This document shows, in pieces, positions 1 through 64,000 of a DNA stretch of 64,000 nucleotides (positions within the stretch are counted from its first letter, which is position 1; each line of letters starts with the position of its first letter). The stretch lies in assembly GCA_029204225.1 (NCBI GenBank), contig CM055106.1, positions 42,364,368-42,428,367 on the forward strand. The letters are read 5' to 3'. Under the pieces are notes generated by a model, which was not told the origin of the DNA, ran no database searches, and worked only from the letters and a program-made list of their open reading frames with translations. Source of the stretch: Diphasiastrum complanatum (taxonomy: Eukaryota; Streptophyta; Lycopodiopsida; Lycopodiales; Lycopodiaceae). Position numbers and translations under genes: made by a program.

Positions 1-1790
1 ACCACAAACGGATGGAGGTTTTGGCAAGCTTAAAGCAATTCCATTGCCAAGTTTTTAGAGTGATGAGATTCCTACTCTTGACAATATTGTTTCTGAATCC
101 TTCAGATGCAAGTTACTCTTGGATGTTAGAAATGCCATGAAGATAAGTACAAGTTTGAAAATTGTTCACCTAAGTTGGTTTCTCTCATTGCATATATTTG
201 TTGATTTTTCTCAAGTGCAAGTGTTCAAAGGACACCAACTTTATTTGTTTGCAAGGATATATCAGATGAGACTTTGTCAGATCTCATGGATCAAGGCTAG
301 AATAGTAAAACGAATAATGATATAGAATGTAGAATAAAAAAGTCGTCAATAATCTTCCATTATTATATCGAAAAAAAATGCTCAGTCTCACATTTAGCTA
401 TCAGAGATTCAAGAAAACTGATGGTACATGGCTACCACTAGATCAAGACTTCCAACTAAATGGTCACACAGACCAAAAGGAGATAGGCATCATACACAAC
501 AAAGATTTTGAATATGATTGAGATGGAAGAGTATTGGATGCTTTATTTTATTAGAGCAGAGCTCATGCTATTATAAACCAATCTACCCACTTAATTCAGA
601 TTCATCATCAATGGAAGACTTGTAAGTACTCTATATTTATTGCCATTTCAAAATAGTACACACTAAAGAAAAATGACATAATTTGCAATGGCACATTCAC
701 TAATATTTGTCTTGTCACAATTGCGTTAAAGACAGGAGCTGATAACATGCTGCAAAGACCTACCTACAACAATCATCATTGTGGAAGAAAAATAGCTTCA
801 AATAAAGATCAGTAAAATCTGTGTATAGACTCTTTCATCAATAAACTGGGTGCAGATGGCTCACCCTTATGTAATTTAGAGTACCTGTTCTGCATTCTAT
901 ATAGCAGTTGAAAATCTTTAGGCATTATTATAACTCGCTTGGCATGAATGGCTAGCAAAAAGGAGTCTTAAAAAAAAAGGCTCTGATAATCCTCAGCAGC
1001 CTCTTGAAGGTATTCAAGTGCCGCAAGTGTGAATCTAATAAAATTGCCAAGATCTGGCGAACACTACTGTTGGGAATAAGAAGTTTGGTTGACCTCTGAT
1101 ATTTTTGAATATCAGATAGCCACCTGCTGTGGTGATGCCTTCTCGTTCACCTTGGAGGATTCAAGACAATGGGAGGCCCTGAGGAAGAGCCCGTAGAAAA
1201 AAAATCTCTCTTTGTTTGTTTTCTCCTATTCATACGAAGATATCGGGACATCGCACTTGCGCGCAATAAGAGAGAGATGTTCGAAATTGGTGTAATGGCG
1301 GTCGTAGAGGAGCGATATGTATGGACGATACGAGATATTTGTGTGCAGGTAGTGTAGTAGGTAGCCAATGAGATACACAAGCATCGCACAAGAGCGATAT
1401 ACAACAAAAAAGAGCAAAAAAAAAGTGAAAAGAAATGCCTCAGGGGCTAAGTCCTTTTATCCCATGGCTCGCACGTGCGAAGTGGTAGCGAATCAAATTC
1501 TGTCACGTGTCGATTTTTCATGAAATGAGCTTGTAAAACCTATCAAGCTATCAGGTCACACGTGTGTTGTGGTACGGATGAATCGGGAGGCGACATGTGT
1601 TCTTTTGATCGTGGACTCGCACATATGAAAAATTACCTATAAAAGACACGCAACCCGATTTATTTTTTTTGTTTTTTTTTCTCGATTTTTTTGTATATCG
1701 CTCTTGTCGTATTAGTGCAGATGTGTACAGATCAATAGTGAGATAGTATAGGAGGCACGAGCTGAATTGATAACTTGAGAATAAAAGTCG
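1..1790. other. Unrecognised stretch, no supported gene
   Basis: No reading frame here has recognisable domains, and the short open frames look like chance. The part from about 1,240 to 1,400 carries GCGATAT-like and CGCAC-rich words that resemble the motif described for the downstream transposon copy, so the left transposon may begin inside this stretch. A TATAAAAG box lies at 1638-1645 ahead of a T-rich run, but no transcript can be assigned to it. Confidence 0.4.
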
Positions 1791-1795
1791 GCAAT

Positions 1796-1814
1796 CGATA
1801 GCGGATCAACGTGC
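1796..1814 (+). repeat. First clear copy of the 18-bp transposon motif
   Basis: The sequence CGATAGCGGATCAACGTGC matches the recurrent motif GATATCGGTTCAACGCGC found throughout both copies of the H3/ULP1 transposon family. It is the outermost clear copy on the left. Other forward copies in this element are near 2055-2076, 2354-2372, 2743-2760 and 2838-2856. Reverse copies are near 2166-2184, 2408-2426, 2563-2582 and 2893-2910. A role as transposase-binding subterminal repeats is inference. Confidence 0.55.
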
Positions 1815-1927
1815 AGGTGAGTATAGGCCATTGTTTGTTGTGTCAAGTTTTTGGATTGAATCTGAGTCTTCATACTTTTTCCATGTTGATCTTTGTTTTC
1901 TGGACGATCACACACTTTGAAATCTTT

Positions 1928-1965
1928 GTAGATTAGAAGTGGCGTGGCCGCCACTTCTAATCTAC
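1928..1965. repeat. Perfect 17-bp-stem hairpin
   Basis: A perfect inverted repeat with arms at 1928-1944 and 1949-1965 and a 4-base loop; the arm begins GTAGATTAGAAGTGGC. It lies about 70 bp outside the large foldback of the left transposon copy. No T-run follows it, so a terminator role is not supported. It could be a small foldback remnant or a structured RNA element. Confidence 0.75.
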
Positions 1966-2036
1966 CACGGCAAAGGGAGAATCTAAAATATTTTTTTTGA
2001 AAAATAAAATATTTCATTTAGATTTCTTTTAGTACC

Positions 2037-2925
2037 AGAGGCCATTTGCAGACCCAATATCAAATCAACGTGCGCGTAGAAAGTCAAACAATAGCAAACA
2101 GAACAGTCAGAAACTAGGCGGATGGTCGCACGAGATTCTGAAACATGAATATCACGATTGGGTCGGGCGTGTTGAACTGATATTGAAAAACGGTAGCTTT
2201 TGAAAGACAGCTCGGATTGAGACGATTACAACGCCATTAGAAAGCCTTCGACAAGTGTTGAGTCAATGACACCCAACATGACCTAGTTTCAAGCTATGGT
2301 TAAAGAGATATTCTCAATCAAAGTTTTGGGCGGTCAACAGTCAACGGTCAACCTAATAGCGGATTGACGTGCAGTTGACCAGTTTGACCCGCTCAAACCC
2401 TAAGGGTGCACACCGATCCGATATTAGGGTTTTCAATTTTTATTTGGAAAGAGCTCGACGAGAGCTTTGCAACGGCACCAGAATGACTTAAATCCGAGCT
2501 ACGGTTAAAAAGTTATAGGCACTTAGGGTTTGACCGAGTTTGACAGGGTCAAACTGGTCAACCGCGTGTCGATCCGCTATTAGGTTGACCATTGACTGTT
2601 GACCGCCCAAAACTTTGACTGAAAATATCTCTTTAACCGTAGCTTAGAACTGGGTCATGTTGGTGTCATTGAAAAGCTCTCGTTGAGGGCTCTAATCGCG
2701 CTGTAATCGTCTCAATCTGAGTGTCTTTCAAAAGTTACCATTTATATCGATTCAGCGCGCCCGATCCAATTGTGGTATTCCTGTTCCAGAATCTTGCGTG
2801 TCCATTCGCTATCGCCTAGTTTCTAACTTTTCTGTTTGCTATCGATTTGGCGCGTCCAACCTACATCTTGCAATTGCTGACTTTCTACGCACGCACTGAT
2901 CCGATATTGGGTCTGCGAATGGCTC
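2037..2925. mobile_element. Foldback (long imperfect inverted repeat) of the left H3/ULP1 transposon
   Basis: Two arms of roughly 375-400 bp (about 2037-2410 and 2520-2925) are imperfect reverse complements around a spacer of about 110 bp. The outer ends match as GGCCATTTGCAGACCCAATAT against GATATTGGGTCTGCGAATGGC read in reverse. The inner arms match through W-box-like runs such as GGTCAACAGTCAACGGTCAACC-type clusters. The arms hold both orientations of the 18-bp motif, and the right arm ends on the ATG of the H3-like remnant. This resembles the long terminal or subterminal inverted structure of foldback or Mutator-like elements. No transposase is visible. Confidence 0.7.
2893..2910 (+). promoter_or_regulatory. 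Motif copy directly upstream of the H3-like start (left copy)
   Basis: GCACTGATCCGATATTGG ends 8 bp before the ATG at 2919. The same arrangement occurs in the right transposon copy at 58975-58994, 6 bp before the ATG at 59001. Shared position in two diverged copies suggests a conserved promoter or leader element, or the inner edge of a terminal repeat. The function is inferred. Confidence 0.5.
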
Positions 2926-3071
2926 GCATGAAGTAAACAACATAGATTTATCTTGGAGGTGTCCCAATGCAAGGAGGCCACCAGGGAAATCCACCACCAC
3001 CTCGTCCTCCACCATCGCCTCCTAGGCCAAGGGGCATGCCATGTGACCCGCCATGGTTGAAGGATATCTGA
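2919..3071 (+). pseudogene. Histone-H3-like N-terminal tail remnant (transposon-borne)
   Basis: This frame is the broken homologue of the gene at 59001. Read through its stops it gives MARMK-stop-TT-stop-IYLGGVP, then a proline-rich PPPPRPPPSPPRPRG stretch, then PPWLKDI-stop. Register and length match the right copy (MARTKQTTQGHPGGVP... PPWLKDIRK). The stops replace two glutamines (Q5 and Q8 in histone numbering) and the arginine after KDI; a CGA-to-TGA change would explain the last. Downstream, the histone core seen in the right copy is not recognisable. This is the second member of the family in the window and shows that the tail-plus-proline arrangement was inherited with the element and not assembled once by chance. 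Confidence 0.75.
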
Positions 3072-3319
3072 ATAATTCGTGCGCTTGTTGAGCTGATATC
3101 CGGTCATGAAATTCGAACGTAAAGTTTTTTTTATTGTCATGTTTGTGCTTATGTAGAGTGGAGCTTCGGAAATGATTGCCCTCGTGAGGTTCCGCGCACG
3201 TAGCATATCTCTAGGTACGTAATTCAGCGACCATTCATTACTTTTAGGCATAGGTACCATGTTGTAATATTATTATTGGTGGACGTGTATAGCCCCATAT
3301 TATATGACAAATATATTCT
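3072..3319. other. Tail of left transposon copy, no recognisable domain
   Basis: The stretch after the H3-like tail should hold the histone core if collinear with the right copy, but no such similarity is visible in any frame. It is probably unrelated or badly decayed interior sequence. Confidence 0.35.
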
Positions 3320-3355
3320 TTAAGGGCCCATTTTGAGCCCAAATTTCCCCTAATG
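3320..3355. repeat. Terminal-inverted-repeat-like end (…CCCTAATG)
   Basis: Read on the minus strand this begins CATTAGGGGAAATTTGGG and continues CTCAAAATGGGCCC. The palindromic element at 56793-58953 begins CATTAGGGCCCTTTTTGG and continues ACTCAAAAAGGGCC. The shared spaced words (CATTAGGG, CTCAAAA, GGGCC) suggest the same terminus family. It stops exactly where the truncated copia A 5' LTR begins, as expected if a DNA transposon inserted into that LTR. Confidence 0.45.
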
Positions 3356-3456
3356 CTTGAATATCTCTACTGCTAACTGTTGCGTTTCCATTCCTACACG
3401 CCGCTCCATTCCTTGAGCTTCCGTTGCCGCTCATTCCCACATGCAATTTTACGACA
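3356..3456 (+). mobile_element. Truncated 5' LTR of copia A
   Basis: These 101 bp match the last 101 bp of the complete 3' LTR at 8330-8430: both start CTTGAATAT and both end TTTTACGACA, with scattered substitutions. The rest of the 5' LTR, more than 1.1 kb, is missing. The break coincides with the TIR-like end at 3355. Confidence 0.85.
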
Positions 3457-3468
3457 TGGTATCAGAGC
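3457..3468 (+). promoter_or_regulatory. Primer-binding site of copia A
   Basis: TGGTATCAGAGC directly follows the LTR end. This is the well-known plant Ty1/copia primer-binding site, complementary to initiator tRNA-Met, and it sets the LTR boundary and orientation. Confidence 0.9.
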
Positions 3469-3601
3469 AGGCATTTCAGTAATCTACATTTTCTTACTGT
3501 GGATTATCAGTCTTGTTTCTATCAAGATGTCTTTCTAGCAAACGCAAAGCCAACAATATTCCGACAGTTGTTGTTTCTACCAACGATCTCGTTCAACCAG
3601 A

Positions 3602-4486
3602 ATGGATCCATCATCCAGATCATCTCTCATTGACAAACTCGATAGAGATAACTACCATTTCTAGAAATTCAAGATAAAGGTTATACTTCTAGCCAAAGAA
3701 TTGTGGGACATCGTTGATAGCACAGAGCTCAAACCAGAAGGTGATGCAGTCGTCATCACCAAGTGGAGACTGAGAGATGGCAAAGTATTTGCCATGATCA
3801 CCCTCAACATGAAAGACACTCAGATCATCCACATACGTGCTTCTCAGACAACTAAGGATGCATGGGACATCCTAGCAACTCTCTACGACATTAGAGATGT
3901 TACATCCAAGCTTCATCTGAGGAAGAAATTCTTCACCCTCAGAATGTCTAACGCAGATAGTGTTTCGAGCCACCTCAACAATTTCAAAAATCTTATGGAG
4001 CAAATGACTATAATAGGCTCAATCATAGAAGATTCCGATGCACTCATGACTCTATTAATGAGTCTACTTGAAGCCTACAGAAATTGGGTAATGGCAATTT
4101 CTACCCAAGAGCACCTCACTCTAACAAGAGTAATCTTGCTGCTCCCACAAGAGGAGATTAGAAGATCAGCATCCTCCTCAGGCTCAGGATCGAATCCTCA
4201 AGCTCTATATTCAAAAAATCAGAATTTTAGATCCAAAAGATCTACAAAGTCAGGCTATACTGACAAGAAGAGCAACATGCAGTCCGGACTAAATTCCAGT
4301 TCAAGATCAAATTCAAGCTCTTCATCATTCCAACCTGTGCAGAAACTATTCTGCAGATACTGTAAGAGGACTGGCCACAAAATCAAAGACTGTCGAACTT
4401 TGAAGTACAATAGCAAAAAGAAGAAGCAGTTCCAATGTGTTGGAGCACATAGTGCTACAGCCAGTCACTCAAATCAGCAACAATAA
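3602..4486 (+). pseudogene. gag: Copia A gag (broken)
   Basis: Nucleocapsid-type Gag of a Ty1/copia element. The likely start is the ATG at 3602 (MDPSSRSSLIDKLDRDNYHF). A TAG follows 19 codons later where related copies have Trp, and the frame then runs open to 4486. It contains the gag core (LWDIVDSTE... KLHLRKKFFTLRM... LNNFKNLMEQM), a Ser-rich segment, and a CX2CX4HX4C zinc knuckle (CRYCKRTGHKIKDC) near the end. It ends in tandem TAA codons where the gag-pol frame should continue. Its nearest relatives in the window are copia C gag (16887-17591) and the copia H knuckle. Confidence 0.85.
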
Positions 4487-5760
4487 TAAGAAGAAGATGA
4501 AGCAACTCTCGTGACTAAAGTCGGAGAACAATATGATATCAATTCTTGATATCTAGACTCCGAAGCAACTTAACATATGACTCACCATCACGACTGGTTC
4601 AAAGACTATAAGTCGTTCACCCAGTCTTGAGTTGTGCAACTTGGAGACAACTCATCGCATTTAATCGAAGGCGAAGGAACACTCAAAGCTGAACAAGAAT
4701 TTACTCTCAGTTAGTAGAATCATCGATTCATTTCGGAGGGTTCGATATAGAAGGCTGCACAACTCTTGACAAATCTCAGAAGGTTTTAGCCTACGGAAGA
4801 AGAAGTAGCTATCTATACAAGATCAACCATTGTTATTCTTCTAACAGTCAAACTCTTCAGACAACCACTTCTGAATCAATTGATATGCTGTGGCATTTCA
4901 GACTTGGCCATCTTAACTACAACAGTATTCAGCAAATGTCAGCTCATAGTCTAGTACAAGATCTGCCGTCAGTTAGCAAGCCAATTTCTCCATGTGAAAG
5001 CTGTATTATTAGCGAGCATGCAAGGAGTCCCTTCAGCCCAAACTCAATTCATGCATCCAAGGGCTTGCTTGACTTTGTACATAGCGACATTTGTGGCCCG
5101 ATGCAGACTGCTTCCATAGGGGGACCTCTCTATTTTCTAACCTTCATTGACGACTTCTCTCGAAGGACTACTACCTATTTTAGAAGAACAAATCCGAAGC
5201 ATTCAAGTTTTTCATGCAGTTCAAAGCATCTGTAGAGAACTAGACCCAGAGGAAGATCAAGGCTCTACGAACAAATGGAGGGGGAGAGTACATCTCCATA
5301 GAAGCTAAGGAGTTCTGCAAGGCCAACGGGATACTTCAACAATGCACAACCAGCTACTCACCTCAGTTCAATGGTGTAGTTGAGCGGAAGAACCGGACAT
5401 TCATCAAAAGTGCCAAGAGCATGTTGGCCCATGCCTCTCTTCCAAAGAAATTCTGGGCAGAAGCTGTTACTACAACTGCCTATTTGCAGAATCGATCCAT
5501 CACCAAAGCTCTGAATGGCAAGACACCTTATGAGGTGTGGACAAGATCAAAACCATCACTCAAACATATTCGAGTGTTTGGATGCATCACTTTTGCTCAA
5601 ATCCCTGAGAATATAAGAAGAAAGCTAGATGACAAAATCAAGAAAATGATTTTCATCGGCTATTCCCCAAATCACAAGACATACAAGCTCTACAATTTGG
5701 ATATCGAGAAGGCATTCACTAGTAGAGATGTCATTTTTGTGGAAGACTAGTTCCTCGGCC
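4487..5760 (+). pseudogene. pol: Copia A protease and integrase (broken)
   Basis: The protease region is decayed: the usual LDSGATQHMT appears as LDSEAT-stop-HMT near 4555-4580. From 4885 the integrase N-terminal HHCC zinc domain is clear (MLWHFRLGHLN... CESC). The first catalytic-region motif follows (HSDICGPMQ... FIDDFSRR), then a frameshift near 5190-5235. The second acidic residue region (RTNGGGEY-like) and the QFNGVVERKNR glutamate motif follow in other frames. The C-terminal part (VFGCITFAQIPE... FIGYSPNHKTYKLYN... SRDVIFVED) is open from 5421 to 5750. It is not functional. Confidence 0.85.
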
Positions 5761-5829
5761 ACAAAAAAAAAGCTGTTGATAATTCCGACTCACGGATCGA
5801 GCAACCAGTCAATTTTGATCCAAAGAATA

Positions 5830-7218
5830 AATTGCAGAACCTCGATGCTGACTCAGACGATGAGTCAGAACCTCAACAAGTCAACCCACATCAGAGGACC
5901 AAAGTTCAACCCAGAAGGTCAAACAGGTCTAGACAGCCTCCATCTAGATTTATGGATGATCCGACTTGCTACTTCGTGCATGAACCAAATACAGTTGTTG
6001 AGGCGATGTCTACTCCTGATGCTGACCAATGGAAAGTAGCAATGGACACCGAATTCGATTCTCTTATGGAGAATCAAACATGGACACTCACTGAGTTGCC
6101 AAAGGACCGGAAACCAATTCCATGCAAATGGATATTCAAGGCAAAGCACGATGTTGAAGGAAGACTAAATCGTTACAAGGCTAGGCTAGTCGCCAAAGGC
6201 TTTTCCCAGATTCCAGATCTGATTATTCAGAAACCTTCAACCCAGTTGTCAAACATGCATCGATCTGCCTGCTCCTCTCCTTTGCAGTCACGACAGACCT
6301 TGAAGTCCACCAGATGGATGTCCAGACCGCTTTTCTCATGGAACCATTGAAAGCCCAGGAATACAAGATGATTGACATGGGTCCAGCCCACCATTGTCTC
6401 AGAATCCAAATCCAACGAGATCGACCCAACAGACTGATCTTGATAACGATATCTCAACAACGTGCTGAAAAAGTATGGAATGGCCAACTGCAAATCCAGT
6501 CTCTTTCCACTCGACCCTGGACTAAAGTTATCAAAGAAACAGTCTCCATTTCAATCCATCATCGGCTCACTGATGTACGCAATGATCTGCACGCGACCAA
6601 ACCTTGCATATTTGATCAATACACTCAGCCAGCTCCTGTCAAATCCAAACATAGCTCATTGGAAAGCGCTAACAAAGATCATGAAGTACATTCAAACAAC
6701 GACAACTCTCAGCATCTGCTATGGAGGCAGCCAAACTACCAACATTCTTGAAGCCTACATAGATGCGGATTGGGTAGGAGATGTCGACACCAGAAAATCA
6801 ATTTTTGGGTTTGTATTTTTATACAACCAAGGCCCAATCTCATGGAACAGCCGAAAGCAGACCTCAGTTGCATTATCGCACAAAATCTGAATACATAGTT
6901 GTCACAAATGCAACCAAAGAGGTGATCTGGCTCAGGCACCTACTTGCAAATCTAAATCTTGCACAACCACTTCCTACAACAATCTATTGTGACAATCAAA
7001 GCACAATAGCGCTATCTCTCAGTCCGAGATTTCACTCTCAAAGCAAACATATAGAAATCAGGTATCACTACCTTAGAGAGAAAGTGCACAGTAAGGAAGT
7101 AGTATTGATTTTCTGCAAAACAAACATCATGGCAGCAGATTACTTCACAAAGGGTCTATCAAAGGGATTTAATGATATGTTAAATCTAAAGATCAAAGTT
7201 TTTCAGGATCCACATTAA
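5830..7218 (+). pseudogene. pol: Copia A reverse transcriptase-RNase H with internal deletion
   Basis: The RT start is clear (MDTEFDSLMENQTWTL... WIFKAKHDVEGRLNRYKARLVAKGFSQ). After VHQMDVQTAFL the sequence jumps from ACCATTGAA to GCCCAGGAATAC, removing the segment that carries YVDD in the related copy at 20.9-21.2 kb. RNase H follows (KYGMANCKS... SIIGSLMYAM... AYIDADWVGDVDTRKS... SWNSRKQTS), with a frameshift near 6890. It ends in SEYIVVTNATKEVIWL... YCDNQSTIAL... HIEIRYHYLREKV... ADYFTKGLSKG, stopping at 7218. Without the active-site segment this RT cannot polymerise. Confidence 0.88.
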
Positions 7219-7225
7219 GGGAAAG
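7217..7225 (+). promoter_or_regulatory. Polypurine tract of copia A
   Basis: AAGGGAAAG lies immediately before the TGTTAG start of the 3' LTR and overlaps the end of the pol frame. It is the expected second-strand primer position. Confidence 0.8.
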
Positions 7226-8430
7226 TGTTAGATTTCTTATGCTCAGTCCTAAACAAATCATTCAAGTAATGGGCATCTTGAAAAACCGAAGGCCGACAAC
7301 ATATTTTCAGGCCTTCACATTTTTCCCCTTGAGATTTTTTATACCTTAGAAAATCATTTTAAAGACACCTTCGCCTATTTCTCTTTTTCGCTCCTTAGCA
7401 AAAAATGCGACACACTGGCCAAGTGGCCATAATACCTTAGAAAATTATTTTACAGACACCTTCATCTTTTTCCCTTTTTTTACTCCTTACCAAAAAATGC
7501 GACACATTGGCCAAGTGGCCAGAATACCTTAGAAATCATTTTAAAGACACCTTCGTCTTTTTGCCTTTTTTCACTCCTTAGCAAAAAATGCGACACACTG
7601 GCCAAGTGGCCATAATACCTTAGAGAATCATTTTAAAGGCACCTTTGTCTTTTTCCCTTTTTTCGCTCCTTACCGAAAAATGCGACACATTGGCCAAGTG
7701 GCCAGAATACCTTAGAAATCATTTTAAAGACACCTTCGCCTTTTTGCCTTTTTTCACTCCTTAGCAAAAAATGCGACACACTTGCCAAGTGGCAAGAATA
7801 CCTTAGAAATCATTTTAAAGGCACCTTCGTCTTTTTGCCTTTTTTGCTCCTTAGCGAAAAATGCGACACACTGGCCAAGTGGCCAAATTACCTTAGAAAT
7901 CATTTTGTAAGGCACCTTCGCCTTTTTTGCCCTTTTTGCTTTTTCACATTTTTGGCTGACCGACTTCGCCAACTTATGAATAACTCTAAAGCCAGTTGGA
8001 CAAAGAAATATTCCAAAGGCGGTTGGCGGTTACCAACTTTGTACATATGCATAGACTGGCATAAATAGCATTAAAGGCTTAAAACATATTAGCCTTCGAC
8101 ACCTGTAAATCTATATATTTTAGCTGATTCAAGCTATGTAAGAAGAGAATTTTTATTAATTTGTTTTAATCAATAACTCTCTATCAATCAGAGTTATCTG
8201 TAGCTAGCATTATCACGCTCAACAAGCTGAAGTTATTACTTCAAGCTATTGTACTCATTGTATTAATCAAAGTGCAATTTCTGTCTCACTACTGTGTCGT
8301 TCATTTGCGCCTATGTATGAATTCTTCTACTTGAATATTTCTACTGCTAACTGTTGCATTTCTGTTCCTACACGCCGCTCCATTTCTCGAGCTCCCACTG
8401 CCGCTCACGCCCACACGTGATTTTACGACA
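7226..8430 (+). mobile_element. Complete 3' LTR of copia A
   Basis: About 1.2 kb, starting TGTTAGATTTC after the polypurine tract and ending TTTTACGACA. The end is fixed by identity with the 5' LTR fragment that abuts the primer-binding site. Its first half is dominated by a 91-bp tandem array. The second half holds the probable R/U5 region shared with the 5' remnant. Confidence 0.85.
7331..7960 (+). repeat. Six-unit ~91-bp tandem array inside LTR A
   Basis: The word GCGACACA recurs at about 7408, 7499, 7590, 7682, 7773 and 7863, a period of 90-92 bp. Each unit carries the self-complementary core TGGCCAAGTGGCCA, an A-run before GCGACACA, and the phrase CCTTAGAAAATCATTTTAAAG. Arrays of this kind in the U3 region of plant LTRs often carry enhancer-like sites, but that role is inference here. 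Confidence 0.9.
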
Positions 8431-8935
8431 AAAGATCAAGGGATGATTTTGGATCTTAAATGATCTGAAATTCTTCACACAAATGACTTCAATCTTGCTT
8501 GGATCCAAAAAACATCAAGTACATAGAGTAGAAACTCAAGTTTTGCCAATGATCTCTAAAAAATAATCTAAGTGTTCACTATGGAGAGTCTCCTACATAC
8601 AAAAGTCTCTTCCTTTGTAAAGTTTGATGAATTTCCAGCATGTACTAAGGAAGTTAACTTGGCTTTCTTGCCCTCATTTGCCAACCTAGCCTCATTCCTA
8701 GAGTCATGCCAAGTACGTGGCTAGTAGGTCAATTTTCCTCCTTAAATATAGGTTCTAGGTCCTATAAAGTAGGAATCACTACCAAATTGACTTGACCCAC
8801 TTTTTAGACTCGATCTAACTTACCCTAGTGTGTATTACCATGTGGCTCCATGGCCTCACACGTGTGGGACCCACCTATGTACATTTTATTTGGTTTTGAT
8901 CAAGCTAGATTTGCCAATTTTGGGCAATTTCTCAC
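8431..8935 (-). mobile_element. LTR of family D (partial, minus orientation)
   Basis: Collinear with the family D LTR at 48.6-49.29 kb. Shared phrases include CACTATGGAGAG, TTTCCAGCATGTA-TAAGGAAGTTAAC, GGTCCTATAAAGTAGG, GTGTGGGACCCAC and TTGATCAAGCTAGATTTG. On the minus strand the start is TGTGAGAAATTGCC, corresponding to TGTGAAGAATTGCC in the better copy. No polypurine tract flanks it, so the neighbouring element body is lost. It abuts the end of copia A's LTR. Confidence 0.7.
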
Positions 8936-9039
8936 AATTCTGGGTACAAATGGGACATCAAACATTGTCCCAACAAGTATACTACTGCTGATATGTCTCT
9001 GCTTAAGGTGTTGCAGTATTCTGAAGAGCCTTCAGTTTT

Positions 9040-9465
9040 TGGTCAAACTGGACCATGAGCTGCTCCATCTGCTGTATGTATATCTTTGTGATCTGTTCCA
9101 TCAGCAATTCGTTGGATAAGCTTTTTGAAGCTGAGGTTGATGCATTTGAAGGAGTTGAAGCATGAAGAATTTGTAGTTCCTAGTGTTGAATCATCATCTG
9201 ATCCTTCATCTTCTTCCCTCATAATATCTTCCAATGTGGCATACTGCTCTCATCTTTTAAACTCTCGTCAGATGCTTCTGGGTAGTCTCACTAGGAACCA
9301 CATAATGGTCGCATGATCGGGAGTCAACTCCGCATTACACTCGGATCGTAGTTGTTTGATCTGCTGAATATAAAATCTAACCCTTTCTCTTTTCCCCATC
9401 TTGATTTTACTAATTAGGAGGAATGGGTCTTCAAGGAACTTGCGTGACTTGAATCTCGTGATCAA
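9040..9465 (-). pseudogene. gag: Gypsy-type gag fragment
   Basis: The minus-strand frame at 9268-9465 reads ITRFKSRKFLEDPFLLISKIKMGKRERV, then YIQQIKQLRSECNAELT. This matches the Ty3/gypsy-type retrotransposon gag domain and aligns closely with the gag at 63034-63225. Downstream, EEDEGSDDD (9043-9234) matches the acidic segment that follows this domain in the copies at 62.6-62.9 kb and 26.7-26.9 kb. Both ends are cut, by family D LTR sequence on one side and by copia B on the other. Confidence 0.75.
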
Positions 9466-10549
9466 AGTGTCTGGTTAGATAGAATAAACTCATATCTTTT
9501 GCATATTGGGTTCAAACCAAATAGTGGTGATTGTAATGTCTATGTACAATATGTGACTATATTAGTGATCATTGCACTTTATGTTGATGATGGATTATTA
9601 TTCAGCAATGATTAATTATTATTGTCAAAGATTAGGTCAATTCTTTCAAAAAAATATGATATGACTGATCAAGGTGAAGTACATCACTTACTCGCATTCA
9701 AATCAGCAAAGATAGAATAAATAGAAAGCTTTATATTCTCAATTAGCACAAATATATACATAACATGTTGTAGAAATACAACATGGGTGATTGCAAGCCC
9801 ATTGATTCACCAATGGATCTTGGCTAGAAGCTCTCAAAATACATTTGTCCCAAGAATATAACAGAAGGGTTAAATTCTACACAGTACCCTTATCAATCCT
9901 TGATTGGTCACTAATGTATGCAATGATTTATACCAAACCAGATTTGGCCTTTACAGTCAGTGCACCAAATCAATTTATGACAAATGTAGGATTTCAACAT
10001 TGGAAGGCTCTGAAAAAAAGTCATGAAGTACATTCAAAGTACTAAAGCCTATGCACTATGTTATGACAGAACCATTCCTATAGGATTAACTCTATATGGG
10101 TACACCAATTCATATTGGGGTGGAGATCCAGATACAGAAAATCAACTTCTAGTTATTGTTTTTATTTAGCAAGTGGTCCAGTCTCCTAGAACAACATAAA
10201 GTAGAAATCAGTTTTTTTTGTCTTCAATAGAAGCTGAATATATTGGTGTAACTCAAACCACAAAAGAAGCTATTTGGATCAGATTATTATTGGATGATAT
10301 CCTCAAACCAACTATGACAACTTAAAGTTGTATATCTCTTTCTCTCAATCCTAGTTTCCATTCTAGGACTAAACACATTGAAACACAATTCCAATTTGTA
10401 AGAGAGAAAGTACTTGCAAAGCAAGTAGAGTTAGTATGTTGTGATACTAACAAGATGGTCGCAGATATTTTTACTACAACTTTAATTAAATCAAAGCGTG
10501 TTTAGATTGTGAATATGTTAAAATTGGATCAGAGTCCAGAAGTGAGCTT
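9466..10549 (+). pseudogene. pol: Copia B reverse transcriptase-RNase H remnant
   Basis: Starts within RT (SGDCNVYVQYV... IIALYVDDGLLFSND), so the catalytic YVDD is present. It continues through LMYAMIYTKPDLAF and an RNase H decayed by frameshifts and stops (GYTNSYWGGDPDT; SIEAEYIGVTQTTKEAIWI; HIETQFQFVREKV). It ends just before a polypurine tract at 10550-10558. Gag, protease and integrase are absent, so this is a 5'-truncated copy. Confidence 0.8.
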
Positions 10550-10558
10550 AAGGGAGAG
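10550..10558 (+). promoter_or_regulatory. Polypurine tract of copia B
   Basis: AAGGGAGAG sits directly before TGTTGG, the start of the LTR. Confidence 0.75.
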
Positions 10559-11906
10559 TGTTGGAGTTAATCCCTCTATCTAATTTATCTAAATAGATGC
10601 AAGTTTTATTTCCTATTACTCTCTTTTTCCTATCAACTATAGATGCAATTCTACAAAAAAAACACTAGATTGTACACAGGCAAAAAAGCCAAAAATCTAT
10701 GACATCACAATTTTACTCATGACTCGATGACAGTTTAGTTGCCTGCAGAATTACATGAAGTTTCACAATAATTGAAAAATGTGAAGAATACAAAGTATTA
10801 AAGATACAAGTAGATCTCATTATTTTGTGCCAGGCCCTTCTTCAAAATTATGAAAAATGTGAACTTTCCGACACCTGTAGAAATACAATGCATTTTTTGC
10901 AGAAATCAAAGCGTGATAATGATAGTTTACTCATGATCAACTTCTACGGCACCCTACAAATTGTCATGAACTATAATAAGGCTTTCTTAGTCATAATCAC
11001 TATCATATATTACAAGATATGTTAATTGTACAATTATTTAGAAGATTAGAAGATGGTTGGTTCGTCAATAGTGACTAAATGCCAACATCAAATGTGATGT
11101 GATGAGAGATGCGTGTAGTAGGATGTAGAAAAGAAGAGATCAATCATTGAGAGGTGATCGCGAGAGAGTTTAAATTGTGCAAAGTAGTGTGAGACACATA
11201 GTGCTATGCATGATCATAAGCTATTTTATAACAAACATTATAGTGATCTATATTCTAACTTATTCAACACCCCAGATTCATAAAGAACCATTGTATTAAG
11301 TTCATTTAATTGAAACATAAGTAGAAGTTTTTGCACATTATTGTGTCTTTAATTATCTGATTTTACTCACTCTATAACACACTACAGTCATCATACTTCC
11401 ATAGCGGTAACGTCTACACCATGGTTGTCTACGACACCTGAAGAAGGCAATAGAATGAATGTCATTGACTCCTACGTTAACAACTATCAGAGGTATTACT
11501 TCATATTATCAATCATCATCCTCATTATAACTTCCACAACGATAACATCTACACTTTCCATGGTTGTCTATGACACCTCAAGAAGGTAGTAGAATGGATG
11601 TCATTGACTCTTATGTTATCAGCCATCAGAAGTATCAATTCATTTTACATATGAAAGTTACAAGGTTCTAGCTCATAGTAGATCTAAGATACATTGAAGG
11701 TTGTTGTCGTTTTGACTTTAATTCCGCACTATCAGTTCCTTTTGTTATATCAAATAATTGCACAACCCAGAACACTTTAGTTAGGATTACTAAATCTAAC
11801 TATTGGAAACTAAAAAATTCCAATTTTGGAGTTTATTCAAGAGATATCAAAACACCAAGTTCAGATCATCTCATTTCATCAATGGTATCAACACTCCTCT
11901 CCAACA
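10559..11906 (+). mobile_element. LTR of copia B, followed by a primer-binding-site-like sequence
   Basis: Begins TGTTGG right after the polypurine tract and ends CCAACA, a perfect 6-bp inverted pair giving a 1,348-bp LTR. One base later comes TGGTATCTAAGT (11908-11919), which matches 9 of 12 positions of the plant copia primer-binding site. No gag is recognisable after it. The LTR contains a duplicated 139-bp segment. Confidence 0.65.
11391..11650 (+). repeat. Tandem duplication, ~139-bp period, in LTR B
   Basis: ATGGTTGTCT-ACGACACCT...AAGAAGG occurs at 11421 and again at 11560 with the surrounding ATGTCATTGACTC-TA-GTTA context conserved. The two units differ by scattered substitutions. Confidence 0.75.
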
Positions 11907-11919
11907 GTGGTATCTAAGT

Positions 11920-13020
11920 GCCTCCATTGATCAACCCATCACCCAATTTTTTCAACAACAATAGTTGCACACATCACAGTATGTGTGACTGGGTCCTCAC
12001 AAGGTTTAATTACATCACTAGCCTAGTTCGAAATAACGAGACATAACCAATAAACTTGAGTACTAGAGTACCACGTATCCAAAACTAAGATTATGTCGAA
12101 TCTTATATGCAAGACGTGGACATAACATCAAACATTTAATTCCACATATTAGGTTTAGGTTAGAAATTGGAGATCGGTAGTAGATTAGGCTACACAATAG
12201 ATTATCATAACTACTATATTCATGGACAAAAGAAATAGAGAGTGACCTATAAACTCCTAGCAACAATTGATAACTCAAAATATATAAGCTTGTAAATCAA
12301 CATGGAGTATAGTAGATCTAGACCTAAACATTGTCTAGTTTTCACATAGATATACTACCTAACGAGGTCATATGAGCATTTGGAGTGACATTTTTGTGTA
12401 GAACGGAGCTAGTATATTCGTAATAGATCTATGACATTAGAGAAAGGGCCTATTCTAAGTACGGGCCATGTTGAACATGTTTATAAGTGTCAAGACCTCA
12501 TCATGATTTACTTTTTTATAAGGGCCATGATTTAGCCTGACTTGGATAATCCATAACTTGTATAGTCTATGTGATAATGTGAATACCTAATTGTGTACTA
12601 TGTGGCAATTTAGGTATCAAACCAGCACTGTCATGAACAATATCTACTTTTAAGGTATTACATCATATTTTTGTGGATACATTATAGGTTTGATAGATTG
12701 AAAATTTCCAATTATAAAATAAAAGGTAATTTGACACATTTGAGAACCAAATTTTGAGTAAAAACACTAATTAAGAATATCATGCTTTTGTAATATGTTG
12801 TAGTTATTAAAATGACCATCATGATCAATCACGATGTTTTTGATCCCAAAAGGAATCTTTATCAATGAAGTGCTCGTTCAATTTAATAAAGTATGTATAA
12901 TATTATGCTCCAGTTTCATTCTATGTTGTTGTCAGATTATTCAAGGTTTGGTTGTGATCTGAATAAATATTGTAGTTGTTGAGGCATATCTTATCGATAT
13001 GTGAAATTTATGTAATTTTC
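11920..13020. other. AT-rich sequence without recognisable genes
   Basis: No domain-bearing frame on either strand. It could be the decayed interior of an element whose 5' LTR is the LTR B copy, but no gag motif supports this. Confidence 0.35.
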
Positions 13021-13160
13021 ACAATATCAGATGGATTTAATATATTGATTGTATGTTATCAATTTGATTTATTATATTGATTGTATGTTATCTCAATTGG
13101 ATATATTGTAATGATTGTATATTATTTTGAAACTGGATTTATTGTATTGATTGTAAGTTA
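13020..13160 (+). repeat. Short AT-rich tandem repeats
   Basis: Four degenerate copies of a roughly 40-bp unit containing TATATTGATTGTATGTTATC. The last copy leads directly into the longer duplication that follows. Confidence 0.65.
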
Positions 13161-13634
13161 TCTATGCATTTTCCTTGAATGTTGGAACGTAGGTAGGTAG
13201 ATAGTGTGACACAAGGGTACGTAGATAGTCTCTCTCTGAAGTATTTTTAACTATATAGATTTGTGTTGTTGATATCAAATTATTCTGAGTTCGGTCTACA
13301 ATTGTTAATATAACAAATCTTATTGCAAATAATGTGAATGTATATGAACTTGGTGGAACAATGTTGGATTCAATGTAGTTGTATGTTAACTATGCATTTT
13401 TTTTGAACATTGGAACATAGGTAGGTAGGTAGTGTGACACAAGGGTATGTAGATAGTCCCTCTCTAAAATATTTTTAACTATATAGATTTGAGTTGTTGA
13501 TATCAAATTATTCTGGGTTCGGTCGTGACCTGAACAATTATTATTACAATTGTTAATATAGCAAATCTTATTGCAAACAATGTGAATGCATATGAACTTG
13601 GTGGAACAATGTTTGGATTCAATGTAGTTGTATA
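13160..13634 (+). repeat. Tandem duplication of ~230-240 bp
   Basis: Two adjacent copies share the phrases GGTAGGTAG...AGTGTGACACAAGGGTA, TTTTTAACTATATAGATTTG, ATATCAAATTATTCTG and GAACTTGGTGGAACAATGTT. The second copy has a small insertion (GTGACCTGAACAATTATT). No coding potential is visible. Confidence 0.85.
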
Positions 13635-14284
13635 TTGATCTTTACTAGAGGTAAAACATTTAGTTTTGACTTAGTAGAGTTTTAATTATAAATTGATAAA
13701 AGTGAGAATGTGAACTACCTAGATCTTGAAAAAATAGGTTATCTAATGTACAGACCAACCAAAACATGTTGTTAGTATTGTATCTATCAAACATATTGAG
13801 GGATAAGTTGTGCCCAAAGATATAACACAATTCAAAGAAGGTAACATCCTTATGTAATCTCTATAGCAAACATTTTAGAGAAAACATTGTTATTGAAATC
13901 TACAAAAGAAAAGACCTAAACTAAGCAGATCTATTCAAAAGACCGCAGATCTAGCAAGTTTAGATAAAATGTGAACAAAGAACAAACATCAGAAAAACAA
14001 CTGCTATATGATTTTGAACAGAACTGCATATTTTGATGACAATTCTAAACCCCTCCTTGTACTTTAATTGGCTGTAAAATTTGCATCTCAGATGTTTCTT
14101 ATGTGTTTCGATAGTGATCGACTAGAGAAATAGAAAATAAACCTACAAAATAGATAGATTGAGGTTCTTAATTAAAATGTTACAAAAAACATGGTCACAA
14201 TCAAATCTAAAATTTGCAAAACCAATTTATAAGAAATAGATAAGCCAAAATACAATAGAAATACATAGATTTAGTCGACACCAT

Positions 14285-15110
14285 TTTCTTCCTTTCTTCA
14301 CGTTCGATTGTTCATAGAGGTTCGATAATTCTTGGATTCATTGGTTTGCAATCAGACATATAAAACTTTTCTAAAATGCCTTTTAGATATGCTGCTAGCC
14401 AAGATAGATCTTCTTCTGAAGTCTATCTCTAGTAATGTGAATTCCTAGCAAAGAATGAACAGCTCCTAAATCAGTCATGTCAAATTCCTTTGACAGACCA
14501 CTCTTAGTAGTGTGCAGAAGAGAAATGTCATTATGCATCATCTACGTAAAGAGCTATGTCAGTTGGTGTCTATATGCTTTGAATAAACATTAAATTCAGC
14601 TGAATTGTTTGCAATCCTTATTGAATGAGATAAGAGTTGATTCTATCGATCCATGCTCTTCCGGCCTATTTCAGACCATAGATTGCTTTGTGTAGCTTGC
14701 ACACTTTGTGCTCTTAGTCTTTGACTTTGAATCCTTTCGGTTGGAAGGTATACATTTCCTCTTTGACATTGTCATTGAGAAATGCTTTCTTGACATCCAT
14801 TTGGTGCATTTCTAGGTCTTCAGTAGCTGCTAACGCAATCCTGATTGACTGCATCTTGATGACAGGACTAAATTTTTTTTGATAATCCACTCCTTGGACT
14901 TTAGTGAATCCTTTAGCCACCAACCGTGCTTTCCATTTGTTTTCAGAGTTGATCTTCTTCTTGAAGATCCACTTGTTGTTGATAACTCTCTTGTGAATGG
15001 AAAAGTCGACCAGTGTCCAGATCTGATTCATCAAAAGTGAGTTATACTCACTTTACATAGCTTCTTACCACTTCACAGTATCCTTGGAGTTAATTGCTTC
15101 GGCTAGGCTC
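14285..15110 (-). pseudogene. pol: Copia C reverse transcriptase (3'-truncated)
   Basis: The open part at 14714-15034 reads NQIWTLVDFSIHKRVINNKWIFKKK... KARLVAKGFTKVQGVDYQKKFSPVIK... LEMHQMDVKKAFL. The lower-coordinate continuation, with stops, still shows HKVCKLHKAIYGLK and ALYVDDA near 14555-14570. Sequence recognisable as copia ends near 14285, before RNase H, so the 3' end and 3' LTR are missing. Confidence 0.82.
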
Positions 15111-15283
15111 TCTGGTTCTTCTGATGAAGTCTAGAATGATTGAAGTGCATACCTCTCAGGAACTGTCCGAGTTTGTGAGGATCTATGGACGTTGGATTGA
15201 CCAGGATGTGATGATGTTTCTTCTTGAATTTCTTCAGATCTGTTCGAGCTAGCTTGGTCTGGTCTGATGATAGGTACTGTCGG

Positions 15284-16290
15284 CTACTCGGCTTTTGTAG
15301 CTGTAGCTATAGCTGCAGGTTTTGTAGAAGGAATATCAATGTTGGAAGAATCTATGCTACGTAAAATAGGATGAAATGACATAGCATCGTTTATCGATGG
15401 TTGTTTGAAATCATAATATGTATGTTCTTGAAATATTACATCCCTAGAAACAAATACTACATGGGTGGATGGATCGTAAACTTTGTAAGCTTTATGTTTA
15501 TCATGATAGCCAATGAAAATACATTTATTTGTTTTGTGATCCAGCTTCTTCCTAAGCTGTTTAGGAATGTGAACAAAACATATACAACCAAAGATTTTCA
15601 AATGATTGACACTAGGCTTGTGCCCATGCAAAACTTCATGAGGAGTCTTGTTGTTGACGGCTTTGGTGCTGGATCTATTCTGCACGTAACATGCTGTGGT
15701 AGTAGCTTCTGCCTAGAACTTCGCAGATAGGTGTGCTTGACATAGCATTGATCGGGCTGAGTTCAGAAGAGTTCGGTTCTTTCTTTCTGCAATCTCGTTC
15801 TGTTGAGGTGAATAGGAAGTGGTGAACTGTCTTCTAATACCATGTTCAGCCATGTAGTCAGACATCTTGTTAGAGATGTATTCATTGCCATCATCAGTTT
15901 GGAGTGCTTTCACTTTTGTAGACATTTGTGTCTCAGCCATGGCCTTGAATCTCTTGAAGCATTCAAAGGCTTCAGATTTGTGCTTAATGAACATATATAT
16001 AGACCGTCTAGAATAATCATCTATGAAAGTGATAAAATAGATTGCATCTCCTAATGATGGAGTTGGTATTGGACCACAAAGGTCACTACGTACAAGATCT
16101 AATACATGCTTTGTTTTGATGGAGTGTGATTTTGGAAACTTGATTCTAGAGTGCTTCCCATAGATACATGATTCATAAAAGAAAGATTTCCTATCTAATG
16201 AAGACGAGAAATTCAAACCATCAACTAAATTATTACAGCGCATATAAGAAAGTGATCTTGTATTCACATGTCCAAATCAACTATACCATA
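15284..16290 (-). pseudogene. pol: Copia C integrase
   Basis: The catalytic core is largely open from 16267 to 15713. The D,D,E residues are visible in RSDLCGPIP, LQTDDGNEYIS and PQQNEIAERKN, with FIDDYSRRS between. A stop separates it from the C-terminal part (15284-15685): IFGCICFVHIPKQLRKKL... FIGYHDKHKAYKVYDPS... SRDVIFQEH. The N-terminal zinc domain is degraded. This is one of the better preserved integrases in the window. Confidence 0.87.
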
Positions 16291-16369
16291 GAACAGCACT
16301 GTCGTTTACATTTTTATTAGAGATACTAGCTAATGCAACTGAATTAAAGAGTACGTAAAGATTTCTGAC

Positions 16370-16880
16370 TCAAGTGCATGTAGTCAGAGTAGTATCTTCC
16401 TCGAGTATTGTACACTGCTCAGATGAGAAAGTAACAGTGTAGCCCTCATCAGTTATCTTAGAGACTGATAACAGATTCTTTGATAACTGAGGAACGTGAA
16501 GGACATTAGGAGCACAAATGGACAGATCGTTGTTGAAGCTAATCTTCACTACTCCTTTGCCTTCCACGCGTATGGTGCTTGAATCTCTGAGGTAGATGAA
16601 TTGGCCTTTGTTGTAAGCTGTGTATTTCGTAAAGCATTCTTTGCAAGAGGTCATGTATTGGGTAGCGCCACTGTCTAGGTACTAGCTATCACTGTCTTCA
16701 CTGCTGTTGTAAGCCATTAACAAATGTGTGTCTAACTCCTTGGATTCCGCCGTGTTGGAGGAGTCTGCCTGCTACTATTGTTGTTGCTTCTTTGTCTCAT
16801 TGTAGATCCTGATGCAACACTCCTTGATGTCGTGATTAGCTCTTTTGCAATATCTGCAGAAAAGCTTCTTGCGCGATCCA
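16370..16880 (-). pseudogene. pol: Copia C zinc knuckle and protease
   Basis: Reading downwards from 16880, an intact CX2CX4HX4C knuckle (CRYCKRANHDIKEC) is followed by the protease motif YLDSGATQYMT, with a TAG where Trp normally precedes Tyr (near 16683). The protease C-terminal part then runs to 16370 (VLHVPQLSKNLLSVSKI). It belongs to the same gag-pol as its neighbours. Confidence 0.85.
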
Positions 16881-16886
16881 CCATGC

Positions 16887-17591
16887 TCACCTTGAGTGTG
16901 AGGCTTCTACTATTGCTGTTGCACTTGATTCTTGTTCTTGGAATAGTCTTTCTTCTTGGTGTATAGGGCCATGGATTTGTCTTTGATGGACATGCCGCTG
17001 GTCTTTCTCTGCATTTTTTTTTTGAAGAAGATGACCGATCACCTTTTGAAGAGTGAGGTTGGGTTGTGTGGAGATCATCACCACAAAGTGCTCATAGGAC
17101 TTTGGAAGAGAAGAAAGCAAGGTCATAACGGCATCATCATCTTGAATAGAATATTCTATAGCTGATAACTGATTCAACAAGGACTTGAAGTTGTTGATGT
17201 GAGAAGTGATGGCAGTAGAATCAGACATGCTAAGAGTAAAGAATTTCCTTCTAAGATGTAATCTCTTGGTTACATCGTGAGTCTCATAAAGACTTGATAA
17301 CAATTCCAGTGCTTCCTTACAGGTCTTGCATGTGGTAATGTGAGATATTTGGGAGTCGGCCAGATTGAGTGTGATATATGCTAGGGCCTTTTGATCTTTG
17401 ATCCTCCAGGCCTTTGCTTGATCACCATCTTCTAATTTCAGGTCTGCACCTTCTACTACATCCCAAAGATCTCTATCTATCAACATCATTCTAAGTTTTA
17501 ACTTCCAAATGTAGAAGTTAGAACCATTGAACTTGTCAATGACTCTAGCTTCATTGAGTGATGAAGATGAAGAGCTACCTATATGAGACAT
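16887..17591 (-). pseudogene. gag: Copia C gag
   Basis: Begins MSHIGSSSSSSLNEARVIDKF at 17591 and carries the copia gag core (NFYIWKLKLRMMLID... LWDVVEGADLK... KRLHLRRKFFTLSM... INNFKSLLNQL). The frame is good to about LLQKKNAEKDQ, then shifts at a long homopolymer (T-run on the plus strand near 17014-17022), which separates it from the knuckle frame. A primer-binding site lies about 55 bp upstream. Confidence 0.87.
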
Positions 17592-17643
17592 GATAATAGT
17601 ATACAAACAGAACAAACCTAATCTCTCGGTTTATTTGACCTAT

Positions 17644-17655
17644 AATCTGATACCA
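17644..17655 (-). promoter_or_regulatory. Primer-binding site of copia C
   Basis: On the minus strand this reads TGGTATCAGATT, 10 of 12 matches to the usual TGGTATCAGAGC. It lies just upstream of the gag ATG and sets the 5' LTR edge near 17660. Confidence 0.8.
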
Positions 17656-18440
17656 ATCTGATGGGGCAAGGGAGATAGAAGAACATAAACGAAGAAGAGA
17701 GCAGAAATATTGTGGAACAGCTCTCCCGTCACTAACCAGCTACTAAATGCAAAAATAGTTTGAAAGACAGCTTGTGCTAAGAGTAATCACAGCCTTAAGA
17801 GTTCTAATTGCCCAACAAGATCTTAAAAATTAATTCATACTCTGAAACTAGAGTACAGTCCACCGAAGAGATTAGAGATGTTTTTTATGTGATACTACTA
17901 AAATCAGATTTATCGTGAAGTATAGTTCTGAAGTAAATTGAAGAGCAGTATGATAACGCGTGTCCCTCATGCGTCAAAGACGGCCATCGTATGATCAGAA
18001 ACTGAGTCGTAGACGTCCATGTTCTGATCAGAGTGAGTAAACAAGCACGATCGAACAACAAATTGAAAGTGCATTCAATCGCAATAAGCATTCACCTACG
18101 TTGTACATAGATAAAAGCAAGTTGCTGCTATATTACACTAAGGCACAATACAAAATAACAATTACAACAAAAAAAATGACGGTGTAATTGGGATTATCAA
18201 ACAATGTGTTTCATGGATGGAGCAACCCGTAATTTGTGCTCAGACGATCTACTTATAGATTTCATCTATGTATTAATTACAATCAATGCTTGTCACCTAA
18301 TTAGGAAGGCCGTTGTAATTGGAAGTATATGGATTTTGTGACTACTGTACATAACGTATATGATCAACAATTTAGCATCGTTGACACTGACAAGGACGTC
18401 GCTGATTCTCTCACTTCGCATTTTACGTGAACTGGTTTTT
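17656..18440 (-). mobile_element. Probable 5' LTR of copia C
   Basis: Non-coding sequence directly upstream of the primer-binding site, in the expected position for the 5' LTR. The outer boundary is not certain because the 3' LTR is lost. The next recognisable feature, copia F integrase on the minus strand, begins near 18470. Confidence 0.45.
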
Positions 18441-18442
18441 TC

Positions 18443-19075
18443 TCACTTCGTATGTACACGATCTAGTAGGCCTTTGGGTGTATGAACTGAGTCAAAAATG
18501 AAAGGACTTCTATCATGCTTGCTAATTATATAGCTTTCACATGGAGAAGTTGGCTTCTTGACAAAAGACATATCTTGTACTAGTTTATGAGTTGACATTT
18601 GCTGAATACTATTGAAGTTCAAATGGCCTAATCTGAAATGACAAAGCATATTTTGATGATTCAGAAGTTGAGGTGTGAAGAGCTTGACTATTGGAAGAAT
18701 GAAAGTGGCTAAGTTTGTAAAGATTGCCATTTTTTCACCCGAAAGCTAGAACTTTCTGGGATTTGTCAAGAATTGTGCAGTCTTGTGTGTCGAATTTGAC
18801 CTCTGACCCAAATCAATAATTCTGCTAACTAAGAGCATATTCTTGGTCAGATTTGGAACATGGAGAACATTTCTGAAATTCAATTCTAATTGTTCCTTCA
18901 CCTTGAATCGAATGTGATGAGTTGTCTCCAAGTTGCACAACTCAAGAGTGGGTGAAAGATATATAATCTTTCACCCAGTCTTGATGGTGAGTCATATGTT
19001 GAGTTGCTCTAGAATCGAGATACCAGGAATCCATATCTTGTTGTTCTCCAACCTTGGTCATAAATGTTGGAAATT
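18443..19075 (-). pseudogene. pol: Copia F: inverted protease/integrase-N piece of a copia A-type element
   Basis: From 19075 downwards: VGEQ-DMDSWYLDSRATQHMTHHQDW (Gly of DSGAT changed to Arg), VLHVPNLTKNMLLVSRI, then the integrase zinc domain (MLCHFRLGHLNFNSIQQMSTHKLVQDM... CESYI, with the second Cys lost) and PKGLLDRVH near 18480. It is close kin of copia A (4,500-5,080). It stops at exactly the point where the plus-strand piece at 19.66 kb takes up the same element. Confidence 0.82.
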
Positions 19076-19640
19076 AAGCCCACAGTTTTCTCCTTGGTGA
19101 ATGACTAATTCTACTTCATGATTCTTCCTGCATATTTATTGATCATTGATCTAGGGTCAGGTGAAACCAACTTTGGTTCTATGTCTACTCATCTGATACC
19201 TGCAGGAATCACAAAACGTAGATAGCCAATTTATTTGAAGAACGTCTACAACGGGCTTCCGGCTGATCTCCAGCAAAGGGTAATCAATCATGTTATAATC
19301 TCAAGTTTTAGATGTTAAGTTCAATTACTTGAAGTCTTTGAAGACTTCGCCATCTTCAAGGATTTCCAAGAACTAGCATTTAGAACAAGTCTGTAGAAAT
19401 ACACTAAGTGTCGCAATGGTCTGCAGAAATGAACTATGTTTTCCACAACTTTGGTTTTTTTGCATTTCCTCAAAATGCGACACTTTCATGATTCAAAAGT
19501 TTAACTGTTTTTAAGGCACCTTCAGCGTTTTCGCAAAATCCCAAAGAGAGAGAAAATGTCGAAGGTTCTCTATTTTGAACGAGGAACATTCCCAGTCAAG
19601 TAGACCTCTCTTAAAGAAAGTAGAGTGAGCCACCTTTTGA
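19076..19640. other. Spacer with LTR A-like words
   Basis: Contains AAAATGCGACAC (near 19465) and AAGGCACCTTC (near 19515), words typical of the 91-bp array of LTR A. This suggests an LTR fragment of the same family wedged between the two oppositely oriented pol pieces. No gene is seen. Confidence 0.4.
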
Positions 19641-19654
19641 TGGTGACCTCTAGT

Positions 19655-22130
19655 GGAGAGCATTATTCCATCTGTGGCCCAATGCAGATTTCTTTCAAAG
19701 GGGGAGCTCTATACCTCCTAACTTTCATCAATGACATCTCTCAAAGGACTGCAACCTATTTTCAGAAGAACAAATCAAAAGCATTCAAGTTCTTCATGCA
19801 GTTCAAGGCGTCTACTAAAAATCAGACCCTGAGGAAGCTCAAAGCTCTACGCACAGATGGAAGGGGAGAATTTATTACCAAATTTAAGGAGTTCTGCAAG
19901 GCCAATGGAATACATCAACAATTCACAATGAGCTACTCACCTCAGCCAAATGGTGTAGCTGAACGGAAGAATCAGACACTCATGGAAAGTGCCAAGAGCA
20001 TGTTGGCCCATGCCTCTCTTCTGAAGAAATTTTGGGCAAAAGTTGTTTCAACAGCCGCCTATCTACAAAATTGATCTGTCACCAAAGCTCTGAATGGCAA
20101 GACATCTTATGAGGTATGGACATGATTGAAACCATCAATCAAGAATATCAGAGTGTTTGGTTACATTGCTTATGCTCGGATCCATGAAGATCTCAAGAAG
20201 AAGTTGGATGACAAAAACACAAAAATCAATTTTCGTTGGCTACTCCCCAGATCACAAGACATACAAGCTCTACAATATGGAAATAGAAAAATCATTCATG
20301 AGTAGAGATGTCATTTTTGTGAAAGATCGATTTATTAACCATAAAGAGGAAGCTCGAGAAATTTATGATCTAGATATCGAAGAAATTTCTGATCCATATA
20401 TCAAAAAAGATTTTAGGATCAAAAATCAGAAAATCGATACTTACTCGGATAATGATCTTGAACAGTTGGGTGTCGAAATTCAGCCAAGAAGATCACATCA
20501 ACCAAGATAGCCTCCATCCAAATTTATGAATGATGAAGCCTGTTACTTTGTGCAAGAACCAAATATAGGTTCGAAGGCAATGTCTGCACCTAATGTTGAT
20601 CAATGGAAAGCAGTGATGAACACTAAATATGATTATCTGATAAAGAATCAACGTGGACAGTCACTGAGCTAGCAAAGAGAAAAAATCTGATTCCATGCAA
20701 ATGGATATTCAAGGCGAAATATGATGCTGAAGGGAGGCTAAATCATTACAAAGCCAGGCTGGTCACCAAAGGCTATTCCCAGATTCCAGATCTGGATTAT
20801 TCCGAGACCTTCAGCCCAGTCGTTAGACATGCTTCGATCCGACTATTACTTTATTTTGCAGCTGCAGTAGATCTCGAAGTCCATTAAATGGATGTCCAGA
20901 CCGCTTTCCTCAATGGGACCATTGAAGAGGAATCTTTATGATCTTTATGTCACAACTAGAAGGATACGAGCTGAGGAGTAAGCAACACCTTGTATGCAAA
21001 ATTCACAAGGCACTCTATGGGCTGAAACAGTTACCTAGGGCATGGTTCCAGAAAATCAATGTATTTTTTATTGAGAATGACTTCATTTCAATCTTAGTAG
21101 ACTCTAATGTTTACTTCAAGTCTGTATCAAATTTTTTCATCAGCATCACTCTCTATGTGGATGATACACTATTATATCAGTAACGACCTGAAACTGATGA
21201 AGGACACAAAATGCATGCTGGCCCAAGAGTACAAAATGACTAATATGGGACTAGCCCACTATTGTCTCGGAATCGAAATTTTTCGAATTCGACCCAACCA
21301 TCTGATTTTTGTCAGCCAGCAGAGATATCTCACAAACGTATTGGAGAAGTATGGAATGGCCAACTACAAGCCAAGCTACATTCCACTCGACCATGGACTA
21401 AAGCTGTGAAAGGAACAATTTCCTCAAACTGAGGTAGAAAAGGAGGAGATAAAGCAATATCTGTATCACTCCATCATCTACTTATTGATGTATTCAATAA
21501 TCTGCACTCGATCCGACATTGCATATTCGATCAGTTCACTCAGCCAATTTCTATCGAATCCAGGTCTAACCCATTGGAAAGCGCTCACAAAGGTAATGAA
21601 GTACATCTAGACAACCAAACACCTTAGCATCTATTATGGAGACATCCAACCTACAAACATACTTGAAGGATGCACAGATGTAGATTGGGCAGGAGATATC
21701 GATACCAAAAGGTCTACTTCTGGATATCTATTTTTATACAATCAAGGCCCCATCTCTTGGAACAATTGAAAGCAGACCTCAATAGCACTATCATCAACCA
21801 AATCAGAGTACATTGTTGCCACGAATGCTACAAAGGAGGCAATTCGACTGAGGCACTTGCTAGCAGAAATTGACCTTGCACAGTCACATCCAACGACCAT
21901 CTTTTGTGACAATCAAAGCACCATAGCTCTCTCTCTCAATCTGAGATTTCATTGTCGAAGCAAGCATATCGAAAATAAATATCACTATTTAAGAGAAAAA
22001 GTGCAAAGCAATGAGGTATCATTAGTCTACTGCAGGACATAACTAATGGCAGTAGGTTACTTCACAAAGGCTTTGTCAAGAGCACCATCTCAGATTCAAC
22101 GACATGTTGAATCTGAAAATGAAGCTCAGG
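19655..22130 (+). pseudogene. pol: Copia G: integrase core to RNase H
   Basis: Starts at SICGPMQISFKGG and runs through integrase (TFINDISQRT; LRTDGRGEFI; PQPNGVAERKN), open to 20074. The integrase C-terminus follows (FVGYSPDHKTYKLYN... SRDVIFVKD). RT then follows (YKARLVTKGYSQIPDLDYSETFSPVV... KALYGLKQLPRAWFQ... TLYVDDTLLYQ near 21150-21180), then NMGLAHYCLGIEIF and a frameshifted RNase H ending near 22130. It retains the YVDD segment that copia A lost, so it is the reference for that deletion. Many stops and shifts make it non-functional. Confidence 0.87.
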
Positions 22131-22159
22131 TAATAGGGTCGGAGTTCTTCCAAAATGTT

Positions 22160-22268
<109 letters not shown>

Positions 22269-22691
22269 TTACATCAATAGGTCAACATAACTTGCATCAT
22301 TTTCATTCAAATCTTCAATCAAGAAGGGTGTATACTTCGAAAGATTTGATGTGTGATTTATGGTGCTATGGAATACATTAACAACTTCAAATCATATATT
22401 TTGCAAATGTAAATTGTATATCAATACAATTAGACACATGAAATAGTTGATGCAGTGTGGCACATGAAGATACCTTTTGTGGATATGTCTAGTACATTTT
22501 TTTGGTGCATACGATTTAGCTATATTTCATGACCTAGCTACATCTGGGAAGTTTTGCATGTATGGTGCATTAGATTTGGCCACATCCCATAGCCCTCAAA
22601 ATTACCACACCAATACCTTGTATCACAATCAAAGTGTATATGAAAACTTGATTCTTATGTCTTTAATCTATTTATTGAAAAAGTAAGCTTT

Positions 22692-22940
22692 TGATGGTGT
22701 GCATCAAATCTTAATCACCAAGTATGCTTTTACTCGTTTTAAACCATGGATTTTTGTCACCCTTGGTCACCCGGTATGCTTTTAATCCTATCAAATCTAT
22801 CATAGTTGATGGTGTGCATCGAATCTTGGTCACCCAGTATGCTTTTAATCCTATCAAATCTAACATAGTTGATGGTGTGCATCGAATCTTGGTCACCAAG
22901 TATGCTTTTACTTCTATCAAATCGGTCATCGTTGATGATT
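22692..22940 (+). repeat. 63-bp tandem repeat, ~3.5 copies
   Basis: TATGCTTTTAATCCTATCAA recurs at 22775 and 22838, and a variant occurs at 22901, an exact 63-bp period. A shorter first unit begins near 22723. Between repeats lie ATAGTTGATGGTGTGCATCG and AATCTTGGTCACC. Because 63 is divisible by 3, a 21-residue repeat is open on both strands. Nothing suggests it is translated. Confidence 0.9.
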
Positions 22941-22979
22941 TTCGTCACTCTCATGTCAACAATTCTTGTGAATATTAAT

Positions 22980-24012
22980 TAGGCTACTGAAGGTGAGCTC
23001 ATAAATAAAAACACAACCTTTCTGTAAAATGTACTAGATTTCTTGGCATTAACACAATAGAAAAGAAGAAATGCGGGCTATTATACTACTACAAGGATAA
23101 GATTGGCCGGCCACTAATCAGCGACTGCTCATCTCCCTCAGCCAGCGGACTCAGACAATTATCAAATTCCTCGTGGTCCGTGCGAAAGTAAAATCTCTCT
23201 GGCTTGCGGGTGCCCACCAATTATTCATGTCTCTTCTAGCTTCGAATACTCAAACAAAATGCAATGTAGCTTGTCTGAACGGGTTTAAAGAGTAGCACTT
23301 TAAAGTCACGTGAAAATTTTAGCACATCTTTATCGATTCTTTTACCTTTCTCCGAACCCTAACTTATTTACCACGTTACTTTATCATGAATATCATTGGA
23401 TTCGGCCCAACCAGTTTTGAATAGAAGTTTGCTTTCTCTTTAATTATGAGATACAAGTATTTCGAGCCACTTGGCTTTTTATGTTAGTGCACCTTGTGTT
23501 TTATGTTATGCTCCTTGTGTTTTATTTTATGCTCCTTTTGATGTTAAAAAGCTGAAAATTTTACTCTTTAGTTTTCTTTTGTATTTTGGTTATATACAAC
23601 TTGGCATACTATAAGCAAAATTTTGGAATAACCTTTGAATTGGACTTTTTGTGTTAGTGCACTCCCTTTTCTAACTCTTTTTACTTGGAAAGCTGGAAAT
23701 ATCATTTACTATGTTGTTTGGTATCTTTGCCATAACTTTTTTGGCACAATATGAAGTTTTGAACATGCTCTTTGGAAGTTCTCTATTTCAATAGAAAAAT
23801 GTGTTTTGTGACTATTCAAATTATCACTATTTAAAATGTAATAATGGTAAAGCTAAATGTTGTAGCCACATTTGTGTCCAACTTTGTATGCAATTAGCAT
23901 TCAAGGAGGGTACCTTGTAGCTTGCTTTCCATTTAATGATGTTAAATGTAGCTTTGGTGGGTGAGCCATTTTTGGATCTCATGCTACTTTTTTACATGTA
24001 TGAATTTTTTTC

Positions 24013-24014
<2 letters not shown>
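22980..24014. other. No recognisable gene
   Basis: AT-rich sequence with imperfect local repeats, such as TTTTATGTTATGCTCCTTGTG between about 23,480 and 23,550. No domain-bearing frame was seen. Confidence 0.4.

Positions 24015-24105
<91 letters not shown>
24015..24105 (+). repeat. (AG)n microsatellite
   Basis: About 45 AG units. The long Arg-Glu and Ser-Leu frames across it are artefacts of the repeat. Confidence 0.98.
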
Positions 24106-24108
<3 letters not shown>

Positions 24109-24486
24109 TTGGCAATGATGGAAGTCTACATTTAGGGCTTTTCACCATATCCATCCTAGATTGTTTGGAAGTGGGTGAGAGGTGCTCTTGAGTTGCTCTG
24201 TCCGAGAATCTTGGGGATTCGTCAAAATCAGCCAACATCATCCCACCCCTAATGTGTTTCAGGACCCGCTGCAACTCATATTGGACAATGTCGCTCCGCT
24301 TTGCATCGGTATCTTCGATCATCACTTGGAAAAGTGTAGATCCTCGTTCGCTTACATAAAACCAAGTGCTTATTGTCGCCAGTCTTTATCACAAAAACTG
24401 TTTTTCACGAATTGCCGCAGTTTAACCAGAATGTCTTATTGCTGCAATTAGTTGACATTCTCAAAATTGGAGAGCTCTCAACAGCT

Positions 24487-25644
24487 TCACAACTTGCATG
24501 CTTGAGTACTTTCCATGTGTCTCTTTGTTTTGTCACTTGTATCTGCCATTGACGGTTTCATCTTTGGTTTCTTGGCAGATTCTATCTTCTGGGAGGTCTG
24601 TATCCTCCATTCGCTTTTGGGTGTTTCCGTGGTTCTTCTCTCAGTGGAAGTTCCAGTCTCAAGGAAAACCTTTGATCTACAAGTTGCACAAACTTTGATT
24701 ATCAGTCTCAAGGGGATGGACTCATCAAAAATTGGTGGTAGGAACAGATTTGGATGGACGGTAAGAAAACATGATGAAGGCTTGGTGAAAGGATGAAGGA
24801 ACTGATAGTTCTACAATTGCAGCCTTGGACCCTTGCAATGTCGAGCTTTGACCACCACTTGCTGGATAAGGAGCTCGCTTTATTTTGTAGGTTCACGGAT
24901 GTCTTCATCTTTCATTTTTTGCAGCGCCTTCTTTTGATCCGTTACTTTTGGATCTCTTTGGGTTTCATAAGAGGGGATTCAACTATTATTACTCCAGAGA
25001 GTTTCTTTTGATCAAGATTGATCTGACTCGTCTGTTGCTTAAGTTTTGTCCTTTCCTCCTCAGCTTCTTGGATCTTTCTCTTTATTTCTTCTAGCTGCTT
25101 CGCCTGCTTTTGTAGGTCTTTTTTGGCTGAACAACCAATATAGGTGGTAGTTGGTCTCCACAAGACACTTGCAATGATCTATCAGCTGCTTCGGTAAGAC
25201 TATCAAAAACTAGGAATTTCTCAGAAGAACAGTAAATTGATGATAAGCAAACAGATGGAAGGGAGGGTGGTGGTGACAACGGTAGATGGTGTGGACGATA
25301 GACATGAGAATGGGCGCAGAAGTATGGCAAGAGGTTGGTTGAAGAAGGAGACTGATTCTCCAATGCTTGTGTTTCTCTTTTCTTGAGGATCTTCGTCATA
25401 ACTGGAATACTTCTTTTGATTGAGTCTCTTTGGATTACCCATCTACCTTCTTTAGCCTTGTCTTTTTCATATTTGACTTGTGACCTTGGTTGTCGATCTT
25501 GCTGATATTGTTGTTGGTAGCGTAACTGCTCCAGTGGATCCAAGCAGATCCACTCTCTCCCCCCCCAAAAATATGTTGCTGGTAATTGTTCATGCTCAGG
25601 ATTGGATCAACGTGTGGAACACGTAGTGGAAACTCGTTGAACAT
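24487..25644 (-). pseudogene. Unrecognised broken coding remnant with coiled-coil-like segment
   Basis: Several short minus-strand frames in a row have protein-like composition but no known domain: YQQQYQQDRQPRSQVKYEKDK followed by KAKEGRWVIQRDSIKR (25091-25543), a Lys/Glu/Gln-rich segment LQKQAKQLEEIKRKIQEAEE (24942-25163) typical of a coiled coil, and a Ser/Thr/Lys-rich end (24487-24711). They lie downstream of the gypsy gag on the same strand, so they may be a decayed part of that or another element. The function is unknown. Confidence 0.35.
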
Positions 25645-26064
25645 GCGACTGGACTAAAGATTAAACAAATTTTAACTAAATTTGTTTTGATCTTGCTGTA
25701 GTTGACTCAAAAAATAATATAGCAATGAGATGTAGAAATCAACTCTGATTTGACATGTACTTCTCATATTTCTCAAAAATTCTAAACTGCTATACAAGGT
25801 AATCTGAAGATGGATAGATGAATGAAAATGTGTTCGTGAGGTGCTCTACAGAAGACTCTCGTGTAGTCGCTATTTCTCATGCAAAAATCAATCACACAAA
25901 ATAGGTGAAGAGAGACAAGGAAATAAACAAACATTATAGAGAGTGAGAACTGTATAGCACTTGTGGAACAAAACTTGCATTCATCAACATTGATAATGTA
26001 CCTTGATAGTTGCAATATTTCAGTTGTTTTGTAGAGTAATGTGACTTACTCTGACATGCCCTTG

Positions 26065-27482
26065 TCAAAACAAGGCAGGGTGGATGACACTAAATCTACC
26101 ATCATTGATAGCATATGTTGTAAGATGTAGCTTGAGATGTAGGTATGGTTGAGGTACTATGTCCTGAGGACCTCTCTGAGTAAGAGATTCAGAACCGAAT
26201 CTCTTAGTTGGTTGCTTTGGACAGTCTTTGAAACTGTGTTTTCTAATACAGTTGGGACACTCAGCATGGTACTGGGTCTTGACTGGACAATCAACCATGA
26301 AGTGGCCAGTTTCACCACAGATGAAACATCTGGTGTGCAGTGGCCCTTGTATAACAGCATAGCCATCTTGTATGGCTAGTGGTTTTGGACTTTCTGTTGG
26401 ATAAGTCAAGGAATGTCGAGAATGTGATGGTTGTGCTTCATAATGTTGGACTGTATGTGCTTGGATAGGCGGATATGAAGGACAAGCATCTACAAAATGC
26501 GTAGCTAGACAGTGTGGGCACCATATGGTTTTTTGTCTATAAGGTACATGTGCAGTGTTTGGCTGACCAAGCATACTGCTTTGGATAGACTTCAAGGTAG
26601 TTCAAAACTCATTGGTGAGTTTCTCCATTTGAAGTTGGTGTTGCTTATTAAGCAACTCCAACTGGGATTTCCAAAGCTAATCTCGGGTGTCCTCGGTCGG
26701 CTTCGACTCATGGACAGGAGCACGTGGTGCTCGCCTTTCCCTGGATATGTCAACATCTGATCCTTCGTCTTCTTCTTTGATGGCATCAGACATAGCTAAT
26801 TTGAGGCTCATATATTCATCATCGCGTCTAATCCATCTTGGTAGGCCGACTAAAAACCAGATGATGAGCATCTGTTCGAAGGGCTGTTCTTGTACTTGAC
26901 TTTTGAGGCATTTGAAATGCTCAATATAGTCTCTTTTACCATCTTGATGCTACTCAATTTGACAAAAAGGCTCTTGATCAAGCGAAAGGACTTAAAATGC
27001 TTGATAAAGGATTCTTTCAAAATTGACCAGCCTGTCTTTTCGTCATGATCAAGGTTGAAAAACCAATGACGTGCTTTAGCGATCATGGTCATCGAAAACA
27101 GCTGGACCATAGTATCGGGAGATGTTTCACCATACACATCACATGCATTCTCAAAGATTTGGAAAAATCTTTGAGGGTCCAAACTACCGTCAAACTTTAG
27201 TAGATCTAGCTTGGGTGTACGTCTTTCAAAATGAGCTCCGTGGGTAGCAGGAACTCCATTAGGGCTGGTTCTAACCTATGAGGGCTCAGCACTAGAAAAA
27301 TGGGGTTGTGCACGTGAAGACTCGGCTCTATCAGGTTCTTGTCTCTCGAATGGGTTTGTGGATGGCTCTTGGAGTTCGGCTCTCATTCGGTAGAACCTAT
27401 GACGTCTAATTTGTTCAGCTATAGGGGATCTGACCTCGTATGGATAATCGTCTAGAAATTCAGGGTCTTTGTGTTGGTCCAT
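26065..27482 (-). pseudogene. gag: Gypsy-type gag with three zinc knuckles
   Basis: The start is MDQHKDPEFLDDYPYEVRSP at 27482. After a stop, the retrotransposon gag domain is clear (LDPQRFFQIFENACDVYGE... MIAKARHWFFNLDHDEKTGW). It is followed by an acidic EEDEGSDVD segment (26677-26871) and then, at 26065-26595, three knuckles in a row: CPHCLATHFVDAC (CX2CX3HX4C), CFICGETGHFMVDC (CX2CX4HX4C) and CPNCIRKHSFKDC (CX2CX3HX4C). Stops and frame changes separate the blocks. It is the same family as the gag at 61.7-63.34 kb. No polymerase is visible downstream. Confidence 0.8.
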
Positions 27483-28290
27483 TGAATACTGGTGTGTCTT
27501 TGGTTTTTTTTTCTTTTTAACGGTCCCTACGGTTTACGGTGGATGCGATGTGCGGTTTACGGTGGGCTGCGGGTGATTGTAGTCAGTGGCGTTATGGGTT
27601 CTGTTGCGGTCAGTTACGATCTGGTTTGGTTTCGACGAGAAAATGTGCTTTGATGGTGGTGTGTGTGCGGTGAATGCGATCTGGTGATGTTTGTTGCAGT
27701 TGTAGATTGTGGAATGTGTTTTTCACTGCTCGATGGTGGAGGCAGTCGGTGTGCATTTGGAATGCGATTCAAGGATGAATGTGGCTAGGTTGCGATTGTC
27801 TGCGGTGCAACAACAGATGTGGTTGTGGGCGGGGTAATGCGGTGGTAGCGATTCAAGGGTGGACGTAGTTAGGAGGTGGTCGGCTTAGTCCAGTAAGATA
27901 AGGGGTGTGTGGGGGCTGTTGCTACGATGCAAGGGCGGGGCAATTGGTGTGTGGGTAGTTGCTTGTGGTAGTCTCGTTGGCAGGCAGAGCGTTTGCAAGC
28001 AGGTCATATGCTGGGCAAAGTGTTTGCGTGCAGGTTAGGACTCAATTGCAATCAGAGTCGTGTGCTACAAGGAATGCGGTTTCTACAGTGTCTACGGTTA
28101 TATGTGGTTACGGGGGTTGATTCCGGTTGCAATGGGCAATAGCGGTTGCAGCGGGCGATACTGGTTTGTGGCATTCGGAATCACTATTACATTACATTGA
28201 CGTATATTCGGACTTACACATCCTAAAGCTTGCTATGTGTTGTTGTGAATCAATACTCTGAAATTTGCATATGGATACTCGTGCAATTTA
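27483..28290 (-). other. GT-rich (minus strand CA-rich) leader upstream of gypsy gag
   Basis: For about 700 bp the plus strand is strongly G+T-rich and poor in C, with short repeats such as GCGGTTTACGGTGG. Seen from the gag strand it is a C+A-rich leader directly upstream of the start codon, so it may be the element's 5' untranslated region. No frame is credible. Confidence 0.4.
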
Positions 28291-28369
28291 AGTTAGTAGT
28301 CAATCATTCTTTTGAATGAGCCCATTCTGTTGTTGAGGACAGATTGTCGGATTACATTTGGATTGTGTT

Positions 28370-28790
28370 GAGACATTTGTATGTTTCTCTGCCTTGGTTT
28401 ATTTGATGCAGACATAAGCAGAAAAGCTTCAAGAAGGCTCCAACAAATCAAAAGCCGACCTAAAGTCAAGAACAATCATCAAATTCACAATCGAAGAAGA
28501 AGATGTTTTGTAGGTATTGCAAGCGCAATAACCATGAAATCAAGGATTGGTGAATTCTCCAAGCAAAGAACGTAGCCAAGCAACCTGATCAACAAGCAAA
28601 TACAGTTTCATCATCTCCCCAGGTTGAAGTGGACGAAGGCGCATTCATGGTCAAAGATCAAAGCACATTTTCAAATGATTCATGGTTTCTTGATTCTGGA
28701 GCAACTCAACACATGACCAATCAACGTGAGATTTTCAAGTCTTGCACATCTTACAACATGAAGAAATTTGTTATTATCCTGCGACAAAAG
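28370..28790 (+). pseudogene. gag: Copia H gag zinc knuckle and protease
   Basis: The frame containing MFCRYCKRNNHEIKDW gives a copia knuckle whose last Cys is Trp, followed by a stop. It continues VDEGAFMVKDQSTFS, then SWFLDSGATQHMTNQREIFK, an intact aspartic protease motif, near 28680-28735. The remaining protease is cut short. Upstream gag is not recognisable before about 28370. Confidence 0.78.
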
Positions 28791-30561
28791 GTCTGTTAGA
28801 TGTTGTTCACACAGATATATGTGGACCTATGCAAACTCCTTCATTGCTATATGCAAAATATTTCATTAAGATCAGAAGATGATGATGCTGCAGTTCAACA
28901 ACTACAGTATGATGAAAATGATCAACTTCCTCTATTATCCAGAAGATCTTCAAGAACTAGCAAACCACCTAACTGGTATATCGACGAGTCTGCAGCCTAC
29001 CTTATTCAGGAACTGACGTCTGTCCAAGAGGCACTCAGTCAGCCTGATTCCGATCTCTGGAAAGAAGCTATGGATAAAGAGTATTCATCTCTTATCAAGA
29101 ACCAGACATGGGCAATTGTTGAATTACCTACTAGCAGAAATGTAGTTGATTACCAATGGATTTTCAAAGTCAAGTACAACACATATGGAAGCATCAACAG
29201 AAGAAAGGCATGACTCCAATGTCGATTACATTGAGACCTTCAGTCCAGTAGTCAAACATTCTTCTATTCAACTTTTGCTATCATTTGTCATTGCATCAGA
29301 TTTGGAAATACATCAAATGGATGTATAGACAACATATCTTAATGGAGTTATCGAAGAAGACATTTACATGGTGCAACCCGAAGGTTATAATATCCAAGGT
29401 AAACACAATCATGTGTGTAAACTCCATAAGGCACTTTATGACTTGAAGCAAACTGCTCGAGCATGGTTTCAAAGAATCAATACTTTCCTCATTGATCATG
29501 GCTACACACCTAGCTTTTCAGATTCAAATGTTTACTTCAAAGTAGTGCAGCAGTCTTTTATCATTATCACTTTATACGTGGATGACACATTGCTTTTCAG
29601 CAACGGTACCAATCTGATAAAAGAGGCCAAGACAATGTTATCTTCCAAATTCGACATGACCAATCTGGACGAAGCTTATTTCTGCCTTGGTATACAAATC
29701 CACAAAGACAAAAAAATAGAAGTTGATCCATATTACACAACAAAAGTACATCTACAACATTTTAGTCAGATATATTCTGATTAATTGCAAGAGGGATCTC
29801 TCACCAATGGAACCAGGTCTCAAATTGTCAAAGGACAAGTGTCCCTGAACAATTCATGAGAAGCAGCATATGCGTGAGTATCCTTACCATTCTATTATAG
29901 GATCTCTTATGTATGCCATGATCTATATCAGGCCAGACATAGCTTTTGCAGTCAGCTCTCTCAGTCAGTTTATGACTAATCCTGGTATAACACATTGGAA
30001 GGCCCTTATCAGAGTCATGAGATATCTTCGAGCTACTATGGACTTTTGCATTTGTTATGGAGCAGTCGGCAATGACAAACTCAATTTACTCAGTGGTTAC
30101 ACAGATGCAAGTTGGGCAGGAGATGTAGACACTTGTAAATCTACTTCTAGATTTATATTCTTCCTCAACAATGGTCCAATTTCTTGGAACAGTCGCAAGC
30201 AATCTACAATAGCTCACTGAATCAGAGTATATCGCAGCCTCTCAAGATACAAAAGAAGCAATTTGGTTGAGAAATTTACTCTCAGATATCGGTCTGAATC
30301 AATATGCTCCGACGACATTATTTTGTAATCAAAGTGCCATTGCTTTATCAATCAACCCTAGATTTTATTCTAGGAGTAAGCACATTGAACTGAAGTATCA
30401 TTTTGTCAGAATCAAAGTTCTCAACGAACAGGTCAGATTGTAGTACTGTAGAACGCAAGATATGACAACAAATATTTTTACCAAAGCATTAAGTTTGGAT
30501 ACACACAGAAGATTCTGTGTAGAACTCAGTTTGAAGATCAAGGCATTCAAGGATTTAGATT
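28790..30561 (+). pseudogene. pol: Copia H reverse transcriptase-RNase H (integrase deleted)
   Basis: GLLDVVHTDICGPMQTPSL, the start of the integrase core, is followed almost at once by the linker and RT (RSEDDDAAVQQLQ... EAMDKEYSSLIKNQTW). Nearly all integrase is therefore deleted. RT continues with TYLNGVIEEDIYMVQPEGYN, KALYDLKQTARAWFQR and an intact TLYVDDTLLFSNG (29570-29600). RNase H follows (SIIGSLMYAMIYIRPDIAF... SGYTDASWAGDVDTCKS... NSRKQSTIAH), frameshifts near 30220 and ends before the polypurine tract. Breaks include a TAG in HQMDV-stop-TTYLN. Confidence 0.88.
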
Positions 30562-30570
30562 AAGGGGGAG
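30562..30570 (+). promoter_or_regulatory. Polypurine tract of copia H
   Basis: AAGGGGGAG lies directly before TGTTGGATTAG, the LTR start. Confidence 0.85.
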
Positions 30571-31461
30571 TGTTGGATTAGTCTCCTTCTTACTAATCGA
30601 CTAATCGGTTTTAATTTTCATCCATTCTTTATCCATATCTGCGGATTTTCCAGTGTCTTTACACAGTCTAAAGTTTTACAAGTGTTTTTACACAGTCTGT
30701 AGAATTACACGGAGTTTTACCACAGTGTCGCATTTTTCGCCTGTTAGGAATCTCATTGAAAAAATGTAGTGTCGCCTTTTTTGCATTTTTTGCTTGTTGG
30801 GATTTGCGAGCAAATATGCAGAGTCGCATTTTTTGCTTTTTCAAAAGTGTCTCAAATGTTAAGGAAATGACTCTGGCAAAGTGTGGGGCTACCCTAAATA
30901 AGTTTTAAGGACATTGTCGAGTTTTTCGCAAAAAGCCGACACTGTCACATTTTGCGTCGTCTATGGCTGTTTTAGGTCATTTATGCAGACAGACAATTTA
31001 CGGCCAATTTCCACTACTTATCAGCAATCAATGACAAGGAACCGGATGGATGCCAGCGGATAGCAGCCAACTGGCAATCGCATTTGATGACCTAATTGCT
31101 TAGTATCAATAGTTGTTCATATTCATACATCTCATTACGAAAATGATTGAAGAGATCAAGTTCAGCAAGTATTGTAGTTAACTCTTTATCAAGCTTTCAA
31201 GCTTGAACTCTCTTGAGCATTCTAGCTCAGTCTTTTAGAGTTTTATTTTAAAGTTGCTATTGCTATTGCTTATCAGCATAGCTGCTTATCATCAGACTTA
31301 TTCTCAGTTACTCAGAGACAGCTTAGAGTGTGTGGTTTCTATCCGCTATTGTCTTGCACTCATTAGCATCTGATTTTGTTTTTCTGAATCAATACTATCT
31401 TCTTATTGCATTCAGTATATGTCAGAATGCATGCATCTCTGTATTTCCTTTGTAACTAACA
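30571..31461 (+). mobile_element. 3' LTR of copia H
   Basis: Starts TGTTGGATTAG after the polypurine tract and most plausibly ends TAACTAACA, giving TGTT...AACA ends and about 890 bp. The first half holds repeated GTGTCGCATTTTT and TTTTTTGC words, the reverse complement of the AAAAATGCGACAC core of LTR A. The 5' LTR is not present, so the right end is inferred from the terminal dinucleotides. Confidence 0.65.
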
Positions 31462-31664
31462 GAAATTGTCTGAGAACTCAATACTTCATGTTTGGCTATG
31501 TAATCACTTAGTATCTAGCGATTTCAAAGTTAGTTGCTAAAGATTGAACGTGACTTTTCATCACTACTACTTTGTTCAATTTTTGATAGGCATAGTCATG
31601 CATTGGAAGTAGGAAGTTTTCGCATTACATTATCTATCCTATTTTCTGACAATATATGTATCTA

Positions 31665-31666
<2 letters not shown>

Positions 31667-31717
<51 letters not shown>
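31667..31717. repeat. (TA)n microsatellite
   Basis: About 25 TA units with short TCTA-type variants just before. Confidence 0.95.
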
Positions 31718-31721
<4 letters not shown>

Positions 31722-34530
31722 CCATCACCACCCCTCATTCCTCTCTCTTGATAAACACACTACCCATGAATGAATATAATTCATGAACGATAAGCCTTTA
31801 GTGCATCAGGATGTGATTTCATGGATAAAGACAATTTTATGTTGTAAAATTATACTATGTGTATGAAAATATGGTTGCAAATGGCTTAAGTATTTGGTTC
31901 CACCTGGAAAAATTGGATAAAGAGTTTGCTACATTGTCAAGTAGCAGCCTCATTACATCTACCGCGGTTTTGTTTATTTTGTATGTCTTGACTTTTGTGG
32001 TGACTTGGAGTCTAACTGTCATGCCCACAAGTGATCTCGGATAGTTTATCTTGCTAGAGGTCAACAGGCAACCCACGGTAAGTTAATTATGATTATGAGG
32101 GGTCTGGAGCCCTCATGTGCATATGGTCATAATTAATGGTTGGAGGTATCGATGGACTCTATCTCTTCCTCCATCTCTCTTTGCGAATCCTCAATCACCC
32201 TCCTTGTCTCAAACATAGCAGGTTCATGAGAATCCTTAAATTTTTTGAGGAGAACATAATTTACTTGGAACCTTTATAGAGGTCTTTACTCTCTCATGGA
32301 TCTTGTTATTTTCCCTTGTTGACTTGTAGATGGAATCTCATTTGCACTCTTGTGTACTAATTTCTCGTGCCATTTTGGCACTTTATGTTGTGGTGATATG
32401 CTCCTTGGTGCTTCCATTTCTCACTTGTCACCACCTTAATATGCACTATAATGGTGGTAAGAAGGGGACTTGTTCAGTTACATTCACATTCTATATAGGA
32501 CAATGTGTATTCTACAACATGCAAAAGATGTTTCTATGTTGGCTAAAGGTCATGTTACTACAAGAAAGGTTGCGATCGATTCTCCTTGAGGTGCTTTTGT
32601 TTTTCTTTGTTCTATTGTTTCTTTTACATTGTCTTACCCGCTCTCTCCAATAGTACTGAGTTTTCTTCATGACAAATTCCCCAACAAAAAATGTCTTCGG
32701 TCCTACTATGAGTAACCTCACAATCACCCCACTCCTTTGTCCACACCTTTGCAAACACAACCGTTAATGACCATATGTTTGTCTACACCTTCACTATACA
32801 TGTTACATCATAGCCAAGAGAGGCCCCATCTAAATCATGTCCTACAACTCACACCTCATCCAAGGACTAGTGCCAAGGCATTGAGTTAGAATAAAAGTAA
32901 AATTATTCTGCTATTGTGATTTGGGTCCAATCATGGGACTAGTAGAGCCAATAGTACACATGACTAGGTAGTCAACGAAACATACATCCCATCAGTGGCA
33001 ACCAGGGCCATGCAGGGCTTGCCACAAGAAAAAGAACTTTGAGTATAGCATTTCTAGAGAGAGAGAAAAATACATTGTGTGCATAAGCTCTTTGGCTTTT
33101 TAAAATTCACTATTGGTGCATGAGTTGATGTCTTCGATGGAAATCTGTGATCTCGTTTGCTAGAACTTTGTATTAGAGCTTGGCAAGTTTAAGTAGAGGA
33201 TTGAGAGATCGTGAGATTAATATCAAGAGATTGATGTTTTCAACCGATGAGGAGAATTTTGAAAACTGATTTTTTTGAGAATTTGTAGGTTATGTTCAAA
33301 AGAACAATGTTCTAATTGTGCAGAGCCTGTACCTGAAGAGGAGGACGAGGTCGAAAGATTTTTGAGAGCAGCAGTGAGGGTAGCCCAAGGCAATTTGTAG
33401 GGTTTGTTTTGGTGCAAAGAGGAGCAAACTTTCTCTAATTTCCTGGAGTTTTGGACCTCTTCCTCAAACATTCAGACTATTTGTAGTCAATATTACATCA
33501 ATTGAAATGCTGTCAACTCCATCACATTTCTAGTAGTAGGGCGACCTTAGGAAGGTGAGAAGATGCAACGAAAATCTTAGAGAAAGGTGAAAAAATCTCC
33601 AAGAACTTTGATTTTGAGCCAACCAGGGTTTCAAAACATAAATCCCAAGATATTTCATTGTAGGAGGATTTTTTGGGTACTGTAAAATCATATAAAAGGG
33701 TGTTGGAGCTGGGAAAAGGTACTATAAGGAGGCCATACCTAGCCGTGAAGCGGTGTGTCAAATATTGACTCTCTCTTCTCTCTCACCAAAAACTAGAAAT
33801 TCAACAAAGTGCAAGGAGGATGGGAGTCATGCATGTGAAAAAGGGTGATTGCATATTGTTTTGAGGACACTAGTACATGAAGGGTGACACTTCATAATGT
33901 AGATCCCTCCTAGATCGTTGGATCATATCCTACTATGATAAATGATTGAGCCGAAGCCTCCAAGGCTCTTGCATTAACACTAACTATTGGATTCATATTG
34001 AAACGAACTTGAAGTGCCTAGAAAGTCCATAACTAAAAATATTTGTTACAAATTTTTAGTTGGAAATGCTAAAAGACCCGACATTCTGATTGTGCTTTCT
34101 TCATAAAAACAAAATACTTTAGCATAATGTTTTAATTCAAAAAGTTTAGAATTTTAGTATTGGGACGAAAGGATTCCAATTTAGACCAAAGGCTGTGACC
34201 TCCAAACGAAGGGCACTCATACTATACCTACAAGTACATTATCCAAAATCAGTAATAACTACGAAGAAAGTGTTTAATAAATCTTTGAAAAAATTTTACC
34301 CTTTTTACAAAGCATGTAGTCTAGAACAAGTAGCAAAGAGCATTTCAAGAAATTTGATGGTTTTGATTGGCAAATTTTCTATTCAAGCAACAAAGGCGCC
34401 TAGTAAGGTATTTGACAAGTCAAAATTGAAAAGCTTGGATGTCGCCATTGTGCTAAAAAAATGCCTCCTTTAACTTACGGTTGCAGTTTTAGCCATTTTT
34501 AGGGCAAACATGGGCGAATCATTTTTGAGC
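31718..34530. other. No recognisable gene
   Basis: Mixed AT-rich sequence. The small open frames (for example 32330-32653, 33223-33471 and 34195-34473) show no known domain and no supporting structure. Confidence 0.4.
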
Positions 34531-34539
34531 GAATGAAGC

Positions 34540-35240
34540 AAGTTGGAGGACATATCCAACTACTATATATGAAAATTCAACATGAAATTATCCTAATAGA
34601 GAAAGAGATGTGGGATATTGTCACAAGGCATTCGACAAAAGGGATAGTTGGGGTCACGCAAATCAATTTTGCAATGATGACAAGGCAAGCATCTTAGGGA
34701 GCATTTTGAAATATCAAATCCATTTTGGATTATGTTTTTTAAGTCAAACTTGCTTAATATCATTTGAATGGAGCAAGGAGAGCACATTCAAGCTTATTTG
34801 ACTTGAATCCAGATGCTGAGAGATGAACTGCATTCCATTTGGTGAGCGGATTCAAGATGTTATGCTTTGTGTACTAGAATCACAAAATCCTATCAAATGT
34901 TAGTGAGTAGGATAGAATCAACGGACAAAATGCCTACCTTTGATGAGCTTACAACAATCTTGATGCAGGAGGAGCAATGACGAGAAGTGGTCAAAGCTTG
35001 ACTTCACAATGTCGATGATCAAGCTTTGGTGATGTGCCAAAAGCAAGGCAAGGCAAGGGTAAGAAAAAGCAGAAGGAACAGAATCCCAACTATCAAGATG
35101 ATGAGGCTTCCCCTAGCAATGGCAAGAAGAAGGAGAAATGCCTCTATTGTGATAAAAAGGGTCAATAGAAGAGCGAATGCCAAAAGTACGGAATCTTGCA
35201 AGGTGAATCCTATGATCAAGGGGGCATGATGTCTACAAAT
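34540..35240 (+). pseudogene. gag: Copia gag remnant
   Basis: Traces of a copia gag occur in shifting frames: EKEMWDIVT near 34,600, IESTDKMPTFDELTTILMQEE near 34,915-34,975, and KKKEKCLYCDKKGQ-stop-KSEC near 35,130-35,180. The last is a zinc knuckle whose His is Gln and which is followed by a stop. No protease or polymerase follows. It is a family different from A, C and H by its knuckle sequence. Confidence 0.65.
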
Positions 35241-38200
35241 ATTAAAATGCATGTGGCTTTACATTATTTTAGCAAGGTTATAAAATCAAATTTTTCTCTA
35301 TTTCAAAGGAAAAAAAGGTCGTGCCCCGCCTCTTGAGGCAGAATTCCATGGAAAAGAAGAAATTAATGCAATTGTCATAGGAAGATGGATGTAAATTTTG
35401 TTAAAGGTGCTTGTAAGATTGATGAGCAAAAACAGTCCAGCAAAAGGGGATGGGCATAAAAAATTTACATAAAAAAAATTCAAAGAAAATTTATACTCAT
35501 ATTTAATGGCTCGAAGATACTCATTATTAATGGCTCGTATGTTTTTTTTCCATGTCAAAGACCTCTCCCTTCGGTGGAGCCTTATGAGGAGCTTATTAGG
35601 GAATGTGAGCTTGCTTAGCTTCTCGATGTATCTTCGTTCCTTTCGCAGCTTGTAGCTTAATACAATCCTCTATGCCTTTCGTGTCTAGAGCCTGTTTCAT
35701 CATTCAACTTTGTTTGCTTTCATCTCATAAAATTTGAGTTCGAAAGCAAAGTGAGCAAAGACTTATTTAATATTAGCTTTTATATCAGATTCATACAATC
35801 GGGTTTCAGGATTCTGAGGCAGTAAGCTTTGTGTTCCTATTGCCTGTTTCTTCTTCCAGCAAGGCCAATTTTGCATCTAGGGTGGCAATCATTATGGAAA
35901 AGGTTGATCGCCCCAGCTTGAGACTTCCAAATATTGGAGCTAACTATACTTGAATGCGTATCCAGAAGCTCTGATCACTTGAAACTCTATAATGCTTCAA
36001 GCTGCTGGGAAGGAGTTGCACTAGTGAGTTGCTAGGGTCCTGAACTAAGGCTTCCAATTTGTTATATAACCTCCAAAAGAATATTTACTTGCCAATAGGT
36101 GCCTGTTTATAAAGGTAGCATCCAAAACTGACTGAACAAATGACATCTACGGTCTAGAGGTGTGCAAGATAAACAAAGCGAGCTAAGCATTTCATGAGAA
36201 GAGGTATGAGGCGCCACAGCTTTGCGATTTGGTGTCGTTGGATGAGCGTAACAACGCTGACTATCCTTGTGTTCGGCAGTGGTACGTAACGTCTACCTGC
36301 TCCAAGCATGGTAAATTTGTAATTGATGTATATGATATCAAGTAAAGAGACTTCTAGCACATAGACTCATTGCAAGCAATTTTACTAGGTCTACAATCTC
36401 ATGATCCAAAACTCTAGCTGTTTTAAAGCATATATGTAAATGTATACCGTGTTTTTCTTTTTTTATAAGCTGTTCACGTGACCTGATATACCATTTTATA
36501 GTTTAATTACGGGATCTGGATGCAGCTTTGTTGTGTGCTGGGTATGGTCCAGTTCATCCACGATCTTTCTAGTGAAATGCCAAGAAGGCAATAAGCCCAG
36601 ATAATTTGCGCGCACGGTTACTATCCTTAAACCTCGAAAGTATGATATGAATTTGTCTAGCTAGGTTCAGACTATTTCTCGCATCGATCTCTAGAAAATA
36701 GAGCTTAATTATCTATGGAAAAACCTATTTATTTTCAGCTTGAAAGTTTGCTTCACAACTAGACACTGCAAGAGCCAGCAGTGGATATGTAAGTCGCAGC
36801 TTCGAGAACGTTGTTCAAGTAACTGACATTAGTATGGAGCAAATAGAATCTCTTGCTAATCATGTTTATTTGATGCCTGCAAACGAACTTCGTGATTCTT
36901 AAGAGTTTGATAATTCTTAAGGCAGCTACCAATGGGAATCGTCCATCGGAGGATTATCTGAGACGAGGATTACATGTATCGATAACAAATCAGCCATTCC
37001 ATTGAGAATGCCTGTGTTCGGAAAGCACTGTACAATAGAATAGGCCAATCAACCAGAAGCAAGAACAGCAGCTGGTTGCAAATTCCATGAGTTGATGTGG
37101 GAAAGACTAATTGATCGATGATCGTAGACAAGTGCGTGGGTGAACAACCAGGAGAGAGAGATTCCATGCTTCCACACTGACTTCCCACGTCCACATTTAT
37201 TTCTTGTGGTTGATAGGCGCAGGCCCGTCCTTCTGTCTTGGGAGGCGTCTGCTCGAGGGCGCCGCAGTACCAGGGCAGAAGGCCGGCCTTCTGCCCTGTG
37301 TATCAGGTATGGTGGTGGTGTTGGCTTTCTTTTCAAGCCAGAGGATCATCTTTGGCCATCCTCATGCTTGCAAGGAGATGAAAGTTCAAGGTGGATATTG
37401 GGGTGGGGCCGTGAGTTGAAAGTTAATGATAATCTAGAAAAAGCATGCTACGAATAACGATTGATAATTAGATAATTGATTAAATAATGCTTGGTATTGT
37501 GTAGAAGAAGAAAGATCTGATGGAGGTTTGATTTTTAATGTTTATCTTCAAATAATGTGCAAAAGCAAGATCATGTGAGGATGTCTGATTGTCACATGTA
37601 GCTATAGTGACCTTTGTGGGCAAAGAGATGTGTTTTCAGTCCAATTTTAGGAGTATCTTAACTAGTTTGTACTATAAGTTTCTAGAAAAATGCCTAAGTT
37701 CTTTTGGTTTGGGAGGATCGTTTTTTAGAATACGGTGCGAAAGTGATGGGTCTTAAACTTTGAGATCGCAAATGGAGGAGTTCAGAGCTTCATATTGGAA
37801 CGAGAAGCCGAGAATTTCTCACACGATGAAAACCCAATGATTTTGAGTTCTTTCACATCTCGTGGCTCCTCATGGTTTGAAAATTAAAGTTGTGACCATC
37901 TGATCAAGTGTCAAATCTCAAGTCAAGTGATAGCTCGACCAATGCCCTCTGAACTCAAAATTTAACAATTGCGGGCTCTTCAAATTCTTGACTCCTAAAT
38001 CATTTGATATTTCAAGTCCCTTTGGGGATACACTTTGAAAGATGCCTAACTACAAGAAGCTCCAAAATGTCAAATTGCCTGTAAAGCTACTCTCAAGACG
38101 AGAGACTAGGAGTGTCAAGAGAATAAGAGAGTTACGAAATTGATGTCGGAAGACTTCTGTCAAGACTACAAAGAGCATTACTACATACATGCAGAATGGA

Positions 38201-38480
38201 CCTGATCATATTTGAGGCATATATTTGGTGCTTCATTTGATATTTTTTTAGTTTAATCTACGTAGAATTGTTGATGTGTATGTTCCATGAGAGTGTAGTT
38301 CATTTTATTGATATTGTAGATATTTTTTGTTTGTTAATGCTGATTCTGTAGAATTTTGAAACTTAGATCTGTTGTATGCAAGGGGATGGTTGGGTGTTAA
38401 ATATGTGCTATTCAATTGAGCTCTAGATATGTTGACTTTTGTTGAATAGACATACCCTTGTTGATTTACTTTATAGTACA
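35241..38480. other. Unrecognised region upstream of the thaumatin-like gene
   Basis: No domain-bearing frame. This region would hold any promoter or first exon of the thaumatin-like gene, but neither can be picked out with confidence. It contains the 28-bp palindrome at 37271-37298 inside a short GC-rich island (about 37,180-37,310) that contrasts with the AT-rich surroundings. Confidence 0.4.
37271..37298. repeat. Perfect 28-bp palindrome
   Basis: The half-site CAGGGCAGAAGGCC is followed with no loop by its exact reverse complement. It lies in a GC-rich patch 1.2 kb upstream of the thaumatin-like gene. It may be a remnant of a small inverted-repeat element; no function can be assigned. Confidence 0.9.
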
Positions 38481-38500
38481 ATATTATTTATCAGATATTG

Positions 38501-39283
38501 ATGCTTAATTTTGATATATGGCAGCTAACTGTTGGTTTGGTCTGTGCAGGGTTGTCCAGTGTGCAGGGAGGATCATTCGAGTTTCATAATCTTTGCTCCT
38601 TCAAAGTGTGGATTGGATCTCAGTCCGGCGCAGGGCAGCAACTTCTACCAGCAGCTAGCGTAGCACTCAATGCAGGAGACTCAACCAGCGTCTCCACTCC
38701 ATCTGGGTGGTCAGGTAGATATTGGGGGCGCACAGGTTGCCAATTCGACTCCACAGGCAAAGGATCATGCTTTACTGGAGATTGTGGAGGAACTCTGCAA
38801 TGCATGGGCACGGGAGGGAATCCCCCAGCAACATTAGCTGAGTTCACTCTCAATGGCGCAAATGGGAAAGATTTTTACGATGTGAGCCTCGTGGACGGCT
38901 ATAATGTACCCATCTCCGTGGTCCCCGTCCGATCAGCTAGTAGCAGTACCGACAGTGTTTCGTCTAACTCCTCCACGCCATCTTGTGGGGTGGCTGGATG
39001 CGTGGGCGATCTGAACAAAAATTGTCCCTCGGAGCTGCAGGTGAAACGCCCAGACGGCAAGGTGATAGCGTGCAAAAGCGCTTGTGAAGCCTTTGGCACC
39101 GCTCAGAGCTGCTGCACTGGCGCCTATGCCTCCTCTGCAACATGCCCGCCCACGTCCTTAAGCCAGACCTTTAAAGCTGCGTGCCCACATGCCTACAGCT
39201 ACGCTTACGATGATGCCAGTTCCCTGTACACTTGCACCGGGGGCTCCTACGCCATCACCTTCTGTCCCGAGGCTTCCTCGTAA
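38501..39283 (+). CDS. Thaumatin-like protein (PR-5 type, GH64-TLP family)
   Basis: Secreted or cell-wall-associated defence-type protein; family members bind or degrade beta-1,3-glucans and many are antifungal. As a single exon it is 260 residues. The thaumatin signature GKGSCFTGDCGGTLQC is present. Residues consistent with the acidic-cleft REDDD set are seen (Arg in WSGRYWGRTGC, Glu in LAEFTLNG, Asps in FYDVSLVDGYN). Sixteen cysteines give the standard eight-disulphide large form, and the canonical end CPHAYSYAYDDASSLYTC...ITFCP is intact. The N-terminus is uncertain: MLNFDIWQLTVGLVCAGLSSVQG resembles a weak signal peptide, but TTGGTCTGTGCAG just before the mature part is a good splice acceptor, so a first exon may lie upstream. 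The stop TAA lies within TC-GTAAGT, a perfect donor, so a further exon is possible. It is GC-richer than its surroundings and has no internal break. Confidence 0.93.
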   Translation: MLNFDIWQLTVGLVCAGLSSVQGGSFEFHNLCSFKVWIGSQSGAGQQLLPAASVALNAGDSTSVSTPSGWSGRYWGRTGCQFDSTGKGSCFTGDCGGTLQCMGTGGNPPATLAEFTLNGANGKDFYDVSLVDGYNVPISVVPVRSASSSTDSVSSNSSTPSCGVAGCVGDLNKNCPSELQVKRPDGKVIACKSACEAFGTAQSCCTGAYASSATCPPTSLSQTFKAACPHAYSYAYDDASSLYTCTGGSYAITFCPEASS

Positions 39284-40955
39284 GTTTTCTCTCCTCAATT
39301 CTTCTTCCCATTGATTATTTTCTTCTGCTCTAGCAACAGCTAATTCCTTGGATTCTCAGCCAAGCTCTTACATAAATCAATCTCGCACGCTACAAAGCAA
39401 TTCGTACAGCTCCATCAGACTTTCTTTAAATTCTTTGATTGATCATGTCTCTTAAGAAAATAACAGCACGCAGCACCAGGCTTCAGCAACCTTTGCTACA
39501 AACTTCAAGTATCAGCCCTACCTCAAACTTTGTCTGGCATGCTTGCCGTTGAAAGATGAAATCTATAATTCAAATCTTCCACTCGTGAGCAATAATCAAA
39601 CCCAGTTCCGGAGTAATGATCAAAATGTTCCTCAAACTAAAGCCAAGATGCATTTTTGAATAGTTTAGTAGGGGGACAACTTAGTAAAATTATTGATAAG
39701 TGGCACCCACTAGTAGGGACTCTCATGGATGCAGGATCCATGTTTAGGTAGCATGGATGGATTGTTTAAGCATGGATCAAGCATGGATCTGATCAAATTT
39801 GATTGTTCTCGACATTTAAAAATTTGTTTGGCCCATATGAAAAACCACTAAAATATGGATTTCAAGCATTAAAACCATTTTTTTTAAACCCTAAAATATT
39901 AACACCTAAATCTATTAAAACATTACCATAAAGTAAAAACGTTTGTTGGGCATGTTTTGAGAAAGCCTAATGGGATTTCCTAGATGTGATTTGGAACACG
40001 TTCCAAATTTGAATGTACGTATATGGTAGGTAGCGATTAAAATACTAATTTAATCAACACAACAATGCATTCATATACTACATAGGAACAATCACACAAC
40101 ATTAAAGGCGATAAGCAAGACCATGATAAAAAAAAAACAGTATGTATTCATTGTAGTCGATAGATGATATATATTATTAATCAATTGCAAATCTTTTAGC
40201 TCTCCTTGTAACTAATTGATTACTTTATTGGTAGTGTCTTTTGAGATTCTCGTGTCATGGTTCACTTCGTATTTGGCTATTTACATGCCTTTATGCTATT
40301 GAATTATGGAAAGAATAGACAATTGTGATGAGCAAGAAACAAGAAACTGACTCACCATGCTCTATCTTAAACATCAAATAACATGCCCACTAACTTTTTT
40401 GACTGAACCATCATATTCGACTAACATGCCCCCATCTAAGTTGCCATATCCTTCGATTGCCTCATCGTTTACAAATGCCTAGATTTGATATTCTCTTTAG
40501 AAATTAGAGAAAAAATTGCTTCATCAAGCATATAGCAAGAGCTTGATTTTCTACCCTAATTAGCACATGGTGGACCTTACAATATGATTGGACGCCTCAT
40601 TATGAACTCAAAATGTGAATGGACCCCATGATCTATTGAGATGAGAGTGATAGAATGAGATGCACCACTTCCATTTTTGCATCCCTACAAAATAGGACGT
40701 GTAGACTCTCCAAGGAGCTCGAGGTTAGGTCTACAAAATTTATGCTTAATCAAAGCCTAATTGTGCTCATGATATATACAAATGATGGTGAAGAATAAGG
40801 TCCAACCTCATGATGACACATAGCATCAAACTAACTAGCTAGCTTTTATCATTTTTCACAACAACTCTTCAACTACCAACTTGAATAATCTTACTTGCTT
40901 AATGCCATTAGCAATGCACTTATCATTCTTCATTATGGAACAAATACCATGCTTG
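39284..40955. other. No recognisable gene downstream of the thaumatin-like gene
   Basis: AT-rich. A small cluster of CATGGAT repeats lies at about 39,720-39,795. No continuing thaumatin-like exon was recognised. Confidence 0.4.
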
Positions 40956-40959
40956 AAAT

Positions 40960-41301
40960 GTACGTCTAATCACTATCCATGAGTTTTCCAACACTTAACA
41001 GAAAATTTGTGATGGATGGTACATAAAGAACATTATCAAGATCTATTCTTTTTGAAGATCCAAGACATAATAGAATAGATCCTATGCCATCTATCTTACA
41101 CTCTTGGTCACTTGCAGTGAATATGAACTTTTTAGAGTCATTATATAAGGTACAAAAATATTCCTTTTGATAAGACATATGCATGTGGGAGCTAGCCCCA
41201 CTATCAATCCACCATATATCCTTGGAGTTGTCCTTGCTTGTTGTTGGTGTTGTAGATGCCATCAAGGATGAGTTGCATTCATCCTCCTCCTCTTCAAGCA
41301 C
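40960..41301 (-). pseudogene. pol: Copia D-type gag/protease fragment
   Basis: The minus-strand frame reads ECNSSLMASTTPTTSKDNS, then WWIDSGASSHMHMSYQKEYF... FIFTASDQECKIDGIGSI... KRIDLDNVLYVPSITNFLLSV. The aspartic-protease DSGAS motif is intact. It is a close relative of copia D (50.5-50.85 kb) and shows the original Arg codon (SSKRIDLDN) at the position where copia D has a TGA. The rest of the element is missing. Confidence 0.82.
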
Positions 41302-41559
41302 TAGGCATGGAGAAGAGTCCTCATCTCTTAAATTTCATTGTAAAATTGTGTTGCAAAACTATAGGGGGTGGTGGTTCTGGCACATTTCTAGATGGTAATC
41401 TTATTATGGTGGGAATTCCCCATAATTATACCTTGCATATCCTCAATCTCATCTCTAAAATTCGTAAACTTCTCATTGCCTTAGGGGAGTTTTGAGCTCC
41501 AAAAGGGCCTTATAAGAATTCGTGGACAAGTTTGGATTGTTTCAGAAACTTCAAACAAA

Positions 41560-42050
41560 TTACAAAAGTTTAGATAAAAAAAAGGTTGAAGGGATTTTGA
41601 TCAAATAATAGTAGATATGAAAACAAGATTTTGATCATAACTATACTTTGCAAGGGCTGAAAAGATAATTCATCATGTTCTAGAATCCTGAACAGAATGG
41701 CATGTTAGAACAAAGGAACATGATGATGATTATAGAGATGGTTTGTTTCATGCGTCACAAAAAGGATTTACCAAAGTTCACGTGTGGGATGAAGTTGTAA
41801 GCGTGACTATTTATTTGATTGATAGATCCAAGTAAAGGTATAATTCAAGACATGATACCATATGCAGTTTTATATGGCATAAAATCAAAAGTTGAGATCT
41901 TGTGATTTTCTAGAGGCCTTTTGTCTACATGCATGTATCGAGGTAAAAAATAATTGAATGCAAGGGGGATCAAGTGCATATTTTTGGGTAATGCAAATCA
42001 ATCTAAAGGTTAAAAATTGTACACTCCAACCATTAGAGAAAATATGGGCC
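41560..42050 (+). pseudogene. pol: Copia integrase remnant
   Basis: Reading through stops on the plus strand gives PEQNGMLEQRNMMMIIEM (the QQNG..ER catalytic-Glu motif), LIDPSKGIIQDMIPYAVLYG, and then LNARGIKCIFLGNANQSKG (the integrase C-terminal FLGY..QSKGY motif). It lies next to, and opposite in strand to, the protease fragment at 41.0-41.3 kb, so they are two separate insertions or a rearranged one. Confidence 0.65.
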
Positions 42051-42905
42051 TAAAGATTAGTTCAAATATCGTGCTTAGATTATCTATCGGCATTGTTATG
42101 TATTAAATGTATTACATTTGTGATTGTTTTCTGTTGTCTTTTTTTTCGGTGATACACTTTCTTGAAGTTGATATCAATTAACAACATCTTCTATAGTATT
42201 TCAAATAAAGCCTACCTACTATAAATAAGATCACAATTCCTAAAAAGTCTTCAAATTAAGTAAATGATATACAACACTATAAGAACAAGACAAAAAAGGA
42301 ATATATCTCATTTATTTGTTATGGAGCATGGGTTCTTTTGATGGCAAGAGGTAGCTTCAAATCATCAAATTCACCCCAACAAGTCAAAACTCGCAAACTT
42401 TTGCTTGTAGTCCCATCCAACAATGAAAGCATCAACTTCTTGATCCTAACCATGACTAGCCTAAAGTAAAATTTCCACCCTTTTCTTTCTAAATATTATC
42501 ATAGTATAGTAGTTTAAGGACCTTCACAACATGAGCATATGCCATTTCGAATGAAAATGTATAATTCATCCAACACTTTTTTGGGTCACATGCAGGAAAA
42601 GCTTTATTTACCCATCATGTTCATACTACAAAGTTTGATTCAAAGATTAAGAGACATAGATATGTGTAAATACACCCTTCTCTTGTATCCACAAAACCCT
42701 AAAAATGATTAGCATTGGCCTAGAATGTCTTTCTTCAAATGTGGACTCAACTTAAATCTCGAATCTTGTCAAAGAAACCAATAAAATGTTGATATATCAT
42801 GAAGACCAACCTATATTTTTTCAATGATGCTATTTAGATCAGTGCATTGTGTGCAGATGATATTGAAGTTGAGAGTTGTGAGCTCTAAACCCCAAGCATG
42901 CTTAC
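42051..42905. other. No recognisable gene
   Basis: AT-rich with no domain-bearing frame. The sequence after the integrase remnant does not continue into RT. Confidence 0.4.
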
Positions 42906-42908
42906 ATT

Positions 42909-42930
42909 ATGCACACGCGTGCGCGCGCAC

Positions 42931-42968
<38 letters not shown>

Positions 42969-43076
42969 GCGTGTGCGTGTGCGTGTGCGTGTGTGTGTGC
43001 GTGTGCGTGTGCGTGTGCGTGTGTGTGTGCGTGTGCGTGTGCGTTTGTGTGTGTGTGCACGCACGCACGTGTGTGT
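42909..43076 (+). repeat. Compound (TG)n / (TGCG)n alternating purine-pyrimidine tract
   Basis: About 165 bp of nearly unbroken purine-pyrimidine alternation: GCACACGCGTGCGCGCGCAC, then (TG)n, then interspersed GTGTGC units, then GCACGCACGCACGTGTG. The only clear interruption is a TTT near 43046. Frames of Val-Cys or Ala-Cys across it are artefacts. Such tracts favour Z-DNA. Confidence 0.95.
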
Positions 43077-43079
43077 TCA

Positions 43080-45556
<2,477 letters not shown>

Positions 45557-46410
45557 GAACCTCCAAATAGGGTTCAAATTATTAGAATTGATTAATTTGT
45601 ACATCTCATGATGAGTCCACTTATTTTAGTCTTGAGGCTCTTGAGGGAACCTTTTAAGAAATTTTTTAGGGTCTAGAATAAGATCCCCTAACCTTACTCT
45701 AATGTGTGAGACTTTAGACTAGTCAAATGAGTTCCAACAACCAGTTAAATTTACTCACAACTCATAACTCAATCAATAGGGCCATAAATAAATCATGGCT
45801 CAAGGGAGAACTAAGGCCCTCCTCGTAATGTTCTATAATATTTTCTTCTTCATAACCTTTCCATGCATTGACCTCAATCGTAACATTTAATAGTTGAATT
45901 GCATCATATTTTAGACTATTTTTTATGTGAATATGCAAAAAAAAAAATCACATATGGTGAAGATGTTGATGATGAATATGACTATCATATAGTAAACTAG
46001 AAAATACATATGTTGATACATAATTTCTAAAAATTATAAGATGCAATGGGTGATGCAAAATAAAATCCTCTTGACTTGAAGTAGGAACTACAACATTGCC
46101 AAGTCTGACAAACTTAGACAATCTATAGTTTTTGTTCCATATTTTTTACAGTATACAAAGTAAGACATGATTAGATACAAATTTGCATATTCACATGCAA
46201 TTTGGGACATGCCTAAATATATTGATAATAATGGGTCAGCATAAGTCCCAATTTCAACTTAAGGAACTGAAAATGTTGATCGACTTTTCAAACAACCGCT
46301 CACTAACATCTTCAAACGTAGTACATTTCAGACGTATTTACTGCAAATTGTTTGTCTAATGATAGAAGAATGGTCCAAGAATGGTATCCTTGTAGCAAAA
46401 AAAAATGCTT

Positions 46411-46414
46411 GTGT

Positions 46415-46453
<39 letters not shown>

Positions 46454-46460
46454 TGTGTTT
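46411..46460 (+). repeat. (GT)n microsatellite
   Basis: About 24 GT units with a GGG and a TTT interruption. Confidence 0.95.
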
Positions 46461-47418
46461 GGACCTAACAAATCTAAACAAAACTACACATTATCACCAC
46501 AATACCAAGCATATGAATCTGAAAGTAAATCAAATTTGTATAGAGTCATCACAATTGAAGATATCATATTGACCAAACCTAACAACTAACAAAGGCTCCA
46601 AGTTGAGGAGAATTTGCTCACCTGCATCCAACCACAACAACAGATGTGTTAGAATAGAGACATTATTGTGGGAACTACATGTGTCTACACATTTTTACAA
46701 TTGTTATCCATGTCGCAACAAGTAGTCATTGTCGAGTTAGGTGACTCCAATTTTGTCCATATCATGAGTAAAATGTCAAACATTGTTTCAACTCTACTCA
46801 AAGTTACAAAATTATAAGATTAAAAATGTATAATCAGTGCTTGAAAGTCAACAACTGCATAAGTACGACTAAAGTAGACAATTACATCCAGACTAGTTTT
46901 AAAGTAGAGTTAAAAACTATTTGCCATTATACTTTTCAGATTGCTTATCAGAACACCATCCCTTACCTAAGTAACAACTTAGAGAAATGATTTATTGCAC
47001 TTTCAATTTCAAATTTTCAGGACATTGTCATCCACAAATAAGTATATATAGACTTTAACAGATAGGTCTAAACCAAGTCATATAACTCAACCCATCATAC
47101 CATTTATATTAGAAATAGTCGAAGTGTAACCAAAGCCTTTAAACAAAAAGCAATATACTTCAAAGGAAACCTCGTTAATAAAAGTTAAGCATCAACAAGT
47201 AGTAAATTCATGATCTTTTCAAGGCACTTCAACTCTTCATATCCGTTAGTAGTGACAACCATATTGAGGGGATTAGAAGACTGTTCACATGAATTTTTTC
47301 ATTGTTAACATTAAGAGTGTTGTACGAAGTTTGATCAAAAGAACTCAAGACAATTCGTTCATTGTGATCATAGTGACAGAAACAAGCAAGTATATCATGA
47401 GAGGATTTCTTAATTAGA

Positions 47419-47448
47419 TGTGTGTGTGTGTGTGTGTGTGTGTGTGTT
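47419..47448 (+). repeat. (TG)n microsatellite
   Basis: About 14-15 TG units. Confidence 0.95.
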
Positions 47449-48612
47449 CCAAAGCAACTCATGTGAACAAAAAGAATGAGACAATGCATTAATAATATCA
47501 ATCAATATTTATGTGTCATCTATTTTTAGTACATCCATGCTTATCAATGCATCATAATATCCATTGTAAGCTTTGTAGGCCCAAAAGTAGCTATTAGCCT
47601 TAAGAACAAGGCGTTTCCCTCTTTAGGCCCTTCAAAGTAATTAATAAGGATAATAGGCCACTAATGGCCCAATGTAGGCTAAATAATACTTAACAAGGGC
47701 TAACTATCCTTCAAGATAGTTATGTTTAGTTAAGTAAGAGCATTGTCTATAACTAGACAAGAGACATCAATTTTTGAATCTTTTGGTTCATTTTCAAGTA
47801 CGACCTATCAAATGAGCTCCAATCATTGATTTAATAAAGAACCTGATAGAGCTTGTTGTTAGCTTTTCAGAGGTACTGAGTTTGTGTGATTTGGATCAAT
47901 ATTGAGAAAGTTATGATCAAATTAGTGATGGGTCAGAATTGACAAAATTTTGGAATTTTTTTTTACAAGTGAGAAAGAAGCACTTCAAGAATTCATTCTA
48001 AAGTTCAGTCTCTTTGTAAAAAAAATTTAATTTCTTCATTTTGAGGTTCAAACTTAAAAAAATAAATAAATAAAATAACTCTACCCTGTCCTAACCTGAC
48101 CTTAACCCTACCCTGGTCGTGCCATTCGACTCACTTCCTCAAACCATCCTCTACATATGAGTATCAGTTACGTTCAGTGATGTTTCTCCCCTCCAACTCA
48201 AATTCGTGCAAAGACTGTATAGCATCTTCCATGGATTGCCAGTTTCACGATCGTTAACAACCTTTGACTCGACTACTTGTCCATAAGGTTTGAAGACATC
48301 TGCTTAGTAGCTCTAGTGATACATTCCAAATTGTATCAATGGAGAATGTCATTTCCAACAGCTTCATGGTAATAGTCGTGGCCACTTTTGAATAAATGAG
48401 CTATTTAGAGGTCAAATGGTCAAGTACACATGATTTGTCATGATTAGGCCAAAATTCAATTGTGATGTAACTCGAGCTAGTTAGGTTGCTTACACATGTC
48501 AAGTTTAGGTTTGATGAGTGATGCACACTATGTGGTGGCTAAAGTCAAAGGGTCCAATCATAAGAGAGAGATGTGTTGTAAGGGTCCAATTGTGAAAGTA
48601 CTATACTTTAGG

Positions 48613-49291
48613 ACGATAAATGGATCTACAAAAGATCCACAAGAGTGACTGGATGCTTGCTTAACAATCTATCAAAAAACTAGACACAAAAAAGTTGATC
48701 TAGATTGGCAATTTGACAAACAACAAGCATTAACAATCAAAAGCATTGATAAACATTGAAATCCGAGCCCACACGTGTGTACTACAGGCTATAGTACGGC
48801 CTTCAACCTGAGAAACAAGTAGAAATTGATTTGGTTTCATTTGGATCACAAAAACTCAATGTACATAGTGAACTAGCTTGAGATTGCCAATGAGCTCCAA
48901 AAATTTTCTATCTTCTCACTATGGAGAGAGGGAATACATAGCAAATTCGACTTCCTTCTTGAAGTTAGGTGGATTTCCAGCATGTAATAAGGAAGTTAAC
49001 TCACTCTCCTTGACCTAAAATGAAACCCTAGTCTATTTCCTAGAGTTATGCTTGCTAGGTAGCTAGTTGGTCAAATTTTCACCTTAAACTTAGGTGTAGG
49101 TCCTATAAAGTAGGGATGACCACCAAATAGACATGACCAACTCTCTTGACTTGACCTAACCTACATTAGGATGGGTTTCCCATGTGGCATCATGTCCTCA
49201 CATGTGTGGGACCCACTTGTGTACACAATTTACACTATTCTACATGGGTTTTGATCAAGCTAGATTTGCTAATTTTTGGCAATTCTTCACA
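48613..49291 (-). mobile_element. 3' LTR of copia D (family D LTR)
   Basis: On the minus strand it starts TGTGAAGAATTGCC right after the polypurine tract. Its sequence from 48613 to 49291 is matched, in reverse orientation, by 63346-64000 at the right edge of the window, and more distantly by 8431-8935. Landmarks include CCCACACGTGTGTACTACAGG and GGTCCTATAAAGTAGGGATG. The far (low-coordinate) edge is not certain, since the right-hand copy runs out of the window. Confidence 0.75.
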
Positions 49292-49300
49292 CTCCTCCTC
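49292..49300 (-). promoter_or_regulatory. Polypurine tract of copia D
   Basis: Minus strand GAGGAGGAG followed directly by TGTGAAG. It fixes the LTR start and the orientation of the element. Confidence 0.8.
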
Positions 49301-49508
49301 AAATTTAGCTTGATCTATTTACAACTCTCTTGATAGATCAATGAAAGCTTTTAGAAGTGTCTAAAAAATCTATCTACAAAGAAGGAACTTTTGAGACTCC
49401 AATAGAGAATGATGTCCATGAAGGATCTTTCACCACCTCTTAGAGGATCCCTTACAAGATGTTCCATAAATGTGTCTATATACATGTAGCACACTTCAAA
49501 ACTAAACA

Positions 49509-50564
49509 TCATGCCAAGGCATTTTGTGCACTTGAAGATACATCAATTAAAATATTAAGTGCATAAATAATGTTTCCAAAGACAACTTGTCTTGCTTGAT
49601 CCATATGATTGAGCCTTGATGGCTCCATCTTGATACTCAAGGTTCTTTTTGGAGTCCTCGGGTCTTGAGCTTGCTCCTCCACTTGACTTGACTCCAAACC
49701 ATCAATGAATTGAATAAGGTGTTGATCCAAAGGTTCTTCTTCAAGTTTACAAACCTTCCACTCTTGAAAGATCACATTTCCACCATTGACAAATTCTTTG
49801 GCTGAAAACAAGTAGATTCTACAATCTCTACTTGAAGAGCAAAACACTACCATTATTCCTATCATTGAAATAGGATAATCTTTGGTCCTTACATTGGAAT
49901 GATCATGCTCAAAGAATGTTGACCCAAATATTTCCAATACAACTGATGTTTCATCTTTTATGACACTATTCAAACTATTACAAAAATAGTTATCCAATGA
50001 AATTTCTTTATCAACAACAAACGTAGATTTCAAAGCATCCCATTTCATTGTCTTGTCATACAAAGTAATAAACACCATGAATCTTAAAGGTAAGAAACAA
50101 GTCACCTCATGTCTACTAATACTTTCCAAAAAGTATTCAAAGATAGTAGACTCTCCAATGCTCACCACCCTTGCAAGATGCACACTTGAATGGACAATTT
50201 GCATGCAATTTGATGACTCGGCCATTGTCATTGAGGACTCCCTTGGAACTCTCATGCTTTGAGGTTGATCCTCAAGATCTTCCTCCTTTTGATGCTCCTC
50301 CTCAATGCAATCAAGATCACACTTTGCCAAGATCTCCTCTTGAGTGATCTCCTCCTTTGCCAAGCTCATTCTTTCAAAAGCAACACTAGCTTCCAACTTA
50401 AACAATCTTCCATGTTTGAATCCCTTTGCAATGCAAACATCATTCTTCAAGATGAAGCAGACACCATGCTTAAAGTGGACATCCAAACCACTTTCTAAGA
50501 GTAGACCAACACTAAGCATATTCTTGGTGATTGATGGTACATAAAAGACATTTTCTAGATCCAT
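49509..50564 (-). pseudogene. Copia D: protease end fused to unusual 300-residue region
   Basis: The 351-codon frame begins MDLENVFYVPSITKNMLSV (copia protease end) and continues without a stop. The middle part (for example STIFEYFLESISRHEVTCFL, and then KEISLDNYFCNSLNSVIKDE) has no integrase zinc domain and no DDE core. Near the end, ISMIGIMVVFCSSSRDCRIY and VNGGNVIFQE resemble the integrase C-terminal GIFVGYG..SKGYRVFN..SRDVIFYE pattern in copia J. A linker like J's (QAQDPRTPKRT) follows. So integrase is largely replaced or very diverged, yet the frame is open. It is in frame with the upstream gag-protease across one TGA at 50565-50567. RT and RNase H are absent. Confidence 0.7.
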
Positions 50565-51610
50565 TCATTTTGAGGATTCTAGATACAAAGAGATGGTGTC
50601 AACACCATCTATCCTACACTCTTCATCATTTGCAGTAAAGACAAACTTTTTAGCATCATTGAAAGAGTGTAAGGTTGAGAAAAAGTCCTTTTCACAAGAC
50701 ATGTGGGAGCTAGCCCCACTGTCGATCCACCAATTGTCTCTTGAATTGTTGTTGCTTGTTGGTGAGGATGTAGATGCCATCAAGAATACATCTACTTCAT
50801 CCTCCTCCTCCTCCTTTGCAAGGTTTACTTGTTTGTCCTCCTCCACTTGTTCTCTTAGCCTCTTGTAGCATTCAGATGCATAATGCCCCTTCCTTCCACA
50901 AAAGAAGCATTTTTGCTTTGACTTGTCCTTTGAGCTTGATGCATCATCCTCTTCTTTGGCCTCCTTTGGATGCTTCTTCTTTCCATTGGTCTTCTTTTTG
51001 CCCTTGAATGAGAAATTGGCTTTCTCATCACCATCCTGCAACGACAAGGAACTCATCCTAGATTTTGCATGGAGCATCCTACACTCTTCAGCCACTAATA
51101 CACTGTGAAGTTTTTCTATAGTTGGCAAAGTGTCTGGATGGCAAAACTTTGGACCAAATTTGCAAAGTCATATCCTAGACCATTAAGGACAATTTGTACA
51201 AGCTCTCCATCATGAATCTTCTCTCCAATGGAAGCCAACTCCCTATTTAGAGACTTGATTCTGAGTACATAATCATGTGCACTCTCCTCATTTCTCCTCA
51301 TGCTTTGCTAAATTTGATTTCTAGGCATAAGAACTCTAGAAGTGTTGCTAGACTCATAGATTGATTTTAAAGACTCCCAAGCCTCTTTAGCATTAGTACA
51401 AGCTGATACTTCTCTCAACAAATCATTGCTCACATTCATCTTCACACAATGAAGTGCAAGCCTAACTCCTGTGCACCTAGAGGTTGGAGCACCAAGAGTG
51501 ACTCCATCCTAACCTTCCAAATAGCATAATTTGTAGAATTCAATCTCTCACTAGCTTCTAGAAGGTATGCTCCAGCAGATCCCGTCTTACTAGTGACTTC
51601 TACAAACAAG
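50565..51610 (-). pseudogene. gag: Copia D gag and protease
   Basis: From 51610 downwards: GAYLLEASERLNSTNYAIWK followed by VRMESL (gag start), then frameshifted gag, NEESAHDYVLRIKSLNRELA (51116-51301), a knuckle CFFCGRKGHYASEC (CX2CX4HX4C) and an aspartic protease WWIDSGASSHMSCEKDFF, open from 51128 to 50565. It ends in TGA where the related fragment at 41 kb has Arg (SSKRIDL), consistent with a CGA-to-TGA transition. It is a close relative of copia E. Confidence 0.87.
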
Positions 51611-51955
51611 AAATAGATTTGATTGACTTGAAACTCACAAAGGTCTCACACTTGCAGTGTTTCACTCAAATTTGATTTCTATTCCAACAAATGGACTTAT
51701 AATCACAGTTCTATCACTCCCTCACAAAGCTGGAATGAAGATAAGATGAAGTAAAAACTACTTTTAAACAAATCTTGCCAAGAAATGGATTTGATTGTCT
51801 CTAGAAACTCACTAAGGTCTCTCTCTTGTAGTTTTTCACTCAAATTAGATTTCTAGTCCAACAAATGGACTTATAATCTCAGTTCTAGCACTCCCTCACA
51901 AAGTTGGAATGAAGATAAGATGATGTGAAATCTACTTACAATCAAATCTTGCCAA
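51611..51955 (-). repeat. Tandem duplication, 174-bp period, upstream of copia D gag
   Basis: GAAACTCACAAAGGTCTC at 51630 recurs as GAAACTCACTAAGGTCTC at 51804. Shared phrases are CCAACAAATGGACTTATAATC and CACTCCCTCACAAAG-TGGAATG. It lies between gag and the probable primer-binding site, in the untranslated leader. Confidence 0.9.
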
Positions 51956-52041
51956 TTTTGGCTATTTTTGGACAAAAAAAAATGACTTAATCTCTTTCTT
52001 CCTTCTTGGTGTACTTTCAAGACCTGTTTTTAACCTTAATA

Positions 52042-52054
52042 GGACTTGATACCA
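52042..52054 (-). promoter_or_regulatory. Possible primer-binding site of copia D
   Basis: Minus strand TGGTATCAAGTCC. It shares TGGTATCA with the usual copia site but differs after it, so the primer tRNA may differ or the site has decayed. The sequence above it (52055-52500) is not clearly the family D LTR, which weakens the call. Confidence 0.4.
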
Positions 52055-52510
52055 GCCTAGATTAATTATATTCCATGAAACAAATTCAAATCTAATCAAT
52101 GGCAAATGATCTTGGTAGATTATCCTAGGATCTCCACCAAAAATTACACCAACAGCTCACAAATTGAATTTTTTTGGATCAAATGAATACCATGCATTAA
52201 ATGCAGGTTCAGAGGTGCCCACACATGTGGACAGTACGGATTTGGACACCAATACCTTAATCTAAAGGGACATATCCTTAATCCTAAGGGTAACCCTTAT
52301 CCAAGGGTAACTTGATTCCATACCTCCGACCAAGGTATAGTCACTTGCCTGCCCTTATCCAAAGGCACCTACCATTAATTCTAAGGGTACTCCTTATCCA
52401 AGAGTAACTTGCCATTTAGCCCCCAACACTAAATGGACATATAGGAGTCACTGAAGTACATAGGTATGTAACACAAGACCTACGTTGAGCATATGTCGAG
52501 ACAAGACTTA
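52055..52510. other. Possible LTR remnant with short repeats
   Basis: No gene. Three near-copies of the phrase CCTTATCCAAGGGTAACTTG lie between about 52,305 and 52,415. Only weak similarity to the family D LTR is visible. Confidence 0.35.
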
Positions 52511-52513
52511 TGC

Positions 52514-53918
52514 TCAGCATAAGTCCCCGCCTATGCCAAGATCCTTATCATTCTTGATCATAGGAAACATAGACTTAATGTTAGGATGCCCCAACCTTCT
52601 ATGCCATAACTCCTCCTTAGACAAAAGAGCAGGTTCACAAAAGTTTGCATTCTCATATGAATTCAACTTGAAGATTCCACCATATCTAGATCCATTAGCT
52701 AGGATCTCATCATTTTTCTTGATAAAGCAAGTATTGGAATTGAATTTTACATCACAACCACTATCAAGCAACTTTTCAGCACTAATCAAGTTCTTTGTAA
52801 GCTTAGGAGCAAAAAGAACATTGGAAAGTGATAGAACTTTAGAAGAAGAAAGTTTCAATGGAATGTTTCCAATTTCTTCAATAGAGTATTCATGTTCATT
52901 TGCAATATAAATAGATCTTTTAAGTCCTTTATAAGGTACAATAGAGTCAAAAGACTCCTTTGAACAACACATATGTGAAGAGGCTCCACTACCAATGTAC
53001 CAAGCTCCATCTTTCTTGAAGGGTGATGAAGAAAAGCTTGACACCATGAGTGATCCTTCTCCATCACTTGCAATAAAATCTTCTTCTTTCTCATTAGAGA
53101 GACTTGCGTGTTTAAGTTGATTTTTTTTTTTGAAGAAATTGGAGGCATAACGCCCCTTCTTGCCACAAAAGAAACACTTGACTTTCTTCTTCTTGGTCTT
53201 TGAAGTAGAAGAATGAGATGAGTCATCATCTTCACCATATTTGTCTTTGTTGAAAGCTTGAGAAAACTGGTTCTTGTTCCTTCTTTTATCCTTGTCCTTG
53301 ACAAAGAGAGCTTTGTCACTTCCAATATGCTCAAGTTTGTTTGTAACTTTGCCTAGCTTCTTCAGAAATGAGAATTCCTTGAAGAGTTTCCAAATTGGAT
53401 AACTCCTCCTTAATGGCAAAGGTTTGAACAAGATTATCATAGTCATCTTTTAAGCCATTTAGAATGACTTGTACTAGCTCATCTTGATTCATTGTGACAC
53501 CAACACAAGCAAGCTCCCTATGAAGATCTTTTACTCTCAGAACATAATTTGATGTACTCTCCTCACTTCTTTGAAAACTTTGAAAAATCTGATTTCAAAG
53601 GGTGAGTATTCTAGAAGTGTTCTTAGCTTCATAGATGGACTTAAGTGCATCCCAGACATCTTTAGCAGTGGTGCAAGATCCTATTTTTCTCAGAATCTCA
53701 TTACAGACATGCATTTTAATGAAATGTAGAGCCATTCTAGCTCTCTTCTTGTACTTTGGTATTTCAAGCTGTGCTTGAGGCTCCTCCTCAATACCAAGTA
53801 CTATGTCCATAACAACCTGGAGTATCAAAATAGACTCCATTCTTAGCTTCCATATTGAGTAATTAGAGGTACTTAGTCTTTCACTTGCTTCTAGGAGATA
53901 TCCTCCCACATAGGCCAT
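52514..53918 (-). pseudogene. gag: Copia E gag, protease and integrase start
   Basis: The gag start is MAYVGGYLLEASERLSTSNY at 53918, with the core SIWKLRMESILIL... CTTAKDVWDALKSIYEAKNT. After a frame break near 53,590-53,450 a 310-codon frame (53446-52514) carries a knuckle CFFCGKKGRYASNF (His and last Cys replaced), a protease with WYIGSGASSHM (Asp of DSGA changed to Gly), and the integrase start ELWHRRLGHPNIK. The catalytic Asp loss makes the protease inactive. The element is cut at about 52,514; the rest of pol and both LTRs are missing. Confidence 0.87.
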
Positions 53919-54210
53919 ATTGTGAAGACTTCTTAGTTATTGGACAATTATATGTTTGAGCTTGTTCCAATCAGACTTAATGTTGCTACTCTCTTTCACT
54001 ATAGGTATTTTCAAGGATGTGCTACCTTCCTATGTGAAATATTCCACAAAAGAAGACTTTCTAGATCAGTCTCTCAGAATGGATTGAGGCACTTAGACAA
54101 GTTTTAATTCTACTTCAAGCACGTGTTAGATGCTTCAAAAGAAAACACTAACAATTCACAGAAGGCTCAAAGGTGTTCAATAGCATCATATTATTGAATC
54201 AATCTATCCT

Positions 54211-55200
54211 TTATTGCGTTTGTACCAGATCATAATCATCGTAATCAACGACGTTTGCTCTACTAATGTCATGTCCTCCAATGGCCTCTACATTTTCGAA
54301 GGGGATATATCTAGGCCTTGGGAGATATTTTTTTTGGAATTCCAAAAATTCCTCCTCTGTATGCAAAGATTTTTCATAGGCTTTAGAATTTTCAATCATG
54401 GCCTCCAAGGCCTCATTGCCAGATTTTCAACTGCCATCTTTATCATAATCTATCTCACTTTCAAGGTCATCATATGAATGATCAACAATGTCATAAAATT
54501 CAGATAAATTTTGAGCAAAAATTGAGAGGATCTCATCCTCTCTCAAATTCAAAACATCTTCTATATCATTAAATGAAATATAACTTTCATTATTTATAAA
54601 ATATAAGGGAACATTGAGTAGAGTTAATTGATTAACAGGAGTGGCAGATGGAAGAATATCAAAGAGGATTATAGAACGAGGGAGAGTTCTTTGATAATCT
54701 AAAGCCATATATGCTTCAGCTTCGACTCCTATATCAGTATCTGCATCATCTACATCAACTGGAGCAAGTGCAGATGCTTCGATCAATGGAACAGTTGAAG
54801 ATTCAACAGACTCATCATCTAGAATTTCAGCAGATATGTAAAAGACAAATGCCATTCCTTTGATAAGAAGACGACATATTCTTTTGTGGATATCAAAATA
54901 TATATCTCTTTTGAAATGTTCATGCAGGTTAGAGTACTTTCTATTATGTTTATGCTTAGAGGATGGTTGGGAATGCACAAGGTCTTGAAAATGAACGAAA
55001 CAAAAACTATCTATTCCTTGAACATGAGTACTAATAATCTAAGAAAAATTATCAAGAAGAGAAATTAAATTATAACAATTCTCATAAACTAGCTTATCGA
55101 TATTGAAGGGAGCAAAAAAAATACTAGCAAAATACCCTAATTTCTCAGATGGAATGTCACTAGCATTACAAAAAATCCAGAAGTTTGTTATCTGAGGACA
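54211..55200 (-). pseudogene. Hypothetical acidic protein gene next to the motif cluster
   Basis: On the minus strand an open stretch runs from upstream of 54978 down to 54427, and a second frame from 54408 to 54211. The product is acidic (ILDDESVESSTVPLIEAS; VDVDDADTDIGVEAEAYMAL; FYDIVDHSYDDLESEIDYDK) and ends FENVEAIGGHDISRANVVDYD-DYDLVQTQ. Further upstream (55,200-55,040) protein-like sequence occurs in the same frame (GYFASIFFAPFNIDKLVYEN). It is separated by TTTTTCTTAG, either a stop codon or an intron acceptor. I do not recognise the family. It is transcribed away from the 18-bp motif cluster at 55.2 kb, as if it were the divergent partner of the H3/ULP1 gene in the same transposon. That is inference. 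Confidence 0.4.
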
Positions 55201-55208
55201 TGGAGGAA

Positions 55209-56792
55209 CTAGTCATATTGAACTTGATATCAGTTCAACGCGACAGAATGATATCGGTAGAGGAATGAACAAGAGTGCGCCCGTTGATCCGATATCGTTA
55301 GGACGAGTTTGAAATTTGTCGCGAGCACACGTCAGAAGTGGGTGATATCAATTCAGCGCGCTTGAATGAATCTGACAATGCACTGATTGGAAACGTGTGC
55401 ATCGATTCGATATCGCGAGATTGAAAGAAAACAAAAAAGACTAGTGAGTTCACAATAAAAAATCACGAAATCAAAATATGGCAAGTGGTGACATATTTAT
55501 AGCCAATTCATGTCGATCACAACCATACATTTGTCAAATGACTAATTGAGTAACACATCCTATATCTATCCACCAATTAGAGTGAGACAAATTTATACCT
55601 ACGCTGGAATACATTAACTAGTCTATCACTAGATTCAATGAATCGTCATTAGTCTTGACCCTAGAATCTGTACCTGCGCCGGAATACATTAAATTTTTAA
55701 TAAGTGGCCTCATCGAATAATCATTAAACATATAATAAACAAATGATAAATGGACATCATTGAAAAACATGTACGACGAGAATTATTACAATCTCTCGTC
55801 CTATTTAAGCAGAGTAAAGATGAGGTTTTTTCTTTTGAGATAATGTTCATTCAGAACATTTTCATTAGTCGTTCATATGGTGCACCAATATAATTTTTTT
55901 GCGTATCAGATATTGGATCAGCGCACCTGGCAAAAGATGGTTATTCTCCATTTGAACTGCGTGCGTCGAATCGTTATTGCAGAAACAAATTCTTTTTTGA
56001 AATTTTGGAAACTATTGGACTCCATTATGGGAGAAGACAATGATTTTTCACTTGGATTGCGTGCGTCGAATCGCTATTGTAAAAAAAAAAAGATTTTGGA
56101 AAATTTTTGAAATTATCGGAGGGTATTTTGCATGATCAAAGTTTGATTCGGTAGACTCTTCATACTGTCCAAAGCTAAGGAGAATCTATCGAATCAAGCT
56201 TTGATCATTCATATTATTTTTCAACATCGGTTCAACGCGCGGAAATAGCCTCTCTGGTTTTCACATGCAGTATATGCGCGTCGATTTGCTATTGGGTGAA
56301 ATAATGGCGTTTGGAATTTTACAAAATTATAATGATTGGATATAAAAAAATGTCAGATATTTATAGCTTAACATTGTCAATTTCAGCAATAAATTGTAGA
56401 TGTGACCATACTTTTGTGGCTTTAATTGTAGATGTGATCATGATTTAGTTGAAATTAATTGTGTTTTATTCAATATCGACTAATCATTTTGATGATAGAA
56501 AGATATTTAGTTTGATTTGATTGACAAGCCTCGGAGAAATCATCATCGTAATTCGAGCCTCGGACATCCAACCCACGACGTTTCATTTCAGATTTTCTCT
56601 ATATATACTGATGGACGACACTAAATTTTTTTTGCTTAAAGTTCTTACAGTTCTCTACATCCATGCGATAGCAATTCAGCATGCTCAAAACAAACTTCCT
56701 ACGAATTGCAATTACTCGCGCGCGCCCATTCCCTACCAGCTATCGGTTTTGTAGAGCTCAGGTATCGGTTCGACACGCTCTACCTGTCTTCT
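55209..56792. mobile_element. Motif-rich region of the right H3/ULP1 transposon
   Basis: At least ten copies of the 18-bp motif lie here in both orientations. Forward: 55225, 55343, 55909, 56225 and 56762. Reverse: 55276, 55395, 55960, 56060 and 56275. The reverse pair at 55960 and 56060 is nearly identical (GCGTGCGTCGAATCG-TATTG). A CTATTTAAG TATA-like box at about 55801-55809 is preceded by TCTCTCGTC. Short frames in the stretch look non-coding. Paired inverted copies are typical of subterminal repeats bound by a transposase. Confidence 0.6.
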
Positions 56793-58953
56793 CATTAGGG
56801 CCCTTTTTGGACTCAAAAAGGGCCTCTTTCTTGCCTAAACAGGTTTGTTAATCATAATTAGTTTAGTATTAATCAATCCTACGTGGCACTTTGACCTTGG
56901 GTCACCACATAGGGTGAGCAAGAGTTAAGGGCTAAATATAGGTCCCATCATCCATAGACTTTTGTAGGTACTTTGTAAGGCAAGACTGGACAACGGCTAG
57001 GGCTCTAGGTGGGGCATAGACTTGCAGGCCTCATTTAATGCCCAAGTACATTTCAAATTTGAAAATTGCTTATGAATTTTAATCAACCCACTTTTGTGTC
57101 CCCCTTCACATTCAAACTAAGACTACCTCACTTTCATTAGCCTTTCACATACCAAATAATTTATTTTTTTCAAAACTGGCCTTCGGGATACATTTTCATT
57201 TTGCCATGGATTTAGTCTGTTTGACCTCATAACCTCAAAAAAGGTGTTTATAAGTCAATTTGTTTTTATTAGTTTACAAACAGAAATGTTTCTCGGAGAC
57301 CAGTTTTTCATTTTTTTGGCCCGAAATCGCGATTTTTGGTCATTTCACTTCGTCAGAAGGCCAAAAATTGCGTTTCAGACCAAAAAAAAAAAAAAAAAAC
57401 TTTCACGTTAAGGCGCGATTCTGGGCCGTTTGACTTGGTCAAACGGCCCAAAATTGCAACTTACCGTGATTTTTTTAAAAAAAAAATTTGGTCCGAAAAG
57501 CAATTTTTGGCCTTCTGACGAAGTGAAACGACCAAAAATCGTGATTTCGGGCCAAAAAATCGAAAAACTAGCCTCCAAGATACATTTTCATTTTGCCATG
57601 ATTTAGTCCGTTTGACCTCAGAACCTCAAAAAAGATGTTTATTAGTCAATTTATTTTTATTAGTTTACAAACAGAAATCTATCCCGGAGGCCAGTTTTTC
57701 ATTTTTTTGGTCCGAAACCGTGATTTTTGGCCATTTCACTTCATCAGAAGGCCAAAAATTGCGTTTCGAAACAATTTTATTTATTTTATTTTTAAAAATC
57801 ACAGTAAGACGCGATTTTGGGTCATTTGACCAAGTCAAACGGCCCAAAATGATGCCTTACCATGATTTTTATTTTATTTTTTTTGTTCCAAAACGCAATT
57901 TTTGGCCTTCTGATGAAGTGAAACGGCCAAAAATTGCAATTTTGGGCCAAAAAAATGAAAAATTGGCCTCCTGAATACATTTCTATTTGTAAACTAATAA
58001 AAACAAATTGACTTATAAACACCCTTTTTGAGGTTACGAGGTCAAACAGACTAAATTCATGGCAAAATGAAAATGTATCTCGGAGGCCAGTTTTTTGTTT
58101 TCTTGGCCCGAAATCGCGATTTTTGGCCGTTTCACTTCATCAGAAAGCCAAAATTTGCGTTTCAGACCAAAAAAAAAATTTAAAAATTTAAAAAATCACG
58201 GTAAGGCGCGATTTTGGGTGGCTTGACAAACGGCCCAGAATTGCGCCTTATCGTGATTTTTTAAAAAAACAAAATTGGTCCGAAACGCAATTTTTGGTCT
58301 TTTGATGAAGTGAAATGGCCAAAAAACGCGATTTTGGGCCAAAAAAATGAAAAACTGATCTACGGGATACATTTTTATTTGTAAACTAATAAAAACAAAT
58401 TGACTTATAAACTTCCCTTTCTGAGGTTCTGAGGTCAAACAGACTAAATCCATGGCGAAATGAAAATGTATCTCGAAGGCCAGTTTTGAAAAAAATGATA
58501 TACATCTGAAAAAAAATAAATTGTTTGGTATGTGAAAGGCTAATGAAAGTGAGGTAGTCTTAGTTTGAATGTGAAGGGGGACACAAAAGTGGGTTGATTA
58601 AAATTCATAAGCAATTTTTAAATTTGAAATGTACTTGGGCATTAAATGAGGCCTGCAAGTCTATGTCCCACCTAAAGCCCTAGTTGTTGTCCTATTGTTG
58701 GCTACTAGGTACTGTGTGTAGCTATTGTTGGTTACTAGGTACTTTCAAGTGTATCCATGTACGGTTAATGTAGGGTTAATGCTAGAGGTGTACTTTGTGG
58801 GCCCACACTTGATTTAATCTACACCATTGAATCTACCATGTCATATGGACCAATCTTGCTCGATTGTCACACTTTTGTTGGTACACGTGTCATCATTAAC
58901 ACTAATCCAGATTAATGAAGAGGCCCTTTTTGAGTTCAAAAAAGGCCCTAATG
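56793..58953. mobile_element. 2.16-kb palindromic foldback element of nested palindromes
   Basis: The ends are CATTAGGGCCCTTTTTGG (left) and, read in reverse, CATTAGGGCCTTTTTTGAAC (right), a terminal inverted repeat. Inside, the two halves are reverse complements around about 57,832. The flanks match too (GCCTCATTTAATGCCCAAGTAC near 57,030 against its complement near 58,640). Three internal units (about 57,300-57,570, 57,685-57,970 and 58,090-58,360) are each palindromes centred on GACCAAGTCAAACGGCCC-like cores. Open frames inside are shadows of the repeat. No transposase and no clear target-site duplication are visible. It sits between the motif region and the H3-like start. Confidence 0.8.
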
Positions 58954-58974
58954 GATCACGGGTTCTCCTTCTTC

Positions 58975-58994
58975 GTGCGCTGATCCGATATTGG
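58975..58994 (+). promoter_or_regulatory. Motif copy directly upstream of the H3-like start (right copy)
   Basis: GTGCGCTGATCCGATATTGG ends 6 bp before the ATG at 59001. It is the counterpart of 2893-2910 in the left copy. Confidence 0.5.
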
Positions 58995-59000
58995 ACATTA

Positions 59001-59549
59001 ATGGCGCGGACCAAGCAAACTACACAAGGCCACCCTGGTGGAGTACCAATCTTAGGAGAGGGGTTGGGAAGTCCACCAGCACCACCTCGTCCACCACCAC
59101 CTCCTCCTAGGCCAAGGGGTAGAAGAAGAGACCCACCCTGGCTCAAGGATATTCGGAAGCTACAGAAGACAAATAGTCTTTTGATTTAGAAAGCTCACAT
59201 ACAGAGATCCATCAAGCATGTTACAAGAAGTCTATCTGCAGATGTGAAATGGATGGTAACGGCAATTGAGGCGCTACACACTGCATATGAGGATTTCCAA
59301 GTGAAAAAAATTTCAGATACTGTTGTTGCAGCTGTCCATGCCAACAGGGTGACCATCATGCCCAAAGATTTCAACATTGTGTTCAGGCTTCAGGACACAT
59401 ATGACAAATTTGTAGAATACTTTAGACCTGCAACCTCCTCTCTTCCAAAACAAGATTCAGAGAGCAGAAAACGAAAGCAATCTCAACCATCCCGGCTTGT
59501 TATTTGTATACATGAGCGGGAGTTTTTCAAAGAAGAGGAGGTCTTTTGA
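59001..59549 (+). pseudogene. Transposon-borne histone H3-like gene
   Basis: The start is MARTKQTTQGHPGG, matching the canonical H3 tail (after Met: ARTKQTARKSTGG) at A1, R2, T3, K4, Q5, T6, G12 and G13, while R8, K9, S10 and T11 are Q, G, H and P. A proline-rich insert with basic residues (PPPPPPRPRGRRR) replaces the rest of the tail. From WLKDIRKLQKTNSLLI onward it aligns without gaps to the H3 alpha-N helix and histone fold, and contains AVHANRVTIMPKD, nearly the canonical AIHAKRVTIMPKD. I count about 20 identities over the last 53 aligned core positions. A TAG at 59187-59189 takes the place of the Arg after LLI. After the core a C-terminal extension (YDKFVEYFRPA... SRKRKQSQPS) follows. 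One stop suggests a recent pseudogene, or a damaged copy of an active family. Confidence 0.88.
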
Positions 59550-60501
59550 CCCTCCAAATAAAGCGAGGGATTTTTCCAAGCCATCTCCTCTGGATGAAAT
59601 TCTTTCTTCTAGGCATTCTCCTCCTAATTCTCCTAAGTCTCTTCCCAGAATTCCATCTTTACCTTCTCCTGCTAAATCTTCCTCTCCTAATAAATCTCCT
59701 CCTCCTACCCCCATAAATATTAGTTCCCCTCCACTTGTTCTAGGAAATGATTTAGATGATTTTATTAATGTAAAGGTAGAATCAATTTTAAATGACAATT
59801 CTTTTTCTGGTTTATTTGTATTACTTCCGTCACACCCCCCCCCCCCCCCCCCCTCTGCACTTGCCTTTGTAAATACTCCTCAATATGTACAGTATGACCA
59901 ATTGTTAAACACGTACCTTAAAGATTTAGGTCCTTGATACAGTTTTAGGATGCCGAAGACCAATGCTGGTCTCCCCCTTCCTACTTTAAATACAGGTGAA
60001 TTAGAAAGTAGGGATGAAATGCTAGGTGACAATGTAGGAGGTGGGACCATTCAATATTGGATGGAGTTTTTCCAGACCCCATTGTTTATAGATGTAGTAT
60101 TGTTTTCCCTTCAATTCATGGCTGCATTTGATTTCCCTGATTTCAAAAGTCTGCACGATGATATGCTCCAATATGTCAGACTGGGGACTCCAATTCTCGT
60201 GCTGCCATACATAACAAAGTAAGTCTTTTTTTTTCAGATTTTATTATGTTTTGATTTCACATTGATTCTCATTAATTTATTGTTTTCTGATTGTAGTGAT
60301 CATTGGAGCTTATATGTGTTGTCCTTATACGTCAATGATGAGGGTGTGTGTAATCCAATTTGTTTAAAGATGAACTCTATTACACACACTCACAAAATTG
60401 CCAGGAGCCATATCCAGAAAATACTGGAACTCTTTCCAATACCAAATGCAAAAGCATATATGAAGCTAAAAATTGTTGATGCAGAGGTTAAAAATTTTTA
60501 A
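59497..60501 (+). pseudogene. Ser/Pro-rich linker and ULP1-like (C48) protease domain
   Basis: The frame starts about 50 bp before the H3 frame closes, in another register, so a frameshift or intron joins them. A Pro/Ser/Lys-rich linker (SPPNSPKSLPRIPSLPSPAK) includes a C19 run at 59835-59853 coding for Pro. After a TGA at 59935-59937 the same frame continues with a ULP1-type region (MLGDNVGGGTIQYWMEFFQT... LGTPILVLPYIT). A 78-bp GT-AG intron (60219-60296) then restores N-DHWSLYVLSLYV, the catalytic-His box of SUMO-protease-like C48 peptidases. The frame ends VKNF-stop at 60501, before any Q..DCG catalytic-Cys box, so the domain is truncated. ULP1-like domains are known passengers of plant Mutator-like elements. 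Confidence 0.75.
60219..60296 (+). other. Intron inside the ULP1-like domain
   Basis: The donor AA-GTAAGT and acceptor TTCTGATTGTAG flank a T-rich 78-bp interval. Splicing joins the exon frame 59950-60218 to 60297-60501 in phase and creates the expected Asn-Asp-His-Trp. An intact intron indicates a gene that was expressed as spliced mRNA. Confidence 0.75.
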
Positions 60502-60517
60502 TATCGGTTTGATGCGC
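60500..60517 (+). repeat. Last motif copy, right edge of the H3/ULP1 transposon
   Basis: AATATCGGTTTGATGCGCCC overlaps the ULP1 frame's stop codon. Within about 30 bp the sequence changes to copia RT on the minus strand, so the transposon copy is probably truncated or ends near 60,535. Confidence 0.5.
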
Positions 60518-60534
60518 CCTTGTAGTTATCGATA

Positions 60535-60775
60535 CTGTTGCCGAAAAGTAATATGTTGTCCACATATAAAGTGATAATGATAAAAGACTGTTAAATTGTC
60601 TTGAAGAGCTTGGTGTGTAGATGTTTTGAAACCATGCTCAAGCAGATTGCTTCAAGCCATAAAGTGCCTTATGGAGTCTGCATACATGATTGTGTTTATC
60701 TTTGATAATATAACCTTCGAGTTGCACCATGTAAATGTCTTCTTCGATAACTCCATTAAGATATGTTGTCTGTAC
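60535..60775 (-). pseudogene. pol: Copia H-type RT scrap
   Basis: On the minus strand: TTYLNGVIEEDIYMVQLEGY, KHNHVCRLHKALYGLKQSA, AWFQ, and then SLYVDNILLFGNS. It is very close to copia H RT at 29,330-29,610, with the segment between AWFQ and LYVDD deleted and YVDD changed to YVDN. It is joined abruptly to an integrase of a different family. Confidence 0.75.
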
Positions 60776-61660
60776 TAGTAGATCTTCTTGGAGTTCTTGG
60801 AGTTCTTGCATCTTGAGGTGGATCCTCAAGTTCTTCTTCACTTGGAAGCTCCTCCTCCATCCTAGCATGATCCTCGGCATCAAGATGATTAGTAGCATTA
60901 TCATCCAAATCACAAGCATGTCCTTCATAAAAAATAACATCCCTACTCACTATCACCTTGCTAGTGATGGGATTGAAGACTCTATAACCTTTGCTATTCT
61001 TACCATATTCCACAAAGATGCCTTTGATGGATGTTGCATCATCCTTCCTTCTCTTATCCAAGGATTGGTGTACATAGCAAGTGGATCCAAAAACTTTGAG
61101 ATCCTTGAGATTGGGCTTCTCTCCAAATAGAGCTTCAAATGGTGTGATTCCTCCAATGGCTTGGTTTGGCAATCTATTGGACAAATAGTTAGCACAAGTT
61201 ATTGCTTCACCCCAAAATGGTTTGGATAGAGAAGCATCTAGCCTTAAGGCCTTAGCACACTCACAAAGAGATCTATTTCTTCTCTCACTCACTCCATTTT
61301 GTTGAGGGGTGTATGGACATGACAACTCCCTCTTTATGCCATTAGAACTACAAAAGTCAATCAACTTATTGGAGATATATTCACCTCCATTATCACTCCT
61401 TAATACCTTAATCTTGGTACTAAGTTGATTTTCTACCAAAGTCTTGAACTTTACAAAAGAATCAAACATCATTGATTTGCTAGACAAGAGGTACATCCAA
61501 CAAAATCTAGAATAGTCATCAACGAAGATTACATAGTACTTGGCACCACCATTATACTCATGTGAAAAACTATGAACATCCGAATGGATGAGTTTAAGAG
61601 GAGAGTTTGATCTTGATGTAGACTTCTGGTTCTGCTTGAGCAAACTTTTGCACTAAGACT
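60756..61660 (-). pseudogene. pol: Copia J integrase (well preserved)
   Basis: The 295-codon open frame 61643-60756 has a complete catalytic core: LIHSDVHSFS (D1), RSDNGGEYIS (D2) and PQQNGVSERRNRSL (E), with FVDDYSRFCWMY between. The C-terminal FGSTCYVHQSLDKRRKDDAT... GYRVFNPITSKVIVSRDVIF follows, then an acidic linker to PRTPRRSTS. The N-terminal zinc domain is cut off, where gypsy gag-linker sequence begins. It is the only integrase in the window whose whole core is in one open frame. Confidence 0.9.
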
Positions 61661-63345
61661 TCTTTTGCTTTTGGCACCAACTTCAGGAACTCTCCCGATG
61701 AAATATTGATCTTACTAGACAAAATATTTATGAGCAGTTTTGTTTGCGGTGCTTTGTACGTGAATCTCTTGGTGGCTGCAATGGTGAAGAATGAACTTCT
61801 GTTATTGCTTTAGCAGCTTCAAGCTCGTCTTCTTCTTGCAGATGTTTAATTCACTGCCTCATATCTTGATATCTTTGTTTTTTTGCATGAGGATTTAGAT
61901 AGACTCCCGTTGCTATTGGTGTATCTTTCAATGGTATAAAATCAGCAGGTACTTTGCTTCTGTGCTCTGGTGACCACCATCAAGGGTGCACTTGGTTTAT
62001 TTTGAGCTACTAGTCTTCGCTTGACTGTTATCAAATTTAAAAGAGCTATAGTTGGCGGTGGCTTCAATCTTGATGGACAGTCTTTATAGCAATGCCCATA
62101 ACCACAGTCACGACAGAATGGTACAAATTTTCCTTTATTTGGACATTCTACAACTTTGTGATTTTCCCCACATGCAAAGCATCCAAGTGGTGCTCTGGTC
62201 TAGTTTCTAGATGCTTGTTGTTGCATGGCAGCATAAATAGCATATTGTTCTGAACATCCACCTTCTTGATCAGTGCCATAGTTCCATTGCTTGACACTTC
62301 TGTACGATTTTGGTTCCATCAAATTGTCTAGAGGAGCGAGGTGCTTTGGCGGGGCAGGTAAGGCTAAACGTTATGGGTATCCAAGAGCAAATTGTCAAGG
62401 TCTAGCTGTTGGATTTCCTCCATAATGTAGTTCTCGATATTCCATTTGGGCATACCATTGCTGAATCATCCGAGGATTGAAGTTGCAAAAAACAGTCACA
62501 TGATCAAGCGAATTACACAAATGGCATATACTGATTTCCATTCGTTTTTTCAATTGAGGACACTCATTCACTGTGTGATTTCATGTACAAATAGAACACC
62601 AGACATTTTCCCTGGTAGGAAAAGTCTTTGCAAACTTCTCAGGTTCCTTGTTCGCTTGTCCATGAAAATCTTCCAATGCTTTGATCTTCTCATCAAATTG
62701 CGACTGCAACTTTTCTGTTTGTTTCTGCTGGTTCTTCCCGAGTTTCTTGAACTCATTGAGCATCATTTCTACAGTAGCATTGACATTCATTGATGCAACA
62801 GTGGTGGATGTCGTAGTGGTCTGCCCTGCTATATAAGACAACATACTAATATTCGGCTCATCGTCTGAATCTTCATCCTCCTCCCAAATTGCATCATCCA
62901 TAGCATTTTGCAAAAGTGCATACTTATTATGTCATTTCAGCTCACATCTAATCCTTTTAGATAAACCTGACAAAACCTACATAATCATGGCATTTTCGAA
63001 AATCAGCTCAGGTTCGCACTCAGCTCTGAGGCGTTATACCTGTTCAATGTAATCTCGGACCATTTCCCACTTTCCCATTTTAATTTTACTTAAAAGTAGA
63101 AAAGGGTCTTCCATAAACTTTTGAGGTTTGAATCGTGTGATAAGGGCTCGTTTAACAATCTCCTCCGTACGCTTAGTTTCATCTTGATTATAGTACCAAT
63201 CTTGTGTTGCGTCTGTTAAGGCCATAGGAAAAAGCTTAAGTTTATCTTGGGGAAAAATTTCACCATAGACTTCACAAGATTTAGTATAGATCTGAAGAAA
63301 TCTAACTGGATCTGTTGATCCATTGTATTTGGGTAGATCCTATGA
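61660..63345 (-). pseudogene. gag: Gypsy-type gag with four zinc knuckles
   Basis: From 63345 downwards: DLPKYNGSTDPVRFLQIYTK, then SCEVYGEIFPQDKLKL, then MALTDATQDWYYNQDETKRT and ITRFKPQKFMEDPFLLLSKI (gag domain). An acidic EEDEDSDDEPN segment and a Gln/Lys-rich helix (NEFKKLGKNQQKQTEKLQSQ) follow. Then come CSIC-stop-NHTVNEC, CHLCNSLDHVTVFC, CFACGENHKVVEC and CRDCGYGHCYKDC, four knuckle-like boxes (the first with a stop inside it). Below 62,040 the frame decays, ending in FTYKAPQTKLLINILSSKIN near 61,740. It is the same family as 26.07-27.48 kb and 9.04-9.47 kb. Confidence 0.8.
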
Positions 63346-64000
63346 ATGAATTGCCAAAAATTGGCAAATTTAGCTTGATCAAAAACCATGTAGAATAGTG
63401 TAAATTGTGTACACAAGTGGGTCCCGCACATGTGAGGATATGATGCCACATGGGAAACCCATCCTAATGTAGGTTAGGTCAATTCAAGAGAGTTGGTCTT
63501 GTCTATTTGGTGGTCATCCCTACTTTATAGGACCAACACCTAAGTTTAAGGTGAAAATTTGACCAACTAGCTAGCTACCAAGCATAACTCTAGGATCTAG
63601 GCTAGGGTTTCATTTTAGGTCAAGGAGAGTGAGTTAACTTCCTTATTACATGATGGAAATCAACCTAACTTCAAGAAGGAAGTCGATTTTGCTATGTATT
63701 CCCTCTCTCCATAGTGAGAAGATAGAAAATTTTTAGAGCTCATTGGCAATCTCAAGCTAGTTCACTATGTACATTGAGTTTTTGTGATCCATTGAAACCA
63801 AATCAATTTCTACTTGTTTCTCAGGTTGAAGGCCGTACTACAGCCTGTAGTACACACGTGTGGGCTCGGATTTCAATTTTTATCAATGCTTTTGATTGTT
63901 AATGCTTGTTGTTTGTCAAATTGCCAATCTAGATCAACTTTTTTGTGTCTAGTTTTTTGATAGATTGTTAAGCAAGCATCCAATCACTCTTGTGGATCTT
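63346..64000 (+). mobile_element. Family D LTR, plus orientation (runs off the window)
   Basis: Begins near TGAATGAATTGCC and continues as an almost exact reverse complement of 49291-48613 (for example CCACACGTGTGTACTACAGG and GTCCTATAAAGTAGGG on the respective strands). It abuts the gypsy gag at 63345 with no visible polypurine tract, so it is either a solo LTR or the 5' LTR of an element lying beyond the window. Confidence 0.8.

Follow-up and report, generated by a model that had tools for sequence, protein, structure and literature searches.

Capture of histone H3 by a DNA transposon is already known, since a hAT element of 9.5-9.9 kb carrying H3 has been published from Pseudocercospora fijiensis and its relatives, where it occurs in hundreds of copies (PMC6710886). 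According to the accessible excerpts of that paper, the fungal hAT-H3 makes 8 bp duplications, 90% of its H3 copies are truncated and all but the original have been inactivated by RIP (PMC6710886). Here and below, the described systems are taken as they appear in accessible excerpts of the cited papers. In Arabidopsis, the VANC proteins of VANDAL transposons bind a 9 bp motif that recurs in the non-coding DNA and introns of their own element; they cause loss of methylation and undo silencing, and the 9 bp motif of VANC21 forms same-direction arrays (PMC5735166). A related VANDAL group carries Ulp1-bearing KIU genes (PMC13317346). The CMCT transposons, comprising EnSpm/CACTA, Mirage, Chapaev, Transib, Plavaka, ESTA and Lanisha, are marked by 5'-CA..TG-3' ends and by a C(2)C and an H(3-4)H pattern that lie in the transposase after the second Asp and before the last Glu (PMC12730594). 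Epigenetic cargo has been described in fungal transposons encoding a TET/JBP dioxygenase and in oomycete HarbingerS and MuDR elements carrying a SET methyltransferase (PMC12730594).

We analyzed a stretch of 64,000 nucleotides of Diphasiastrum complanatum (C15:42364368-42428367, hereafter the window), in which an H3-like frame lies within a DNA transposon. The gene concerned, named gene D, encodes an H3-like domain, a Pro/Ser linker and a Ulp1-like domain. Like the fungal hAT-H3, the transposon is a cut-and-paste element of similar size with many H3-like copies; unlike it, it has the Ulp1-like fusion, constraint on internal branches and a strongly changed tail, and it resides in a plant (PMC6710886, excerpts). 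Pfam searches found no hAT transposase, and no 8 bp duplication was present at EL33, the reference copy of the element (n=1). With VANDAL it shares a plant DNA transposon bearing an accessory gene, Ulp1 in one of the groups and motif repeats within the element itself, whereas the motif here is 18 bp long and arranged in inverted pairs of fixed spacing, and the ends and transposase differ. No histone domain is reported in the accessible VANDAL excerpts, and the word "histone" is absent from the main text of PMC13317346 as far as it was accessible. The element resembles the CMCT transposons in its CA..TG ends and in the signature of its gene A as assigned here, and differs from their excerpted description in having no Pfam transposase match, no duplication at EL33 (n=1) and an H3. 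The TET/JBP and SET carriers are alike in bearing epigenetic cargo, but theirs are enzymes writing or erasing marks, as far as the excerpts go, and here the cargo is a histone. The histones of giant viruses (PMC9145170, excerpts) likewise belong to a mobile genome with a histone of its own, but a viral one; when viral contigs were searched with the H3-like alignment, 0 of 21 pattern matches encoded a relative.

Among the matches listed in a search of open-licence papers there was no plant transposon with a histone gene. This agrees with the original prediction, to which no described plant transposon family with an H3 variant was known; the published fungal hAT has to be added as a correction (PMC6710886, excerpts). 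As far as the literature showed, a constrained H3 variant fused to a Ulp1-like domain is new. The reading that we prefer, although tentatively and at somewhat less than an even chance, is that gene D is a self-encoded anti-silencing factor working like VANC.

The H3-like frame and the element that carries it

The frame predicted to start with MARTKQT at 59001 was borne out by the open reading frame analysis. It reads MARTKQT...RVTIMPKDF, ends at 59549 and is interrupted by a single in-frame TAG, which is codon 63 (59187-59189), and by a later frameshift. The profile search proposed in the original prediction gave a significant match to the Pfam Histone family (PF00125, E 2.1e-16, 60.7 bits, cut-off 26.4), and four stop-free copies from the genome, two of them near-identical, scored 68.6-73.2 bits (E 3e-20 to 8e-19). 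A chance open frame was ruled out by the Pfam Histone score. A phmmer search of the PDB with the window frame returned 184 sequences at E<=1, of which the best 60 were all named H3 or H3 variant; the best match (E 9.9e-18) covered query residues 1-131. With three queries (lists of 184, 173 and 176), the best 60 rows were named H3 in 60/60, 60/60 and 59/60 cases, the exception being one row named merely histone domain-containing. The core aligned to H3 without gaps, as had been predicted, in the three PDB alignments inspected, and the tail was gapped. A single-sequence AlphaFold model of the window protein had a mean pLDDT of 43.5, too poor for use. A search of the window with Rfam gave 0 matches.

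Copies of the frame were sought by a six-frame search of the genome (1,744,706,496 bases, 5,176 contigs), in which 150 of 8,471 first-look candidates were scored. The H3-like frame was found in at least 150 places, with 68-100% identity and E 2.8e-76 or better, and by our own count the matched stretch was stop-free in 21 of the 150 listed places. Thirty copies as loci and 20 more domains were examined further; some pairs on small contigs (L004/L005, L008/L015 and L010/L011) are probably haplotype duplicates. Other genomic copies, for which the original prediction had proposed a search, exist, and the element context was common to the stretches compared.

Comparison of the stretches around young copies yielded shared ends. 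The left end, CATTAGGGGAAATATGGGCTCAAAATGGGCCC, was present in four copies with small changes, and the right end, reversed CATTAGGGGATATTAGAACTCAAAATGGGCCC, in two, one of which has the outer part alone; the right ends of three further copies were searched for and not found. These ends read 5'-CA..TG-3' (left end in four copies, right end in two). EL33 (C7:16084609-16094614, minus strand, L038 plus L033) has both CATTAGGGG inverted ends and measures 10,006 bp. The H3-like frame lies between its two inverted ends, and the same flanking element sequence was found in the stretches compared. No target site duplication was seen at EL33, the sole copy with both ends (n=1), the CMCT criterion being 2-5 bp. 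In blastn, EL33 and the window copy were 85% identical in two large blocks and 77% in a smaller one. The parts of the window copy outside gene D and the motif units are as follows.

54223-60533, plus strand: truncated copy of the H3-carrying transposon, matching EL33 3608-7604, with a nested element at 56793-58953
54427-54978, minus strand: remnant of gene C, from the open reading frame list; the MASSSMAS start is seen in other copies

With its stop, its frameshift and the loss of about 3.6 kb on the left and 2.4 kb on the right, the window copy of the transposon is dead.

Besides gene D, the element has three genes. Gene A is on the plus strand at about 400-3,270 of EL33, in pieces, with an Asp in IKLDECEI followed by GDLK, PCLYC, VHICTLH and SQGMEK. 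In seven stretches these motifs were seen four (GDLK), five (PCLYC), three (VHICTLH) and two (SQGMEK) times, the remaining stretches ending earlier or being out of frame. Gene A has the C(2)C/H(4)H signature that marks transposases of the CACTA/Transib (CMCT) type, the catalytic residues being our own assignment. It matched no Pfam family above the cut-off (weak, chance-like rows only) and no PDB relative, and a fragment of it searched against phages gave no match. Gene C, on the minus strand, starts at 4600 of EL33 with MASSSMAS and has an open frame of 347 codons in L036. Gene B is on the minus strand at about 9,700-8,450 of EL33. Neither B nor C matched a Pfam family above the cut-off; a diverged relative of gene B at 2-615 of the window (tblastx, best piece 48% over 69 residues) argues that B is a real gene. 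By its ends and the gene A signature the element may be called CMCT-like; it has no transposase family match and we do not file it as a member. A Mutator-like element had been the first idea, from the Ulp1-like domain, and was given up in favour of a CMCT-like one in view of the ends and of gene A.

The observation of an H3-like protein inside a transposon is confirmed, and the interpretation given to it in the original prediction is supported. It is scarcely credible that the frame belongs to a host gene family struck by transposons and is not a transposon gene. Its likeness to H3, and nothing beyond, would speak for such a family, but the H3 frame, the linker, the Ulp1-like exons, the motif units, the other genes and the ends are homologous among copies and the outer flanks differ.

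Paired motifs in the non-coding DNA of the element

An 18 bp motif, GCGCGYTGATCCGATATT, recurs in the non-coding DNA, where it forms inverted pairs with an offset of 53 bp. At up to four mismatches, EL33 has 14 sites against 0.05 expected, located at 4609-6051 (between genes C and D) and at 7571-7727 (intron 2 of gene D); none lies in genes A or B of EL33. In the window there are 8 sites in 54223-60533 and 8 in 1-3355, with 0 to 0.2 expected from simulated sequence, and 0 in the 54,334 bases of 3356-54222 and 60534-64000. The H3 frame had been predicted to sit among transposon-specific motifs, and all 16 window sites indeed lie in two element remnants. The motif pattern was drawn from these elements, and the counts therefore show clustering and are not an independent discovery. 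The sites of the window copy are listed below.

55226-55296, no strand: 71 bp palindromic unit, GCGCGYTGATCCGATATT and its reverse complement at an offset of 53 bp
55344-55414, no strand: 71 bp palindromic unit whose second half-site has 5 mismatches, offset 53
55909-55978, no strand: palindromic unit, offset 52, second half-site with 5 mismatches
56223-56293, no strand: 71 bp palindromic unit, offset 53
58975-58992, plus strand: half-site 8 bp upstream of the start codon of the H3 frame; the nested element has separated it from its partner side
60500-60517, minus strand: half-site with 4 mismatches, where intron 2 begins

Over 35 stretches with 390 sites (up to five mismatches) there were 157 divergent pairs within 130 bp, and 141 of them had an offset of 52-53 bp. 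These pairs are not independent, since L006, L013 and L024 repeat longer stretches and several are haplotype duplicates. With common ancestry and duplicate copies the pair counts overstate the case; the independent support is about seven unit positions per element. The 34-35 bases inside the units vary, by eye, from unit to unit. A fixed spacing around freely varying bases suggests a single protein complex of two-fold symmetry. Successive units are regularly spaced as well, with preferred same-strand offsets of 84-89, 94 and 118-119 bp and preferred convergent offsets of 33-34 and 66 bp (L031-L036 and other stretches).

The right half-site lies exactly 8 bp 5' of the ATG of gene D in 26 of 29 copies (L002 left out), and the best partner half-site, with 4 to 8 mismatches, has an offset of 53 in 21 copies. 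In EL33, the one copy examined in this respect, a unit also ends 8 bp before the ATG of gene C. The original prediction had named simple, motif-free retrocopies of a host H3 gene as the finding that would speak against it; because of this site before their start, the copies are not of that kind.

An H3-like domain on such units could be an architectural part of a transposition complex or act in target choice, as a tetramer with host H4 on the dyads or by steering insertion, for example to centromeres if it derives from CENH3. The dyad unit roughly equals in length the DNA of an H3-H4 tetramer (70-80 bp). The EL33 sites, on the other hand, are found between C and D and in the intron of D, away from the ends, and the 150 listed places are scattered, by eye, over many contigs; we consider a role as a transposition factor unlikely. 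Gene D is in a VANC-like setting with a histone in addition, and an anti-silencing role is therefore favoured.

Fusion, constraint and altered residues of gene D

Gene D is on the plus strand and starts at 6060 of EL33. Exon 1 encodes the H3-like domain, followed by a Pro-, Ser- and Lys-rich linker and the beginning of the Ulp1-like domain, and is open over 405, 417 and 427 codons in L034, L035 and L036, respectively. Exon 2 would carry DHWSLYVLS and exon 3 DSVSCGWYT, the proposed introns being GT-AG. In the window the gene is preserved in the following parts.

59001-59411, plus strand: H3-like domain, residues 1-137, from the frame, Pfam and PDB, with TAG at 59187-59189
59412-59859 (end approximate), plus strand: Pro/Ser/Lys-rich linker, frameshifted in the window copy
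59860-60218 (start approximate), plus strand: remainder of exon 1, first part of the Ulp1-like domain
60219-60296, plus strand: proposed intron 1, gtaagt...tgtag, at the same position in other copies
60297-60486, plus strand: exon 2, with the DHWSLYVLS (His) motif

The Ulp1-like neighbour of the original prediction is uncertain by profile, lacking a secure Pfam match, and depends on its conserved HW and CG motifs and on selection. One peptide with a wrong splice matched PF02902 at E 0.26 (11.5 bits, cut-off 20.7), two correctly spliced peptides matched no Pfam family, and the PDB gave chance-like rows only. The HW motif is present in 26 of 26 aligned copies; 22 copies extend to the CG motif, and 21 of these have its Cys (of 33 copies in the search, 7 were excluded because of gaps, and duplicates are counted). 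The stretch where the acidic Asp of the triad is expected has Asn. The name Ulp1-like is used because of the conserved motifs, and not because of a profile match. A plus-strand LPNGDSAF had been considered for the catalytic Cys and was dropped after the CG exon was seen. At about 8,000-8,500 of EL33 (L033/L038) there is a further plus-strand frame 3' of exon 3, and a piece LPNGDSAFPARDNESCY.. in L034 resembles LPNGDNALQAGDHKACD.. upstream in other copies, perhaps as duplicated last exons of gene D.

Selection was analyzed by placing changes on trees by parsimony, with 43 distinct copies for the H3 part and 20 for the Ulp1-like part (33 copies, minus 7 gappy and 6 near-identical ones). On internal branches the H3 core had 33 non-synonymous and 36 synonymous changes (dN/dS 0.34, bootstrap 0.20-0.55), compared with 382 and 170 on terminal branches (dN/dS 0.82); over the whole H3 stretch the terminal branches were near neutral (dN/dS 0.98). 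The Ulp1-like part had 14 and 33 changes on internal branches (dN/dS 0.15, 0.05-0.32) and 198 and 109 on terminal ones (dN/dS 0.63, 0.47-0.86). The wrong-frame controls gave 1.33 and 1.18 (H3) and 0.63 and 3.86 (Ulp1-like) on internal branches, and 0.61 and 0.87 (H3) and 0.63 and 1.19 (Ulp1-like) on terminal ones, so that the terminal 0.63 of the Ulp1-like part and one wrong frame, also at 0.63, are likewise below 1. Clear constraint was seen neither in the tail alone (dN/dS 0.57, with a range of 0.26-1.17) nor in the part beyond residue 137 (0.88). Internal constraint in the right frame and higher terminal values indicate that gene D was constrained during spread and under much weaker or no constraint after insertion. 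Gene D, in its H3 core and its Ulp1-like part, was thus maintained in working order during the spread of the elements. The 104 non-synonymous changes placed on internal branches include four stops, of which two fall in the core, so that some broken copies seem to have multiplied too. For genes A, B and C the pairwise dN/dS values (0.61-1.38, 14 of 15 comparisons with a value) are uninformative, because post-insertion decay dominates.

These values bear on the view that gene D is a passenger, a captured fragment of host H3 carried without use as in the fungal hAT. H3 capture followed by inactivation is published for Pseudocercospora (PMC6710886, excerpts), and the broken window copy, the near-neutral terminal branches and the four internal stops would fit. 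Against it stand the constraint that internal branches show when the right frame is read, and a frame and fusion common to many copies; we regard this view as quite improbable.

The H3 residues were counted in the same 43 distinct copies (L002, which lacks the N-terminus, was dropped, then 6 of 49 as near-identical). The N-terminal Met is present in 38 of 39 copies. Within the tail T3 (43/43), K4 (42/43), Q5 (39/43) and T6 (40/43) were kept; R2 is Arg in 22 of 42 copies and R8 in 30 of 43. The place of K9 is taken by G, I or V in 42 of 43 copies. The canonical K9, K14, K27 and K36 are absent, no column of residues 6-45 having Lys in more than 3 of 43 copies, and the first 46 columns hold one Lys in 32 of 43 copies, two in 8, three in 2 and none in 1. 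A tail nearly without Lys between K4 and residue 45 makes this an H3-like variant and not a canonical H3. K4 is not singular, since H10, I16 and P37 (simple numbering) are as well kept. In the core, the H3 places K64, R83, H113, R116 and D123 were kept in 43, 42, 39, 40 and 43 of 43 copies, respectively.

The kept start of the tail would suit a decoy, a protein acting outside nucleosomes whose MARTKQT tail soaks up readers and erasers of H3K4 and whose Ulp1-like part is a free SUMO protease. T3, K4, Q5 and T6 persist in 39-43 of 43 copies with the remaining H3 tail replaced, and a tail with such a Pro-rich stretch would be stiff and exposed. However, it is the histone-fold core that is constrained (0.34), with residues of DNA and H3-H3 contact kept, and the tail alone is without clear constraint. 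A decoy is an improbable account of gene D.

The core was identical in 41 of 85 columns (48%, with a 2-residue gap) to the sequence that we take to be Arabidopsis CENH3, and in 38 of 84 (45%, gap-free) to that presumed to be H3.1. The residues LLIP, RWT, ED, FSD and KDF are presumably shared with plant CENH3, which would also suit a transposition factor steered to centromeres. Loop 1 has the length of H3, that of CENH3 being expected to be longer. The domain may descend from CENH3 or from H3. A plain H3 retrocopy was ruled out by the 45% identity of the core to the presumed H3.1, the fusion and the motif.

For the anti-silencing reading, we envisage that the 71 bp dyads before genes C and D and in the intron of D mark the DNA of the element and would be recognized by protein C or D. 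There the H3-like part might replace host H3, or compete for the readers and writers of the H3 tail. The K4 site of H3 is linked with active chromatin. The tail would thus offer a K4 site while lacking K9 and K27, at which silencing methylation would be placed; the Ulp1-like part could strip SUMO from nearby silencing proteins, and the genes of the element would remain expressed. The sequences show the element, a frame running through H3 and the Ulp1-like part, the constraint and the geometry of the motif; for gene D we infer splicing, binding, deposition, deSUMOylation and an effect on silencing. A narrower form is distinctly doubtful, in which the H3 variant, able to bear the K4 mark but neither the K9 nor the K27 mark, is deposited with host H4 on the dyads beside the genes as a heritable patch immune to silencing marks. 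It would be a nucleosome variant encoded by the parasite itself and guided by sequence, and we know of no other transposon with one.

Genes for erasing or blocking silencing marks are known cargo of transposons; here the cargo is a constrained histone, itself the substrate of those marks. A self-carried altered H3 may be a means of resisting silencing and, if so, a fusion of a histone with a SUMO-protease-like domain would be a new route of silencing escape. The element also provides a natural experiment on the H3 tail, with the K4 site kept and the silencing sites lost, and its many copies of differing age would make activity, silencing and decay readable in one genome.

Further remnants in the window

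The window holds an element nested in the H3-carrying copy and a second relic of its kind, both of which are given here.

56793-58953, no strand: nested element of 2,161 bp with ends CATTAGGGCCCTTTTTG / CAAAAAAGGCCCTAATG, delimited by the joined flanks in copies without it
2919-3068, plus strand: second H3 tail relic, MARMK*TT*IYLGGVPMQGGHQGNPPPPRPPPSPPRPRGMPCDPPWLKDI*, ending after DPPWLKDI
3316-3355, minus strand: terminal inverted repeat, matching the left end of EL33 in reverse with 90% identity over 40 bases

The nested element lies within the region before the H3 frame. Comparison with 14 copies without it, some of them haplotype duplicates, showed no target site duplication (TTCT / GATC). 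Its CATTAGGGCCC ends are kin of those of the H3 element.

A second damaged copy of the tail elsewhere in the window had also been predicted, and was recovered at 2919-3068, where 2982-3067 aligns with the corresponding part of the full element at 82% identity in 89 columns. The whole of 1-3355 is a diverged, rearranged relative of the element, with a B-like part at about 2-615, 8 motif sites at 1797-2908 and the tail relic. By eye, the right flank of this remnant has the look of a Copia-type LTR. In L035, a frame of 1,204 codons at 6388-9999, open and by eye of a Copia-type retrotransposon, adjoins the element.
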